Shown piece by piece: positions 1-64,000 of a DNA stretch of 64,000 nucleotides (its first letter is position 1; the number at the start of each line of letters is the position of its first letter). The position numbers and the translations under genes were made by a program. This DNA is from Schizochytrium sp. TIO01 (Eukaryota > Sar > Bigyra > Thraustochytrida > Thraustochytriidae), in the NCBI GenBank assembly GCA_004764695.1, contig SMSO01000031.1, positions 3,147,048 through 3,211,047 on the forward strand. Direction: 5' to 3'. Below the pieces are notes generated by a model, which worked only from the letters and a program-made list of their open reading frames with translations, had not been told where the DNA came from and ran no database searches.

Positions 1-1043
1 ATATCTCACTCTCAGAAATTATTAAACTTTTTGTTCGTATCGAAAATACATATGACAGAAACTACCTGAGCTGCATGCTCCACCACGCCTGGTTTAGAAT
101 GTTGTGCTGAAAATATATAATTACAGCTACAGTAGCTTTCCTACGAAATGAATCCTAAATTGATTGATGTTCGAAATACGCGTGAAATATGAGTGTGCGA
201 ACCTCACCGAGGCCGAACCATCTGGCATTGCAGTCTGTCGTCAGCCTACACCGAGTATTAGTTATGTCAACAATTATGAACGTCTTAACAATAATCTTTC
301 TTCTCTTCTATTAATGTTAGAATAATGAAAGATTCGTGAATCATCTGGCTGACTTAGCCTATCCCCACTGTCAATAAAAGCCATGCGAAAGTGCCTGGTA
401 GTCTCCAAACAGGTTTTAAATATATGTGTACATATATATTAAAATACGAACGAATTTCCACTACTCTGCTGTTTTACATACTGTATCCAATTGACTGTCA
501 CTGAATTGATGAAAACTTGTTCCTGGCTCCCGAGCTCCTCTGACATAGAAGCGCCGCATGGCACATTTCAACTTGTCCTTTGGCAGTGATGAGTGATTGA
601 GCGATGATAACAACCTTCACGATGGTTTCCCCACCAAAAAAGAAAAAAAAGGAAAAGAAAAGTCCGCTTCCAGCATGCGTCTAAGTTACGTTGTGTGCCG
701 GCAAAATCGGCGGGCCGGCCGCTTCCATGCTGCTGCAAGCGAGTCGTTGTATTCAAGCTCGATCAAGCGGTGCTCCACGACTGCCATGGCTCGCTCCAGT
801 AGATCTTCGACTTTTATCTCCTCAAGAGTTCCTGCTTAGCCACACTTAGCGCCGATGCAAGGCGTCGATGCAGGTTCCTGGGCCAGCAACCGCGCACAAG
901 ATCTCGTGGAGCTGCAGTTTCGCCTCAGAGGCTTGCGATCGAAACCTTGTTAAGGCGGGGTTGCCATGCTGAGTCCCGCGTGGACCCCTCGAAGCTTGGT
1001 GCTTCGTTTCGAATACTGCTTTCCCAGATGGCCAGGCGCCTGT

Positions 1044-1067
1044 GTATGTATGTATGTATGTATGTAT
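1044..1067. repeat. (TATG)n microsatellite
   Basis: Six perfect copies of a 4-base unit in non-coding DNA. Confidence 0.9.
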
Positions 1068-2767
1068 CTACAGAGTTGTTCTTCACAAACTCACGTTCTT
1101 CTTGAGCTTTCAAATACAGACTTCAATTAGTACCAATAGTTAGGTAATACTACCAACATCAAAAACAATTTTCATTTTATTTTCAAACCTCCTCGATGAT
1201 ACCAACTTTCATACTTTCTTTTTATAACTTGAACAGTGAAAATCAAATAAAAAGTCCCTCTTGTTCCACCTTTTAAAAGAATCCGTGTGCACTGCACACG
1301 AGACCCGTGTATGCCTGTGCGTCTATTTCGTCAACAAATCGACGTCGCTTTGGGTTTTACCAGGCAGGACCTTGAAGACACCTCAACTTCGCACAGAACG
1401 CCAATACAATAAACATGCTCCGTCGCCAATGCAGTCCCCCCCATCCTTTAAGGCGCGGTAGCCCCATCCTGCTCCGGCCCCCGCTCAAGATAAGCGAGCT
1501 GGTGCGCACCGAAAGGGACTGCTCCGGCGAACGCAGGGGCCCCTTCGTTACGCGTGCACTCTGTTGTGCACGAAGCAGTATGCGAAACAACCTCCGTCTG
1601 TCTTACCGAGAGGCAGCGCGAGGAGGAGTACGCGAGTAGCTATAGCTGTGCCAAACGCAGCCATCCTGAGAAAACCTTTCGATGCCCTTCGCGGCGCCGT
1701 GGTCTCCAGCGGCCTCCACCCCGGCCACCGTCTCCGCGATGGCCCGCCTCGAAGCTGGCCTTTTCGCGCGTATTTGTAGATATGTAGGCACGTGCTGCGA
1801 GTGTGTCTTTCTTTGCGCTGTCCATAGCCACCTTATCTCTCAGAAGGTCGGCTCAGCAAACAAACTCGGGTACCTGCGAAAGGCCCACGGGCGCCGTGCC
1901 GGTGCTCTTCGAGCTGGCTACCTTCACTTGGAGGCCCTCAAGAGCGACGACGGCCTGGCTCGAAGGGATCTCGCAGCGCCTAGGTATGTATTCCGTGGGC
2001 TATCTCTCTCTCGAGGATATCTTCGGTCTTGGGGACAGCTATGCAGTCCCCAAGGTTGCATCTGACCATAAGCATCCGCGAGGGTGTGCACAAAATGTAA
2101 TAAGCACCGGAGCCTGTGCTGCTTAACTCCCTCAGGTTCTTCACAGCGAAGGTCATAAGCGGCACGAGGCGAAGGAACAGGCGCTCGCGACTCCAAGCAG
2201 CAAGCAGCTCTTCTCTTCTGGAGCGCGGGGCCTGTGTCCCATGGGCGAATCGCGTTTGCGCTCGACAACTGCGACGCTTTCCAGTTTCGACGCCAAGCCC
2301 AGAACGCAATAAGGGCGCTTGGCCAACTTGAAGTGCGCCAAAGTGAAACGCAAACCATTTCGAGTTCAAGTTATAGACACCACTTCGACACTTCTCGCTA
2401 CTCAGGAGTAATGGGGCCTAGTGCTTTAAACAAAAAAAAGTATTTTTTTATTGCTATTATTAATAGCAATAGGACATTAGAAAAGAGATAACACTTAGAA
2501 AGGCTTTTTTTTTTTAATGTTTTAATTTTTTTATTATTTAAAAGTTAAATTTTAAAAAAATGAAAAAAAAATTTGAAAAAGAAGATCTCTCTCATTTTAC
2601 CCAGTGAATGAGAATCCGGGTCATTTTCTTCATTAATTTATTTTTAACTTAATATATATATATAAATATTTGTAAATCAATAACTAACATCCTTATTCTA
2701 AGTTGTAAAAATAATTTACAACATACATATTTTGGGTTTTCTAACTTTCTACGCATTAGGCGTAGCC

Positions 2768-2782
2768 AGGTGCTAGGCACCT
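2768..2782. repeat. Perfect small hairpin
   Basis: AGGTGC and GCACCT form a 6-bp perfect inverted repeat around a TAG loop. It is one of several short hairpins with TAGG/CCTA-type cores in the non-coding parts of this window. Confidence 0.6.
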
Positions 2783-3088
2783 ACCCACTTACTTCCCGCG
2801 GCGCGTCTCACTACAAGTTGCTAAAACCCACGGTCGCTCGCGAATCCGCCATGGCCAAAGATGCCTTCCTCGATACTTCATCAGAACGACTGTTGCAGGG
2901 CCGATACCAAGAAGAGCAGGGAGAGAGAAAGAGAGAAACGTTCCGTGCTGAGCTCAAGCTCTATCTCCGCGGCTTTGATCTCTTGCCTTGCCCAGAGAAA
3001 TAACTGCGAACAGCTCGGTTTTTCAGAAATGATATTTTTATTAGTTTGCAAGGATACTTACTCCTCGTGGAGCTTCTCATTAGAGTGA

Positions 3089-3124
3089 TGAATGAATGAA
3101 TGAATGAATGAATGAATGAATGAA
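3089..3124. repeat. (TGAA)n microsatellite
   Basis: Nine perfect copies of a 4-base unit. Confidence 0.95.
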
Positions 3125-3992
3125 TACACACGTTTCACGCGACGCCCATATTGAATGTACTTTAGTTTTAATATTCGTGGCACATACGGATGAATGGATA
3201 GGTCTCCCTAACAATATCAATATCCTGGCACCCTGTCCTACCGTTTGCGCTATCCACATTACTACGCTATGTCCGCACCTCAACTTCCAGAATTGAATTA
3301 AATACATGAAAGGCAGCGATAGAAAGACTTCGGAAAGAGCGTGATCAGGCCCAAAAGGCTCTCCCTCCGCCACAATCACTCTGTCCTCACTGGGAGGGGG
3401 GTTTCTCCACTGCCAGTCAAGTCCCAAGTTTCTTCTATTCACCCCACTAATCAGCTCTTTTCCCCCTCAGACTCCCTCCTTCCTTCTCTCTTCAAGTCCC
3501 CAATAGCGACTCATGCAATGTGTCTCTTCGCCTTGCGCTGTCTTTTCTTCTTTTTCTTCCCATATTGCGCCTTTTGTTTTCCCAGTCGGCTCAAAGGAAA
3601 GGAACGAGAGAACGAACGAAGGCGGGTCTATATCAGTGCTACGGTTTCGGGTAAGAGTGCGCCGCCCTCGGAAAGAACACCAGAGCTAGCTGCCCTACTG
3701 TAGTGCTAGTGTTAGTAGTAGTAGTAGGCATTGGGGTATGTATCTATGGTATCTTCGAAGGGCGATGGAGAAATCAAAAAAATCGGTCTCTTCTACCCCT
3801 GATCAGTTTTGCAGCAAGAAAGCCTCGCGAGGCCCCCCTCAAGCGCGGGTCCATGCGTAGACAGAGAGGAGGCGAGCGAAGGCCTGAGGGCCTCTGGGCG
3901 GAGCGGGATCCGCTCCTGCCTAAGCAAGCACCCTTCTTCGTTTGATTCCTTCTCCCATTCCATTTCGAGTTGGTTGCAGAACTACGCACTAT

Positions 3993-4026
3993 TAGGCAGG
4001 CACTACTGCCCTCTATCACCTGCCTA
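3993..4026. repeat. 8-bp inverted repeat
   Basis: TAGGCAGG (3993-4000) is matched by CCTGCCTA (4019-4026) across an 18-base loop. The loop itself contains part of a second, shorter GGCAG/CTGCC pairing. Confidence 0.55.
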
Positions 4027-4060
4027 GCCATGGCTAAAGCTTTGTTCTTTATTCTTTGAA

Positions 4061-4100
4061 TTGCATTGCATTGCATTGCATTGCATTGCATTGCGTTGCG
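4061..4100. repeat. (TTGCA)n pentanucleotide repeat
   Basis: Six TTGCA copies are followed by two TTGCG copies. The repeat is open in several frames on both strands, which produces spurious Cys/His/Ala-rich peptides. Confidence 0.95.
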
Positions 4101-4315
4101 TTCATTCGCTCACAATTATTACTCACCTTGCTACGAAAAGCGCGTTTTATTTGCAGCCGCAGTCCCTCCTCACTCGCGATCTCTTCGGAGAAACGATGGA
4201 TCCAATCAATCACTTCGTTCATGGAGAGCGACAGATGGAGAGACAAATAGACCGATGGATCGTGAAATCGAGACGCAGAGAGTGAGGTGAACGCTATCGG
4301 CGCCGCTTTTCAGGT

Positions 4316-4348
4316 GAAAGAAGGAAAGAAGGAAAGAAAGAAAGAAAA
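4316..4348. repeat. (GAAA/GAAG)n tract
   Basis: Purine-rich tandem repeat of 4-base units alternating GAAG and GAAA. Confidence 0.85.
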
Positions 4349-4562
4349 CTTTGACGATCGATAGCAAATCTATCCATATAGAACATATATTATATATATA
4401 CACATACATAATATATCCAAGGAAAACAACGCAACGTGAACGAACGAATACCTCGAAATGCGGCCTTCGCTCTCTCTGAAAGCCGCTTCGAAGCCGCGAT
4501 CGGAGCGGCTCTCGCGAGTGGCCACAGGCGGCCGTGCGGCGTTTGGGTCCTGGAAAGAGAAG

Positions 4563-4584
4563 GAGAGAGAGAGAGAGAGAGGGA
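4563..4584. repeat. (GA)n microsatellite
   Basis: Dinucleotide GA run just inside a GC-rich block. Confidence 0.9.
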
Positions 4585-4622
4585 GAGCAAGATGGACTCT
4601 CTGTCTCTGTCGGTCTCTCACT

Positions 4623-4655
4623 CAGTCAGTCGTCAGTCAGTCAGTCAGTCAGTCA
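4623..4655. repeat. (CAGT)n microsatellite
   Basis: Tandem CAGT units with one 1-base slip (CAGTCGTCAG) near the left end. Confidence 0.9.
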
Positions 4656-4803
4656 ACCAACTCTCTCACACACGGGTCCCTTAAGAGAGGCGCCACCCAC
4701 CCCGAAGCTTTGACAGACAGTATGTATGAAAAAGAAACTAAAAGGGCTTTATCCCCGCCTGCCTAAGGAGGCACTAGCGCTGCTTACCACCTCGAACATG
4801 TTT

Positions 4804-4863
<60 letters not shown>
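4804..4863. repeat. (TTAG)15 microsatellite
   Basis: Fifteen perfect copies of TTAG, the longest perfect short tandem repeat in the window. It is a tetranucleotide, not a TTAGGG telomere repeat. Confidence 0.97.
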
Positions 4864-4867
<4 letters not shown>

Positions 4868-5324
4868 GAGAAGAGTGGGTAAAGTAGGATGATATAGCTG
4901 AGAGAGGAAAGAAAGCTCAGCGGCCGATAGGATGCCTTAGTGTAAACGGTAGGGGTGTGGCACTTGGATGACGACCACGCGCCCTTTTTTAAAAACATTT
5001 CTTTTATAGATATACTTGAAATGAATTGAGATTAATCTTTAAGTTTTAATACTTTGAAAAGTGTTTTATAAAAACGAAAACTAAAGCCAAAAAACTACAA
5101 ACTATACAGTATCGATGAAGACCAAAGTTAGAAGCCAACTAGCTAGGAATAAGGCACCTGCTGAAGAGTGAGCGCTCGACGGCATTGACGCTTTTGATTT
5201 TCAAAAACTGCAGTCGTTTGCGATAAAAAGCAGGGCGATGAGGTGTTTTCATAACTCGCAAAAACGCATAACAGTAGCAATAATGCTACCTACTACCTCC
5301 CTCCTATATTTTTAGTTTTAAAAA

Positions 5325-5355
<31 letters not shown>

Positions 5356-5366
5356 AGTTGATTGAT
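5325..5366. repeat. (ATTG)n microsatellite
   Basis: About eight perfect ATTG units, then an interruption (TAGTTG) and two more units. Confidence 0.93.
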
Positions 5367-5468
5367 CATTTGCACCCAATGAACTTATTAAAGGCAGAAA
5401 AGGGGAAAGAGAAATTGATTGATGATGATTCGAAGCGATCGAATTTGAAAAGGAAGAAAGAAGAGTAG

Positions 5469-5504
5469 AAAGAGAAGAAGAAGAAGAAGAAAGAGAAGAA
5501 GAAA
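5469..5504. repeat. (GAA)n tract
   Basis: Imperfect GAA/GAAA purine tract about 480 bases upstream of the kinase start codon. Confidence 0.85.
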
Positions 5505-5986
5505 GGGAGAACTAGAACTGCAACTGTTCGTGCGGAGACGAGCTACTCGGGAGGCCTCGGGAAACAGGCAGGGAGACGCCGACCGAGCCGCGGGAGCTCG
5601 GCTGGCGGCTGAGTAAACTTACTTACGTCGTGCCTTTGGAAACCGAGTGGATCGGGAATCGCCAGGTTTCAAGAGTGTAAGACCACCGGCACTGCTTCGG
5701 TTGGGCGTCTTGACCGTGGACACCAGCTTCAAAGCCTTGGCGCTCATCGAGACAGATCTCGAGGATACGACGAGACTCCTGAAGGAGTGGCACCCTAAAC
5801 GACGGCCTAAACTCCATCAAGGAGCAGCCCCAGAGACAGATCGTGGAGCGAGGAGACCTGGAGTGTTTGGGTTTATTTTCGCATAGGGGAACAACAACCT
5901 AAGGGGACTCACTTGCGTAAAAAACATCAGCAAAAGCGACGGCGAGTATCACTCCCTTCGATCCTGGAAAGGAAAGTAACTCGAGC

Positions 5987-8665
5987 ATGGGCAAGAAGTG
6001 GAGCTCGCTGGCGTCGAGCGGGAACAAAACGCCACACACAGAGGATTTCCAGAGTCAATTAGTGCGTCTGGAGAGTAGCGAGGAGGAGTATGAGCGTGCC
6101 TACGAGGAGGGCGAAACTCTTGGTGAAGGCATCACAGGATGTGTTAAAGAGGTAGTGCATCTTGCTTCAGGAAAAAGGTATGCAATGAAGAGCATCAACT
6201 TGGACCGTATCGATAAGGCACAAATCAAGGAGCTTAAGACAGAGATCGGTATCTTGAAACAGCTTGATCACCCAAACATTGTTCGTCTTCATGAAGTGTA
6301 TCAGAGCAAAACAAACATTCGCATCATCATGGAGCTTCTAACAGGTGGTGACCTTGCACAGCGAAGACTAGAGACAGAGGAGTCCATCAGACGAGTCATT
6401 TTTCAACTCGTTTCAGCATGCAGATACTGGCATTCGCGTGGTGTCGTGCATCGAGACCTCAAGTTGGAAAATGTTATGTTTGTTAACTCTTCCCATGACT
6501 CTGATGTCAAAGTCATTGACTTCGGCCTTGGTACTACCTTTTTCAGTGATCAATTGCGCGAGGAGCGTATGCACAGAAGGCGAGCTGACAGCGACAAATA
6601 TTTATCAGCAAAGACGCTGGTGGCTTCTCTCGAACAAGGACTTTCGAGCCCACGCCTTAAGGGCTTGAGGCTTCGACAACGGACCACGAGTAGCCGAAAT
6701 AACGGCCACTCCTCAATAGCAGAGTCCGATAGTGAGTTGATGCGCGAATCTAGCGATGGACACCTCAGCATAAATGATGGTCAGTTTCTTTCACCGTCGC
6801 CCGCATTCTCTCCTGCATCACTGCCTGCCTCATTACCACCACCTATGCATCTGCCTCCGCCTCTATCTATCGGCGTATCTGCGAACGAAGCGCATCCTGT
6901 CGCGAATAACAATTCCAGAGCACCGGCCACAGTTCTTGCTACTGCTCAGCAGGCTCAACAGCAAAATCTCCAAAATAATAAGGTGAGTGCAAATTCACAA
7001 GAACCAACCTCATCAAAGCAAGATAATTATCATCATCATCATCACCACCACCACAACCCAAACCAAAAAGAATCAAAGCAAAATAAAGAAGACGTTGTGC
7101 GGTCTCAGCAAATTCAACCCCAACAGCACGTTCAGCATACTAGTAGTAAGGATAAGGAGGTCAAGGATGATCACTCCCCAAGTATGGCCTTTAAGATTGC
7201 TAGCGAGAAACTTCGTAAGGGCTCTATTGCCACGGTTGCGAAGGTGAAGCGTTCTGCTCTCGGCTCTCCTGGTTCTCGCAAGTTCTCTAGTCGCCGGAAT
7301 GTCACCAAAACGCGCATGTTCCAGACCACCTGCGGTACAGCATATTACATGGCTCCAGAGATTATGTTTGGTCGTGGCTACACGGAGAAATGTGATCTTT
7401 GGGCTATTGGCGTGTTGACGTATATGCTAATTGCACGCAGACCACCCTTCCCAGGCAAAGATGAGAAGGAGGTATTCTACCGTGTGCGCACATGTAATCC
7501 AAGCTTTCATGGGCGCTCGTGGGAACGAGCAAGCCCGGAGGTATGCGAGTTCTGCAAAAAACTCTTAACTGTAAATCCGTCGCTAAGATGGACCGCGGAA
7601 GAAGCTCTTGCCTCAGCATGGCTGAGTGGTGTTAACGAAGAAGAAGTTGATCAGGCGCAGTCTACGCTAGATACCGAGCGTGCGGTGATCCTTAGCATGA
7701 AACGTTTTGCTAGTTATCCGACTCTCAAGCGTGCAGCACTTATGATTGTTTCACACAATGCGAGTAGCTTTCAAGACGCTAAATTAAATCACTGTTTTTT
7801 AACAATCGATCAGAGCAACCTCGGCTACATCACGCGCGGTGACTTGTGCTCTTTTATTATGGCGCGTGATAGCACAGCTACTGAAGAAATGGTGAACACA
7901 ATCTTCGAAAGTATGGACCAAGGCCGCAGTGGCCATATTCGTTATATGGGATTTCTTGCTGCAACAATTGAGAAGGATGGCCCAGTCTCTGACGAGATGG
8001 TTGAGTTAGCCTTTCAACACTTTGAGCTGGACAAGCATGGTGCCATCACACAGAGATCTCTAAAACGTTTACTCGGCAGAGGCTATGCAAAGCGTGATGT
8101 AGCTAAAATTATTGCTGAGACAAGTGCAGATTGCAACATTTCATTTGAAACCTTTAAAACGATGATGAAAGACACACCACCGCTCCGTTCTGGAAGTCGT
8201 GTTTTATTTGATGAAGGTGATGCAGCTCTTGGCGAGGGTTATGCCCATGAGGAGGAATTTGACGATGATGTATACTACGACGCACTTTTCGTGGACTCTG
8301 AGTCTGATGTGTATGACGAGGTCGATGACGATGATGATATGGCAACACCATCGTCTCCTCTCTCTCCGGCTATTCGATCATTAACAGCACATCCAGGCTA
8401 TCTATCCAAGCATGCAGAATCTGCTCCTCCTACTCTTCCTATGCACGTCACACAGGATGAAAAAAAGGGTGATTTGAATGACAACAATGGATCTGGACGT
8501 TTAGAGACTCATCATGAAGAGCATAACCCAGACCCTCGGTTTTTGGAAGCCCGTGAGTACAACGATTCTGATATCATGTATATACACCATCACTTACAAA
8601 AAAGGCAAACTAAGGGTACCTCGAAGTCTGCCCCAACATCACCCTCTTCCCCTAGAGCCGTGTAA
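5987..8665 (+). CDS. CDPK-like Ser/Thr kinase with degenerate EF-hands and a large activation-loop insertion
   Basis: A calcium-dependent-protein-kinase-type enzyme of 892 residues. The N-terminus is MGKKWS, which fits the N-myristoylation pattern (Gly2, Ser6), so membrane anchoring is likely. The catalytic core is complete: glycine loop at 46-53, catalytic Lys68, alpha-C Glu86, HRDLK with Asp157, DFG at 178-180 and APE at 456-458. DFG and APE are 275 residues apart, where about 25-35 is normal; the extra sequence is Ser/Gln-rich with an eight-His run near residue 349. It includes R-K-G-S413, which looks like a PKA site. Four C-terminal EF-hand positions follow (loops near 608, 644, 680 and 711); only the first is near-canonical, with Asp at position 12. 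The tail (about 740-800) is very acidic. The start codon is the first ATG of the frame. An AG|GTGAGT at 6981-6988 could be a splice donor inside the insertion. Confidence 0.9.
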   Translation: MGKKWSSLASSGNKTPHTEDFQSQLVRLESSEEEYERAYEEGETLGEGITGCVKEVVHLASGKRYAMKSINLDRIDKAQIKELKTEIGILKQLDHPNIVRLHEVYQSKTNIRIIMELLTGGDLAQRRLETEESIRRVIFQLVSACRYWHSRGVVHRDLKLENVMFVNSSHDSDVKVIDFGLGTTFFSDQLREERMHRRRADSDKYLSAKTLVASLEQGLSSPRLKGLRLRQRTTSSRNNGHSSIAESDSELMRESSDGHLSINDGQFLSPSPAFSPASLPASLPPPMHLPPPLSIGVSANEAHPVANNNSRAPATVLATAQQAQQQNLQNNKVSANSQEPTSSKQDNYHHHHHHHHNPNQKESKQNKEDVVRSQQIQPQQHVQHTSSKDKEVKDDHSPSMAFKIASEKLRKGSIATVAKVKRSALGSPGSRKFSSRRNVTKTRMFQTTCGTAYYMAPEIMFGRGYTEKCDLWAIGVLTYMLIARRPPFPGKDEKEVFYRVRTCNPSFHGRSWERASPEVCEFCKKLLTVNPSLRWTAEEALASAWLSGVNEEEVDQAQSTLDTERAVILSMKRFASYPTLKRAALMIVSHNASSFQDAKLNHCFLTIDQSNLGYITRGDLCSFIMARDSTATEEMVNTIFESMDQGRSGHIRYMGFLAATIEKDGPVSDEMVELAFQHFELDKHGAITQRSLKRLLGRGYAKRDVAKIIAETSADCNISFETFKTMMKDTPPLRSGSRVLFDEGDAALGEGYAHEEEFDDDVYYDALFVDSESDVYDEVDDDDDMATPSSPLSPAIRSLTAHPGYLSKHAESAPPTLPMHVTQDEKKGDLNDNNGSGRLETHHEEHNPDPRFLEAREYNDSDIMYIHHHLQKRQTKGTSKSAPTSPSSPRAV

Positions 8666-9318
8666 CGCTTTGACACCAGAGGAAAGAATCTTTATGATGA
8701 CCAGATTTTTTATGCGTTGCTACATTCACATGTATCTTATTATTAATCTCCGAAAAGTTAACGCAAGGACGTCTAAGATTGTCCCATCTCGGTGCGAAGA
8801 GAGCCACTGTCGTAAGATCGAAGAGAAACAGCAAAGAAAAACAAAAATGAACCTGTAAATTAGATTGCACCTGAGGTTGTTGAAGGTTTATCAACTAGAA
8901 CACGAAACATGTTTTCTGAATCCACACTTTAATTCCTTTTTTAGAATCAATTTTTTAAAATAAACAAAGAATTAAACTAAAACATTGCATTCATCTGGAA
9001 ATCGATCTTTTCACGGGTTGCTTCATCCCTTAACTACACCGATAAATTCGTGTAAAGTTTTCTGAATAACCCTACTTAAAACATTGAGCTGAAATTAACT
9101 TCATTATTGCTCCCCTTGTTTTATGTTACGCGACAGAACGAGTAGGAATCCAACTCCTTACTTATTAGTGGAGACGATTGTTCGTAATATTTCTGTTGGT
9201 CCAGGTAGGCAATCAAAGTGCTGAATTCAAAATTAGAAGAACACAACTGATCTCCTTTAACAGATTGATGAGCAATAACAGATTAAGTAAATATATTTTT
9301 TTCATAGCTAGCACCCCA
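8666..9318. other. Convergent 3'-3' intergenic spacer
   Basis: The kinase gene ends at 8665 and the next gene, on the other strand, ends at 9319, so this spacer holds both 3' ends. It is AT-rich, with AATAAA-like words (for example near 8959) that may be polyadenylation signals. No gene is visible. Confidence 0.6.
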
Positions 9319-11109
9319 TTAGAGTCGCGGCGGCCGGCCCTCCAGCTCGTCCACGATGTCAAACAAGGATGTTTCAAACTGACTGCTTTCAAATGCATCA
9401 TGATTAATTAGTCCGTCCTCACCTCCCCCAAAGATGCTCGATTCGTCGTGATCTACTTGATCCATCGTTGAATGCAAAGAGGAAGAAGACCCTGCCGCCC
9501 AGGAAGGAGGCCTGTCAATAGACATGGTATGTACATGCAAAGAATGGGGCTCTGACGAAGCACGGTGTGACTCCGCAGTAGCTGGTCTTCTGGAGACCCC
9601 ACGCGGAGTATGGCGCTGCTCACCAAGATCTCCATTTGCTGCCACGTGTGCCTGATGTGCAAATTGAGAGTATTGTCCATCATAACGTTTCCGTTGCTCT
9701 TGTAGAAAGCTTTCGAGAATTTCATCGTCAGAGTTAACGTGTCCCTTGAAGGTACTACTCATTGGTTGTTGGTGAACGTGTTCCTTTCGTTGATATTGGT
9801 TTTGGGGTTGACCTTGAAATGCCGCACCATGTGGTGCCCCTAGCTCCGCACGTTTAGATTCCCGTGTCAGCGCCTCAAGCAATTGCTCATGCTCAAGTTC
9901 ATTCACATTAAGAAATTCTTCGTGGCGTCCACCTTGTTTGGGGTTAGTTTCCCTTGATTTGGGTGAATCTCGCTCCCATTCGAGATCAGCAGGTTCAAGT
10001 ATTGAAGCCTGCGTCTGAGCATGCTGCATTTCTTTCTGCGCTTGAACTACTACCCTATGGTTAATGCCCTCACCATTCACAGCAGAAGCTAAGATTTGCG
10101 GTTGTGCACCTTCGGGCGCCTGGCGCTCTTCCTTTGTATGCTTCTGGGCTTGTGCCAGTGCCTGTGCTTGGGCTTGAGCTTGAGCTTGTTCCATTACTAG
10201 GGAGCGCAAGCGAACAACTTCGTCTCTCAGTTGTCGCATCTCATCATCGTTATCATTTCTTTGAAGATCAAGATCTTCTCGATGGCGAAGCTCAGATTCC
10301 ATCTCAGTGAGTTTATCTTGATAAGTTTTGATCATGGTCAAGCTCTGGGCAAACTTTTTCTTCATCTCCTCATAACGAGTTTGAAGAGAGGAGTGATCAT
10401 CATTGAGGCGTTGAAGTTTTGCAGTCAAATCTGCTTCCGTTTTATCAAGACGCTCTGATAACTTTTCTCGGTCTTTCGTAACCTCAACAAGTTGCTGGAT
10501 GAGCTTGGCTAGTTTCACTTTATCCTGATCCCGTAAATCCGCAATCCGAGCACCACGACGATCATTTTCGGACGACCCTTCCGATCCGCGGTCTAGTTCA
10601 TTCAACCAAGGAAACCTGGAGGCTTCTTGCGTGAAAGCACTAGCATGTCCTTCGTTCAATAAAGAGGCCGATGTCGCCCAGACATCTCGTTTCAATTCAG
10701 CTCCATATGCTTGCTGGCGTGTGTTTGCGTTTGTTGTACCATCATGCTGCAAGAGTGTGCCAGTGAGTTCACTTTGGTGGGTCGAGGCGTCTTGAAGTAA
10801 GCGCTTTATACTTTCTTCCATTTCCTCGAGGGTTTTCCTTGACCCGGATAATCGCTTCTGGAGGGTTCCAGACTTGGATGGCAACTCCCGCTGGTGCTGT
10901 TGATGCTGTTTTTGACTCGTTGCTCCAATTTGGCGTGTCGTCTTGCTGACATTCTTGTCTATTTTACTTCGTGAACGAAGAATTGGAGGGGGTGATGTGG
11001 GTGGAGGTGGAGGTGGAGGAGCAGAATCTGCTGCTTTCCCCATGATCTCATCCAGGAGATCTCTGCTTCGTGCCTTCATGGACTCTTTACGACGAGCTGC
11101 CTGGACCAT
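9319..11109 (-). CDS. Coiled-coil protein of unknown function
   Basis: I do not recognise a family. Counting from the ATG at 11109 the protein has 596 residues. It has a basic helical start, a proline run next to PILRSRSK (roughly residues 30-50), a disordered stretch, a coiled coil of Leu/Lys/Glu heptads (roughly residues 190-300) and an Ala-Gln repeat of about 16 residues ending the coil. A Gln/His/Ser-rich tail ends in an acidic, hydrophobic stretch. The frame stays open 23 codons upstream of this ATG, and those residues keep the helical character, but no earlier ATG exists. I therefore infer that the true start lies in a spliced exon (12074-12135). The gene is convergent with the kinase gene at 5987-8665. 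A cytoskeletal or scaffold role is only a guess from the coiled coil. Confidence 0.75.
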   Translation of the reverse strand: MVQAARRKESMKARSRDLLDEIMGKAADSAPPPPPPPTSPPPILRSRSKIDKNVSKTTRQIGATSQKQHQQHQRELPSKSGTLQKRLSGSRKTLEEMEESIKRLLQDASTHQSELTGTLLQHDGTTNANTRQQAYGAELKRDVWATSASLLNEGHASAFTQEASRFPWLNELDRGSEGSSENDRRGARIADLRDQDKVKLAKLIQQLVEVTKDREKLSERLDKTEADLTAKLQRLNDDHSSLQTRYEEMKKKFAQSLTMIKTYQDKLTEMESELRHREDLDLQRNDNDDEMRQLRDEVVRLRSLVMEQAQAQAQAQALAQAQKHTKEERQAPEGAQPQILASAVNGEGINHRVVVQAQKEMQHAQTQASILEPADLEWERDSPKSRETNPKQGGRHEEFLNVNELEHEQLLEALTRESKRAELGAPHGAAFQGQPQNQYQRKEHVHQQPMSSTFKGHVNSDDEILESFLQEQRKRYDGQYSQFAHQAHVAANGDLGEQRHTPRGVSRRPATAESHRASSEPHSLHVHTMSIDRPPSWAAGSSSSLHSTMDQVDHDESSIFGGGEDGLINHDAFESSQFETSLFDIVDELEGRPPRL

Positions 11110-11140
11110 CTTCTCGAGGAATTCTTGCAAACTTGCTGAC

Positions 11141-12073
11141 CTACAAAACTCAAAACTAGTAATGAAAACACCAGGCAAGCCTTAAGAAGTCGTCGATTCA
11201 AAAGTCCCTAACTCTAGTCTCTCTAGCGAAATCCCACACGTCTCTATTTTGTTTACTTCGTCCCGTCAGAGTTCTTTGAGCTTTACGGGCTCCTTAAATC
11301 AGGTCTTTGCAACCGCCGTGTCCAGCGCCTGGTAAACGCTGCTAGCTCCCCACCAGACTGTGGTGGTGCTCGTGCTCAAGACCACCAAGACCCAACCCTT
11401 CTTATTGGTGCGGCGACCCCCCCCACTCGCCACCCCGTGGATTGGCTGAGGCTAAGTCGACCTCAATGGGCTTCTGCAACACAAACAATTTTCATCAAAC
11501 ATCATTGACAACGACTCTGCTTTTCAGTACAGAACTTCTGGAACTTTATGCACCAGAACATACAGAACCTTAACAACGCAAATCTCAGGAGTTCTTGTCA
11601 ATCTTAAAAGAACGTTCTTTATCTTGTCAAAAAAGAACGTTCTTTCAAATCGCCCCAACCTAGCCTATGTCCGCCGTACAACCTTTAACCGTGGGCACTT
11701 CGTGATGATTATGACTCTGTTGTGTCAATCTGACACTGCTTTTTCAGGCTCTCAAGAGTCATAACTGAAACCTCAGCACCACTGGGTCGCAGCCTAAGAC
11801 GCTGGTGGTTCGTTGCTTGTCCCGCTCTTGGCATAGGAATTTATTTACTCCAGCGATGATCACCCCGAATTACTTCGTGCGTGCACCCAACTCGTGAGAC
11901 CTCATTACTAGCACAGTATGTAGGTACCCACCACCACCTAGCGCTTCACTAGCGACGTCTTATTGTTTCCCTTAGCTACCGGGAAGACAGCGAGGGAAAA
12001 TCCCAACTACCGACTCCTATTGATTCGGCTACCGTTCCCCTCTAAGATTTACGATGAGGTTTTTCTCACTCAC
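11141..12073 (-). other. Candidate 933-base intron of the coiled-coil gene
   Basis: On the minus strand the sequence starts GTGAGTGAG at 12073 and ends TTTTGTAG at 11141, with a possible branch-point ACTAG about 20 bases before the end. Joining 12074 to 11140 gives CG+G, an Arg codon, and keeps the reading frame. Stops occur in all frames inside. The segment also holds the heat-shock-element-like cluster at 11536-11645. If the intron is wrong, this stretch is upstream promoter DNA. Confidence 0.45.
11536..11645. promoter_or_regulatory. Cluster of heat-shock-element-like dyads
   Basis: The 14-base perfect palindrome AAAGAACGTTCTTT occurs twice, at 11607-11620 and 11632-11645. Each contains GAAnnTTC, the core arrangement recognised by heat shock factor. 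A third dyad of the opposite orientation, TTCTGGAA, is at 11536-11543, and further GAAC/GTTC words lie between. The two palindromes are preceded by a shared TCTTGTCAA, so they also look like a 25-base local duplication. They lie 430-540 bases upstream of the ATG at 11109, or inside the proposed intron. Confidence 0.45.
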
Positions 12074-12135
12074 CGCGTCGAGAAACTCAACTTGAACCTA
12101 TAATCCGCAACTGCTGTTTCCTGGGCCTCTTGCAT
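12074..12135 (-). other. Candidate first coding exon of the coiled-coil gene
   Basis: On the minus strand an ATG at 12135 opens 62 bases without a stop, beginning MQEAQETAVADYRF and ending in ACGCG at an optimal donor (G|GTGAGT). Two bases are left over, exactly what the acceptor at 11141 needs to restore the frame. Joined to 11140, the protein would have about 627 residues. This rests on splice-signal and frame agreement only. Confidence 0.45.
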
Positions 12136-12466
12136 TGCGTTCGTTGCCTTGCGTCGCCTTGCTCTCCGAGGCACCCGGAGGTGTTTGTCTCCCTCCGCAG
12201 GGACGCGGCCGATCTCTGCGACGTGTGGTCCAACTCGAAGGAAGGCTTCCTTCCCTTCGTATCACCGCTTAACCATCATTTACACGCAAGCAATCAATAC
12301 TTCAATCAACACTTCAATCAGAATCCCAATACGAATACACAGAATCCAAAATCGCAATCATCCGCAGAATCAGCGAATCCACGGCGAGGGCCTCCAACTT
12401 TATGACTAACTAGCTACCTAACAGGCCCAACCTCGCGATGAACCAAGCCTCTGAGGGCCTCTGACG

Positions 12467-12532
<66 letters not shown>

Positions 12533-12559
12533 CTGATTGATTGATTGATTGATTGATTG
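12467..12559. repeat. (GATT)23 microsatellite
   Basis: About 23 copies of GATT over 93 bases with a single GACT variant at 12531-12534. This is the longest microsatellite in the window. Confidence 0.97.
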
Positions 12560-12962
12560 TACCTTCTTCGCCGATTGACATCCATCCCTCGGAAACGCCC
12601 TCTTCGCCGCAGCCTTCTCGGCGCGTGTGCCCACGCTTCCTGTGGGTCTCGCGTTCGCCTCTCGCGCTCGCTCGGCCTGTTGCCGCAGCTTTCCCCGACG
12701 TACGTTCGCACATGCATACATACATACAAAGAAAGATTGGTCGATTGATCGATGGATTGATTGATCTCTCTCTGTCTTTGGTCTTGAGCGAAGAAACAGA
12801 AACAAATGCATTGACCGCGCTTTCTTATAAAGCTAATCTTTCTTTCATCATCGAATTCGACCGTCCATCGCAGTGAGACAGATGAGGAGTATGAGCAGTA
12901 CATGAATAAACAAACTCGCAGAGCGACTAAACTTTCGAACTCCATCGTAAAAGACCTCAAAA

Positions 12963-12991
12963 GATGGATGGATGGATAGATAGATAGATAT
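12963..12991. repeat. (GATG)(GATA) compound microsatellite
   Basis: A few GATG units pass directly into GATA units. Confidence 0.9.
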
Positions 12992-14023
12992 CTGACGCTT
13001 CGAAGGCCGTAGAGAGCGGTAGTTGGGAAAGGACCGCATTGTTGCTTTCTTCGAACTGAGGCGGCCAAAACTGCTGCCTGGCGCTCTCAAGGCGGCCTCA
13101 GGGCGGCCTCAGAGCGTGCCCAGGTCAGCTTAGCGTACGGTCGCCAGGGCTCCGCAGGTAGTGAGTGAGTGAAGAAGAACCGCATTTTTACAATTTCTAG
13201 TTCACGAAGGATGCAAAGGGAATATTTTGGAGCTTGCTTGAAAAAAAAAAAAAAAAACTAAAGAAAAACTAAAACTACAACTAAAATTAAATAAAAATAA
13301 TAATAAATATAAAAATACTCGAGAATCCGAACTCTTGTTTCATGAGGTTTCGCAGAAAGCGTAGATTGATTATCGTGCAAACTGAAGCCTGGCTGCGCTC
13401 TCGGGTCGACGGATTCAACGCTGCGGGCCTGGAGCCGCATTTGCTCCGCCCAAACAAAGGCAGTAGATGATGCATCTTCTTCTTCTCCTTCTTCTTCTGG
13501 GTGGTCGATCGGTGCTCCACAAGAGTGACGGTTAGGCTCGTTCTCTCAGGCTAACCACGGATCCCACTTAAACGGTAGTTAGGTTGGCGCTTATGGTACG
13601 CACCAAGTACGCTCATTGGCATAAGGTGAAGAATAGGGGGACTCGCTAGAAAGGGACCGAGGGTATTTAAGGTGGACCTGTCCGTAGTTGGAGCTCGGGA
13701 TTTGAATTTGAAAAATTGACGTCGAAGAAGAAGAAAGAAGAGAGACGGAGTTTGACTCAGCGTGCGTGCGTTAGAGAGGTACTATCGTAAGCGGTAGCTC
13801 GGGGATGGAGGCGATGGTTTAAAAGAATTGGAGGAAGAAGGGAACAAAAGGGAAAGAAAGAGTAGCAGAGAAAGAAAAGAAAACAAAGGCCTAGGCCGCG
13901 TTGAGAAAAGCAGAACCTTAACTCACGACGCAAGGCTCAAGCAAAGGCTCCCCTGTGCCGCTCCGCCCTTCGTCCGCGACGTGTAGATTCTTCTCGCAGT
14001 AAGCACACAAACAAGCAAGCAAA

Positions 14024-15190
14024 ATGGCCACCCAAGCCCTCGACGTTGACACGATGCAGCAGCGCCTCGACGAGGTCACGCTTGAGAGCCCGAACCCGGC
14101 TGCTGGCAGCCCCGCTAACAGCAACGAGCGAGATGCTGGTGAGGCAAAGGAGCAGGTCCCTCTTGAGAAGGGTGGCATGCCTGTGAGTGAGATGAAGAAG
14201 CTCGAGCTCGCCGGCAAGCTCCCCGTTGAGCCCATGCTCCGTGACAACCCGGACCGCTTCGTGCTTTTCCCCATTCAGCACCAGGACATCTGGGATGCCT
14301 ACAAGCGTGCTGAGGCCTCCTTCTGGACCGCCGAGGAGATCGATCTTGGCCAGGACCAGCGCGACTTTGACTCCATGACCTCTGGCGAGCAGCACTTTGT
14401 CAAGCACGTGCTCGCCTTTTTTGCCTCCTCTGACGGTATTGTGCTCGAGAACGTTGTGGAGAACTTTTGCTCTGAGGTCAGCTTCCCTGAGGCTCGCTGC
14501 TTTTACGGCTTCCAGATGGCTATTGAGAACATCCACTCCGAGGTGTACTCCCTCCTCATCGACACTTACATTAAGGATGCCCGTGAGAAGGCTGGCCTCT
14601 TCAACGCCCTTGAGACCCTTCCCTGCGTCCGCCAGAAGGCTCAGTGGGCCATGCGTTACATGGACCCGAGCATTTGCACCTTTGCCGAGCGCCTCGTGGG
14701 TTTTGCCGCCGTTGAGGGTATCTTCTTCTCCGGTTCCTTCTGCGCCATCTTCTGGCTTAAGAAGCGTGGTCTTATGCCCGGCCTTACCTTCTCCAACGAG
14801 CTCATCAGCCGTGACGAGGGTATGCACACCGAGTTTGCCTGCCTGCTCTTCCGCAAGCTCCACAACCCGCCTACCGAGGCGCGTGTGGCCGAGATCATCC
14901 GCTCTGCCGTCGAAATTGAATGCGAGTTTGTCTCCTCTGCCCTCCCTGTTGAGCTCATTGGCATGAACTCTAAGCTTATGCAGCAGTACATCAAGTTTGT
15001 GGCTGACCGTCTGGTCAAGTCCCTCGGCTTCAAGGCTCTCTACAACGTATCCAACCCGTTCGACTGGATGGACCTCATCTCTATGCAGGGTAAGACCAAC
15101 TTCTTCGAGAAGCGCGTCGGTGAGTACGCTCTCGCTGGTGTTGGTTCGAGCAAGTCTGAGCAGAAGTTCTCCCTTGACGAGGACTTCTAA
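14024..15190 (+). CDS. Ribonucleoside-diphosphate reductase small subunit (R2)
   Basis: The diiron, tyrosyl-radical subunit of class Ia ribonucleotide reductase, which supplies dNTPs for DNA synthesis; 388 residues, the usual eukaryotic length. All radical-cofactor residues are present by comparison with the mouse/E. coli spacing: Asp137 (SSDGIV), Glu168 and His171 (ENIH), radical Tyr175, Glu231 (VEGIFFSG), and Glu265 and His268 (EGMH). The C-terminus FSLDEDF matches the eukaryotic tail that docks into the large subunit R1. The first about 70 residues are a family-typical variable leader. The ATG sits in a good context (AAAATGG). Codons are strongly C/G-ending, as expected for a well-expressed gene, and this bias opens a long antisense frame. 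R1 is not in the window. Confidence 0.98.
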
Positions 15191-16305
15191 GTAGTTCCTT
15201 AGTCTGACAGACAGGCAACGCTAGGCCAATTGAGCCTCATTTCCGTAAGAGTGTGGCTCATGGATTGCCTCTTAGTGCAAATTCGCATGCTCTGCTTTTG
15301 ACTTGCTCCTCTTTTCTGATTGTTATGTGGCTGGCCTTCTTTCTATTGCCACTAATTATGAAGCATGGATAGCGCCTCCTTGACACCGTCGAGCACAACA
15401 CAGTTACAAACTTGTTTGTGATGGTTTAGTTTCACCACTGCTACTCGTTATTCGATAGAGTGGCGCCAAAAGAGGACAGGAGTAAAGATGCGATGCGCAC
15501 GCCTTTCCAAAACTTGTTTACATACTCACGCTACCCTGCGTCTCCTATCATTTCTCTTTACATAACCGCAGTGCATCATTATTATGCCTCTCCTTTCTTT
15601 CGTAGGCATTGCGGTGATGAATAGAAATGTAGTATAGAACGCACTAATTTCATCCTTAAAACACTACTCGCTTTTGTGAATTGGAGTCATCCAAATGCAC
15701 TTTGGAGATTATGAGATTTCTGAATCCTTACTCCAAAGTATAAACAGCACGCATTTGGTAAAATTCAATCAAACCCAATCTCAATGGGCATTTGCACAGA
15801 TTAACCAAACAAAACACATAGAACCTATATTCATTTTTTCTCTCCTTTGAAGTATATTTGAGCAGCTTTGCTTACCTTTTAGTATCATCCTCTGTCCCCA
15901 AAGACCGGTCCCCAACTACGCGATTTTCCTCGATGAAAAGTTGCGTTGCCTGTATTTTTGCCTGTATCCCTTTGTAAACTCCAGATGCGACGCACAACAT
16001 GGTATATTAAAAAAAAAAAAAAATTGAGACAGAATTGTTATGTAGAGATAATTTCATTAATTCTCGCAAAGACGTACACATACAAAATTTAAAGTTGATA
16101 GTCTTCGCAAGAGCTTGGGTTCACTTTGCTCGATGTTTGCAGGCGAGCCCTCTCGCTTGTTTGTACAGTCGTTCGCATCTGTAATTCCTTTCATTGCAAA
16201 TTCTGGCAAGATGTTTGGGGCGATCCTCCGCAAACTTTCACATAATATCACTTTACCTAACTCTTGAGTAGTAGCAAATGACTATTTCAAATGGTGAGCT
16301 TTTCT
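15191..16305. other. Convergent 3'-3' intergenic spacer
   Basis: Lies between the 3' ends of the R2 gene (+) and the Tubby-like gene (-). It is moderately AT-rich, with a T-rich stretch near 15830 and a poly(A) run near 16010. I see no gene. A 64-codon frame at 16057-16251 (-) lacks an ATG start and any recognisable similarity. Confidence 0.6.
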
Positions 16306-17730
16306 TTAAATAAATTGGGTTAAAGCTATGCCAAACGCGGATATGCTAGTCAATGGCTGCTGGAAATCAAGCGTAAATCTGTTTGAAGAAATCTTTCCGA
16401 ATTGCATGAAGAGTGTCTCCTGCAAACTTGAACCGTTGGAAGTGGGCCCTGTTCGTTCAACTAGTTGAAAGTTTTTTGAAGAAGCATGCTTGACCCGTCC
16501 ATGGAAATTAAGGCGATATTGACCCTGATGATACGTTGGAGAGCGATTAACGAGCATTGTGACTTTGTTAGATGAAAATTGTATGTCTTCTTTGCGATCT
16601 AATAGATGTTTCGCATGCTTCCGCAATTGGTTTGAGAGACGTCGTGCAACTTTCCTCGTTTTTTGCATACGTTGAGCGCACTGAATTTTACTATTGTTGG
16701 TGTCAATATTGACGAAAGCAACACCACTAACATCTTTATCGTAGTCCGGCTCTTCTGTTGCGTAGAGGCTTCCTGGACTCTGAGCAGAGTTTCCTTCAGA
16801 AGATGAGGAGTGCTGATCCTGATTTGCTGATACTGTTTGAAGGGTGTGAGGCGATTTATAGAGGCTTACCATTATACTTCGAGGAGTCATACCTTCTCCG
16901 AGCCGTTTGACTAGGGCTGTGCGCTCAAACTGAACTGCCAGAGCCTGGCCGAAGCAGTCATAGATAAAGAAGCTCCCTGAAGCCGCGAGCTCAACATTGG
17001 CCACATTCTCTCGGGCTACATCAATTAAAGCTTTTGATTTGGGACAGTATTCTTTACTTACATCGTAGATGCGTAGTCTATCTTTTCGGCGGTCACGTTT
17101 TGCAATCAACAAAAGCTCGAATTTTGTGAGACGACTACGAAGAGATATGTCATTTTGAGAAGCTGTGTCTAAATCAAACTTTTTACAGAGTCTACTTTTG
17201 TCGTGATCATCTTCCTCACGGCGTTCAGGGTCGGCCTCGGTCTCTAAAAAGAAAAAGAAAAATTCTCGTCCGGATACGCGATGCATAAAACTTCGTTCTC
17301 GCACGACCACACATCGAGTAAGGGGACTGAACTCACTAGTATTGCGGTGGAGAGCTGACTCTACCTCGATGTTTGACTCAATATCTCCTGCTGGAAAACT
17401 AAAGACACTTTCAGCTTTGTCATAAGAAAGTGAATGGTGTTCTGGTGAGGCTGGAATCTCCAAGTTGTAGTCCTGTGCATTGTCAGATTCTGGCTCAGTC
17501 TCTAAAGTGTGTTCCTCCTGATCATTCGCAAAATCATCTTCAAGATCAAGAAAGTCTAAGGTCTCTGTAGTGCTGCCTTGGAAAGCGCTCCCTATCTCTG
17601 ATCGAAAGGTTCTCACATTTAAAGACGAGTGCAAGGTAGATATTGACTCCTCTGTCTCTGGCAGTTCAAGAGTTTCAACTTCAACCTCATCGTCTGATGG
17701 AGAAAACAACAACCTCGGTGTTTTAGCCAT
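16306..17730 (-). CDS. Divergent Tubby-like protein
   Basis: A 474-residue protein with a C-terminal Tubby domain. The clearest part is near residues 395-474: NRSP, then YRLNFHGRVKHASSKNFQLVE, MQFGKISSNRFTLDF and SISAFGIAL. These align with the tubby signatures NFHGRV-QASVKNFQ, VMQFGRV--D-FTMD and LQAFAIALSSF. Earlier strands (FELLLIAKRDRRKDRLRIYDVS and FFIYDCFG) match the first half of the barrel loosely. Tubby domains bind phosphatidylinositol-4,5-bisphosphate at membranes and deliver cargo to cilia, which would suit a flagellated cell; that role here is inference. The N-terminal about 150 residues are acidic and disordered. The protein ends about eight residues before the usual SKLACE-type end, so the final strand looks shortened. 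The ATG at 17730 is the first of the frame. Confidence 0.85.
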   Translation of the reverse strand: MAKTPRLLFSPSDDEVEVETLELPETEESISTLHSSLNVRTFRSEIGSAFQGSTTETLDFLDLEDDFANDQEEHTLETEPESDNAQDYNLEIPASPEHHSLSYDKAESVFSFPAGDIESNIEVESALHRNTSEFSPLTRCVVVRERSFMHRVSGREFFFFFLETEADPERREEDDHDKSRLCKKFDLDTASQNDISLRSRLTKFELLLIAKRDRRKDRLRIYDVSKEYCPKSKALIDVARENVANVELAASGSFFIYDCFGQALAVQFERTALVKRLGEGMTPRSIMVSLYKSPHTLQTVSANQDQHSSSSEGNSAQSPGSLYATEEPDYDKDVSGVAFVNIDTNNSKIQCAQRMQKTRKVARRLSNQLRKHAKHLLDRKEDIQFSSNKVTMLVNRSPTYHQGQYRLNFHGRVKHASSKNFQLVERTGPTSNGSSLQETLFMQFGKISSNRFTLDFQQPLTSISAFGIALTQFI

Positions 17731-19284
17731 CTTTGTGAGCCTTTGGAGGACAGATCGACAATGGAGAAATTTAAACCGCTATTCCCCCAATTCTCTCTTC
17801 TACAAACGTTACCTTCAGAGGTTACGCCGCATGAAACCTCAAAGTGATAAAGTAGCCACAAGCTTGCACCTGTGCCCCTTCGAATATCGATTTGCAGACT
17901 TGTCTAGGAGCTTTTTGTTTTTGATCTTTGTATTCTAGCAGTGTGCACGGCCCTCGCTGATCACCTTGCTTTCAAAGAGAGACTGACTCGAGCCAGCTAA
18001 ATATATTTACGGACTATATTCCCTTTTCTCGATATGGCGTAATCTTCTTATGCCTGCGCAATTGGTAACAATGGTACTTTAAAAAAAGTAAACGAACTCG
18101 AAGGCAAAGCAAGCAGAGTGTGGTGTTCTGTAGACACGTTCTGAGCGTACCTTCGTTTCAAAAAGAGGCTAAGGCTTTCTTGTCCATTAAGTGTTTACAC
18201 AAGTTACAAAAAACGACAACCACTTATTGAACGAATTTAATTCTAGTCTGAAAATATCCATTCACATTGAGATTCTCGTGCACGTTTCAAACGCCTACAT
18301 CCGGCTTGTGCCCTCTTCCTTTTGAGCAAGCGATCTTAAATCTCCCTCATAGATCCGGTAATGTCATTATAGCCGCTTTCATGTGCACTTTACACCGTAT
18401 AATCGTTAGTCCTGCAGCAAATATCTTCTTTGGCCTTCCCCACCTAATAATGTCCCGAAGGTTCATAGTTTACTCGAAAATACGCAGTACGTATGTGCTT
18501 AAGTCTCTTGTTGTCTTCCAGCGAACTAGTTTCATTGAATAGTTGTTTTTCTTGCTGGAGAATTTTCGAGCACTGCACGATATTTTTCAGTGTTCGATTC
18601 AATCAAAGGTAAATATAAGTTTAGGACTAAACATGTAGTAGGTACCTAGGCACTACTACTTGCGATGAAAACACTTTCTTCATCTTAGCTTGAGTCGTAT
18701 TTTCACTTGTTTTCCTTCCTTTCTAGGACAAATAGTGTACCTAGAAAACGTAATTGAGCTTCCGCAATCACAACAACTCTAAGTCAGGACCTAGAACAGC
18801 TTCGTCGAAAGACCAAGATAAATGTTGTCCCGCAGCCACAAATGTTCATTTTTATGCTTAAATTCTGGTAAGCGCTAAGAATGTACCCTAAACATTATCA
18901 CAATGTCCCTCCGAACTAACAAAATTTCCACCCAAGACCCAAGAGTCCTAACAAAGAACCAGATATATCTCCCCAGCCCCAGTGCTGCATATGCTCCGAC
19001 ACACATTGGAGACGTAGGTCGCAGCCGTCAATCAAATTTTTGAGTGAACTGACTGAGAATGTACAACAGCAATAAGGTGTGTACCACATCAGTCTCAACG
19101 AGCAAAACTGGTCTAAAACGATGAGATTATTTAGGCCCTTTTATAGAGTCAAGGTGGGATTGTCTGCTTGCTATGGCTCTGTCCTTGGCTCTTACTCTTC
19201 TAGGATACCGATCGCGAGGCAGTTTAGAGTCGAGAACAATTGCGAGTTAGCTTGGAAAGTGCTCGTCAATAATTTTCGTCGGCG
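17731..19284. other. Divergent promoter region
   Basis: Shared 5'-5' spacer of the Tubby-like gene (-) and the SCYL2-like gene (+). No coding frame of note. It contains a short inverted repeat at 18635-18659. Promoter elements for both genes must lie here, but I cannot point to a clear TATA box. Confidence 0.5.
18635..18659. repeat. Inverted repeat GTAGTA/TACTAC
   Basis: GTAGTA at 18635-18640 faces TACTAC at 18654-18659 around GGTACC/CCTAGG palindromes. It resembles the hairpin at 38962-38989. Confidence 0.5.
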
Positions 19285-22236
19285 ATGCTAGGCCGTTTTT
19301 TCTCGTCTGCAACATCGCAGTCGTCAGCGGCAGGCAACGATGGCAGCAAACGACAGTGGTGGGCAAAACGATATCACGCGAAGGTACAACCGTGCGCGTC
19401 GGGAGACGTGGAGTTTCTCTTCAGGGTACATGAAGCGTATGATTCCCGTGCATCAAATCCATCTAACAGCTCGGGTAGCTCGGGAAACAAGATATCATCT
19501 GGATTTGGAGCCTTGAACTCTTCTTCGTATTCTTCGTCGTCGACGGCTTCAAGTGCAGGCACTGCAGGATCAAGTTCTGGAGTGGGAGATGCTGCATGCT
19601 CAATATTTGTGTGCAACAAAGCTGTACTTGCAAAGTTGATTCCGGATGCTCGTGCACGAGAGGAAACACTACAAGCTTTGAGGGATGGGATCAAGGCTTT
19701 AGCAAGTGTGCGCCATCCACACATCCTCTTAGTCAAGGAGGTGTTACCGGAGACTCGCTCAGCATTAGCATTTGTGACAGAACCCATCTTTTTGTCTCTA
19801 GCAAATGCTCGCAAGGAGTTCGTGGGCTTAGACAACAGCGATATTACCGAGGAGATGCGAAACTACTCGGCCACCAAGTTTGAGCTTGCGTGTGGATTGT
19901 TGCACCTTGGGCGCGCATTAGATTTTTTACACAATAATGGAATGGTTCATGGAAATGTGAGTCCTCAAACAATATTTATCACACCTGCAGGACAATGGAA
20001 GTTGGGGGGATTTAGTTTTATGCAGAAATCAACTTCAGCGGCCGGTGTGCGATTTACTTGTGATCGTCTGCGAGACATGATGCCACAGGAAATCGTTCCT
20101 CGATTCCCCCCGCCTCCATCTTTATACCACTGTGCACCAGAGATGATGCAACCTCCTCATGTATATAATGAAAAGGCAGACTTGTGGGCCCTGGGCGCAC
20201 TTGCCTTTGAAATGTATCTGGACAGTCCTATTGTTGCAACAGGTGGTTCTGAAGCTCGTGAACGGAGGCGCTTAAGCGATTGGCACGCCGCTGCATGCCA
20301 AGCAAGCGATTCTGTAAGTGGCACCATGCCCACTGATTCGGAGAAAATTCCGCATTTGCTCAGACCTACGTTGGTTCGAACGCTGCAGGTTAATGTGCAT
20401 CAGCGACCCAGCGCCCGCGAGTTTATCGATAGTGCTTATTTTCATCAGGACGGACCGATGCGTACAATGATTCGTGTTGAGGGGCTCCTTGAGCTCGCAG
20501 ATCCACAGCTTCAGTCACAGGAACTTACCGCGCTTCAGGTGCCTATCGTGGAGCTACCATCTCGTCTCCAAAGGGAAATGGTCCTGCCTATAATCGCTCA
20601 ACTTTCACGCGCTCCGGACCTGGCACCGTATTGCTTTCCCCTTATGCTTGCGATTGCACGGAAACTTTCACAAGATGAATTTCGACAATGTTTGTCAGCA
20701 GACTTGGGAGCTATGATGAAGCCTGACAGTAAGATTCTTACTGGGCAAATGCGGCTGCAAATTGCTCGGCATCTCTCGGCTCTTGTAAATGTAGGCGACT
20801 CGAGTTTTGTAGAGTCGCATGTACTTGGTGCTTTGGGGTATTCTTTGGAGTGGACCAATCCTCAAGTGGTCACAGCAGCGCTGAAGGAGCTTGTACCTGC
20901 AGTGACAGGGCTTCGTGTTCATTTGCCGATCCGTCGAGTCGAGACGGTTGTAACTTCTGCACTTGGGCGATTAGAAAAGTGCGCCGGTCAAAAAGAACAG
21001 CACTCGTCAGTGCGTGTTCACGGGCTAGTTGCGTTGTCTGGTTTATTGGAGAACGATGTAATCTCGCATGAGATGCTTGCTTCAAGCGTATTTCCATTAG
21101 TACAAACATGCATTAAGGTTGATCGCTCAGCTGGTGTGATTATGGCCGCAACGGGCGTCTTAGAACTTTGTGCGAAAGTAGCCCACGCAGTACAGCTGGG
21201 ATGCAATATCCTTCCAATGCTATCATCACTTTCTTGTGAAGCATCGTTGAATGTGTCTCAATTTAATCTCGTGGCGCAGGCGTGTACGACCGTCCTTGGT
21301 GAGTTGCGCCAGCAGCGTCTCAAAGAACTAGGAGGAGCATCAGCGAACACAACAGGTGACGTGACGAGTGCAGCCTCTAGTGGTGGTTACGAAAATCCTA
21401 CTACTAGTTACACTATAGCTAATGGAGGACTTGGAGGAGGAGGAGGAACTGAGGCCGTGAATGGTGCTATGGGTGGGATGTCACTTTCTTCCTCCTCTTC
21501 GACACAGCATTTGCAACGAGGAGGAGGTCCACCTGCATTGCCGCACGCAAGCTCTATTATGCCGTCGCCAGGATCCTCAGCTGTAAGCACGTCCGCTCAG
21601 GACGACTTTAGCTTTGGCAACTTCTCAAACTCACAAGTACCTGTCGCACCTGCAGGTGCAAGCTCTTTCTTTACAGCTTCTGCTCCAAGCACCTTCAACA
21701 CTACGAGTGAAGGTAAGCCCCCTTTTCAGGCTCAGCCCCGGGTTGCGCAAAGTCAGCAGCAGATCTCGCTGCCTTTGCAGCCTACACGACAGGCAGGACC
21801 TGCATACGGTGCAAGCACTTTACGCAACAGTTCTTCTTCTTCTAGTTCATCGTCTTCATCATCGTCTTCTCAAAGTGCTAGCGCTGCTATGCTGCGTCCG
21901 GTGCCGTCTTCTTCCATCGCTCTAGGTGCTCAGAGCTCGATCTCGCAGCAATTCAATTCCGGGTACTCTAATCTGGCTCGTCACTCATCGTCCTCAAGCT
22001 CTCAAGCGCCTTTGGTGGGTCTCGGCGCAGGTATGCCCGGTATGCCGTCATCTTCAAGCTCGTCCATGTCCGGTCCTTCGCAAGATCCATTCGCGGCACT
22101 TTCCTCCTCAGCATCGGCGCCACAATCGTCTCGCGAGTCCCACGTACCGCCTCGTTGGGACACCACTATTAAGAAGGCCCCGAGAAACGCTGGCAGGAGA
22201 GGGAAACACGATGAGGAAGAAGACTTGCTCTCATAA
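19285..22236 (+). CDS. SCY1-like pseudokinase, SCYL2/CVAK104 type
   Basis: A 983-residue SCY1-like pseudokinase. In animals SCYL2 works with clathrin and AP adaptors in endosome/Golgi traffic. The kinase fold is recognisable but catalytically damaged: the HRD motif is H222-G-N224 (MVHGN, as in SCYL2) and the DFG motif has become G242-F-S (WKLGGFSF). APE survives in YHCAPEMM, as does ADLWALG. LRHPxxL and LAF-TEP motifs also match the family. A HEAT-repeat-like helical region follows (about 380-680), then a long Ser/Gly/Gln-rich tail with a run of about 15 Ser. The tail contains DPFAAL near the end, the DPF form of an AP-2 ear-binding peptide, plus FGNF. The end (RRGKHDEEEDLLS) has a dileucine-like LL after acidic residues. 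Linkers of poly-Ser interrupt the N-lobe near residues 55-105. Confidence 0.93.
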   Translation: MLGRFFSSATSQSSAAGNDGSKRQWWAKRYHAKVQPCASGDVEFLFRVHEAYDSRASNPSNSSGSSGNKISSGFGALNSSSYSSSSTASSAGTAGSSSGVGDAACSIFVCNKAVLAKLIPDARAREETLQALRDGIKALASVRHPHILLVKEVLPETRSALAFVTEPIFLSLANARKEFVGLDNSDITEEMRNYSATKFELACGLLHLGRALDFLHNNGMVHGNVSPQTIFITPAGQWKLGGFSFMQKSTSAAGVRFTCDRLRDMMPQEIVPRFPPPPSLYHCAPEMMQPPHVYNEKADLWALGALAFEMYLDSPIVATGGSEARERRRLSDWHAAACQASDSVSGTMPTDSEKIPHLLRPTLVRTLQVNVHQRPSAREFIDSAYFHQDGPMRTMIRVEGLLELADPQLQSQELTALQVPIVELPSRLQREMVLPIIAQLSRAPDLAPYCFPLMLAIARKLSQDEFRQCLSADLGAMMKPDSKILTGQMRLQIARHLSALVNVGDSSFVESHVLGALGYSLEWTNPQVVTAALKELVPAVTGLRVHLPIRRVETVVTSALGRLEKCAGQKEQHSSVRVHGLVALSGLLENDVISHEMLASSVFPLVQTCIKVDRSAGVIMAATGVLELCAKVAHAVQLGCNILPMLSSLSCEASLNVSQFNLVAQACTTVLGELRQQRLKELGGASANTTGDVTSAASSGGYENPTTSYTIANGGLGGGGGTEAVNGAMGGMSLSSSSSTQHLQRGGGPPALPHASSIMPSPGSSAVSTSAQDDFSFGNFSNSQVPVAPAGASSFFTASAPSTFNTTSEGKPPFQAQPRVAQSQQQISLPLQPTRQAGPAYGASTLRNSSSSSSSSSSSSSSQSASAAMLRPVPSSSIALGAQSSISQQFNSGYSNLARHSSSSSSQAPLVGLGAGMPGMPSSSSSSMSGPSQDPFAALSSSASAPQSSRESHVPPRWDTTIKKAPRNAGRRGKHDEEEDLLS

Positions 22237-24870
22237 TCGAGCCGCCACTCAGAACCACTGGCAGAGCAGGCAGTGCAGGTGTAGTGCTCACACATTTCCC
22301 CAAAATTTGATCAAGACCCGAGTCGCACTCGCTTGCACGAGGCTCGCTCCCGTCAAGGCCTGCGAGAAATCTGCTTTCATCCCTTCAATCACCTCGCAAT
22401 GCAGGGCTTGCTTCGGCGCACCGCCACCATTCCCTGGCGATCTGCATGTGGCGGTGGCACCGTTTTTGTGCTGCGCTGCCAACCATTCTTTGTTTTGCTA
22501 TCCGGAAGGGTTGTCGAAGAGCCCTCTTTGATCATTAGTCAGTCGTGGGTTAGGTGTACTTGTGCGTGTGCGTGTGTATGTGTGCGACGATGCTCTTTCT
22601 TAAAACTAGTAAAAAAGGTTCGGGCTGTTTACTTGCTTCTGTGAAGGAGGGATGCGAAGAAGATGGCCTCCCTCCCTCCTCTGCCAGCACGTCGTGGTTT
22701 CCTCGGGAGAAGAATTGCTTCCGGGTCCTTTGCGATTTGTGAACGAGGCGAAACCCACCAGAGCTGGCGCCTCGTTGGCGCTTGCCGCACTGGGCAAACT
22801 CAGAAGAAACCGCCACAATGGCTGGTGGTGGTGGCCTTGGCATAGAGGTGGAGGCACGCATCGAGTTCTGACACATACACCGCGGCTCGAAGCTTAATTA
22901 TGCAGTCTCAACGCAGAGAGAACCATCTCTTCCGGTTCTCTTTCGAAAAAAAGAAAAGAAAAAAGAACAACTAATAAAATTGGGTTTGACAGATAGATGG
23001 AGATGAAAAGGTAAATAAATACTAGTAGCAGCTCTTTTTTTTTATTTCTTTTTTTTAAAATAGAATAAAAAATGAGTGAAAACTGCCTGCCATGCTCTAG
23101 AAGGTGAAAAACTCGATCTTAAGTTCCGCTCTTGTTTCAATACCTTTCTTTCTCGCCCTTTCTTCCTTCTTTTGATTCCAGCTCCACGTTTCTCTTTACT
23201 CACCATCCAGGTATCTACTTTGTTTCAGACTTGATCGACGTGATGATAGGTTGACATTATCTCCTTAGTTCCACAAACAACAAAAGGTTTATGCTTTTAA
23301 TTAACATTTTATTTATAAACTATATTTTTATTAAAATATAATAATTTTTTTAAAATTATAAGTGCATCACTGAAAAGCAATACAGCTAGCACTATCTCTA
23401 CCAGGATAGAAAGCGCCACAGACTAGACGATAAGAAGAAAAAAAGTTGCCTAAAACTTCCCCTCAACGCGCCAGTGGAGACATTATGGCTAGGTCCCCAG
23501 TCAGATCCATCTCCAAGCCTCCTCTTCTTTGGTTCACGCCCAGCCACCCATCAGAGCAAGCAAACTCTGGAGTCAGGCGCTCAGCGGGTTTCTGCCGCGA
23601 GATCTCTTTCTTTCTGCAGCTGCTTTGCGGTGCCCTGGGCAGGCCTGGCCAGCTTGCTCGCTTACCTCCCAGAAGATCTCCTGCGCGCGGGCGCTTCCGT
23701 GGCTCGCCGCGAGACCACGCGAGCGGGTTCTTCCTTGGGAGACCACTCTGAGCCGCCCCCGCCCTCTAGGACTCCGCTATGCTCGCTAGGACTCCGCGAA
23801 GGAGGGTCCTTAGGAGTTCCCTGAGGACAGCTACTGCGGACTGAGTGGGTGAGTCCCTTGCTCGTTCCATTCACGCGCTCGCATATAAATACACATAGTT
23901 AGCTCGATGGCGCGCCTGAAACCCTCTGCCGCCTCAGAGAGCTTCGAGCCGTGCTTGAGTGGCTGAAGCGCGGCTTGCCTGTCCAAGGTGCCGACGGTGG
24001 TCCATCAGAGCGTCGCGTCGCTGGGTTTGCATTTACGTTGTTAGAAGTTCGCGATCTCAGGGCGAGTTTCTGGAGAATAGGCATCAATCAGCTTTCATAA
24101 CGAAGCTGCTGCTACTGCGTACGTTCGAACGAATCAATAGCGTGAAAGAAGGGAACTGATAAGAACCGGTTGGAGCACACGCGGCGCCGGCTCAATGGCT
24201 CCCGGCGAGCGCGGGTCTGGCCAAAAGCATCTCGACGCTTGCACAACGCCGTCCTGTGTACGCACACTCACGCGTGCACTCGCTGGCGCGGCTGTAGTCA
24301 TGGCGCGACTGGGACTCTTGACTCGAGCGTCTATCTGGCCATGTGTTTTCATTCTCTAAATCAGCGACTAGCTAGCCCATCCATCGTTCAAGATCGCCTC
24401 GCCTCGCCTCGCGACTGACTGACTGACTGACACCTCATCTTCTGTGGTGCCGCGGCAGCGACGGACGCCTGTGCGTGCGTGCATCCGCCCTCACTCTGCC
24501 AGATGATCGCGGGCATGAATGAGTTCGCCGGTTCGCAAGTAAGCCAGCAAGAACGAATGCATCGATGGATGGCTTCATGGACTCCGGCCTTTGCAAGTCC
24601 GGCGACATCCCACGTCTCTCCACTCGAGAAATCCATCGAAGGTCCATGCTGCGAGCTTCTCCAGAGGGCCGCGGGTACGGCCATCGCGCTGGAGAAGAGA
24701 ACGCGTGGCCATTGAGACGCTAGGTTCCTCCAAGATCCACCTCGCAATCTGAGTTCTGACAGTCCTTCGATAGGTTTTTCTTCGTTGCTGTCTTCTCCTT
24801 CGAAGAGGAGTGAGCGAGGGAGACCATCGTAATCGCGAGATTTGCTCGGCACGTGGAAAAACGCGCGAGA

Positions 24871-24909
24871 ACGAAAGCAAGCACGAAAGCAAGCACGAAA
24901 GCAAGCACG
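24871..24909. repeat. 12-base tandem repeat
   Basis: Three and a quarter copies of ACGAAAGCAAGC inside a GC-rich block. Confidence 0.9.
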
Positions 24910-25337
24910 TAGCAAGCACTCGCCTCGAGCAGCTTGAGACTGAGGAGCTGCCGCTTCAGACCCGGTCTTCGCGGCTGCTGATTGGCCGGAAGGACCCGAG
25001 GAGGTGGGCTGATTCCAGGAAGGCGGCATTGTGACGACCGAACTGAGCAGAAGAACTTGAAGCATCTCGATCAGTACCTGATCGGTACCTACCTCCATCT
25101 CCTTCACGGCTCAAACAAACGAAAGCTTGTCTAAAAAACGACACATACTGCACTCCCAGTTTGGTGATCGTGAGGAGCGCGGTGATAACTTAGTCGTTCG
25201 GGTTCCAGTGCAGCGATCAGCGATCATCGAGTTCGTCCAAAGTCCACTTCGAGCTCAACTTCGTGCGAGTGGAAAGTTTACAAAGCATTGGTTTCTAAGT
25301 TTCGAGCTCATGTGCTCTCTCTCCAAGAGGAAGGGAG

Positions 25338-25365
25338 GAACGAACGAACGAACGAACGAACGAAC
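25338..25365. repeat. (GAAC)7 microsatellite
   Basis: Seven perfect copies of GAAC. Confidence 0.93.
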
Positions 25366-26785
25366 GATCGAGTTGAATGAATCAAGCCTTCAAGAACTAA
25401 CGCAAAGCCGGCGCATCAAGTCTTCGAGGCTGCAGCAGTCAAGGCAGCGGAGGACCGGCCATGGAGCGGGATGGCAAGCCCCCTGCAGGTAGGTTAGTTC
25501 GTCTCTGCGTGGCAAAAAGGTCCCGAGGATCTAATTCCTTCACGGTCGATCTTCTCTGGGGCGACCTGCTCGCGCCACTGATCAGTATTTTCTGCATTTT
25601 TTAATTTAATTTAAAATTTAAATTTTAATCTTTTTCCTTATTTGGCAGCTGTGCTTCCTCTACTTTTCCCCTTTCTTTTTTTAGTTTAATGCTGTTTATT
25701 TAAAAAAAAAAAAAAAACAACGTTACTTCTTGAGTTAAGACTTTTAAATAGAAAAGAGAAGGAAATGAGAAACGTTTTGAATCCCTGGAAGAAATAACAA
25801 CAAAAAAAATGCCAAGAAAAACCTCACTGAGTCGCCCCCAAAACTTACTTACTTTTTGTCCACGGGAACGAACGAACACTTTTAAACGTAGGCGCTCCAG
25901 AAAGAACGCCGCAGACGTACGAGGAAGCGCACCTCCTCAATCTGCTAAAAAAACACGCCGCGATAGTCTTTCGGGTGCCCGATACATTGTCATCACAGAT
26001 CGGCCTGAACTGTGCGCCATCAATCGAATCGTGAGAGATCAGACCTTCGATTGGACTCGAGATTGATTCCAGCCGCTTATATCAGAACTCTTTGATTTTG
26101 TAAAATTAATTTTAAAGTAATTTAAAAAACATTTTCAGAAAAGCTTTCAAATTGATAGTGAAATGCCCAATTCTCAAGAAACAAAGAAGAAGAAGAAGAA
26201 AAGAGAGGGTGTGCGAAGCGAAGAAGGCGATCTCCACTTACTCGCCTATGATCTCTTCTTCTCAGTCGGCTGTGCCAAAGCAGCAGCAGCGATTGTGAAC
26301 GCACGCCGCTCCTCTATAAAATCAAACACCCACGCAAGGTCTTCCACGTGCTGGATTTGCGTGAACTCGGTCGAAGGCTGCTACTCATTCTGCCGTTTTT
26401 TTCAAGGTTGCAGGAGTGAACGAACGAGTCGAACGGAGTTTGTTCTTTTAGAAGAAGCAAAACAAATGCCTCGAACACTCAGCACAGCACTCTGCTCTGT
26501 TCTGCCTGAGGAAGTAAAGAAGCAGCAAGAACCTCACCAGAGCCGGGAACAGGTCCTCGCGGCCAGAGGTATGGCGGTAGCAGGGTGAACGCAGGGCAGA
26601 GAGGGCCTGTATGGGACGCTTTTCCCACGAGTTTGCAGCGATAATGGACTCTTTCCACGGGTTGAGTGCGCGCATAGAACCTGTGTAGAATATGAGTGGC
26701 AATCATGGTTAACGTTGCTACTTTCTTCTTCTTAAAAAAAAAGAAGAAAAAGTATACGCATATATTTTATGTATTTTATGAACCT

Positions 26786-26824
26786 GTTGATTGATTAATT
26801 AATCGATTGATTGATTGATTGATT
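26786..26824. repeat. (GATT)n microsatellite
   Basis: Imperfect GATT array with an AATTAATC interruption; same unit as the long array at 12467-12559. Confidence 0.88.
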
Positions 26825-27174
26825 AACATTAAATTAAAAAAAAATAATAAGTAGAAGGGTACACTGATGCATGTTATCGCGATCATTTCTCCGCTTGATC
26901 GAGCCTTGAAGAGAAGGAAAACACAAGTCTCTTCGCGCCTATTATCATTGGAAATTCTCTGCGATGCCGTAATCATTGTTATCGAAAGAAGTCGTCGGAT
27001 AGAATTTCGATCTTTAGACCATGGCACAAATCAATAAGTAACCACTTGCCTTTAAGCTTGCCAAAATGATTGCGAGAGACGGCATCTCTAGCCATTCCAG
27101 TATTGATTAGGCAAAATGTTGCCGAGTCTCAACACAATTAATTCTCAAGCTCGGAATCGCTTGAGTGATTTCTA

Positions 27175-27206
27175 ACACGGGTTCAAGGCTGAGGTGAGAC
27201 CCGTGT
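27175..27206. repeat. 8-bp hairpin
   Basis: ACACGGGT (27175-27182) pairs perfectly with ACCCGTGT (27199-27206) across a 16-base loop. No U tract follows, and no RNA gene is recognisable around it. Confidence 0.5.
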
Positions 27207-28702
27207 AGTTTCTTCGCCCAAGAAGATCTCGTATCGACAGAACGCATGAGTCAGTCTAAGTTCGAGTCAACCTGGAGGGATCTTATCTTTCCAAGTGCTT
27301 GGTCGAAGAATCTTACCAATTCACTGCTGCTTACGGGGGTGCTGATGCTGGACTAAGCAGTGGATGTATATATGTATGTATGTATGTATACCCGACACTG
27401 ACTGCCTTCTGTTAAATCGCTTTCTCCTACGCCGATTTAGAGCATTTGCCGAGCGAGCAAGCGGTGACACGAGTCTTCTTGACCACTTTAGACGCCGAAC
27501 CAAGTTCCTTTCCCTGACAAGTCAATCATTGGGTTTGCGGCAGCTCGCGCTTTCTTGTCAATCTTTATTGCACCTTGGTTGAGTTGCTTTGAGACCATCG
27601 CGGTTCTTGTGCACTGTTCCCGGGAACTCTACGAGGCGAGGAGGGCATTTGACCAAACTGACCGTCGCGTCAAATCCTTTCCGGTTTAGCCATCCATATC
27701 TTCGCTCTCATCAGCTCAAGGAGCGGGAGGGTCTTACAGAGGTTCTTCTACGATACATGAATTCTACTTGTTCGAGGGATCTCCATCTTGCAAACGCGAC
27801 TGCGAAGCGTGGACTTCAAAGATGGTGCCGGGATTTAAGGATGGCCAATCTCCAAGTGAGGCAAGCTTACGCAACGCCTGCGAAAAGGGAACGAACACCA
27901 AAAAACCGTGCCACTTGTGAAAGTTGCAGGGTTACACGTGCTGCATTCTCGCAAAGCTTCCACGGACATCTCTTGCCTCAAGCCGCAGATTTGATACCTC
28001 GAATTTATGCAATGGGCAGATCATCTATCTGCCAGAGCATTGATTGTAATTTGCGTGGGCATTCCCTAAGCACCAGGTCTGCACGAAAGCAAAGCCACCC
28101 GGCTCATTGCCCATTGCAAGCGATGGCTTCCCGGCACCTCGAGTTCCGCCTTCGTTGCACATCATCATCATCATCATCATCATCCCAAGAGCGCCTAAGA
28201 AGCTTTCCAACGCAGAGCAATCCACCATCAAACCCCAAATGTAATTCATTCCTGGAAGGAAGCCATCGCTTGAAAGTTCTCGGAACTGCAGCGCGTTCAA
28301 TCCCCACAGCCACAGAGGAGATATTGCAATTGTGAGCCTTTCGCGAGGACCTCTCCTCTATCCCCCACTGCCTCTCGGGAGGCCCTGTGACGTTACGAGC
28401 CGCCCTCTCTGTGTATCGGCTGAGGCTCTGAGGCGTGGTGTGGACAGCTGCGGGAGGGGAGGAAGGCTCAGAGGGGGCAGAGGGCCGCCGCCAGCCAGTC
28501 AATTACCGGACGGCGTGGCACCTCTGGGGCAGTTTTCCGGGAAGGCAAAGATCGTGCACAATAAGGGCGGTTGGCGGCCAAAAACTGAGTGCGCCTACTC
28601 CGGTGAATAAACGCATCTTCTCCTAACCCACCCGTAGCTGACTCTTATTGCCTCCCTTTCGCGCCTCTCGTACCGCACTTGTAGGCTAATGGTTAGGAGG
28701 CA

Positions 28703-28728
28703 AGGTAGGCAGGGGCAGCTACCTACCT
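28703..28728. repeat. 7-bp hairpin AGGTAGG/CCTACCT
   Basis: AGGTAGG (28703-28709) and CCTACCT (28722-28728) are perfectly complementary across a 12-base loop. Confidence 0.5.
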
Positions 28729-28937
28729 AATACTACTTTTAGGACTTCAGCTCTCAGAAGAGAATCACTCTGGTTTCCTTTTTGTTACTTGCAACATTAG
28801 AGGTTGGTGTTTAAGTTTTAATTTTTAAAGGATTCAAACAGAAATGAATAGTGATGACTCTTTTTACGTATGATGCATTATTTTAATGTAAACTAAAAAG
28901 TGATGATGTTAGGATGTGCTGTGTTTTGATTCATTTC

Positions 28938-28979
28938 AACCAAAGTCAAAGTTTCGATAACCAAAGTCAAAGTTTCGAT
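28938..28979. repeat. 21-base direct tandem duplication
   Basis: Two exact copies of a 21-base unit beginning AACCAAAGTCAAAG lie back to back (28938-28958 and 28959-28979). Confidence 0.95.
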
Positions 28980-29086
28980 ACTTTGGGTGTCCTGAAGGAA
29001 AGAAGAAGAGAGTCTATGGTTGACTCAATGACGTGGAACGAGTGCCGCGAAGAGGCCTCTCTTTCGCGCTTTACTTGTCCACAATA

Positions 29087-29130
29087 CTCTCTCTCTCTCT
29101 CTCTCTCTCTCAGTCTCTCTGTGTGTGTGC
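29087..29130. repeat. (CT)n(GT)n compound microsatellite
   Basis: CT run followed by CAGTCTCTCT and a short GT run. Confidence 0.9.
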
Positions 29131-29371
29131 ATGTCAAAGCTTCGAGTCAAGTGAAGATAAAATGGCACACGATGGATCAAGTTTCAAGTTCTTTGCCAGT
29201 TCCTTCTCTTTCTTTCTTCTTTCCTCTTCCTTTCTCCTTCTTTTATAAATTCTTTTATTTGTTCGAGCTAGCTAGCTTTGTAGCTAGTAGAGACCAAGTA
29301 GTAGTATACGTAGCACTCCCATTCTGATTCTCTCTCATTCCTTCATCATTTTTCATTTCATGATCTAATTA

Positions 29372-29406
29372 TTTCTTTGTTTCTTTGTTTCTTTGTTTCT
29401 TTGTTT
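29372..29406. repeat. (TTTCTTTG)n tandem repeat
   Basis: About four copies of an 8-base pyrimidine-rich unit. Confidence 0.9.
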
Positions 29407-30145
29407 AATTGCTCATAAACGTCGTAGGAACTACTAGACCTCCACAGGGAAACAATTGGAAATAAAAAGGTTCCTGCAACTTGCCTCGGCAGCGGATCCG
29501 TGGCTGGCGGCGCAACCGCTTGGCCTCTTAACGCCGCCGAGCCGACTCCAGTCCTCGCTTCGACGCCTCTGCGTGCGATCCTGAGCGTCTCTCCTCCGGC
29601 TCTGATGCCCTTTTCCCTGCGTGGCTCAGGACGCACCGCGCTCCTCGCATCTTCTCCTTCAACCATTCGCATGACCTCTCTCTCTCTCTTACTATCTATC
29701 GCACACCGCACATTCGCCATGGGCATAGTACACCTCTTCCGGTAGTATAATGGTAACGCAATATTATGTTAGGCCTTTTACATTTATGTGGTTGATATGG
29801 TACATGAATGCGTGTATTTTCTGCGACGGCTTCATGAGCCCCGCATTTCGAGAGCGAGGTGATACCTCTGCTAATGCCAACCTGTTGTAGCAGTCGCTTA
29901 CGATAAATGGTAGGAGGCGGGGCGCTGACTCTTCGACTCCTGCTTAAAGTTAGTTAGTTGATGTTCTGATGAGGAGGCAAAGGCGACGATAGAGAGTCAA
30001 TCTCTATGACGTTGACGACGATGATAAGCGCTGAAGGGCTGGCTGACTTGAGCCCCATCTGATCACAGAGGCAACGGCCGATGTCTCGAATTGCTTGGCT
30101 TCTTGGTTGAATCCGTTTCGCTTTGGAGAAATAGATAAATGAATA

Positions 30146-30187
30146 AGTAAATAAATAAATAAATAAATATATATATAAATAAATAAA
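30146..30187. repeat. (AAAT)n/(AT)n compound microsatellite
   Basis: AAAT units interrupted by a short AT run. Confidence 0.9.
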
Positions 30188-33100
30188 CAATCAAGTAAAT
30201 CGTGAAACCTGGATATCGAAGGGGTTCTTTCGTTTGCAAGGGAAATAAATGATCGTTATAAAGTGAATCAATAAATCAATAAATTAATAAATATGAATGT
30301 ATGCATGTATGTATGTACGCATATGTAGTGAGGTCTGAGAAGCACAGTCACTGGAACCAGAATCGCGGAGAGAACCAGGACCAATCGCCTGGAATCGCTT
30401 ACTTACTTGCGAGGCAGGCCGAGCTAATAAATAAGAGCAGACGGCCGCTCGGCCAAGTAGACAGCACTTCCACGGTGCGAGACCAGTATTGCGAATTAGC
30501 GCAGTGGAAGCATGGATTCATGGCTGCTCGTGCACTGCGCATCGAAGGGGAAAAGCGATGCTGCTATTTCGATCGTCGATCTGTCTGTGTGGCGGTATAT
30601 TGCAGAAGATCAAAATTAATGTTTAAAAAAAATAAAAAAGCCCTAAATTGATTTTAGAAGTGAACTTGAATGAGTCGGACTCGGCAGGAGTGAATATTTT
30701 CTATTTTAACTTTGTATAATTTAAAGTAAATAATAAGCAAATGGAGGTTCCTGGGGATTGATCAGTTTGCAAAAGGTGCTGCTGGCTGGTTTGTTATAGG
30801 GAGGCTACGGCCAAGAAGGGTCTCAGTTAGCTTAAGAGGGAAAGAAGAAGCCCTCGCTCGAAGGTTAAAGGATCTTGGATGATTGCAGAAGAGGCGAAGG
30901 GTGGCAATTTGTTTTCTTGGCTGTACGCTTTATTATCAGTTTCACTGAAGGATGCCGCACTTTTCATTTTGTTTTGCTACTCTTCAACCTTCAGTATTTT
31001 TAATTAAAATGAAACTCTCTCTTACTATTGTAAAACAATTTTTAAGATGAAGAAGAATGAGCGATACGGGCTTTTGTTTAGTCTTCTGTTTTTAGTTCGT
31101 TCCCAGAATTTCAGGTGAGGTTTCGAAAACTCGCTCGGAGGCCTCTCGGAAGGGCCCCAATCGGCCAATAAACCCTCCTTATACCGCCTCCAGAGTCGTT
31201 TTCGAGATTCTGAGGCCGTGCACCGCTCCTCTCCTTCAGGTCGCGAGACGATCTGCGAGTTTTGGAGCCAGAGGCGTCACGCATCAGCGACGGAGGCGAT
31301 AAAAGTACGTGCTATTTTTACTTTTATTTTTATTCTTTTTAATGATAGAAAATAGTCTTTCGAAGAGTTTATTTTTTTATTTTCAACAGCAACAACAACA
31401 ATAAAAGTAAATGCGAGTGAAAAATTATGTGGTAATGTGAATAGACGTTATTATTTTTTTCTCCTCAAGAAATGTTTAGTTGCAATGGCTACTTAGCGAA
31501 AGAAACCCTTGGCCTGCTCAGCGCAGCGAGCGCTTGGATAGAGCAGCGGCAGCTTCAGTTGCCACTAAACTGCTTTTGATGACTTTTGTCAACGAGTTTC
31601 CTCGTTCAGGGCGGTCTTATGGCGAAAGGTGTTGGTATCAACTTCCTGGGACCATTTAGCTCAGAGACAGAGAGAGAGAATTTCTTCATCTTGAAACCTC
31701 AAGCATTCTATAGAAAGCGTCATTCATCATTCCTATTATTCTATTTACCCCTGAAAAGCAATTATGATGAAAAAGCAGAGTAAAATAAATAAAGTAAATA
31801 AAGTAAATAAAATAATGGCAAAAAAAGGAGGGGGTCTTTCTTTCTCTGTCTCGAACCCTGATGGAAAGAAGGGTCAGAACTCAGCGGTCATTCCATGGCT
31901 TCGAGTTGGCTTCGAGTTGGCTTCGAGTTGATTGAAGAGCTCTCAAAGATGGACACCTCTGAACGAATTTCTTCGCTTCGGTCCTGGACAGACACACCGA
32001 GACTGTCGAAGTAGCAATGGTTGACACATGCACCTGTCGTTGATGCAGAAGCTCAAGAAGAAGGTCTTGCCTGCTCATCGTACCATACCTGCCAAGCGCT
32101 CTTGTTCTTCTCTCGCAAGCTGGCTCGTGGCGGATTTGTTTCGTAGATGAATCAAATCTATCCCTCGACCCTTTCAGAACCAGCTGCGACGCCCAGGAGG
32201 CCACGAGAAGGCCAGCTTTCTAGGGAAGCTTTGGCGAGGGTTGGTTTCATGGCGGCTTCGCAGCCCCGCCTGCGCTGCGAGCTGCAGATCCGCAGCATCG
32301 TTGGCACCGGGTTCGAGCTCGAGCTTGCGAGGCAACTGAGGTCTTTCACGCACGCGCTTGATTCGCAGCACCGGCGAATGAAATGTCTGCTGCGAGAGCT
32401 TCGAAGGTCTCAGCGTCTGGCTCGGCCTCCAGCGAGGCAAGCTCCTCCGCCTGGAAAGGTTTGTCCTATCGTCGTGGTCGTCTTCGTCGTCGTCTTTGAA
32501 AACGACAAGAACAAGCACGACGGCGATGAGCGCCCGCGTGTCAGATGTCAGCTTCGTCTCTCCGTCTGCGATGATGCTGCTGAGCTGACCATGGCGAGCT
32601 TCACAACTTTCACTTGCTCGCGCTCGCGAGGCGCCGCAGAGAGAACCTATTTGATCAGCAGCCGACTCGTGGAGGCCTGCCACGAGGAGATGACGCCCAC
32701 GGGCTGCGCCACGCTCGCGGTGCGGTTCTGGAGAAGCTGATGTCGAGCGGGTTGCAGGCGTGCTCGCCGTCGTCTTCCTCAGAGCTGTGGCTTTGCAAGG
32801 TGCGCGAAGGTGTAGGCAGCGGAGAGAGGCCTCAAAATCATGGAAGGCGCCGGCAGCTTGGAGGTGCTTCGAGTCTGACCCTGCCGGCGGAGGCGAAGGG
32901 AGGGCGTCAATCACTGCGTGTACCCGGGGCTTGAGAAACAGCTGCAGCGATGCTGTGTTGTCCAAGAACTTGAGGCAGCGGGCGCTTGCATGGACTGAGT
33001 CCCAGGACCAGTGTCGCCACGACTCCAGCTCGCGCGAACGCCCTGCAGCGAGCCGCGCCCTCCTCGTGACAGCGGGTCCCTCTCGCGAGTCGCGGCGCGG

Positions 33101-33404
33101 CGCCTGAAGCTCGCAGTTTGAGAAAGAAATGCGCCTGCAAGCTCGGGACGATGGGCGAGACATTTTGAAATCAGGGCGGCGACAGAATCGAGGGCATCGT
33201 CCGCGCGCGCAGGGATCTCCCAAAGGATCCGCGGCCCTGATTGGGAGCGGCGGTCCTCTCCTCTGCCTGCGTGGTGCCGCCTTCTCCAAAAGATCCGGGC
33301 TTGGTCTCACTCAGCAAGGTGCTCTCCGCGATGAACGCTGCGGGAGCTTAGCTTCGCCGACGCAGCTTGGAACCTTCGTCGGTTTGGAGCAATCAATAGA
33401 TCGA

Positions 33405-33405
<1 letters not shown>

Positions 33406-33446
<41 letters not shown>
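33406..33446. repeat. (CAGC)10 microsatellite
   Basis: Ten near-perfect copies of CAGC. In the translated strands this yields misleading Pro-Ala-Ser-Gln or Trp-Leu-Ala-Gly repeats. Confidence 0.95.
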
Positions 33447-35089
33447 GGCCGATTCTGTGCGCTTCGGACTGCCGCGCGGTATCTTGAATGGCCAAGTTGG
33501 CGGACTTGCCTCGTTGATCTTGCATCCTTTGGGGCGAAGCTGTTGAGTAAAAGAGGAACAGGGACTCCACACAAAAAGATCCGTTGAGGTGCTTCTTGCG
33601 CAGAGCGTTATTACCAGCTGATGAGAGATGTACTCCAGGATCTTGCGCTTACACCTGCAAGGCGTACAGAAGAAAAGAGCCACGGCGGGAGGGAGGTTGT
33701 GGGAGCTCTATTTTGCAGCGTGGTATCTGCGAGACAGCGAGCCGAGAGAAAGCTGGAGGCTGCTCCATAGGCTCATGAGCAAGGCATGAAGAGAAAAGAA
33801 GAGCAGGCGGTTCATGATTCTGAAAAAATAATACCGTACCTACATTTTTATGCTTAATATTTAATATTTATTTTTTCATATAATTAAATTAGTTGCACAG
33901 AATAAAGAAAGGAGTACATTTTATTTAATTTATTTTTGAAAGGAACGAAGAGCTTCGGGTTCACAGAGTTTGATGAACAGCAAAATGGGTGTCTTTCTCA
34001 CAAGTAGCGTCAGACTCCAACAAAAACACAAACATGAAAGCAAACTTTCTCAGAAACAAGGAATCCATTCATCACAAAGTTTCTGAGCGAGCGAAGGATC
34101 TCAAGGTTATATAAAACCTTCCCCAGTTCTTCAGCAAAAGGACTTCTGTAACCTTCGACTGACTAGCGATTTATCGCATACCTTCTTTTCATTATATTAT
34201 TAGTTTAATTTTAAAACGTTTCTGTATTTTTTTTTTTTATAAAGATTAAATCAAACAATGATCATCCTGATACTTATAAACATGTTTTCTTTGAAAACCT
34301 AAAACAATGGGAACAATGACTCTGAAATGAGGCATTCCAATATTTCATAATCTTTCAAATCAACCCTTTCTTTTAAAACCGCATCTCTTCTTTAACAAAG
34401 TACCCCTACTAAAAGGTTAACTAGGCTTACACCAAACTACGGGTTGTGCAGTCTGCACCCCCTCCATCGTTGCAATTGAAAGAAAACACACTTGCTTCCA
34501 AAACCAGACAGACAAGGGACTATTTTACTGTGTCTCCTCCTGAGAAAGACACAGAGAGAGAGAGACCTGTCAAATCGGTGCGAAATGAAAATCAGAGAAA
34601 GCCTGGGGACGCAGCCTTCGCGTCCCACACTGCAGATGCACCTTCGGGACAGGATGGATATGTCTAAGGAACTGCCGTGGAAGAAGGCTCAAGAAGCGAG
34701 GCGGAACAGTGGCGTGTGGATACCGGACGCGGCGCATTCTTACAGGACCCGGAGGGCGTTCTTGCTCTCTTCTGTGAAAGCTTCCTTTCTTTCCTGCGCG
34801 GTTCTAGAACTCGAGAGGCGAGGAGCAAGCTGCGCTGCTGGTTTAAGCGTGGCTGGCCGGCGCAGCGCAGGCCTTGAGCCGCACCCCGAGCGGCTTAGCG
34901 AAGGATGCTGCGGCCAGCCCATCCATCGGCTGCCGGAGCCAGGAGGTTGGTTCCAAAGAGAGAGAGATGACGACGATGTTGCGGCACAGAAGAAAGAAGG
35001 AGGAGTCAACCGCCTGTCTAGTAACTGCTAGCAATGTGCTAGCTGAGGAAGAGAAGCTAACAAAAAGGGATGTTTGTTTTGCTTTTTAT

Positions 35090-35145
35090 TTTTGTTTTTG
35101 TTTTGTTTTGTTTTGCTTTGTTTTGCTTTGCTTTGCTTTGTTTTT
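35090..35145. repeat. (TTTTG/CTTTG)n repeat
   Basis: Pentanucleotide T-rich repeat with C/T variation at one position. Confidence 0.9.
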
Positions 35146-35610
35146 AATTGATGGAATGGAAGGAGGAGTGTTTTATTTTTTAAGTTGAAAAGAGGCTGGG
35201 ACTAGGCGGAGATAGAGGTAATGGGTAGGATGGAAGGAGATTTAAAAGTGTTGTGGTTTTTTTTACTGTTTTTGTTTGTTTTCATTAAAAATCTATCTGT
35301 AGGAATCATTAAATGTAAGAAGGATGATCCTACTGTTCACTCGAATTGAGGATCAACTCCGCTGCATGGCCGTGCATGAGCAAGCAAACCCCAAACCCGG
35401 AGTCCAAATTCCGGAAAGCAAACCCCAAACTCAAAGCAACCCAGGAAGCGAGTCTCGATCGGCACACGATCGTTGACACGACCCAAAGTCCCCTCTCTGC
35501 TTCTTGCAAGTAAGCTCAAGAAGCAATCTACCTCCAAGGTCTCACCACGGAGAGACCAGCTTAACACAGAGCAGAACCAAAACTACAAAGAATAACTCTG
35601 CTTCTTCAAG

Positions 35611-36693
35611 ATGCTCGGAGTCTTGACAAGACGTGCCATGCCCGCCGTGGCTACCGCCACCGCCCCTGCCGCGTGCGGTTTTGGTGGCTTGAGTCTTCGC
35701 ACTCAGGCTGCTGCCGCCGCAACCTCAAGGTTTACATCCACAATGGCAGAAGCTCGCCAGCGCTCCCGTTTGGAAAAGCGCAAGTCTCTCAGGAGAGCTT
35801 CCAATGACGCCAACGTTCCCGCTGCCGGCAAGAAGAGCAGTGCAATCTTCCTTGGTGGAGGCAAGATGGCAGAAGCTATGATCTCGGGTCTTGTGAACCC
35901 CGCTGAAGGCATCCCTAAGACTTTTGAAGTCTCCGCTGTGGACCCCTCAAAGGCCCGCAGAGATATCTTGACTACAGATTACAACATTGACACGTACGAG
36001 AACATCAGCTCTGCAGCTGAAGCCATCAAGGCCGCTGACCTTGTCATCCTCGCCGTTAAGCCGCGAACTGTGAATACCGTCTTTCAGCAAATCAAGAACG
36101 TTGTACCCAAGGAAAACCGTAACTTCACCGCCATCTCTATCGTCGCTGGCCTTACCATGGATCGCATGCGTAAGGGTCTCGAAATCGAAAAGGTCTGCCG
36201 TAGTATGCCCAACACCCCGTCAACCATTGGCGAGGGTATGACTGTTTGGACCTGTGACCCCAGCGTTGACGATAGCACTGAGAAGAAGATTAGCTCTCTC
36301 TTTGAGGCCTGCGGAGAGCAGGAGCGTGTTGATGACGAGGACATCCTTGATAGCTCTACCGCTATCAGCGGCAGTGGCCCGGCCTTCTTTTTAATTCTTC
36401 AGGAAGCGATGGTGGACAGTGGTGTGCACATGGGACTTCCTCGTGACCTTGCCACCCGCCTTGTTGAGCAGACCATGATTGGTACTGCCCACTACTCCTC
36501 TCTCTCTAAGAACCCTGTGACCATCCTCCGTAACGATATCACCTCCCCGGGTGGCACCACTTCCGAGGCTCTCTTTCACCTTGAGCGCGGTGCATTACGT
36601 ACGGTTGTCTCTGATGCCTGCTGGGCTGCCTTCCGTAAGAGCCGTGCTCTTGGTGGCAAGGAGTCCGACATTGGCCCCGAGATCAACCGCTAA
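35611..36693 (+). CDS. Pyrroline-5-carboxylate reductase
   Basis: Catalyses the last step of proline synthesis, NAD(P)H-dependent reduction of pyrroline-5-carboxylate. The 360 residues comprise an 80-residue leader and a full-length core. The core starts with a Rossmann loop, FLGGGKMAEAMISGL (about residues 79-93). It then has VKPRTV, RSMPNTPSTIGEGM and the C-terminal signature of the family: SGSGPAFFLILQEAMVDSGVHMGL, followed by DITSPGGTTSEALFHLE. The leader is rich in Arg, Ala and Ser without acidic residues at its start, like a mitochondrial presequence. A second Met (residue 45, MAEARQRS) could give a cytosolic form. The codon choice is C/G-ending, as in the R2 and cysteine synthase genes. 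The ATG follows CTTCTTCAAG, which could also be a 3' splice site. Confidence 0.97.
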   Translation: MLGVLTRRAMPAVATATAPAACGFGGLSLRTQAAAAATSRFTSTMAEARQRSRLEKRKSLRRASNDANVPAAGKKSSAIFLGGGKMAEAMISGLVNPAEGIPKTFEVSAVDPSKARRDILTTDYNIDTYENISSAAEAIKAADLVILAVKPRTVNTVFQQIKNVVPKENRNFTAISIVAGLTMDRMRKGLEIEKVCRSMPNTPSTIGEGMTVWTCDPSVDDSTEKKISSLFEACGEQERVDDEDILDSSTAISGSGPAFFLILQEAMVDSGVHMGLPRDLATRLVEQTMIGTAHYSSLSKNPVTILRNDITSPGGTTSEALFHLERGALRTVVSDACWAAFRKSRALGGKESDIGPEINR

Positions 36694-38961
36694 ATCCAGT
36701 ACATAGTAGTCTATACCTCCATTCACACACACAAGATCCTTTTACCATATCTCTATACACCCCCTGACAATTTCAGATACACTCACAACGAAAATCACGC
36801 ATTCACAACGATTTTTATTTTTTTCTCACAGAGCTTCGTTTCCTTGGAAAACCCTTGCAATTAATATTTGTAGGGGTCGTTCGTAATACTAGAGTTACAT
36901 ATGACAAGATGTATGATTTGACCATGTCCTGAGCATCACTTAAACTAAGAGCAATGTTTTCCTCTCCTCTTTTTCCTTTAAAACACATCGAAGCGATAGA
37001 TTCTTCTCTTAAGCTATACGAGTTATTGCACGCACTATGTTTTTTGCTTCGATGGAGAACATTGAGGATCTTTCAAAATTATAACGAGGAGTTTAACACA
37101 GTTGAAAGCTCTCCAGCTCATAATTCCAACCTCAAGCGAAGGTTACGCAAATACGCTGGTTCAGATGCTTCCGTTAGTTGATTACGTTCTAATCTTCATC
37201 GTGTGTTGATTTTTTTAATTTCATTTCGTTGCAATTCGACATTCGGAATGATACAGAGATGCAGCCGATTTATGTACTCCCAATGAAAGAGATAATTTTT
37301 TCTATCGCAGTTCTGCTCAAAATCCATGTTGGATCTAGACCTTGCGATGCACAGGAGAATAATAGTAAATTTAGACGTGCAAAGGTCCACATACATGGTA
37401 AGCAGCAATACATTTTGCTACTATAACATTTACAAAGGACAATGTTTGGTTTTGGTTTTTCTTGACAGGATCAGATTTTCTACATATTGTAAATTATGTA
37501 ATTGTTAGAAAAAATATTTTTGCTTGAGCGTCATCTGCGGATTTAGAATCCCAGAGGTTTAATTTTGCTGCTTTTTTTTTTTGCTTTTGAAAAAACTAAA
37601 AACTAAAATTCAAGAAATTGAATTGGGGCGAAGTTCGCCTTCACCGAGTACGTCTCACAGTAAAACAATGGCTGCACCATTATCGAAAGCGGGTTTTCAT
37701 TACATTGCATGAGTCATAGAGCATTACAAGTGCTAAGGGTTACTACTGTACTGATATTAGCATTCTGCTATGCTCTGAGATTAAGTACCGCCAAAGTCCA
37801 CAGAATATGGATTCAGCAGTGATTGCCTGGTTTTCAGCCAAATAAACTATTTGACATATTTGATTTTTATTTAGGTATATTTTGTACATGTATTCCATTT
37901 TCCTTCTCTTAGTTTTAAGAATTAGAATTTATGAACAGGATGATCGTTCATTTAGGTTTAAGCTATTTGATGTTAAGTTTTGCAACTAGAGCATCTGGTC
38001 CTTTTCAGTGTTCTTTCCAGCATACTGGCTCTCCAAGCTAAGAATGATCGCAGGTATCCTTAAAATGAGAGAACAGAGATGTCTATTAATATTTCGATGA
38101 TAGAGATATTGGAATCACAGCAGCACAGCAGCAGCAGCATTGGTAGTTTAAACTTTGTTTTGAAAGCATAAATGCCTTTTTTGCATGAGTACAATGATAA
38201 GCCCTTTTCTCCCTACGCATTCCCAGTTGCACTCTCTGTTGCTCTCCCTAGTCTGGGCTATATATACCTACCAATCAGTTTACGTTGATGAAAACCCAAG
38301 GCAGCTCAAAGCATCATGTTTGTATCTTCTACCTCAGAAAGTCAATCACCCATGTGGCATCTACAAATTTCATAATTTCTACAACTCTACGCCAGTGCTG
38401 TCTGATGAAAGAAACGCGCGGAACGGAGGCGGTCTAATCTCGCTTGAATAGGCCTGTTTCCCGATGAACGTCATCGCTCCTTCCATAACACCCACTCTAC
38501 CCCCTCTTTGAGGTGTGACTTTGTCCACCCCCTTTACAAAAACATGAGTGCATTATGGACCAACGTCGAAGACTGGAGTAGTATAGGTAACTAGCTGGCT
38601 ATGCTGCCGCCTACCTTAAAAAATAATGTTCTTCGATTTTGAAACTCATATCCTTTCTTCAAGGTCGTAAAGAAGAAGAAGAAGAAGAACACTCTCAGAG
38701 GTAAAGAGTAAATTAAAGAATCTTTCAGGAAATTGGTTAAAACTCAGGCCAAAACAGTCACTCATTGTCTCTTCCGTAAGATCTCTGTCGCAGCAGTCTA
38801 GTAAGCTCTGCTCCCCGAAGACCTTGAAAGATGACTGATTGATCGATTGGTTGATAGGCGGATTGATCGATTGATAGATTGACCGTCAATCTTTCTCTCC
38901 TTCGTTCGTTTTCTTCCCTAATTTTTAATCGTTTCAAAGTCGCAACCTACAGCGCCTAGCA

Positions 38962-38989
38962 CTACTACTAGGCCGCCTACCCGTAGTAG
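38962..38989. repeat. Nested hairpin CTACTAC-TAGGC
   Basis: CTACTAC (38962-38968) pairs with GTAGTAG (38983-38989). Inside it TAGGC (38969-38973) pairs with GCCTA (38975-38979) around a single C, leaving a CCC bulge. The structure has 12 possible base pairs in 28 bases. Confidence 0.6.
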
Positions 38990-38997
38990 GTACTTCG

Positions 38998-39047
38998 AAA
39001 GAAAGAAAGAAAGACAGAAAGAAAGAGAGAGAGAGAGAAAGAGAGAA
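38998..39047. repeat. (GAAA)n(GA)n purine tract
   Basis: GAAA units passing into GA units, all-purine on the plus strand except for one C near 39015. Confidence 0.9.
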
Positions 39048-39320
39048 TTTCGAAAACATCAAATATAAAACACGATCAGCAGAAGTTGCTTCTGCTCGTG
39101 ACAGCCATGACGGGAATGGCGTTTCTAACCTCGGCGGGTTAGGACTCCGCGCCGACGGAGAGTGGCGGGCCTTGAGCTCGCTGGCTGGCTGGCTGGCTGG
39201 GCGGTGCGAGGAGGGCTGACTGAGTCTCTCGCTCGCGCGAGGACCGAAGCTTTCCGGTTCCCTCCATTTCTTTGTATTGATTGGAGCATTCGCCTTTTCT
39301 GCGGCGCTGTAGTTGTCAAT

Positions 39321-39375
39321 GGATAGATAGATAGATCAATTATTTAGATAGAGAGATAGTCAGTCAGTCAGTCAT
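39321..39375. repeat. (GATA)n and (CAGT)n repeats
   Basis: GATA units, a short AT-rich interruption, more GATA/GAGA, then CAGT units. Confidence 0.88.
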
Positions 39376-39490
39376 TGTATCATTATGGTATCTTCTGCTC
39401 TGCGCTTTTAGAGAGAATACGAATACTTACATACGTACGTAACCTTTTTACAGACTATGGTGTATGAGCCGTTGTAATGTGTGGACAAGG

Positions 39491-39543
39491 TATATATATA
39501 TATATATGAATATGTATGTGAGTGAGTGAGTGAGTGAGTGAGT
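39491..39543. repeat. (TA)n and (GTGA)n repeats
   Basis: TA run at 39491-39507, short linker, then about six GTGA units at 39519-39543. Confidence 0.9.
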
Positions 39544-39805
39544 GTGTGTTGTGTAGCAATGGCCACGTTACAGTAGGTATGAATGTATGTATCTATTCTT
39601 TCTACTCACGGCCGAGTGGGTGAAAGGAATGGGTAGCAGACAGCAGGCAGGCCGGAACAAAGAGGCTAACAGACAACAGGAGACTCGAGGTGGAGAATGC
39701 TGGAGCATGGATGACGGGACGATAATAAGTGAGGCGAACCGCTTCGCTGTGGTTTATAATCATGGTTTTGATTGAGTTAGCTATTTAGTTAGTTGGGTAG
39801 CTAGT

Positions 39806-39845
39806 TTACTTTACTTTTACTTTTACTTTACTTTTACTTTACTTT
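39806..39845. repeat. (TTTAC/TTTTAC)n repeat
   Basis: Tandem T-rich units of 5 and 6 bases. Confidence 0.88.
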
Positions 39846-40056
39846 CCAAGAAAAAACAGAAAATAAGATTTATAACAAAGTACCAGTAAGACTTGGCTAA
39901 TAGCGCGTGTAAGTGAAAAGATTTTCTTCTTGTTTTAGTTTTCTTGGTAATGGTAACACCTAATTTTAATTAAGAGGGAAAAGTATGTGATTTACATGGC
40001 TGACAGACAACAAGCAACTGTATGGCAAACCTGAATCGCGTCTTGCAGATAAAGCG

Positions 40057-40597
40057 GTAAGTCTCCCATGATGGATGCAGGATAGCTCGCAAGTCCTTGT
40101 GAACTCGTGTAGGCTCTATTTGATGATTGCTCCCTCGGAAGCCAAGGAAATAAACACTCTGACCGCTTCTGCTCGCAAAGAAATATACGATTATCGTGAA
40201 CGAATGAACAAACTGACAGGTTCAACAACCCTTGCCTACCTTCGCTTTATGTTCTCTTCTCTTATTTTTTGGACCGTGGATTTGATTCACCCCTGTGCTC
40301 GCGTGGGTCTGCCTCTATCACAACAATCACAACCAACCTTTCCTGCACGTTGAAACGCATCAACAATGTACGATTTACGCCTGCTGCGGTTGCTTTATTT
40401 CTTTTATTGATTATACATGTTCAACATGATCTTGAACGTGATCACCGCAAACTCGACATTGTTCCCTCACCACAAATAATATACATGCCGATTACGAACA
40501 AACTTTTACTCAATCTCCTTCAAACTTCAAACGCCTCTGGATCGATTCCAATGAAATAAACATAAAAAACCAACGACACCATCACTCAACTTTACAG
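40057..40597 (+). other. Candidate 5' UTR intron of the cysteine synthase gene
   Basis: GCG|GTAAGT at 40054-40062 is a strong donor, and CACTCAACTTTACAG ending at 40597 offers both a branch-point-like CTCAAC and an acceptor, 47 bases before the ATG. Transcript data are needed to confirm it; the coding frame is not affected. Confidence 0.35.
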
Positions 40598-40644
40598 CCT
40601 GACCTCGTATCTTCAGTTCACCTTCACTCATCCTACCCACCAAA

Positions 40645-41778
40645 ATGCAGAAGCTCAGTCTCGCTAGACGCGCCGCCGGCGCCGTGGCCTCCCGTGCCAA
40701 CTCCGTGCGTGGTATCCATGCCTCTGCCGCCGTGAGTGGTCGTATCTACGACAACATCACCCAGACCATTGGTGAGACCCCCATCGTTCGCATCAACAAC
40801 ATCGCTCCGGAGGGCGTGAACGTGTACGGCAAGCTCGAGTACTTCAACCCGCTCGCCTCTGTTAAGGACCGTCTTGCTTTCGCTGTTATCGACAAGGCTA
40901 TGCGCCGTGGTGAGCTCAAGGCTGGCGATACTATTGTGGAGGCCACCAGTGGTAACACTGGAATTTCCCTCGCAATGGTGTGCGCCGCTCGTGGTATTAA
41001 CTGTGTTATCACCATGGTCGAGACCTTCAGTGTAGAGCGCCGCAAGACTATGCGTATGCTCGGTGCCAAGGTCGTGCTCACTCCCGCTGCGGAGAAGGGT
41101 ACCGGCATGGTCCGCAAGGCTCGCGAGCTTGCTGAGGAGCACGGATGGTTCCAGACCCGCCAGTTCGACAACACTGACAATGCGGATTACCACGCATGCA
41201 CTACTGGTCCTGAGATTCTCTCTGCCTTCTCTGACCGTGACCTCGACTACTTCGTTCTTGGATACGGAACTGGTGGCACCATCTTTGGATCTGGACGCAC
41301 CATCAAGGCTGCTAGCCCGAAGACCAAGGTGATTGCATGCGAACCTGCATCGGCAGCTCTCCTCACGAGCGGAACTCCCCAGGAGCGCAACCCTGACGGA
41401 ACCGCATCCTGTTCCCACCCTGCCTTTGGCGCACACCCCATTCAGGGCTGGACCCCTGACTTCATCTCTTCTCTCCTCGAGAAGGGCAAGAACGCTGGCG
41501 CTTTCGATGAGGTTCTCCCCATTGATGGCAAGCGCGCAATTGAGACTGCTCAGCTCCTTGCCAAGAAGGAGGGTATCTTCTGTGGTATCAGTGGAGGAGC
41601 CTCCATGGCTGTGGCTTTGGATATTGCCAAGGAGGCAGCCCCTGGAACCAACATCTTGGCCATCATTCCGGATCACGCTGAGAGATACCTCTCCACCCCC
41701 CTCTTCGAGGGCATTGGCGCGGACATGAACGAGGAGGAGCTCAAGATCTCCAAGTCCACTCCGGGCTACCGTCTCTAA
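40645..41778 (+). CDS. Cysteine synthase (O-acetylserine sulfhydrylase)
   Basis: A PLP enzyme making cysteine from O-acetylserine and sulfide; 377 residues. The first about 31 residues (MQKLSLARRAAGAVASRANS onward) are Arg/Ser/Ala-rich with no acidic residue, a typical mitochondrial presequence; the mature part begins IYDNITQTIGETPIVRI. The PLP-binding Lys is K74 in SVKDR. The substrate loop TSGNTG is at 101-106, and the phosphate-binding glycine loop is GYGTGGT, where most relatives have GIGTGGT. GISGGA near residue 314 and the PDHAERYLST end also match the family. The C-terminus is longer than in bacterial CysK (about 323 residues) mainly through the leader. Strong C/G-ending codon use makes the whole antisense strand open (a 399-codon shadow). 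It could be a beta-synthase homologue, but it lacks haem and CBS domains. Confidence 0.96.
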   Translation: MQKLSLARRAAGAVASRANSVRGIHASAAVSGRIYDNITQTIGETPIVRINNIAPEGVNVYGKLEYFNPLASVKDRLAFAVIDKAMRRGELKAGDTIVEATSGNTGISLAMVCAARGINCVITMVETFSVERRKTMRMLGAKVVLTPAAEKGTGMVRKARELAEEHGWFQTRQFDNTDNADYHACTTGPEILSAFSDRDLDYFVLGYGTGGTIFGSGRTIKAASPKTKVIACEPASAALLTSGTPQERNPDGTASCSHPAFGAHPIQGWTPDFISSLLEKGKNAGAFDEVLPIDGKRAIETAQLLAKKEGIFCGISGGASMAVALDIAKEAAPGTNILAIIPDHAERYLSTPLFEGIGADMNEEELKISKSTPGYRL

Positions 41779-43510
41779 TTGATGAAGAAGTAGAACAAGA
41801 GAAAGACTTAAGTATATAGATAACACAACCATTCATCCATCAATTCATCCATCACAACACACTCAGCAACAGGCTTACATGCTTGCCAAACTATGAAACC
41901 TTGCCTTGATTTATGACTTATTTCTAGATTTGAAAGCTTGCTGAAAGGTATAGTCCTCTTTTGCAAATTCATGCTGCTGGAGACTTTGTAGGAGTTCAAA
42001 AGGTAAAGATGAAATAAAGGCTAGCGAGCTTGACCTTTAAATTTAACTTAATATGTGTATATTCATTTACCTTGCTAACTTTTGATCATTCATTTCGTAA
42101 AACGAGTCGAAGCATCGAAGCAGAAGAAACAACTATTGCTGCGAGGTACTGGTATGCATACTAATAGAGAGAAAATGAGTAAATACCTGTTTATGTGTCA
42201 AAACCTCACGCTTTTTTTGATTTTATTCACTATCGCTAGTCATCTCAATGTGTGGATATCCTGAACGACTATGCTAAACTATTGATAGATAGCCTTGTTC
42301 TTGAGATGACGTGGGGTGCGAAAGCCACTTTGGGCATAGCTTTTGACGTTGACGTTAATATTTCACTCAAATGGCGTATACGGAGTGTTTGTAAAGGTCG
42401 CGATTCTGGAATCTGGTGTATCCTCAATGACCTTTGAACTACGTGCGTGCGGATGATAATTTGATATGCGCTACAGAATGCCTTGCAAATAAACTACCAA
42501 GCAAAGATACGAAGGATACAAATATCTCTCAAGTCAGTCATCTAGGCAAAGAACACGCATCGCAAAATGTAACTTCAGATTAGACGGAGAGACATATCGG
42601 ATGTTGCAAGCACGGAAATCTCCTCTGGCTATCAACCCTTACAAATGGGCTGTTTTAAATAGCAACTTAACATGTGCTGTTTGTAAGATTGGGTCTGCAC
42701 AAATTTAATCAAAATTTTGTTAGATGCCCCTACATAGGCAATCGAAACAGTACATAATTGGAAACCCGGCATCGTGCGAAGACAATTAACATTTGAGAGG
42801 CCATGTAGATTCTTCAATAGAGAGACCATAGTGAAACCACAGGCTGAGTAGTTTTTTGCGTCCATGATTTGGTAGATACTTACACAAGGGTACACATGTT
42901 TTAAAAGTGGATTGATTTTTAGGATGCACTAAGAATTTTTTTTTAAATTATTATTATCGAAGATTTAAGTTGAAATATTAGATTTCACGAAACCCCTACA
43001 AAAAGTGCAGTGGTGGAAACGTTTAGATAGTCTGAATAACCCCGCAGTAGTTGAAACAAGAATATATATATATATATATGTTGATTCAGCTATCTTCAGA
43101 GAAACAGTGCATACTTTCGTATCCTCTAATTTAAATAAACAGCGCAAGGCTGGTACAAAGAGTAGCTACCAGCTATCTAGTGTGCTCTCATTAGTCACCT
43201 TAAGAGCAAGAAGGAAAGGGAACTGAAGGTGTGTACTGACGAGGAGTCCCCAAGGAAGTCCCCATGAAATTGAGAACAGGCCCCGCGCGGGACCTCGAGC
43301 TATGAAATAGACCAACAAGAAAAGCTTTGTATCCTTGCTCTCAAATTCGACAATGTCTGTTACTATTCTTTAGAAAAGCTTACAGCGAAAGCACCCAGGC
43401 ACCAAGGTTCGGTAAATGGTATGAAGTTACTGAGTGATTATCATTATTGACTTATCGTTCATAGAAGCCCCTGGACACTGCAACGTAGAAACTTGCAGCA
43501 AAGGGGCAAC
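41779..43510. other. AT-rich intergenic region
   Basis: No gene seen. Mostly unique AT-rich sequence with an AT dinucleotide run at 43062-43079. The sequence just before the next gene reads ACTTGCAG at 43491-43498, a possible 3' splice site 12 bases before its ATG. Confidence 0.55.
43062..43079. repeat. (AT)9 microsatellite
   Basis: Nine AT dinucleotides. Confidence 0.9.
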
Positions 43511-44848
43511 ATGCTGCAGACGATCTTTGCTAGTCGCAAAGAAGGTAAAGGTGACATCAGTGATGATGAATGGAGCGATGAAAAAGAACGAGCGCTCCAA
43601 GAAAACCGAAAGTCGCGGTCCCAATACTCTGCGGCGCGAAATGCAATTTATAAACTCGCGGAGAAGCATGATATTTCTGTTTGTCCGGAGACAAGCTTGT
43701 ATTTTGGAGTTATGGATGAACAAACAAAGCAAGCCCGGCGAAAATATCTCCGAGCAAAGTGCCAAACTCAATTTAAGCAGCAAAAGGCTCTGCAGAAGCA
43801 CCATTTAGAGCAAGAACAGCACCAAAACACAGATAAGAATCAGCATCAAAGTACGCTAACTGTGCGCCCCCCCGAGCCAACACAAAACGAGTACCATCAC
43901 TTGCATCGTAGACAAATATACCACCAACGACATAGACTTCAACGTCCCCATAAATCGAATGGCGCAGATTCGGGATTGCCTGTTGACAATAGCTTCAACA
44001 GTCGCAAAAGTGATTCAAGCTCTCTTATATCTAGGTCTCGAAATTCACATACATTTGATTCAAGTCGTCCCCACGAAGCCAAGGGCAACTCATCAAACCC
44101 ATTCTCTCAATACCAGGCTGCATTTCAAGCGCAGCTTGAACAGTTGCAGCGTGAAGCTGCTGCAGAGCAAGTTCGCATGGAAAGATATTCTGACTCAGAA
44201 TATGAGACACCACCAACAAATCACAAAAGTACTGGAAGGACCTTGGTTAAAAATAATGTTCATGAGGTTCCCGAATCGTCACCAAGGGAGCCCTCTTCTC
44301 CTGGTCAACTAAGAGCATCAACTTTGCAAAAAAAAGAAAGTGCACAGACGAAACCTATTTTCTTCCAAACCGAGCTCCAACCTGTAACACGAAAAAAGCC
44401 TTCTTCGTCACCATCGCGCACTTCAAATATGTCGAACCATTCGCACGGAACGATCTCTTTGAATGCACCTGGCGCAGCAAACTCGGAAGATTACATGAAA
44501 CCAAGAAGCCTGGAGGTAGTCTTATATAAACATGATACAGATCGTCAACAGCATGAAGCTAGGCATAATGAAATAATTAAGCACCTAAGCGAGAGGCATG
44601 AAAAGATTGAATTTGCTTTTCACAGAGTAAAACAGCTCAAACAAATGATGAAAGGTGCTGTAGAAAAACATTCTCAGTTCTCAGAACAAACCATAAACGA
44701 ACCACAGAGTAATCAGCAGAACCAAACACAACAAAATCCTACAAAGAGAATACCTCATAGCAAATTCCAAAGTTTGGAGATATTGCCCCCGATGCTCGAA
44801 AAGTCCCTTCGACAGATTGAATATTCTCTGAATGAGCCTATATTTTAA
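43511..44848 (+). CDS. Gln/Ser/His-rich protein of unknown function
   Basis: A 445-residue protein that I do not recognise. It starts at the first ATG (MLQTIFASRKEGKGD); the frame is open a little further upstream but without an ATG. Residues about 20-110 are charged and helical, with a short hydrophobic patch (VCPETSLYFGVMD), and run into a Gln/His-rich stretch. The middle is disordered (Ser, Pro, Asn, Gln). Residues about 340-395 (SLEVVLYKHDTD onward) form a charged helix that could be a coiled coil. It converges with the giant Sfi1-like gene, 282 bases apart. The long uninterrupted frame with neutral codon use and a clean stop argue that it is real. Confidence 0.7.
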   Translation: MLQTIFASRKEGKGDISDDEWSDEKERALQENRKSRSQYSAARNAIYKLAEKHDISVCPETSLYFGVMDEQTKQARRKYLRAKCQTQFKQQKALQKHHLEQEQHQNTDKNQHQSTLTVRPPEPTQNEYHHLHRRQIYHQRHRLQRPHKSNGADSGLPVDNSFNSRKSDSSSLISRSRNSHTFDSSRPHEAKGNSSNPFSQYQAAFQAQLEQLQREAAAEQVRMERYSDSEYETPPTNHKSTGRTLVKNNVHEVPESSPREPSSPGQLRASTLQKKESAQTKPIFFQTELQPVTRKKPSSSPSRTSNMSNHSHGTISLNAPGAANSEDYMKPRSLEVVLYKHDTDRQQHEARHNEIIKHLSERHEKIEFAFHRVKQLKQMMKGAVEKHSQFSEQTINEPQSNQQNQTQQNPTKRIPHSKFQSLEILPPMLEKSLRQIEYSLNEPIF

Positions 44849-45130
44849 TTTCGAAATCAAATTTAAAACAAATTTCTACTAGCGACACGCACGCAAATAT
44901 TGATAACTAAGTATTCTACCTGCTTTCCCACTTATGATAGGTTACTTGGAAGCTTCTGGATCTGCCTCTTGTGTCTCTTCGATACAAATAGCACTTTTGA
45001 TTTAAGAAAAAAGGATAGAATCTATGATTACATCATTTAATTTTAATTTTACATTGCTCATGATGTGTCTAAACATTCCATTTAAGAGAATCAGACTTAA
45101 AGAAGCACACCAGTTGTTGTATTTCGCATG
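44849..45130. other. Short convergent spacer
   Basis: 282 AT-rich bases hold the 3' ends of the Gln-rich gene (+) and the Sfi1-like gene (-). The two 3' UTRs may overlap. Confidence 0.6.
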
Positions 45131-48100
45131 TTATACCTCCTCCATTGACATGTTGGAAATGAGTGTGCTACAAAAGCTTTCACGCTCGACGCGTGAAATA
45201 TAAGAAAGTTGTTGTAACTTCATCTGTAACATATCCGCCTCGTCTTGCATCGCCTTAATCTTCTTTTCTCGTCGCTGCAAACGTCTGAGAGACTGATCGT
45301 ACTTTGATTGAAGCTCAAAATTTGACGACTCAAGCTCACAAACATAATTTTCGAGTCGACTGAGCTCTTGGTCCGTAGTATACATTACCTTTGATTTGCG
45401 ACGTAGCTCCGCTGCCTCTTCTTTCGCTCGAATGAGCTGCATCTCACAGCACTTAAGTGCACGCCGATCCTCATCTGTTTGCATCTCGAGCGTTTCGTTC
45501 TCCTTTTCACGGGTTCTCAAAACCTCATGAAGCCTTGAGTTCTCTTCCAGTAGCGACTTGATTTTTGTCTTAGCACGTTCCTTGATCTGCAGAAGAACTT
45601 GACTGGACTCCTCCTGTTGAGCTTGGAGTTGTCCCACTTTATTCTCCTTATCGTGTATCGCAGAGACCATTTGATGGCTAAGACTCTCAGAGACACATTT
45701 GTACATTAATGCTCGCAAGCGCTCAACCTGTACACGCCATTGGCTCATGGCTTCAAACAAAGCTCGTTTTTCACGTCGAACCACCACTCGACGCAAGATG
45801 TTTCGGCGCACTCGCGAGTTATGGGCGTACTGTCTCCACAACTGCAAAGTTCTAGTAAGCCTCATTCGTCTAAAATGTCTACGCTGTGCCTTGGCTCGCG
45901 AAGTCTCTGATTTCCAGACTGCAAAAGATGCAATCAAGTGTCGCGAAGCTTGACGGCGGGCTGAAAGCTCATATAAACCCATCACTGTGCACCTGCCACA
46001 TACAAATGCTCTCCAAGCCTCAAAATGTCGGCGAAGTTTTCGCCTCGGATTAATTTGTCTTTTCCATAGAATTACTCGCGCTTGAATTACAGAAGTTCGA
46101 GCCTTCGTGATCTTGGCCCTGTTGCGCCAAGCAGTGAAGATTACACGCAAGTCTGATTTGCGACTCTCATAGCAATGCAGAGCCCATAATCTCAAACAAG
46201 AACGAAGGCTGAGAGGCTGAAATTGCACTATGCATGCCCAAATAGCATGGGCTGCTCGGTGACGATGTACCACTGTTCGAGAGTAGTTCATGAGACGCAC
46301 AGTCTCGCGCCATTTTGAAAATCCGCGTAGCATCCTAATCTTCGTGTTTGAAAGAAGTAAATGGGTCTTTTGTACGAGAGCACATAAAGAGGCTCTTCGA
46401 GAATTTTTGATAAACGTATACGCCTGCCAGTTTCGAAACGAAGTACGGCAAATAACAGTTGTGGACACGCGATGCCACTTATTCAGAGCCAAACTTTGAT
46501 GCTGTAAGCGTTGCATATAATTCTTCCATTGCGTGAAGTTCAAGGAAAGAATGTCTTTCGTGCAACATGCTAAACGTCGCAGGAAAAGGCGGCGAATAAA
46601 AATCTTCGCATGGACAAATGATGCCCAATGAGAAAAGGATTCGCGTAAAAAGACGCTATGTTCTGTTTGTAATCGCTGGCGTGTTACCCCCAGAATGAGA
46701 GCCAAGTTGTTACGTCTAAGAATTCGCGCCCAGGACTGGAAGGTGCGTCGTAAAAGTGCATCTTTAGATCTTCGTGTAAGAATAGCATAACGACTCCACG
46801 CAGTGAAGCTACGCGCAACATCAACCTTAGATAGCAAGGATTTGTTGTAGTTCCGCGCCTGGTTGTAACCTTCAGTTGCAAGGTCCACCATACCAAGAAG
46901 ACGCTGCTTTGCATTGTCAGCGCAACTGGCACGCCAAATATAGAAGCTTTTTCTGAGAAAATCATGTGATTCCTGCATTTCCCAAATGCGCTCAACAGAC
47001 ATCATGATTTGAGCATGGGAATATCGAACAGCTGCATGCTCGCGTAGTTTTGAAAATGCGCGGAAAAGATCAGCACGTCGCGTTCCCTGTCGATTGACCT
47101 GAGCAATCATTTGCAAGCCCAATGCCCTCGCTGCCATTTGCTTATTTTGAAATTGCACCTTGCGCAGTCGTTGAATTCCCATCATGAAATGGTACCATCC
47201 GTCAAAACACTGTTGCAACAATAGTCTTTGACGAAGGGTATAGGTTGCAGTCGCCCATTTTACATGCGTGTGGACCCAAGCAGAGCAGCTACGCCATTGA
47301 TGAAATGCTTTCGAAAGATGATATTTCCTCCACCAAATTACGGCTCGGCACACCATGAGCTGGTTAAGGATTCCTGGAAGCGACTTTTCACGGCGCACAT
47401 GAAAGGACTTGACATGGTCAACTAACCGTAGGAAAGCTACACGAACAGAAAGCTGGCGCTGGCGATGGGCTCCAAGTTGAACTGCAACCAAACCCAAGCC
47501 AACCACTGCTCTTATAGATTTCCAATTGTCCCAATATGAGCTACTAGACTCTTTCCTTGACTCAAGTTCTTCAGAATCCACCATTGCAAGATTATGGGCG
47601 TAATCAAGTTGCCCTTGCGCATAAACTACAACTCTTGCGAAAGCAACAAACCCCACGCGCATGAGACGTAGCCGCATTTGTTTCATGCACCTTCGAAGCT
47701 GAAGACCCCTGCGTGAAACGCGGTTCATCCATTCGCGACCCATTATTCCGCCAACTTGCTCGAGGTATTGCCCGATGCGCTCTTCTGCAATCGGAGACAG
47801 GGCACGTTGAGCTATAGTGACCGAAGCAACGCTTCTACCTGACCTGTTTTCTATGTGATATAATTGTTGTCCGGGATGAGCACGGTTAGCAAGTGGATGG
47901 CCGCGCACAAGGGCGATACGAACTTTTACGAACTCCCGATCTACGCTGGCAAGGAGTGCTACATGTTTTTGCAACATAATTTCGGCGCTCGCCGCCGAGT
48001 TAGAACATGCAAGATCGATCACTCGAGAGACGTCACTGTGGACTGCTTGCGACCATCGATTCATAAGAAGCTTTGTGAACGCGACGCGCAACTCGTGTTG

Positions 48101-51100
48101 CCTGCTGTACCGGACTACTCGTGTGAGAAATCGCCCAAGGATAGACTGTTTTCGTGTGCGACAGCGCAGAATCTGAAAGCCCCGGCGAAGTTGTAATCGC
48201 CGTACTACACTTGTTACGCGGGTAAACCTTATTCTTCGCTGATGGTCATAACGCAGTAAGCATTTGAGTTTGTGAAATCCATATTGAAGGTTAGAACGGC
48301 GCTCAATAGATCGAGCACTCGCGAAAATGGTCGATAAAATCATGACACGCCGACTAAAAACATGTGCTAACCAGGAGGACCAAGCTTGTCTCATTTGCAG
48401 CTTCCTCCAGTTCTTTACACAACGACTCAGTGTACGTTGCTGTATTGCATGCTGCGCAAGACGATGCAGAGCGCTCCGACAACAATACTGAGAGTAAGAC
48501 TGACAAATAGAATGTATGCACGATTTAGCTCGCAATTGGCGTTGTACAAAACCCAACCAGGAATCTAACCCTTGTTTGAGCCAGCGTCTGCGTGCATGCC
48601 GCAATAGACGCATTATTAGCAGTATATTTCGCGATGACCTATAAGTTGCAGCCCGCCAACGGCGAAGACTTTCTTTGCATTGAAGAAACTTCCAATTTTT
48701 CAGAACACGAAAAAGACGCAATTCCCGTAGCCGGGAAATCTCACAAAACTCTTGCCAAATTCTGATTGAGTTTGCGAGGTGTATTATCACAGTTTTCTGG
48801 TCTAAATTGTTTAGTACACTTGCAAGAGCGTGCAATCCGGAGTTCCCCCTTAAGTTCCGAAAAGCAGTTGAGAGTTCTACACGTTCGCAAGTGATTTTCC
48901 ATTGTAGAATAGCATCGATTTGTTTAGAGCGCAGGGATGCGTGGGTAGTCAGCACTTTAAATGCACTGCGCACAGCATTGTGACGAGTTCTATCAAAAGT
49001 AGGGAGTACTCGCGCTAAAATGAGGGTTCGCTGTTGTTCCTTAATACGGGAGCGATTGGTAAAATCTCTCCAGAGGGTAAAGCTTGATCTTACCTGAGTT
49101 GCAATTCTCCTACATGAAAGTTTTCGAAGCGTCCATGACAGCATGAAACGAGCTTGGCCAACCCGAAAGCTCAACTCTTTCCAGTATGAGAATGTTTGCT
49201 GTGCTAGAGCTCTAAGTTTTCTCTGCAGAATTAGGCGGAGCTTTCGCTGACGAGTTGTTTGCGCACCCCATGATACAAGCACCTGTCTTATATTTCGATG
49301 GCGCATCTTCGCTGACAAATCAGAAATTCGTTTGCCTTGTAAATGAGCAAGATACCAATCTCCAAACGTATCGTTTAACACTTTTCGCTCCTGTCGCTTT
49401 TTAAACTCGGCAACTGAATTATTGAGGTAAAATGTACGATGTACAACATGTCTCCAAGCCTGTAAATGGTAATGTAGACAACGATGCTTCCGTTTGCGAC
49501 AGATGATTCGCGTAGCTCGTTGACGAAGCATAGTAGCTTGTACCACTCGTGAATTCCAGGCAACAAATATTCCACTCAAAACCAAGGAGCGAGACACCAA
49601 AGTGATGTTGTTCCAATGATGAAGTGACTGTTTTAGCTTGAAGCATTGAACACGGTCATACATGCGAGATAACTGTACTACACCCCGCTGCTGCGGATTT
49701 TGAATGGTATGTTCATGGTACAACACGGTTTGTGCAATCGGTGTAAGTGCACGAGAAAGCTTCCTGAATGCGACATGAACCTTCTTGAGGTAAAGTCGAT
49801 GTAAAACTCGCCATAATATGACGCTGTTCAGCAAATATTGCCGCCGAAACACCAAATCCAGCTTCCAGCGCGAAAGGGCAACCCCAAGATTTCGTTTGAA
49901 GCATTTGGCGCATGCACGTCTAAGGGCGAGTTGCCGCCGTGTAGACAGAGATGTTACTCGAACCCAACGAGAAAACGCTAGACGAGTAAATGCATTCTGG
50001 GATGCTCTCACTAAGTGATGCAACAATAAACTCTTATGATTTTGGATAGAGACGTATTTTTGCCACCTCAGCCATGCCCCTGCTTGGAGACCTTGAGCTC
50101 TGTGCCGAAGTACTGATTTTAATCGACGTTGCTTAGCATTATGCCTTTGTAATAATTTAAAGGCTTGCCGTTGATCTGCCAGGTTGAGTGAAGATTGAGA
50201 CTTTTTGAATATTTGTTCCATTCGCACCAAAACATCCTGCCTCAGCAAGTACAGGTGCCATTTTCTCATGGACTGATGCAAAATGTTTTTTTGAAGAATC
50301 TTCCATAAACGTTGTAATACAAGTTGTTTAGATGTTGCCTCCTTTGCTTGGAGTTGCCAAAAAGCAAGAGTCTGACGTCGGGTTCTAGCATGTTGATCTG
50401 ATGAAATACGAGCGGATAGCGACTCGGCACGGCGATGACGTGAAAGGACATCCTTCCATGTATAAAAGGCACGCGGTACTTTCTGCCGCTGCATTCTACG
50501 CAGAACTCTAAATATTTTATACGCATTGCGTTGCCGCTCTGTATACGACTTCCACAAGCGAAAAGATTCAGCTAAGGTAGATTTTAGCATCCGTTTTACG
50601 ATAAGCAGCCGTGTATTCTTTCTTTGTTCAACTAGAGCTGTCCATGAAGAAAAGGCCTTAGAAAGACCTCGAAAACGCCAGCGTTGTATCACTATTTCAG
50701 CTGCATTTAGATTGGTTCGAGATTTATAGGCGTAGTGCAACCATTTGCGCCATGCGTATACGATGCGATGGTGCCTCCAGTTCCGAAGTGTAGTCTTCAA
50801 AATTCTCAATCCTCGGTGTTGGCCTCGTGCAGCTTGCAGAGCTTGGTACCAACTTAAAAATGCTTTGCTCAGACGAGTTGATCTCCAATGTGCCAAGGTT
50901 TTCTTGAGAAGACCTGCTCGATGTGAAGTAAAGCACCATACCTTTAGAGCTCTTTGCAGACGCAAGCGTCGCCATATTACAGCTACCTTTCGGATAGCTT
51001 GCTCTGTTTTCCCTCCCCAAGCCCCAGCAAGACGAATACGCTGGAAAGACTCTCTTAAATATCGAAGGCGCCACACAGCTAAGATTCGCCCAACCTGCTG

Positions 51101-54100
51101 GATATTCCGAACATTTGCAACAAGCTTTGACCACGCATAAGCTTGCGCACGGTATGCATATCTTTGTAGTCGTGAGCGAACTATTTGCAGGCCGTGAGCA
51201 AGGCGATCACCGACATGGGCCCATTTGCGCAAGATATTGTACGCAGTCCGAATACGAAGCTTTTGCCAGCGTTTGATAATTCTTGATAAAACTTGGTCTC
51301 TCCCAGAATCTGCCCTGGTAGCCATAACCCATGCAGAAAATCCATGTCGGACAATATTACGTAGGTGTCGAGCTATTAGACGCCGAATAAGAATTACTCG
51401 CCTTGTGTCGAGGTCGAGTTGCGAACGCCAACGCTGAAACGCCTGGGTTTTTTGACGTAGCTGATAATGGCTAAATACAGAAAAAAGGGTCATCTCATCC
51501 CGCAATAGCGTGTACCATTTTCGAAACGCCATGCGAAGCTGCAAGTGATACCAACGCCTGCATACCGCAAACAAACGGCCATAACGCGAATACTCAAAAT
51601 TTGCAAATAGAATCCAAGTTCGAAACGCGCGGGCTATCGCATTATGTGCCCAACGTTTTGCTACCTGGTTTGCAACTCTCCCTAAATGAGCGCTTCGCTG
51701 CACCCATGCTCGCCACTTTGAAAACGCACTGCTACAACGTTGTCGCTGTGCTGCACGCCAGTGCAAAATAACGGTTCGTGCAGATGACTTTTGCAAGGAG
51801 TCAAGTGAGCGTCTCTGCAACGCAGAGGCCTTCCATTTATTTAGTGCTGCGGCAATTAGCCCTCGTTGCCATCGCGAAAGTGTACGGAACAACTGTTGAG
51901 ATGCTATCTTCCTTTTCAAAGCTGACTTACTGAAAGTCTTCCAGGTAGAAAATGCGCGAAATGCATTGAGGTGGGTCAAGCGCGTAAGAGCTCTAGAGAG
52001 GAGATACTGCACTCGTTGCTGGTGAAAGGAATGGCTTTTAAAGGCGTGGAAGCCATCCAACATGAGACAACGAGACATCTTTAGAACTACTTTACGCATT
52101 TGTTGTTGCCGTCGCGCACTCTCATCCGACACGAGCTTCCAATGGATAAAGGAAGCCTCCACACGCTGCTCTGGGACTCTATGAGCGAGAGACCAGGTCC
52201 AAATCATCATTGCTCCTCGTAATTGATTTGTTTGATGAATAGCTCCTGTCCGGATACCTTGATGAAGACTTTGCATAGACCAGGTTAGAAATGCACGATG
52301 CAGTTGGGCGTATCGCCAGCGACGTAAAACCCGAACAAGTTTGGCATGAGCATATATTTGGCTCCGCGTCTCTTTGCAATAGCATTTAAGACGGGTCCAT
52401 GCTGCAAAAAGTCTGGCATTGCGCCAACAAACAAGTGTTCGTTGCACCAAGTAAGATAGGTGTCTACGATGTTGAGCGAATGTACGGATCTGTAAGAATG
52501 CACCTTTCAAGGAGCCTTTTTTAAAGGTCTCCCATAAAGCTAAAGTAGATGCAACACGCAATCGAACTCTTGCAGCAGACTCGGTAGTACTTCTACGCGA
52601 GACCTTGAAAGCCCGCAGCTTGGCAAAAACAATACGAAGAATATAGTGCCGGGATATTGTGCTTAATCTTTGCAGAGATTTCCACAGATCATCCACATAC
52701 TTCCACTTGCAAAACTTTTGACGAATACTGTGGCGAGTGAGCCGTCGTATCAAAATACTGGCACCGATTCGATGTGTTCTTCTAAGCTGCACGGAAGGAT
52801 GCGCGTTTGCTCGTAAACGAGACATAGCCTCACGTAAGATATCTCTGTGAACTGCCACACATTTTTGCATGATCCACTTGATAGTAGACTCTCGAAGCTT
52901 TGCATTGTCATAGCCGTTTCGAAGACGATTCATTGCGTATCGTAACATGTAAAGGCGGTGCCTTGAGCATAATTGGGAAAGTGCATGCGCTCTATGCATT
53001 TGCTCAATTTTCCTTACAGCAAAATCAGTACACGTATTTTCAATTGAGTCTGCAAGCTCGTCTGTTCGGCGTTTTGATCGAAGTTCATCCCATTTTCGAA
53101 AGGCATGGAATGAACGAGCTTGATTCCACATAGTCGCATGCAAGTGGAGATGTAGGAAAGCTCTTTGAGTACGCCTCTTCTGCGATGAATGTATAGCCTG
53201 ATAAAGGTACTTAAATCCAGCCTGTTGAAGACGCGTGCGATGGCCTAGTTCTAGCTTCTGGATTCGATGATTAACAAGATCAAGTACCTTTCTGGTACGG
53301 TCCAAAGCACCATTTGCTTGATCAATATCAGCTTCTGCAATATTGTCAATTGTAAGAATTCGAAAACCGTACGCCAGAAAACGTAACCTCCGAGCTCGTA
53401 AAGTAGAGCCCAAAATCGACTGTCGGCGCAATTTCTCTTGAGCTACTAAACGAATACGGTTAAACGCACGGAACTTTGAAAGCTTTCGAAATCTGGCTTC
53501 TAGCTGTACGATAAGTACATGAGCAAGCTTTGACTGAAAACGATCCTGCGCATCAAGTCTACTCTCATGTTCAGCAGCACGCAATAATTTTGTGAAGACA
53601 TTTCTTAAGACCCGCAAACGCCATCGTTGGTGAATATTCTGTAACATGCGTGCACCTGCTCTGAAGAGACGCACCTGCTCTGAAGAAGGCGGAAACTTTG
53701 CTTCAGGCTTTAGAGATTCCAGTGAAGGGTTTGACTGTAATAGAGGCGGTGAAAACAGCGCCACTGAGCGTTGTCGCAATGCCTGGAACCCTCTGCCAAG
53801 CATGCGTCTAGCACGTCGTTCCTCTGCACGAGCTAGCATCTGGGCTCCTGCTTGAATTGCCATTCGTGTTCGCTCTTCTAAAGCGATTTCAATTTGAGAT
53901 CGCAGTCGATCAGCAACCGCAGCAGCAGCAGAAGCCGTTGCAGCACTAATGGTAGAGTAGGTAGAACCCGTGGTTGAGATGACTGAACGATTCATACCAC
54001 TACTTGAAGAGCGACTGCGTATCAAAGAGATAGTCTTCAAACCCTGCCGTTTTCGCTCATGTCGCCTCATCCACGCAAATCTCTTCCAAGCAGCCCATGC

Positions 54101-55570
54101 GCGGATTAATTCGATTGAGGGGGGGCTAGGGTAGTAATCAAGAGGGGATGTGCTAAGTTCCCCATAGCTTACAGGTGTAGAGGAACTAGTTTCCTCGTCC
54201 TCATCCGCATCTTTTACATCGAGGTCCAGATCTGAAAATTGATGTTGTATTGGTTGACTCCCCACAGCAGCTGGTAGCCGTTTTTGAGAGTCTTTATGCA
54301 CGCGCCCAGTGTGGTCAATATGCATCCAACTCGAATCAGCGGTACCGTAGTCTGCACTACGCGTCCGAGGCTCATTACGTTGCTTGAGTGGCGATGGAGC
54401 AAAAGTGACCTGACCACGTCGATACGACCTATTCATACTCCCCTTGGAAAATAAAAAGTCATTAAAATCTGAGCTTGGTTCTTGTGCTAAGTCTGATGAT
54501 GTGTCCGACTCTTGCTCGTGAAGCTTCTCACTGATCGCAGCGCTCACTTTGCTTTCAAACGTACGAGGAGACCCATTCCAGCTGACGCGATCAATTGCTC
54601 TTGCAACAACTGAACCGGGTGATACTGGCGAAGATGATGATGAGGATAGTGGTGATAAAGGAAGTTTAGCGGAGACAAATTCAGCACCTGAAGGTGTCAC
54701 AGGATTTAAGCCGAGCTCATATTCTACATCCTTTCGCAGCTGCTCTGCTGCAATTTGCAAAGGGCTCTGGCTCCTTTGACGTCTGCGAATTTCACTCTTG
54801 CTTGTTCCCATCAGATTAAGCGAGTGTGTTGATGATCTATCATATATTTCATTAGCCTGCTCCATAACATCAACTTGCAGACCATCCTTCTCCATATTCT
54901 TATCCTGATCTGTATTCTGATTGTAGTCTTGATCAAAAGTTGACGCATGAGGTAGTCTTTCATCCGCAGACCTCCCATGAGGTCTCTTTGAAACTTCATA
55001 TACACCTTTGCGATGTTGCTGGTCTTTCTGTTGCTGCTGTGTTTGCTGTCGATGTGGCGTTGCGTTTCCCAAAGGTCTAGTTGACTTTAGTATAGAGCTT
55101 TTGTTGGCCATGCCCATGATACCTGTAGAAGCATGAACCTTTCTGCGATCTAAAATTTGAGGCCTACATTGGTCTTCATTTGCATGTGTGTTTCTGATTC
55201 TCAGCGAGCGATTCATCTCCAAATCATCGCTCGCAGATAGGCTCAGAGAAACACGCCTCGGTTCACGAAGACCCGAACTGTCTTTTGAGGAACGAGGAAA
55301 ATTAGAGTTGGGAGTTTGCGTTTTCAATAATAAGTTTTCCTCTGACAAGGAGTTTGCTGTTGCATGTGTTGTCGAATTCGTCGCATTAATAGTTGCATTT
55401 GACAAAGACAACAAGCCCAACGTAGAGGACTTGGCGGGTAAAAACGGATCACTCGAAGTTGATGAGGCGCCAAAGTCCGCCTCGGGCTGGAACGACACTT
55501 TCGGAAGTCGTTCGCGGCCCAGCCCAGTGGCCCATTGATCAAATGACTGCCGCCGAGGTTGCCCAGACAT
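45131..55570 (-). CDS. Giant Sfi1-like centrin-binding repeat protein
   Basis: A 3479-residue protein (about 410 kDa) in one 10.4-kb frame. Residues 1 to about 490 are Ser/Gln-rich and disordered. From about 490 to 3290 the protein is a chain of basic helical repeats with the Sfi1 signature [F/L]xxW, for example AFRKW, AFSTW, SFIHW, TFQSW and HFEAW; I count about fifty such motifs. Each Sfi1 repeat binds one centrin, forming a filament used in spindle-pole duplication and in contractile fibres. Residues 3290-3479 are a Leu/Glu/Lys coiled coil. Yeast Sfi1 (946 residues) and human SFI1 (about 1240) have about 20 repeats, so this one is over twice as long; ciliates have giant versions. The ATG at 55570 is the first in frame, although the frame is open about 18 codons upstream without an ATG. 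It diverges from the repeat protein at 58597. Confidence 0.92.
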   Translation of the reverse strand: MSGQPRRQSFDQWATGLGRERLPKVSFQPEADFGASSTSSDPFLPAKSSTLGLLSLSNATINATNSTTHATANSLSEENLLLKTQTPNSNFPRSSKDSSGLREPRRVSLSLSASDDLEMNRSLRIRNTHANEDQCRPQILDRRKVHASTGIMGMANKSSILKSTRPLGNATPHRQQTQQQQKDQQHRKGVYEVSKRPHGRSADERLPHASTFDQDYNQNTDQDKNMEKDGLQVDVMEQANEIYDRSSTHSLNLMGTSKSEIRRRQRSQSPLQIAAEQLRKDVEYELGLNPVTPSGAEFVSAKLPLSPLSSSSSSPVSPGSVVARAIDRVSWNGSPRTFESKVSAAISEKLHEQESDTSSDLAQEPSSDFNDFLFSKGSMNRSYRRGQVTFAPSPLKQRNEPRTRSADYGTADSSWMHIDHTGRVHKDSQKRLPAAVGSQPIQHQFSDLDLDVKDADEDEETSSSTPVSYGELSTSPLDYYPSPPSIELIRAWAAWKRFAWMRRHERKRQGLKTISLIRSRSSSSGMNRSVISTTGSTYSTISAATASAAAAVADRLRSQIEIALEERTRMAIQAGAQMLARAEERRARRMLGRGFQALRQRSVALFSPPLLQSNPSLESLKPEAKFPPSSEQVRLFRAGARMLQNIHQRWRLRVLRNVFTKLLRAAEHESRLDAQDRFQSKLAHVLIVQLEARFRKLSKFRAFNRIRLVAQEKLRRQSILGSTLRARRLRFLAYGFRILTIDNIAEADIDQANGALDRTRKVLDLVNHRIQKLELGHRTRLQQAGFKYLYQAIHSSQKRRTQRAFLHLHLHATMWNQARSFHAFRKWDELRSKRRTDELADSIENTCTDFAVRKIEQMHRAHALSQLCSRHRLYMLRYAMNRLRNGYDNAKLRESTIKWIMQKCVAVHRDILREAMSRLRANAHPSVQLRRTHRIGASILIRRLTRHSIRQKFCKWKYVDDLWKSLQRLSTISRHYILRIVFAKLRAFKVSRRSTTESAARVRLRVASTLALWETFKKGSLKGAFLQIRTFAQHRRHLSYLVQRTLVCWRNARLFAAWTRLKCYCKETRSQIYAHAKLVRVLRRWRYAQLHRAFLTWSMQSLHQGIRTGAIHQTNQLRGAMMIWTWSLAHRVPEQRVEASFIHWKLVSDESARRQQQMRKVVLKMSRCLMLDGFHAFKSHSFHQQRVQYLLSRALTRLTHLNAFRAFSTWKTFSKSALKRKIASQQLFRTLSRWQRGLIAAALNKWKASALQRRSLDSLQKSSARTVILHWRAAQRQRCSSAFSKWRAWVQRSAHLGRVANQVAKRWAHNAIARAFRTWILFANFEYSRYGRLFAVCRRWYHLQLRMAFRKWYTLLRDEMTLFSVFSHYQLRQKTQAFQRWRSQLDLDTRRVILIRRLIARHLRNIVRHGFSAWVMATRADSGRDQVLSRIIKRWQKLRIRTAYNILRKWAHVGDRLAHGLQIVRSRLQRYAYRAQAYAWSKLVANVRNIQQVGRILAVWRLRYLRESFQRIRLAGAWGGKTEQAIRKVAVIWRRLRLQRALKVWCFTSHRAGLLKKTLAHWRSTRLSKAFLSWYQALQAARGQHRGLRILKTTLRNWRHHRIVYAWRKWLHYAYKSRTNLNAAEIVIQRWRFRGLSKAFSSWTALVEQRKNTRLLIVKRMLKSTLAESFRLWKSYTERQRNAYKIFRVLRRMQRQKVPRAFYTWKDVLSRHRRAESLSARISSDQHARTRRQTLAFWQLQAKEATSKQLVLQRLWKILQKNILHQSMRKWHLYLLRQDVLVRMEQIFKKSQSSLNLADQRQAFKLLQRHNAKQRRLKSVLRHRAQGLQAGAWLRWQKYVSIQNHKSLLLHHLVRASQNAFTRLAFSRWVRVTSLSTRRQLALRRACAKCFKRNLGVALSRWKLDLVFRRQYLLNSVILWRVLHRLYLKKVHVAFRKLSRALTPIAQTVLYHEHTIQNPQQRGVVQLSRMYDRVQCFKLKQSLHHWNNITLVSRSLVLSGIFVAWNSRVVQATMLRQRATRIICRKRKHRCLHYHLQAWRHVVHRTFYLNNSVAEFKKRQERKVLNDTFGDWYLAHLQGKRISDLSAKMRHRNIRQVLVSWGAQTTRQRKLRLILQRKLRALAQQTFSYWKELSFRVGQARFMLSWTLRKLSCRRIATQVRSSFTLWRDFTNRSRIKEQQRTLILARVLPTFDRTRHNAVRSAFKVLTTHASLRSKQIDAILQWKITCERVELSTAFRNLRGNSGLHALASVLNNLDQKTVIIHLANSIRIWQEFCEISRLRELRLFRVLKNWKFLQCKESLRRWRAATYRSSRNILLIMRLLRHARRRWLKQGLDSWLGFVQRQLRAKSCIHSICQSYSQYCCRSALHRLAQHAIQQRTLSRCVKNWRKLQMRQAWSSWLAHVFSRRVMILSTIFASARSIERRSNLQYGFHKLKCLLRYDHQRRIRFTRVTSVVRRLQLRRGFQILRCRTRKQSILGRFLTRVVRYSRQHELRVAFTKLLMNRWSQAVHSDVSRVIDLACSNSAASAEIMLQKHVALLASVDREFVKVRIALVRGHPLANRAHPGQQLYHIENRSGRSVASVTIAQRALSPIAEERIGQYLEQVGGIMGREWMNRVSRRGLQLRRCMKQMRLRLMRVGFVAFARVVVYAQGQLDYAHNLAMVDSEELESRKESSSSYWDNWKSIRAVVGLGLVAVQLGAHRQRQLSVRVAFLRLVDHVKSFHVRREKSLPGILNQLMVCRAVIWWRKYHLSKAFHQWRSCSAWVHTHVKWATATYTLRQRLLLQQCFDGWYHFMMGIQRLRKVQFQNKQMAARALGLQMIAQVNRQGTRRADLFRAFSKLREHAAVRYSHAQIMMSVERIWEMQESHDFLRKSFYIWRASCADNAKQRLLGMVDLATEGYNQARNYNKSLLSKVDVARSFTAWSRYAILTRRSKDALLRRTFQSWARILRRNNLALILGVTRQRLQTEHSVFLRESFSHWASFVHAKIFIRRLFLRRLACCTKDILSLNFTQWKNYMQRLQHQSLALNKWHRVSTTVICRTSFRNWQAYTFIKNSRRASLCALVQKTHLLLSNTKIRMLRGFSKWRETVRLMNYSRTVVHRHRAAHAIWACIVQFQPLSLRSCLRLWALHCYESRKSDLRVIFTAWRNRAKITKARTSVIQARVILWKRQINPRRKLRRHFEAWRAFVCGRCTVMGLYELSARRQASRHLIASFAVWKSETSRAKAQRRHFRRMRLTRTLQLWRQYAHNSRVRRNILRRVVVRREKRALFEAMSQWRVQVERLRALMYKCVSESLSHQMVSAIHDKENKVGQLQAQQEESSQVLLQIKERAKTKIKSLLEENSRLHEVLRTREKENETLEMQTDEDRRALKCCEMQLIRAKEEAAELRRKSKVMYTTDQELSRLENYVCELESSNFELQSKYDQSLRRLQRREKKIKAMQDEADMLQMKLQQLSYISRVERESFCSTLISNMSMEEV

Positions 55571-58500
55571 CACCTCTTCCGCGTAAGGGCACTCGGACGG
55601 GTACTGGGCTTGACTTGGCTCCGTTATTTATTTCACTTGTTTTTTAAATTGATAAAATTTAAAACTTAAAGAAAAACCTTATATTACTAAATGATACCTT
55701 TATCGTTAGCTTTAAGAGCCTGTTCGCCTTTTACCCTATGGGTCCTTGCCAACCCATGTGTTGATATGATCGAGGTACTTAGTTTTGAATGTCATCAATA
55801 TCGAGCGAAGAGCATTTGTATGACCATTTGTGCTCACGCAAACGCTACGTTTAATAAGACTTTTGGTACACTAAGGGGATACAGACTCACTGCACAGAGC
55901 GTTTTCATTCCAAATCAGAAAATTGGCTAATGAATCTATCATTCAGGCTCTAATATGATAAATCTCAAAGTGTCTACTCTGAAGCTGGACATGTTAACTA
56001 TAATGAGGTGAATCCATCAGTGAAGTTTGAGCACAAGATCTCATTATATTTGAGAGTGAAAGGCTCGGAAAGACCAACATGATTTTCCAAGAAAGCTTTC
56101 TTGAAGTCTGAATTCGATGTAAATAGGCCTAGATACTTCCCTGCAACCCTCGCTTTTAAAGTTACAACAAATCCAAACAAGTAGGCTGTTTCGCTTGCTC
56201 TCGGTTTGAATATATTGTAATAGACTACAAGGTAATGGACGACATCATAGAAAGCGTGTTTTCAACTTGACATTGAGCCGCAAGACTCTTTTGTACTGAA
56301 TTGTAATCTTTTTGGAACTGCATTCAAATTTAGCATTCTACCTTAAGAAAGTGACACACGCGTTTGTTTGTATTTGCAGGTACTCCAAAGAACTAAACGC
56401 GCATCATGATCTGAATAACTGTGAATCGTATTTAAGCTACATATGAATTACCTAGCATCTAGTTGCGAAGAATACTAGTACCGAGATAGTGATCAGATTC
56501 AAATCAAAGACATCTGTGAAGCTGTTTTGAATCTTCATCTAGACACCGTGGTCTCCTGGTGTTGCGCGTCTGTACCAACCTTATTTAAATAGGAATAATA
56601 CCGAAAGTGTAGAAACCACTCAGCAAGGGTCAGATCTTCAACTTCATGAGTGAACATACAAAGAGTGTTGAAGTGTAGTCAAGCAAGCTTTCTTCAACAG
56701 TTGTAGTTGTATTTACGTATCATTGGAAGACCCAAATAGCATTGGGCACTTCATGTTAACACCCTGAGCAGATTTATTGAAGAGATTAAATCAGACGTCT
56801 TGTAATATGAGAGTATCTCTGACAATATCGTATGTTTGTGATGATAATTTGCATTCCAAAAACAAACAGGTGCTAGAGTTGGTGAAATTACATTTCGAAT
56901 CATTCATCTTCCAAGACTGAGGGCTCAACCTAAGTCAATATATCCTCATCACTTCGAGAACAAACAAACATAGTTTGGACTAGTAGAAGACACTATTGAT
57001 ACCTCCGAGTCTGGCCATGTTAATGTATTAGGAAATTGTTCGCTGAATGCGAATATTTGTGATTTAATATATTGTTCTACATAACACTCAAGAAGTATTC
57101 TGGACTTTGGTGTACCGGATATGACAGCTCTGAGTCGCCCTTAATTTTGTCAAGTTCGTAGTCCGGAGGGACTAAGTTGGTAAATTGGCGAGCAACTCGG
57201 CCGTCTTTCTCTGTTTCGCTTGAACTAAGCATGTCAATATTCATTATCGGTTACCCTTTTATTCTACTTAGCACCTCTCTGATTCTTGGTTACCCTATAA
57301 GTACGTAGCAGACAGAAATGAAGGTACTATTGAATAGACACACTAGTTATTATTAAAACCAGCTCGCCGGCTTCCATCCCGTCATTCGCGTGCTGGGCAT
57401 TCGATGAGACCATTGAACCTTCGTTGGATACACCTTAGTGTATTCCTAAAATTCTCCTTAGATGGATATAGCTCCCTATACAAAGAAAATTCCACAGTCA
57501 CCACGTGCAGCCATTTGGGCGCAGCACGAGCCTTTTGGTGGAGCACTTGTCCATATCAGCTACTGATCCAGACGCAAATTTGCCCACAGAGACCTCCGAG
57601 GTCTCCCAAAGCTGGCTTCACGCGCATTGGGGTTTTATGCCGTATATGATTTTTTTCTTTCGGGACATTTTCACACCTACGGGTTCCCTCCACATATAAC
57701 TTCGTTTTAGAGAAAATAAACTTCTCATTAACCATTTATCCAATTTAGGCTTCTTCAGAGATTTCAATGCAGATTGATTTAACAAAAAGATAAGCACCGT
57801 GGTTGGTAACGCCGCTATAGAGAACGCAGGGATGCTTCTGAAGATTTCGTCCTCAGTTCGAACTTAAAGGACGGGCGTTAGAATTTTCTGACGTGAGGAA
57901 ACGGCGGAGTTCGTTGATTGGGGACATCGGGCTCGCGCGGTACTGCACGAATTTGGTCCCCAAAGCTGCCAAACTCTCTATGCCCCTCATAAATGGCTTA
58001 GCAGCGCGGCAGGAGAGTTAGCCATCGGCTGTTGCAACTTGCACGCGTCAAGAGCAACGCTGTAAAAATGGCTGGCTCGCCCACTATCCGGCTGGCTCGC
58101 TACTGTCTGAATGGCAATGGGCTGGCTACTAACTGTCTACTTTTACTAGGTGTTAACCTCTGTGCTATTTAACTCTTAAAAGAAACACTGCCTGAGTCGT
58201 CAACTGACTTGATTCTGAGTTAAGGAAATCTAACAATGGGCTAGTTGTAGTAAACTCGTCAGAGTTTCTTTCATATTGTCCAGCCAATAGACCTGACGTA
58301 AATAGTCTTACAGAAAGTATTGAAAAAGCAGAGTTAGTCTTTTAAAGAATGTAAACCCAACGAACTTAAGCGGGGTTTGGATCTCAGCAGAACCTCAACT
58401 CCACTCGATAGCTTACACCAAGCAATACTCAAAAACAAAATCAAAGCACTGTGTTAAATCAATCCGTCGTGAAGTATAGCATTTATTGCCAATTCCTCAA

Positions 58501-58596
58501 AACTTGATTTAGAAGACATAACTTCAGCTCCATCTGTAACTCATCGTTCATTCACCAAAGAGTTTACCAGACTAAAGTACTAATCTTAGAAAGAAG
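55571..58596. other. 3-kb divergent intergenic region
   Basis: Separates two genes transcribed away from each other, so both promoters lie here. It is AT-rich, with no microsatellite of note, unlike the left part of the window. A 79-codon frame at 55691-55930 (+) starts with ATG but has no recognisable feature. I see no RNA gene. Confidence 0.55.
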
Positions 58597-61500
58597 ATGT
58601 CAACCTCCAAGGCATTTGCAGGTGTTGACCCCATTATGCGTCGCACCATTGACCAGCGCGGCGAGGTCGCTGAAGAGTTGACCCGTCGTGCTAGCTGGAG
58701 ATCTGCAAAGGAACTGATTGCAGAGGAAGCTCAGCGCCGTGATGTTGAGACGAAGACCACAATTGTGAATGAACAACTTCAGCGCACCATGAGCCAGAAA
58801 ATGGCATCCCGCATGCTTGATGAGGAGAAACAACGTCGAGTTGTACTGGCCATGGCTTCGGATGTGCTTGCCGAGCTCGAGCGTCGTGCCAACGCTGCTG
58901 AAGCTGATCGTGCTATGACCGAAGAGTTTGAGCGTCGTGTAGCCCAGGAGTCTGCCCTTCAGCAACAGGAAAATTCCGAGCGCACCGCCAACCAGATTCG
59001 CGCCAACGAGGACATGGACAATGAGAAGAAGCGTCGTGAATCTGTTGGTCTCCCCACCCAAGAAGCCGCATTTGGCCAGCTCTCTTGGTTTGCCAACGAA
59101 GTTGTTCGCGCAATCAACAAAAGCGCAGCACTTCTTGGCGAAGATGAAGAGCGCCGTCGTCGCATGATGGAAGATCTTCGTTCTCAGGTCGCTGGTGACC
59201 TTCAACGTAAGCTTAATGCTCGTAAGGCAGACCGTGGATCCGAGGCTGAGCGCGTACGGCGCATTGCTAGTGACAAGAAGATTGAGGTTATGTGCGAGCT
59301 TACTTCTCGTGCCGATCGTAAGCTCGCCAGCGAGCTCTCCGAGGCCGAGCGCCGCCGCCTTGTTGCAGCAAATGAGGACTTTCCCTACGGACGAACCTCT
59401 GAGAACAAGTCTCAGATTCTTGAGAAAATCCATTCACGTCAGAGCCTTCTCACTGCCCTCAAGGCCGAAGAGGACGCCCGCAAGGAATATGCTTTGGCTG
59501 ATCTATACCATAAGGTTGCTGAGGAGGTTTGCTTCCGGGTTAACAAAGCAGCAGCACTCGTTGCCCAAGAGAACGAGCGCTCTGAACGTGTGGCCCGTGC
59601 TAAGTTTATTGGTAATGTTGTTCCTGAGATTGAGGCACGTGGTCGTTTCAAGAGCATCTTGGAGCAAGTGCGGGCGGCACAAGAGGATCTGACCAAGGCT
59701 ATGCCTGAATCTCTTCGGCTCCGTGCTGAAGACCCCAACGTAGGGTCTTTGCTCGAAGATATTATTCGTCATGGCAATCAACAAAAAGCTCGCCGTCTTG
59801 CTGACGAAGAGAAAACTCGCCGTACGGCTGAGAACAGAAAGCTTGATGTTCTTGACGACCTACAGCGTGTTATCGCGCAAAAGAACGTCTCAAGCGAGGT
59901 CTCTCTTGAATCTGCACGTGCAAACCACATGCGTAAGTTCGAATTGGCGCGTGAGCAGGCTGCTGCGGAGGCCCGTTGGAAGGATCTTAGCTGCTTCATT
60001 GCTCGCGAGCAGTCTGAGGAAAAGAACGATGCTCCTCACTCTCCCACGCTCAAAGAAATCCTTGAATATGTTCGTTCCGATGTGGAACGTCTTGGAGCGC
60101 GTCGTGAAGTTGCTCAGGCCGTCAAAGAGGAACAAGAGCGCCGCACGCAGGCTGCTCGTGGCGAGGACGTCTTCCCTGGTGTGATTCGCGCCGTGAACCA
60201 GCGCGAAGCCACTCGTGCATGCATCTTAGAACAGCACCAGCGTGTTGCACGTCTTAAAGGTGAAGAGGTCCTCTCAGAGTTGTCTCGACGTGCTCTCCAG
60301 AACGCTGTTCGCGCACAGACTGAAACAGAGAGATCTTACCGTGAGGCCGGCATGAAGGACGAGCTTCTTCGTCGATCCAACTCAGCCAACTTTCGCGAGG
60401 TCTTGGACGAAATTCAACGTGAGAGTTTACGCAACGAGGTACTTCGCCAGATGGATCTTGAACAATCTGAGCGGGTCAATCGTGACCGTCTCGGATGGGT
60501 TATAAGTGACTTGGAGCGACACTTGAACCGTCTGCGCGCTGCCAACGATGCCGAAATGGAGCGATGCCGCCGCGTTGGAGCCAACAAAACTCGTGCAGTA
60601 CTTGACGAACTCGTTCGCTACCATAACCGAATGATTGCCGATGGGCTTGTTTGTAATGAGCAAGCTCGTCGTGTCCGTGACATGGATGTGGAGCGGAACC
60701 GTCGTGCATCTTTCCTTCAATTTTACGACATTCTTGAACAGGTTGAGCGCAAGTATGCGCAGCAAGTCGCAATTCGTGACGCTGAACTCGAGCGCGACGC
60801 TCGTATGACTCAGGAGACCTTTGCCAAGGTGCTTACCCAGCTCATTCGCACAGCTGCTCAAAAGGACGCGGACTTTGCAATGGATGCCGAGCGTGTTCTT
60901 CGAATGGCTCAGGAAGCTTTTGAAGCAGTCAACGTAGAGTTTAAACGCCGTGTTAATGCACAGGCTGCTGACAAAGCTGCTGACCAGGAGCGTCTTGATC
61001 GCATTCGTCGTTTGAGTGAGGATGCTTCAGTGCTTGTGAACGTGATGGCGTCTCCGATTCCAATGGTTCACGAACAGCTTCGCCGTAAGGCCTCGTGGAA
61101 GCAATCTAAGGCAGCTTACGAAGAGGAGCAGACCCAGGCCGAGGTCCGTGAGCGCGGAGTATCAGTTCGCGAGGAGCTTCTTCGAATTGCAGCTGTCAAA
61201 GAAGTCGAGGCTGCAATCGAGCTTGAGCGCCAGCGACTTCTGCACATTGAGCGTACTCGCGCTGTCCATGAGGAAATGGCACGTGCGCGCAGCGTCAAAC
61301 TCATTCATGCTGCCATTGAGCAGGAACGTAAGGAACGCATTGCGACTGCAGCAACGACTGCTATGAAGTTTGCCCTTACTGCAGCTAACTACCAAAGGGA
61401 TATTCCTTGTGCAGCAGCAACCCTGAGACGCCAGCGTGAAGAACGGCAACTCATCTACGAGGAGCAAAATCAGCAACAGGTTTCCTCGCCAGTGTCTAGG

Positions 61501-62496
61501 GCAAAGGTATCATCGTTGGAGCGCCTTTTGACTCAGTCAGAAAACAATGCAGTTCCCATTGTTGAGGAGCAGCACCGCCGCATGATGAAAGATCTCGATC
61601 AGGGAAGCGATGAGCATATCGCACGTCTCATGAACAGGCATTTGGCAAGCATGCTTTCTGATGAAGAGAAGTCTCGCAGGGTCTCTGAGATGCTAGAGGA
61701 GGACTCAGCTGCCGAGTTTGAGCGCCACCGTGCACAGCTAGAGGCTGCTTTCGAGATCAGCGTCGAGAAGCATGCTCGAACTCAGGCTGTTGCAGAAAGT
61801 TCAGAGAACCTCGATGAGGAGCGCCGTATCCGCCAGGAGTGGGCCAAATATGTATCAGACGAAGAACGTCGTCGCCGTATTTATGAGGCAGACCTTGGAT
61901 TCACGAACACTCGTCCTCGCCCTGGTCACCTTGTTGCTTTGCTTTCTGCTGACTGCGATCTCTTTGACTTTACTCTGGTGGATGGCAGTGACACCAACGA
62001 ACTCGACCAGGACTGGTCTGAGCTGTCTAACAACCTTTGCGTATCTCCCCGTGAGATCCGTCTCGAGAACGATCTCACATCAAGCATGCGATCTGCATTG
62101 GAGTTCTACCAGGAGCAGCAACGCCGGCGCATTGAGGATAAGGAGTGTGAGCTTGCTATTGACCTTGAGCGTAGCTTTAACAAAAGGCGCGCGCAGCATG
62201 AGCAAGACCTGGAGCGATTTAGCCGTGTCGAGCATGCTAAGCTGCAAGAGAGCATTAGCTCTCTTGAGCGCATGCATGCAGTAAACAGCGCAAAACGTAT
62301 GGCTGATCTTGAGCGTGATCGCCGCATGCTTGAACGCACTTACGTTGAGAAGATGACTGCTGACACCAAGCGTGTAAACCAGCAAAAGGCAATTCGTGAT
62401 ATGGAAGAGGAACGCACCCGCCGTATTAATGAGAGTACTGAATTTCAGGAGGCCTTACAACGTGCTATTCGTGCCGAATTTGAGAGTTCCAAGTAA
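58597..62496 (+). CDS. Large helical protein built of 33-residue repeats, unknown family
   Basis: A 1299-residue, highly charged, almost entirely helical protein that I cannot place in a family. Its hallmark is a unit of 33 residues beginning E-R-x-R-R, with Val at position 14, Asp/Glu at 17, Leu at 18 and Arg at 20. Back-to-back units run at 77-109, at 185-217 and 218-250, and at 699-731, 732-764 and 765-797; a 44-residue unit (33+11) occurs just before 699. Thirty-three is three hendecads, which suggests a long coiled coil or filament. The start (DPIMRRTIDQ, then TRRASWRSAKELIAEE) is echoed near residues 820-850 (SPIPMVHEQ, RRKASWKQSKAAYEEE), so the protein may be an internal duplication. 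A non-helical acidic island (about 1105-1150) precedes the last helical part. ATG at 58597 in AAGAAGATG. Confidence 0.88.
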   Translation: MSTSKAFAGVDPIMRRTIDQRGEVAEELTRRASWRSAKELIAEEAQRRDVETKTTIVNEQLQRTMSQKMASRMLDEEKQRRVVLAMASDVLAELERRANAAEADRAMTEEFERRVAQESALQQQENSERTANQIRANEDMDNEKKRRESVGLPTQEAAFGQLSWFANEVVRAINKSAALLGEDEERRRRMMEDLRSQVAGDLQRKLNARKADRGSEAERVRRIASDKKIEVMCELTSRADRKLASELSEAERRRLVAANEDFPYGRTSENKSQILEKIHSRQSLLTALKAEEDARKEYALADLYHKVAEEVCFRVNKAAALVAQENERSERVARAKFIGNVVPEIEARGRFKSILEQVRAAQEDLTKAMPESLRLRAEDPNVGSLLEDIIRHGNQQKARRLADEEKTRRTAENRKLDVLDDLQRVIAQKNVSSEVSLESARANHMRKFELAREQAAAEARWKDLSCFIAREQSEEKNDAPHSPTLKEILEYVRSDVERLGARREVAQAVKEEQERRTQAARGEDVFPGVIRAVNQREATRACILEQHQRVARLKGEEVLSELSRRALQNAVRAQTETERSYREAGMKDELLRRSNSANFREVLDEIQRESLRNEVLRQMDLEQSERVNRDRLGWVISDLERHLNRLRAANDAEMERCRRVGANKTRAVLDELVRYHNRMIADGLVCNEQARRVRDMDVERNRRASFLQFYDILEQVERKYAQQVAIRDAELERDARMTQETFAKVLTQLIRTAAQKDADFAMDAERVLRMAQEAFEAVNVEFKRRVNAQAADKAADQERLDRIRRLSEDASVLVNVMASPIPMVHEQLRRKASWKQSKAAYEEEQTQAEVRERGVSVREELLRIAAVKEVEAAIELERQRLLHIERTRAVHEEMARARSVKLIHAAIEQERKERIATAATTAMKFALTAANYQRDIPCAAATLRRQREERQLIYEEQNQQQVSSPVSRAKVSSLERLLTQSENNAVPIVEEQHRRMMKDLDQGSDEHIARLMNRHLASMLSDEEKSRRVSEMLEEDSAAEFERHRAQLEAAFEISVEKHARTQAVAESSENLDEERRIRQEWAKYVSDEERRRRIYEADLGFTNTRPRPGHLVALLSADCDLFDFTLVDGSDTNELDQDWSELSNNLCVSPREIRLENDLTSSMRSALEFYQEQQRRRIEDKECELAIDLERSFNKRRAQHEQDLERFSRVEHAKLQESISSLERMHAVNSAKRMADLERDRRMLERTYVEKMTADTKRVNQQKAIRDMEEERTRRINESTEFQEALQRAIRAEFESSK

Positions 62497-62824
62497 CTTG
62501 AGTCTTAAACACTTGCGCGCATACATGTATACCCATATAACAACACATTTTATTTTCATATGTTTGCACTCTCTCCGATGAAATTTAAGACATCACCCAT
62601 AGCTCATTCACCAATTCCCTTCTTCACAAAGCATGTAAAATTCAGTCTGAGGCAAAGCATGGCCACCACAACAGCATAGCAAGACAATCAACGCGTTTTG
62701 AAGGAAACTATATAAAAAAACAAAAATGTTACTTTTTATGTAAACAAAACAAAACAAAACAGCAGAACTTATGAAAAGGTAGGACATCCATCTCACCCTT
62801 CACAGCAAACATATACTATCGCAT
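62497..62824. other. Convergent 3'-3' intergenic spacer
   Basis: Lies between the ends of the 33-residue-repeat gene (+) and the phosphodiesterase gene (-). It is AT-rich, with (AAAAC)n-like sequence near 62745. No gene seen. Confidence 0.6.
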
Positions 62825-64000
62825 CTACAAAGAGGGTTGCGGTGAGTCTGGTCGATCTACAGAAGCACTGATGCTACGCGCAGCATTGCGTTGTATTGCT
62901 GCAACATCTGTGGCATCCATGAAAGCAACAGCAGCATTTGAACCTTTACGATGAGATATCGTTCCATGGTCAGATGATGGATCAGAATCAGTACGCACCT
63001 TGCCATCCTTGCCGATTGCAAATCCTGCCGAAGCAAGAACTTGCTCAAAGGTGGCTTCACGTACAGCCCAATCCTTCATTATTTCCTCGCGAGCCTCGTC
63101 GTTGAGACCTTCGCGAGTATATACTTCGTCCTCAAGAAGCCGCATCCAGTTATCACGATTCGTAGCAATCTGAATACATGGGTCTGAGGAGTTTGGGAGT
63201 AGGGTAGACATAGCAAAGAAAAGCGGTGCCACGATAAAGTCAATAAAGTTAATTGACATCTCTGCCTGGCTAGTTGTATCCCGATCCATATTAGGAGAAA
63301 CTTCCCAGCCGTTGGCGCGTTCAAGGTCACCTTGTGCATAAAATTCTTCGCAGACAAGATCTTGCCAGCGCTTAGAGCACGCCCAAGATCTTGTAGGGTT
63401 ACTAATATCGGAGCAGTGTAAGATTGACTTTGCAATCAAGCTACGCTCTTCTATATTCATGGAAGAGGTTGGCTCATCCATATGACGCACGATGCAGTCT
63501 CTTAATTCGCCTGTTAGGTCGAAATGGCAAGTCATGTCTGTGGCGAGAATGCAATCTAGTACAATTTGACGAACACGCGTAACGCTTGCTTCGTCTAGAT
63601 TGCACAAAATGTTCGTTGTATTGCTCTCAAACATACTGAACGTGCAGGCACAATGGTGGCTTTCTAGAACAGACCTACCTTCATAAAGCATAGCCAATTC
63701 TGTTTTAGCCTTCACTTGAAACGCATTGTTAAGACCAGGGTGTTCAAGGTCGTGGCAAAACGCTGCAATAGTAAGTGCGAACGCGTGCAAGTCGTCTAAG
63801 AACTCGCAACCGCGCATAGTAGTTAGCATACAGAAGGTACCTTGCAAGACATCACAAGCATGATCGTAATTGTGGTATGGATTGTGATGCATCGTCATGC
63901 CTGCCTCCACACGCTCGACAAAGGCGACGAGCCTATCAGCAGGGACAGAAAACTTCGAGTCGGCGCCCATGGTGCGGAACATAAAGGACACAAGGCTTGT
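62825..64000 (-). CDS. Class I 3',5'-cyclic nucleotide phosphodiesterase, catalytic domain (5' end outside window)
   Basis: Hydrolyses cAMP and/or cGMP. The frame is open to the window edge, so the N-terminus is missing; about 390 residues are visible. The metal-binding signatures are complete: YHNYDHACDV (HNxxH), CHDLEHPGLNN (HD) and HCSDISNP, whose Asp matches the PDE4 metal ligand. The usual SQ-x-GF block before FIDFIV reads E-M-S-I-N-F here, so the invariant purine-binding Gln seems replaced by Ser (63254-63256), though a Gln lies four residues earlier. The tail after the domain has R-K-G-S, a PKA-type site. Any regulatory domain (GAF, REC, membrane) would lie to the right of the window. 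Substrate preference cannot be told. Confidence 0.93.
   Translation of the reverse strand, partial: TSLVSFMFRTMGADSKFSVPADRLVAFVERVEAGMTMHHNPYHNYDHACDVLQGTFCMLTTMRGCEFLDDLHAFALTIAAFCHDLEHPGLNNAFQVKAKTELAMLYEGRSVLESHHCACTFSMFESNTTNILCNLDEASVTRVRQIVLDCILATDMTCHFDLTGELRDCIVRHMDEPTSSMNIEERSLIAKSILHCSDISNPTRSWACSKRWQDLVCEEFYAQGDLERANGWEVSPNMDRDTTSQAEMSINFIDFIVAPLFFAMSTLLPNSSDPCIQIATNRDNWMRLLEDEVYTREGLNDEAREEIMKDWAVREATFEQVLASAGFAIGKDGKVRTDSDPSSDHGTISHRKGSNAAVAFMDATDVAAIQRNAARSISASVDRPDSPQPSL

Follow-up and report, generated by a model that had tools for sequence, protein, structure and literature searches.

The repeat gene and its surroundings

A single open reading frame encoding a protein of 1299 amino acids was located on the forward strand of contig SMSO01000031.1 of Schizochytrium sp. 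TIO01, in a window of 64,000 nucleotides (the whole stretch of DNA analysed, in whose positions all coordinates are given). The frame proved to be as claimed, with an ATG at 58597, a stop codon ending at 62496 and a preceding in-frame stop codon at 58573-58575. The protein is rich in R (13.8%), E (13.5%) and A (12.2%), with approximately 37% charged residues, 25% VILMFYW, 0.5% Trp, a net charge of -9, and just 17 Pro and 25 Gly. Features of the locus are listed below, units being named by their first residue.

45131..55573, reverse strand: Sfi1-like gene, 3480 amino acids, neighbour with its own lag-33 peak (z 8.4)
58597..62496, forward strand: 33-residue repeat gene, 1299 amino acids, single open frame
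58630..59043, forward strand: first long predicted helix, residues 12-149 (single-sequence AF2), carrying units 11, 44, 77 and 110
59044..59061, forward strand: predicted helix break, residues 150-155, Gly/Pro-containing, 33-residue spacing lengthened
59149..59346, forward strand: units 185 and 218 (unit profile and sub-profile scan)
59377..59400, forward strand: predicted helix break, residues 261-268, Pro/Gly-containing, 33-residue spacing lengthened
59710..59907, forward strand: units 372 and 405, helix breaks at 369-370 and 378-379 in a weak model
60130..60327, forward strand: units 512 and 545, helix break at 523-525 in a weak model
60328..60360, forward strand: 11-residue insert, residues 578-588 (sub-profile scan and unit list)
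60361..60657, forward strand: units 589, 622 and 655 (unit profile and sub-profile scan)
60658..60690, forward strand: 11-residue insert, residues 688-698 (sub-profile scan and unit list)
60691..60987, forward strand: units 699, 732 and 765, modelled as one helix that includes the next 15 residues, pLDDT 96.5
61066..61344, forward strand: residues 824-916, aligned without gaps to residues 24-116 (local alignment)
61567..61863, forward strand: units 991, 1024 and a weaker 1057 (unit profile, sub-profile scan and unit list)
61885..62091, forward strand: linker, residues 1097-1165, Gly/Pro-containing, many acidic residues, no unit found
62113..62409, forward strand: units 1173, 1206 and 1239 (unit profile and sub-profile scan)

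The neighbour carries Sfi1-type motifs as described, with 38 matches to [FLIVM]xxW[KRH] and 50 to [LIVMFY]x3[FLIVMY]xxW. The head-to-head orientation of the two genes was borne out, but its weight had been overstated; because the two frames lie 3.0 kb apart, neither a shared promoter nor a shared function is implied.

Period, units and predicted helix

Periodicity was analysed by autocorrelation (BLOSUM62, lags 1-150) against 500 permutations of the 1299-residue protein. The top lag was 33 (z 12.7), the period originally predicted, followed by 66 (z 5.6) and then 110 (z 3.6), with lag 29 at z -0.6 and lag 11 at z -1.4. The peak at 33 survived shuffling in blocks of 7 residues (z 13.3) and 11 residues (z 11.7). 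This autocorrelation is the untrained evidence for the repeat.

Approximately 27 units were readable, in a list assembled partly by eye and with weak units admitted for fitting the 33-residue lattice, and their consensus is roughly E1-R-x-R-R5-V6...V14-L15-x-x-L18-x-R20-x-x-N23-Q-x-x-A27. The six units originally quoted (77, 185, 218, 699, 732 and 765) share one register, and were themselves among the seven seeds of the unit profile. Successive intervals in the 27-unit list are exactly 33 residues in 17 of 26 cases. A spacing of 44 (33 + 11), reported as a single occurrence, is indeed present and was found twice (545 to 589 and 655 to 699); the remaining seven intervals (74, 75, 76, 78, 79, 81 and 116) equal two to three unit lengths plus 8-17 residues. 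Sub-profiles of positions 13-24 and 27-39, trained on 20 units of the same protein and hence not giving an independent scan, were separated by a step of 14 residues in 21 of 24 cases (25 in two, 15 in one), and the step from the second block to the next first block was 19 in 17 of 23. Self-scores of the 22 profile-found units are inflated because the profiles were trained on the same protein, and drop to 3-32 bits on leave-one-out. Over 20 units, eleven columns reach at least 1.5 bits, the five most informative being R5, E1, A27, R20 and N23; N occupies position 23 in 11 of 22 units.

Duplication of larger blocks was assessed by local alignment. Residues 824-916 matched residues 24-116 with a score of 104 (shuffled mean 53, z 7.2), which partly reflects the shared repeat. 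The five segment pairs compared gave z values of 7.2 (1-140 versus 800-985), 6.5 (1-60 versus 805-870, which is the first match again), 3.4, 2.4 and -0.1, and these overstate any special relation because the shuffled control destroys the repeat itself. Self-BLAST of the sequence printed no off-diagonal match.

Structure was predicted with AF2, by which R/E/A-rich sequence is readily drawn as helix. Residues 699-812, modelled from an eight-row alignment in which the query was joined by seven further segments of its own protein, were predicted as one helix of 112 residues (fragment residues 2-113; pLDDT 96.5, pTM 0.53). Residues 1-560, modelled without an alignment, were predicted as nearly all helix in a weak model (mean pLDDT 68.9, pTM 0.23) with breaks at 150-155, 181-183, 247-248, 261-268, 369-370, 378-379, 475-484 and 523-525. 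Pro or Gly lies inside or within two residues of 7 of these 8 putative hinges, and those at 150-155, 261-268 and 475-484 coincide with a lengthened 33-residue spacing. Units 372 and 512 are broken internally in this weak model, and therefore not every unit need be continuous. Acid-to-base pairs (D/E to R/K) are in excess, with 82 at i+3 (z 7.1) and 82 at i+4 (z 6.9) where 45 would be expected; base-to-acid pairs at i+4 reach z 2.5. With successive residues turned by 100 degrees, R20, N23 and A27 share an arc of 60 degrees with E1 and R5 of the following unit, on the side of the helix facing away from V14 and L18.

Relatives and alternative readings

In agreement with the original remark that no named family is known with this motif, no significant match was obtained in Pfam (no family at a cutoff of E 1), PHROGs (0 matches), NCBIfam (one chance match, E 7.6) or the PDB (no phmmer match at a cutoff of E 0.1). 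Against the PDB, unit profile A2 gave MOP23C (a chain in PDB 9e2g/9e5c; E 0.22 over 64 positions, not significant) and a designed bundle (E 2.9), A3 gave two chance matches (E 0.24 and 0.64) and A4 had no match up to E 10. MOP23C was abandoned because the match failed to recur with a second unit profile; its name has 0 occurrences in the main text of PMC12041511. Profiles A2 and A3 found nothing better than E 0.5 outside the protein itself among 843 six-frame frames of the window (best 12 per profile). A search of the same genome with the whole protein recovered no sequence but the query, whether at E 0.001 or at E 10 (all 9 candidates were scored); such counts are lower bounds, as exon-split or weak paralogues could escape. 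Pattern matches in viral contigs (3, with 0 confirmed) and genome contigs (7, with 0 confirmed) say little about eukaryotes, because both collections are viral or prokaryotic. Among the matches listed for the open-licence literature (titles and abstract starts) there was no such 33-residue helical or hendecad repeat protein. No catalogued family was thus matched; the searches covered family libraries and viral or prokaryotic collections, so novelty is not established.

The distinction drawn from SF-assemblin was upheld. The same genome encodes a separate SF-assemblin (PF06705, 116 bits) whose top lag in the same test is 29 (z 4.0), and the repeat protein is not SF-assemblin because it has no such peak; there is no significant similarity between the two, and the PF06705 model did not match the repeat protein (Pfam, E up to 1). 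Flagellar genes in the genome include SF-assemblin and radial spoke, and no tektin match was found in this genome. Their presence elsewhere in the genome does not make the repeat protein flagellar.

Four other readings of the protein were weighed. An ordinary two-stranded parallel coiled-coil filament protein (hendecad or stuttered-heptad), in which 33 residues would be three hendecads long and keep the seam on one side, is a possible reading that we doubt. It would agree with the long predicted helices, with two inserts of exactly 11 residues that preserve helical phase, with a hydrophobic harmonic at 33/9 = 3.667 in the averaged unit of 20 units (p 0.009, among 16 harmonics examined) and with a best hendecad register that starts at residue 11 of the unit (p 0.015 with every register considered, VILMFYW). 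However, the 4.125 harmonic is as marked (p 0.007), and with Ala and Cys counted as hydrophobic it gains (p 0.002) while 3.667 falls to p 0.25; the hendecad register falls to p 0.18 once Ala is counted. The hydrophobic moments are equal in 18-residue windows (z 4.4 each), but 4.125 exceeds 3.667 in windows of 33 (z 5.3 versus 2.5) and 66 residues (z 6.6 versus 3.1, with 3.5 at z 0.3). The best nine-step 3/4 seam does not stand out clearly from permuted columns (p 0.07 and 0.43; 150 permutations), whereas an eight-step 4/5 seam does (p 0.014; 0 of 500 with Ala), and in the best register core positions 4, 25, 26 and 29 are hydrophobic (VILMFYW) in fractions of only 0.10, 0.20, 0.25 and 0.15 of 20 units. 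The originally proposed 'three hendecads' are therefore arithmetic only, since lag 11 is absent from the autocorrelation, period-11 power is 0.1 of expectation in the Fourier analysis and the 4.125 stripe outweighs the hendecad seam overall. That stripe switches face inside each unit, as it might in an alpha-solenoid of two-helix hairpins with a 33-residue repeat (TPR/HEAT-like), to which the enrichment of N at position 23 and the breaks inside units 372 and 512 would also lend themselves. TPR, HEAT and ankyrin solenoids were considered for this reason and dropped, given the three units modelled as an uninterrupted helix and the empty Pfam search; with so few Pro and Gly in 1299 residues, and with 11-residue inserts present, a solenoid is hardly credible.

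In a scaffold that works like Sfi1 and recruits EF-hand proteins of the centrin or calmodulin type, a single helix would have one small protein wrapped around it per 33 residues. Lag 33 is the top lag in the neighbouring Sfi1-like protein too, eight units of the 27-unit list show 1-4-8 hydrophobic spacing (VILMFYW) at 11-14-18, and position 11 is F in four of those eight (589, 699, 732 and 765). The published centrin triad is W1xxL4xxxL8, and approximately 33 residues are given for the Sfi1 binding region (PMC8622359, excerpt). The centrin motif does not include the conserved R5, R20 and E1. Moreover, both Sfi1 motifs have 0 matches in the repeat protein (the neighbour has 38 and 50), although chance expectation was just 0.35 and 0.42; Trp is scarce; and no profile match joined the repeats of the two proteins in what was compared. 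We regard this scaffold as improbable. A lipid-droplet coat formed by a giant amphipathic helix, similar to perilipin 4, appears very improbable despite the similar repeat length and number, approximately 27 units against the 29 33-mers, each 3 x 11, of human Plin4 (PMC5889406, excerpt). The Plin4 helix has a charged fraction of 0.15 and carries +1 for each 33-mer, and a mutant with reversed charge came off droplets (same excerpt), whereas here charged residues make up approximately 37%, the net charge is negative overall, the 11-residue sub-period is absent and the hydrophobic stripe shifts face along the unit.

Proposed role and comparison with known systems

The leading reading, to which we give evenly balanced confidence, is that of a structural rod protein, with stiff hinged helices bearing repeated binding faces, which might act as a cytoskeletal scaffold, possibly near the flagellar base. 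Each 33-residue unit would be a stretch of one continuous alpha-helix of approximately 4.9 nm (1.5 A per residue), and runs of units would form stiff helices of roughly 10-20 nm with short hinges between them, stabilised internally by the acid-to-base pairs three or four residues apart. A hydrophobic patch (V14, L15, L18, and partly 11 and 22) would lie on one side, and a straight conserved stripe of R20, N23 and A27, continued by E1 and R5 of the unit that follows, on the opposite side, so that an identical pair of binding faces would recur each 4.9 nm, serving lateral self-packing or a repeated partner. Two opposite conserved faces and the excess of acid-to-base pairs would fit a stiff helix binding something every 4.9 nm or so. 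A filament or scaffold role, as first suggested, is still what we infer, in keeping with the long, straight helices of the models. The tubulin lattice repeats at 4 or 8 nm and the actin rise is approximately 5.5 nm; because 4.9 nm matches neither, no cytoskeletal track is indicated, and a tubulin ruler is not favoured by this arithmetic, 4.9 nm per unit being incommensurate with 4 or 8 nm. It is a long shot that the protein is a helical ruler of a new class, in which every 33 residues of an unbroken helix would carry two conserved faces on opposite sides; with a 4.9-nm pitch equal to that of the Sfi1-like neighbour, it could align unit-for-unit with that protein in a centrin/Sfi1-type fibre in this organism.

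The building blocks of many protist cytoskeletal fibres are unknown, and long-helix proteins resist classification by homology. The precise 33-residue register, the eleven informative columns and the predicted hinges provide a usable fingerprint for relatives, and the three-unit fragment is a ready-made piece for structural work. Pairing with Sfi1 or centrin fibres, should it occur, would account for how those fibres maintain their spacing; a lineage-specific filament would be a further class to set beside SF-assemblin.

Among known systems, SF-assemblin of striated flagellar root filaments is also R/E-rich and helical with a fixed multi-turn period, which is 29 residues rather than 33. The acid-to-base i+3/i+4 pattern is shared with single alpha-helix (SAH, ER/K) domains, but these carry far more charge, and the present protein differs in its 25% VILMFYW with conserved hydrophobic positions. 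Plin4 likewise consists of long runs of 33-residue helical repeats, but is a weakly charged lipid-droplet coat of 11-mers (PMC5889406, excerpt), whereas this protein has more than twice the charge and no 11-mer sub-repeat. The centrin-binding repeats of Sfi1 are likewise near-33-residue repeats on a continuous helix (PMC8622359, excerpt), an arrangement found here as well, with the helix predicted over three units only; unlike Sfi1, the protein is devoid of the Trp-based L-x3-F-x2-W[K/R] centrin motif and gave no profile match in the comparison made.

Gene and repeat period of P0001

P0001 is a real, well-ordered repeat protein of 1299 residues. From the open frame alone it would be encoded by a single exon, with an in-frame stop codon upstream at 58573-58575. 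The gene and its flanking neighbours are as follows.

45131-55573, minus strand: giant Sfi1-like ORF, 3480 aa, assigned on Sfi1-type motif counts
58597-62496, plus strand: P0001 ORF, 1299 codons open, assigned on the open frame
62825-64000, minus strand: 3'5'-cyclic nucleotide phosphodiesterase (PDEase_I) gene, Pfam E 7.6e-82, tail-to-tail with the P0001 gene and downstream of it, its own 3' end lying 0.3 kb away

Elsewhere in the window, a Tubby-family protein (PF01167, E 4.8e-28) is encoded at 16306-17730 (minus strand), and a protein kinase followed by EF-hands, resembling a calcium-dependent protein kinase, at 5987-8665 (plus strand).

Autocorrelation of P0001 was calculated with BLOSUM62 over lags 1-150 and compared with 500 permutations. 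The maximum was at lag 33 (z 12.7), followed by lag 66 (z 5.6), and the lag-33 peak survived block shuffles preserving local stretches of 7 or 11 residues; the 33-residue repeat of the original prediction was thereby borne out. An iterative profile started from seven seeds (the six units originally quoted plus unit 44, units being named by their first residue) gave 22 units. A partly by-eye list, in which weak units were accepted for sitting on the 33-residue lattice, gave 27, with exactly 33 residues in 17 of 26 successive intervals. Separate scans with two sub-blocks, trained on P0001 itself, returned mostly constant distances: 14 residues from the first block to the second (21 of 24 steps) and 19 on the way back (17 of 23). 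The spacing is interrupted by two 11-residue inserts (578-588 and 688-698), and in seven longer intervals the length of two or three units is extended by 8-17 residues. An ungapped block match (z 7.2) links residues 24-116 (58666-58944, plus strand) with 824-916 (61066-61344, plus strand) and suggests a possible duplication of about three units, with RRASW/RKASW as the shared motif.

Helical organization of the unit

Residues 699-812 were modelled with AF2 using an alignment of seven other multi-unit stretches of P0001 itself, giving one helix over fragment residues 2-113 (mean pLDDT 96.5, pTM 0.53). On this model the repeat is most likely part of one helix rather than a hairpin. Acid-to-base pairs were nearly twice as frequent as by chance (82 at i+3 and 82 at i+4, versus 45), as expected for a helix held by internal salt bridges. 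Residues 1-560, modelled without an alignment, gave a weaker result (pLDDT 68.9, pTM 0.23) with helices at 12-149, 156-180, 184-246, 249-260, 269-368, 371-377, 380-474, 485-522 and 526-559. Seven of the eight breaks contain Pro or Gly or sit within 2 residues of one, and three coincide with lengthened 33 spacing. The breaks at 369-370, 378-379 and 523-525 fall at or within counted units 372 and 512, which argues against a helix running unbroken through every unit.

The unit had been described as three hendecads. The arithmetic stands (33 is 3 × 11, 44 is 33 + 11, and helical phase is kept by 11 residues); three alike elevens do not, since lags 11 and 22 each gave z −1.4 in the BLOSUM62 autocorrelation and period-11 hydrophobic power was only 0.1 of expectation. 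The hydrophobic pattern averaged over 20 units showed harmonics of 4.125 and 3.667 (each p < 0.01), of which 4.125 alone persisted when Ala and Cys were counted as well. The hydrophobic moment left the two tied in 18-residue windows (both z 4.4) and placed 4.125 ahead in 66-residue windows (z 6.6 versus 3.1). With Ala counted, the best eight-step stripe was 2-6-10-14-18-22-27-31, equalled by 0 of 500 permutations; on a straight helix it would make roughly one turn round the axis per unit. Information content was highest in columns R5, E1, A27, R20 and N23, followed by V14 and L18. R20, N23 and A27, with E1 and R5 of the next unit, lie within 60 degrees on one side of the helix, opposite V14 and L18. 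With two such faces the unit bears little resemblance to a simple two-stranded coiled coil, although the pattern is compatible with one.

The Sfi1-like neighbour

The predicted head-to-head Sfi1-like gene was found upstream on the minus strand, about 3.0 kb away, the longest stop-to-stop frame entirely within the gap being 100 aa. Its ORF carries 38 copies of [FLIVM]xxW[KRH], where chance would give 6, and, for the looser form [LIVMFY]x3[FLIVMY]xxW, 50 copies where chance would give 9; the fuller form A-x7-[LIVMFY]-x4-[FLIVMY]-x2-W occurred 0 times (0.8 expected). Pfam at E up to 1 returned no Sfi1 match, the sole hit being a chance one (E 0.83), and a 667-aa piece gave nothing convincing against the PDB (best E 0.11). 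Its top autocorrelation lag is likewise 33 (z 8.4). Profile comparison of the P0001 units with one 667-aa piece was negative, and the long Sfi1-like frame was not among the best 12 window ORFs for any P0001 unit profile. The common period may be coincidence.

Comparison with known families

As predicted, no named family was recovered: P0001 matched no family in Pfam or PHROGs and no solved structure in the PDB, and NCBIfam gave one chance match (E 7.6). A search of its own genome (64 Mb, 37 contigs) with P0001 found no second copy. SF-assemblin was ruled out because the period differs and the family model does not match P0001. A separate gene, L002 (G000:C24:5437175-5440909), does match and is a genuine SF-assemblin gene (PF06705, 116 bits); as a positive control it gave its top lag at the expected 29 residues (z 4.0), followed by 18 (z 3.7), with z 1.3 at lag 33. 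The distinction originally drawn from the 29-residue repeats of SF-assemblin therefore held. A further ORF, L004 (G000:C13:3471813-3475208), is weakly SF-assemblin-like (19 bits, below cut-off) and has yet another period, with peaks at 40, 18, 36, 11 and 7 over the 1075 residues read, the ORF running past the locus edge. Because the genome holds SF-assemblin and radial-spoke genes, the source is probably a flagellated eukaryote, though no tektin match was found. Genome size and the style of the genes would suit a thraustochytrid-like stramenopile.

P0001 is most likely an extended helical scaffold. Its repeat is new to Pfam, NCBIfam, PHROGs and the PDB, and may sit in eukaryotic proteomes as an 'uncharacterised coiled-coil protein'. 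A 33-residue helical repeat is not in itself unprecedented, since PMC5889406 describes 29 of them in perilipin 4; that protein, however, is a lipid-droplet coat made of 11-mers with low charge. In geometry, the closest known system to P0001 is Sfi1.

Follow-up and report, generated by a model that had tools for sequence, protein, structure and literature searches.

A long helix with a strict molecular pitch usually acts as a ruler or scaffold. GvpC is described as a helix of 33-residue repeats, 49.5 Å per repeat, that lies along a repeating protein lattice (PMC9994262, PMC10185304). In Sfi1, centrin-binding motifs, each of about 33 residues in yeast, recur along an extended helical region (PMC8622359), and SF-assemblin is described as a protist protein that forms a helical rod of repeats, about 36 nm long (PMC8435291). 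Perilipin 4 carries 33-mer repeats (3 x 11) in a long helix that acts by its length; these repeats are reported to be enriched in Thr, Gly and Val, to have no indels between them and to provide a lipid-droplet face (PMC5889406).

The window analysed here is a stretch of 64,000 nucleotides from Schizochytrium sp. TIO01. Near its end, a single ORF of 1299 aa runs from an ATG at 58597 to the stop at 62496, strand and coordinates being exact. In a training-free BLOSUM62 autocorrelation of the encoded protein, lag 33 gave z = 12.0 and lag 66 gave z = 5.6 (500 shuffles), against a largest z of 4.5 at any of 170 lags in the 500 shuffles. The 33-residue period put forward in the original prediction is thus borne out by the periodicity check. 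Four relatives with the same pattern (P0002, P0003, P0004 and P0005) gave lag-33 z values of 11.8, 12.1, 9.5 and 10.1, respectively; that of Hondaea fermentalgiana is the only one of the four to bear a thraustochytrid name. Pattern matches were also found in viral contigs (3) and in prokaryote genome contigs (593). None of the viral matches was a relative in a single-protein query, which reaches close relatives only, and none of the prokaryotic ones was a relative by tblastn. No mention of FCC1311_024682, FCC1311_02468 or SCF082_LOCUS31931 was found in the papers searched. The Hondaea locus is absent from the main text of an Aurantiochytrium zoospore-settlement proteome, whose Table 1 uses other identifiers and could still list an orthologue (PMC12221091).

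A 33-column matrix was seeded with the six units named in the original prediction (starting at residues 77, 185, 218, 699, 732 and 765) and iterated to convergence. It found 22 units, a self-trained count in that the matrix was learned on the same protein, and all six seeds were recovered among them. The units start at residues 11, 44, 77, 110, 185, 218, 372, 405, 512, 545, 589, 622, 655, 699, 732, 765, 844, 991, 1024, 1173, 1206 and 1239. The same matrix found 21, 21, 19 and 16 units in P0002, P0003, P0004 and P0005, respectively; 200 shuffles of P0002, the sole relative shuffled, gave a mean of 0.035 units and a maximum of 1. Outside the gene, the six frames of the window held no unit scoring above 12. 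The gene and its units are laid out as follows.

58597..62496, + strand: repeat-protein gene, single ORF, 1299 aa (ORF call; 55% identity to Hondaea FCC1311_024682 across 99% of the protein)
58627..59022, + strand: units 1-4, residues 11-142, in tandem at 33 (matrix)
59149..59346, + strand: units 5-6, residues 185-250 (matrix)
59710..59907, + strand: units 7-8, residues 372-437, with a predicted helix break at 377-380 within unit 7 (matrix, AlphaFold2)
60130..60327, + strand: units 9-10, residues 512-577, with a predicted helix break near 520-527 within unit 9 (matrix, AlphaFold2)
60328..60360, + strand: extra 11 residues, 578-588, changing the spacing from 33 to 44 (unit spacing)
60361..60657, + strand: units 11-13, residues 589-687, making 110 residues together with the following 11 (matrix, lagged local sums)
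60658..60690, + strand: extra 11 residues, 688-698, of ExxRR type, changing the spacing from 33 to 44 (unit spacing)
60691..60987, + strand: units 14-16, residues 699-797 (matrix; one predicted helix across 597-807)
61126..61224, + strand: unit 17, residues 844-876, the weakest score of the 22 (matrix)
61567..61764, + strand: units 18-19, residues 991-1056 (matrix)
62113..62409, + strand: units 20-22, residues 1173-1271 (matrix)

Over the 83 units of the window protein, P0002, P0003 and P0004, the motif consists of E1 (84%), R5 (86%), V14 (59%), an acidic residue at position 17 (57%), a large hydrophobic residue at position 18 (92%), R20 (93%) and A27 (71%). Identity to the relatives was 71% at positions 1, 5, 14, 15, 18, 20 and 27 compared with 37.5% at the remaining positions of the unit. 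Of 105 columns at these seven positions, 55 were invariant in all five proteins, compared with 33 of 396 elsewhere in the units; this contrast is not blind, because the seven positions were selected on the motif, in part with the help of the relatives.

The spacing of the units also follows a rule. Adjacent spacings were exactly 33 in 38 of 73 cases in the relatives. Those other than 33 were multiples of 11 in three of eight cases in the window protein and in 14 of 35 in the relatives (about 3 of 35 expected), the relatives' counts not being independent because the sequences are related. It had been claimed that one spacing of 44 equals 33 + 11; the 11-residue insert is real, but there are two such spacings (545 to 589 and 655 to 699). 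By eye, both inserts (578-588 and 688-698) resemble another first hendecad. Steps of 11, 33 and 110 were seen in lagged local sums, which we used for super-repeats and which carry no significance test; self-BLAST was uninformative for this purpose, giving no off-diagonal match even in P0004, whose modules are plainly in tandem. The units make up 726 of the 1299 residues and hold only 3 of the 17 prolines; glycines are not excluded from them (13 of 25 lie inside).

With a probability of roughly 0.4, we propose that the protein is a hinged chain of long helical rods in which each 33-residue unit is a docking site, at a pitch of about 5 nm, for a repeated partner. Support that can be read directly in the sequence comes from the 33-residue unit, the spacings in 11s, the four relatives with the unit and the few prolines in units. 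Long alpha-helical rods would be joined by short hinges, and each unit would be one in a row of near-identical sites about 5 nm apart. More broadly, we infer a filament or scaffold role, as the original prediction did.

The hydrophobic pattern bears on how such a rod might make contacts. With Ala counted and 99-residue windows, the leading hydrophobic period was about 88 degrees per residue (33/8, 4.1 residues) in all five proteins; a heptad-like control, the C-terminus of the neighbouring gene, peaked at 103 degrees (z 7.2 with Ala counted, 4.5 with Ala not counted) and lacked the 88-degree peak. In the same windows a heptad coiled coil (period 3.5) was not detected, the 103-degree z ranging from -0.9 to 1.6 across the five proteins (window protein, -0.1 with Ala and 1.4 without). 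In 33-residue windows, run for three of the five, P0002 peaked at 119.5 degrees, not 89, and the window protein had a small 103.5-degree peak (z 2.2). A 98-degree component was also present (z 1.5-4.8 with Ala, 2.1-5.9 without), tying with the 88-degree peak in P0003 without Ala, and therefore leaves room for a coiled coil. Because the recurrence is mainly 33/8 (4.1) and not 3.5 or 3.67, a hydrophobic stripe would wind round the helix; with hydrophobics every 4.1 residues and a helix turn every 3.6, each unit would present contacts on all sides. From this we infer that a two-stranded coiled coil accounts for such contacts less well than does a rod clasped by small partners or a helix packed within a lattice of several helices. 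The earlier reading of 33 as three hendecads is supported by the spacings, which change in 11-residue steps; for a simple hendecad coiled coil, with a hydrophobic core at a/d/e/h of an 11-residue register, the weak seam and the leading period of 33/8 give no clear support.

A close rival of the docking reading, itself doubtful, is a self-assembling fibre, in which the rods would pair or bundle with their own copies at staggers of multiples of 33 residues (5 nm) or of 110 residues (16.5 nm) into a striated filament, for example a flagellar root or cortical fibre. Spacings in 11s, found among the non-33 spacings at the frequencies given above, leave units on the same face of an 11/3 helix, and the steps of 11, 33 and 110, the 98-degree component (z up to 5.9) and the balance of R (179) and E (175) are in line with such a fibre. 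The best hendecad seam is weak: it gave a permutation p of 0.03 with large hydrophobics, but with Ala it was not significant (p 0.13). Against the fibre also speak the leading period, 33/8 and not 11/3 or 7/2 in five of five proteins with Ala counted, and Pfam scans without a striated-fibre family match.

Thraustochytrids produce lipid droplets in bulk. A giant amphipathic helix coating them would recall Plin4, whose repeats are likewise 33-mers (3 x 11) acting by length (PMC5889406), and the 98.18-degree moment had p 0.02 for large hydrophobics. We regard this as highly improbable, since the moment had p 0.16 with Ala, and since the Plin4 repeats are described as indel-free and Thr/Gly/Val-enriched, whereas the present protein is rich in E and R and has inserts and hinges.

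AlphaFold2 (five sequences) modelled residues 498-832 with a mean pLDDT of 79 and a helix at 597-807 of 211 residues (32 nm). The weaker model, of residues 100-1299, contained helices only, including 528-807 of 280 residues (42 nm), with a mean pLDDT of 59. Two helix breaks were predicted inside units 7 and 9 in this model, the one in unit 9 in the better model too. With modest confidence, the protein is thus predicted to form long helices with short breaks; pTM was 0.26-0.27, so no confident packing can be taken from the models. Charged residues make up 37% of the protein, and E-to-R/K pairs at i+3/i+4 numbered 164, compared with 90 +/- 7 in shuffles; E-to-R pairing across one helical turn would make a bare helix stiffer. 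These values and the low pTM are also consistent with a single-alpha-helix spacer, whose charge-stabilised free helices would fix an end-to-end distance; in this view the repeat arose incidentally as a stable E/R helix expanded. This is unlikely, because positions 14, 15, 18 and 27 (59%, 44%, 62% and 67% identity to the relatives vs 37.5%) are kept beyond the need of a bare spacer, and because R20 (93%) and E1 (84%) are position-specific and not interchangeable charges.

The window protein had no match in Pfam up to E 0.1 or in NCBIfam up to E 1. In a Pfam scan of four proteins, two matches had E under 0.01, Coleoptericin (0.00079) and PARG_cat_microb (0.0099), each in one protein and neither in P0001. 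Among core fragments, the best Pfam match was PcfK (0.016, with the window fragment and short of its cut-off), and Cep57_MT_bd was the sole family matched by two of the five (best E 1.8). All were judged spurious matches in composition-biased helices. Searches of PDB by sequence gave nothing with the protein and best E values of 0.038 with its profile and 0.14 with the core profile, which were judged chance; Foldseek of the core model against PDB gave no match, as expected for a bare helix. A strong match to a characterised coiled-coil family was looked for in Pfam, NCBIfam and PDB, and none was credible. The view that the motif belongs to no named family therefore stands for the curated families and solved structures searched, but 33-residue helical repeats as such are known, with other motifs, in GvpC, Sfi1 and perilipin 4.

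Upstream lies a second gene, given for context.

45131..55570, - strand: giant divergent gene with Trp repeats, Sfi1-like by motif

Its ATG is codon 2 of the listed GTG ORF. The original prediction placed the two genes head-to-head; they are divergent, but 3 kb separates their ORF starts (55573 and 58597), and the neighbour is Sfi1-like by motif only, with 60 FxxW-like sites (shuffle mean 23.4, maximum 35) and no match in Pfam. It has the same 33-residue lag and 88-degree hydrophobic component as the repeat protein. Together with the divergent arrangement, this would accord with the repeat protein being a diverged centrin-binding (Sfi1-type) array, kin of the neighbour, that has lost its tryptophans. 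We consider such an origin very unlikely: the repeat protein has no FxxW-like site (1.6 expected in shuffles), and the window-protein matrix found no unit in the neighbour. The shared spectrum hinted that the unit might resemble the Sfi1 repeats of the neighbour, but permutation tests did not bear this out convincingly; of five tests of the unit against the Sfi1 profile, one gave p 0.03 and the others 0.06, 0.11, 0.16 and 0.25, with two disagreeing best registers.

Between the last two groups of units lies a conserved tail.

61948..62052, + strand: C-terminal tail, residues 1118-1152, low-confidence and probably disordered, with conserved FxxV ... Wxx(L/I) ... C(V/L)SP (5 of 5 proteins)

The pLDDT was below 50 over residues 1102-1161. 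We take the tail motif to be similar to Atg8/LC3-interacting motifs; FxxV/WxxL-type patterns are common, 14 being present in the repeat protein. For the proposed docking rod, the tail (conserved FxxV, W(S/T)x(L/I)) might connect the scaffold with an adaptor, for which Atg8 is a candidate.

Nothing credible matched the motif among the curated families and solved structures searched, and divergent relatives conserve it at fixed positions. It probably comes from the protist group with a bothrosome and ectoplasmic net, structures whose parts are, to our knowledge, largely unknown. A rather unlikely reading is that the protein represents an unrecognised type of eukaryotic scaffold, which so far would comprise one thraustochytrid member and a few sequences that are unplaced or carry doubtful labels. 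It would be a helical ruler with hinges, its roughly 22 docking sites of 5 nm each arranged in 10-hendecad modules and its length increased module-wise in some lineages; it would organise a periodic cell structure (flagellar root, bothrosome or ectoplasmic net), with the tail motif as its tether. For electron microscopy, steps of 5 nm and 16.5 nm are predicted.

Among the known systems, SF-assemblin is likewise a protist helical rod built from repeats, but its repeat is 29 residues, four heptads plus a skip residue; here the lag is 33, lag 29 is outside the top 25 lags, and 99-residue windows show no heptad peak. Perilipin 4 has the pitch in common and not the motif, and differs from a protein with 11-residue inserts, hinges and an E/R-rich composition. 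Sfi1 is similar in its 33-residue pitch, the 88-degree component occurring in the neighbouring Sfi1-like gene as well, but its AX7LLX3F/LX2W repeats were not found here (consensus mask p 0.31). Pfam and NCBIfam contain a GvpC model, and scans of the repeat protein against both gave no GvpC-type match. The unit is not matched by the published GvpC contacts L4, F11, L12, R19, L30 and F33, for which the best circular fit had p 0.54. What the two have in common is a helical 33-residue repeat pitch, though not the motif, and the protein described here is eukaryotic and has 22 units with hinges.

The ORF at 58597-62496 (+) is intronless and runs for 1299 codons, ATG through stop. Three protein searches recovered five proteins, P0001-P0005. 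P0001 differs from the window protein at 6 of 1299 residues and was counted as the same gene; the others are its relatives.

P0002: Hondaea fermentalgiana FCC1311_024682, 1295 aa, 55% identical to the window protein over 99%
P0003: labelled Durusdinium trenchii (dinoflagellate), 1370 aa, 36% identical over 95%
P0004: jgi protein, 1240 aa, 31% identical over 69%
P0005: jgi protein, 1286 aa, 38% identical in alignment

P0005 was recovered only when a core region of P0003 served as the query, to which it was 47% identical across 98% of its length. Because each search scored only ~8000 candidates, those sharing most words, and the first two missed P0005, the family may well be larger than the five proteins returned. 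The P0003 core is 45% identical to the protein of Hondaea, a thraustochytrid, and 47% to P0005, identities that suggest contamination or a wider family; the Durusdinium label itself may be contamination. With Hondaea as the best match to carry a name, the window most likely comes from a labyrinthulomycete. No relatives were found in viral or prokaryote contigs.

Training-free BLOSUM62 autocorrelation gave a lag-33 z of 12.0 in the window protein and of 11.8, 12.1, 9.5, and 10.1 in P0002, P0003, P0004, and P0005, respectively, against a largest z at any lag of 4.2-4.5 in the null (500 shuffles per protein, 170 lags). The 33-residue repeat, which the original prediction had proposed from six units, is more than chance. 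A matrix seeded with those six units converged on 22 units in the window protein (726 of 1299 residues, 56%), a self-trained count, and the same matrix found 21, 21, 19, and 16 units in P0002-P0005. A looser fixed pattern, likewise derived from the unit motif, found 13 units in the window protein and 15, 9, 10, and 10 in P0002-P0005; shuffled sequences averaged 0.05-0.15 units and reached at most 1 or 2. The consensus of 83 units from four proteins was E1 (84%), R5 (86%), V14 (59%), L15 (46%), a large hydrophobic residue at 18 (92%), R20 (93%), and A27 (71%). The window protein and its relatives were 71% identical at these seven positions, compared with 37.5% over the rest of the unit and 40.5% in the stretches between units, and columns invariant in all five proteins numbered 55 of 105 at the seven positions versus 33 of 396 at the others; the contrast is not blind, because the positions were chosen from the motif, partly via the relatives. 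We take it that the unit motif is being maintained, beyond mere inheritance.

The reading of a 44-residue spacing as 33+11 was borne out by two 44-residue steps, with 11-residue inserts at residues 578-588 and 688-698. Where a spacing was not 33, it was a multiple of 11 (44, 66, 77, 110, 154) in 3 of 8 cases in the window protein and in 14 of 35 in the relatives; because the proteins are related, these counts exceed the number of events. The other window spacings (75, 79, 107, 147, 149) mostly span proline-bearing linkers, in which a loop would break the register. Lag 110, equal to three units plus 11, was the top lagged match in the window protein (492-694 vs 602-804), P0002, and P0003; that of P0005 was at 103. 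The autocorrelation z at lag 110 was 6.8 in P0002, 6.3 in P0003, and 3.4, inside the shuffle range, in the window protein. The relatives thus show a 110-residue super-repeat clearly; in the window protein the signal is no more than suggestive, and the super-repeat would occupy:

60070-61008 (+): 110-residue super-repeat (33+33+44), residues 492-804

Since P0004 has near-identical tandem modules at 107 residues, changes in rod length seem to involve entire modules.

AlphaFold2 predicted helices at 526-594 and 597-807 for residues 498-832 (input, window segment and P0001-P0004; mean pLDDT 79, pTM 0.26). The model of residues 100-1299 (input, window protein and P0002-P0005; mean pLDDT 59, pTM 0.27) contained helices only, 528-807 included; it is low-confidence and was used solely to place helices and breaks. 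Breaks fell near 151-157, 261-268, 347-349, 368, 377-380, 476-484, 520-527, 808-821, 933-935, and 958-989 and inside 1100-1158. Those at 377-380 and 520-527 lie inside units 7 and 9, so some units are not in unbroken helix. Units make up 56% of the protein; 3 of its 17 prolines lie in them, as do 13 of its 25 glycines.

61948-62052 (+): C-terminal tail, low predicted confidence, residues 1118-1152

This tail carries FxxV and W(S/T)x(L/I), then C(V/L)SP, in all five proteins, with an acidic residue directly before the W in four. FxxV and Wxx(L/I) resemble Atg8/LC3-interacting motifs. Four-residue patterns of this type are frequent (14 in the whole protein), so it is conservation, and not the patterns themselves, that argues for a tail function.

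The other genes of the window include:

45131-55570 (-): giant gene, 3480-codon ORF, 60 FxxW-like sites, heptad-like C-terminus
62825-64000 (-): cyclic nucleotide phosphodiesterase (PDEase_I, E 7.6e-82), tail to tail with the repeat gene
5987-8665 (+): protein kinase, then EF-hand pair, a calcium-dependent protein kinase layout
14024-15190 (+): ribonucleotide reductase small chain
16306-17730 (-): Tubby-family protein
19285-22236 (+): second protein kinase
35611-36693 (+): pyrroline-5-carboxylate reductase

The giant gene is divergent from the repeat gene, 3 kb away, as the predicted head-to-head arrangement had it. It is Sfi1-like by motif alone, with no Pfam match.

A coiled coil is expected to show a hydrophobic period near 3.5 or 3.67 residues. 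Any 33-residue repeat gives peaks at 33/m, and the unit decides which is strong. With Ala included, each of the five proteins had its maximum in 99-residue windows at 87.5-88 degrees (z 6.1-9.7), a period of 33/8 or 4.1 residues, and this peak remained first without Ala (tied in P0003; z 4.9-9.4). A 98-degree component was also seen, at z 1.5-4.8 when Ala was counted and 2.1-5.9 when it was left out. When three of the proteins (the window protein, P0002, and P0005) were analysed in windows of 33 residues, the 88-degree peak was first in two of them, the maximum of P0002 being at 119.5 degrees; the window protein had a minor peak at 103.5 degrees (z 2.2). Two regions of the giant neighbour served as controls: the heptad-like C-terminus had its maximum at 103 degrees (z 7.2), and the Trp array had peaks at 98.5 degrees and at 88 degrees. 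The best a/d/e/h seam reached a permutation p of 0.03 when large hydrophobics were scored; adding Ala raised it to 0.13. The proposed three hendecads are supported by the spacings in steps of 11; a plain hendecad coiled coil is not supported, the seam being weak and the leading period 33/8. On a straight helix, the hydrophobic contacts would then follow a winding path that makes roughly one circuit per unit. We read this as a helix touched from every side, in steps of 5 nm, either by small partners or by lattice neighbours. That the periodicity reflects docking is inferred, and self-assembly is a close rival.

Helical repeats of 33 residues are not new as such, being described for GvpC (49.5 Å each; PMC9994262), Sfi1 (PMC8622359), and perilipin 4 (PMC5889406), whereas the repeat length of SF-assemblin is given as 29 (PMC8435291), against 33 in the window protein. 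The contact patterns of GvpC (p 0.54) and Sfi1 (p 0.31) did not fit the window unit. Permutation p for the unit profile against the neighbour's Trp repeats was 0.16, 0.06, and 0.25, and 0.03 and 0.11 with selected columns omitted; two tests shared one best register and three shared another. We take this as leaving kinship of the two repeats unsupported. Searches of Pfam, NCBIfam, PDB, and Foldseek returned no credible match, so the absence of a named family holds for these resources, although the repeat length is shared with GvpC, Sfi1, and perilipin 4. Our verdict is that the repeat family is real, conserved, unnamed, and precise in geometry. Its role is putative, and we assign it to a known kind, the periodic helical scaffolds.
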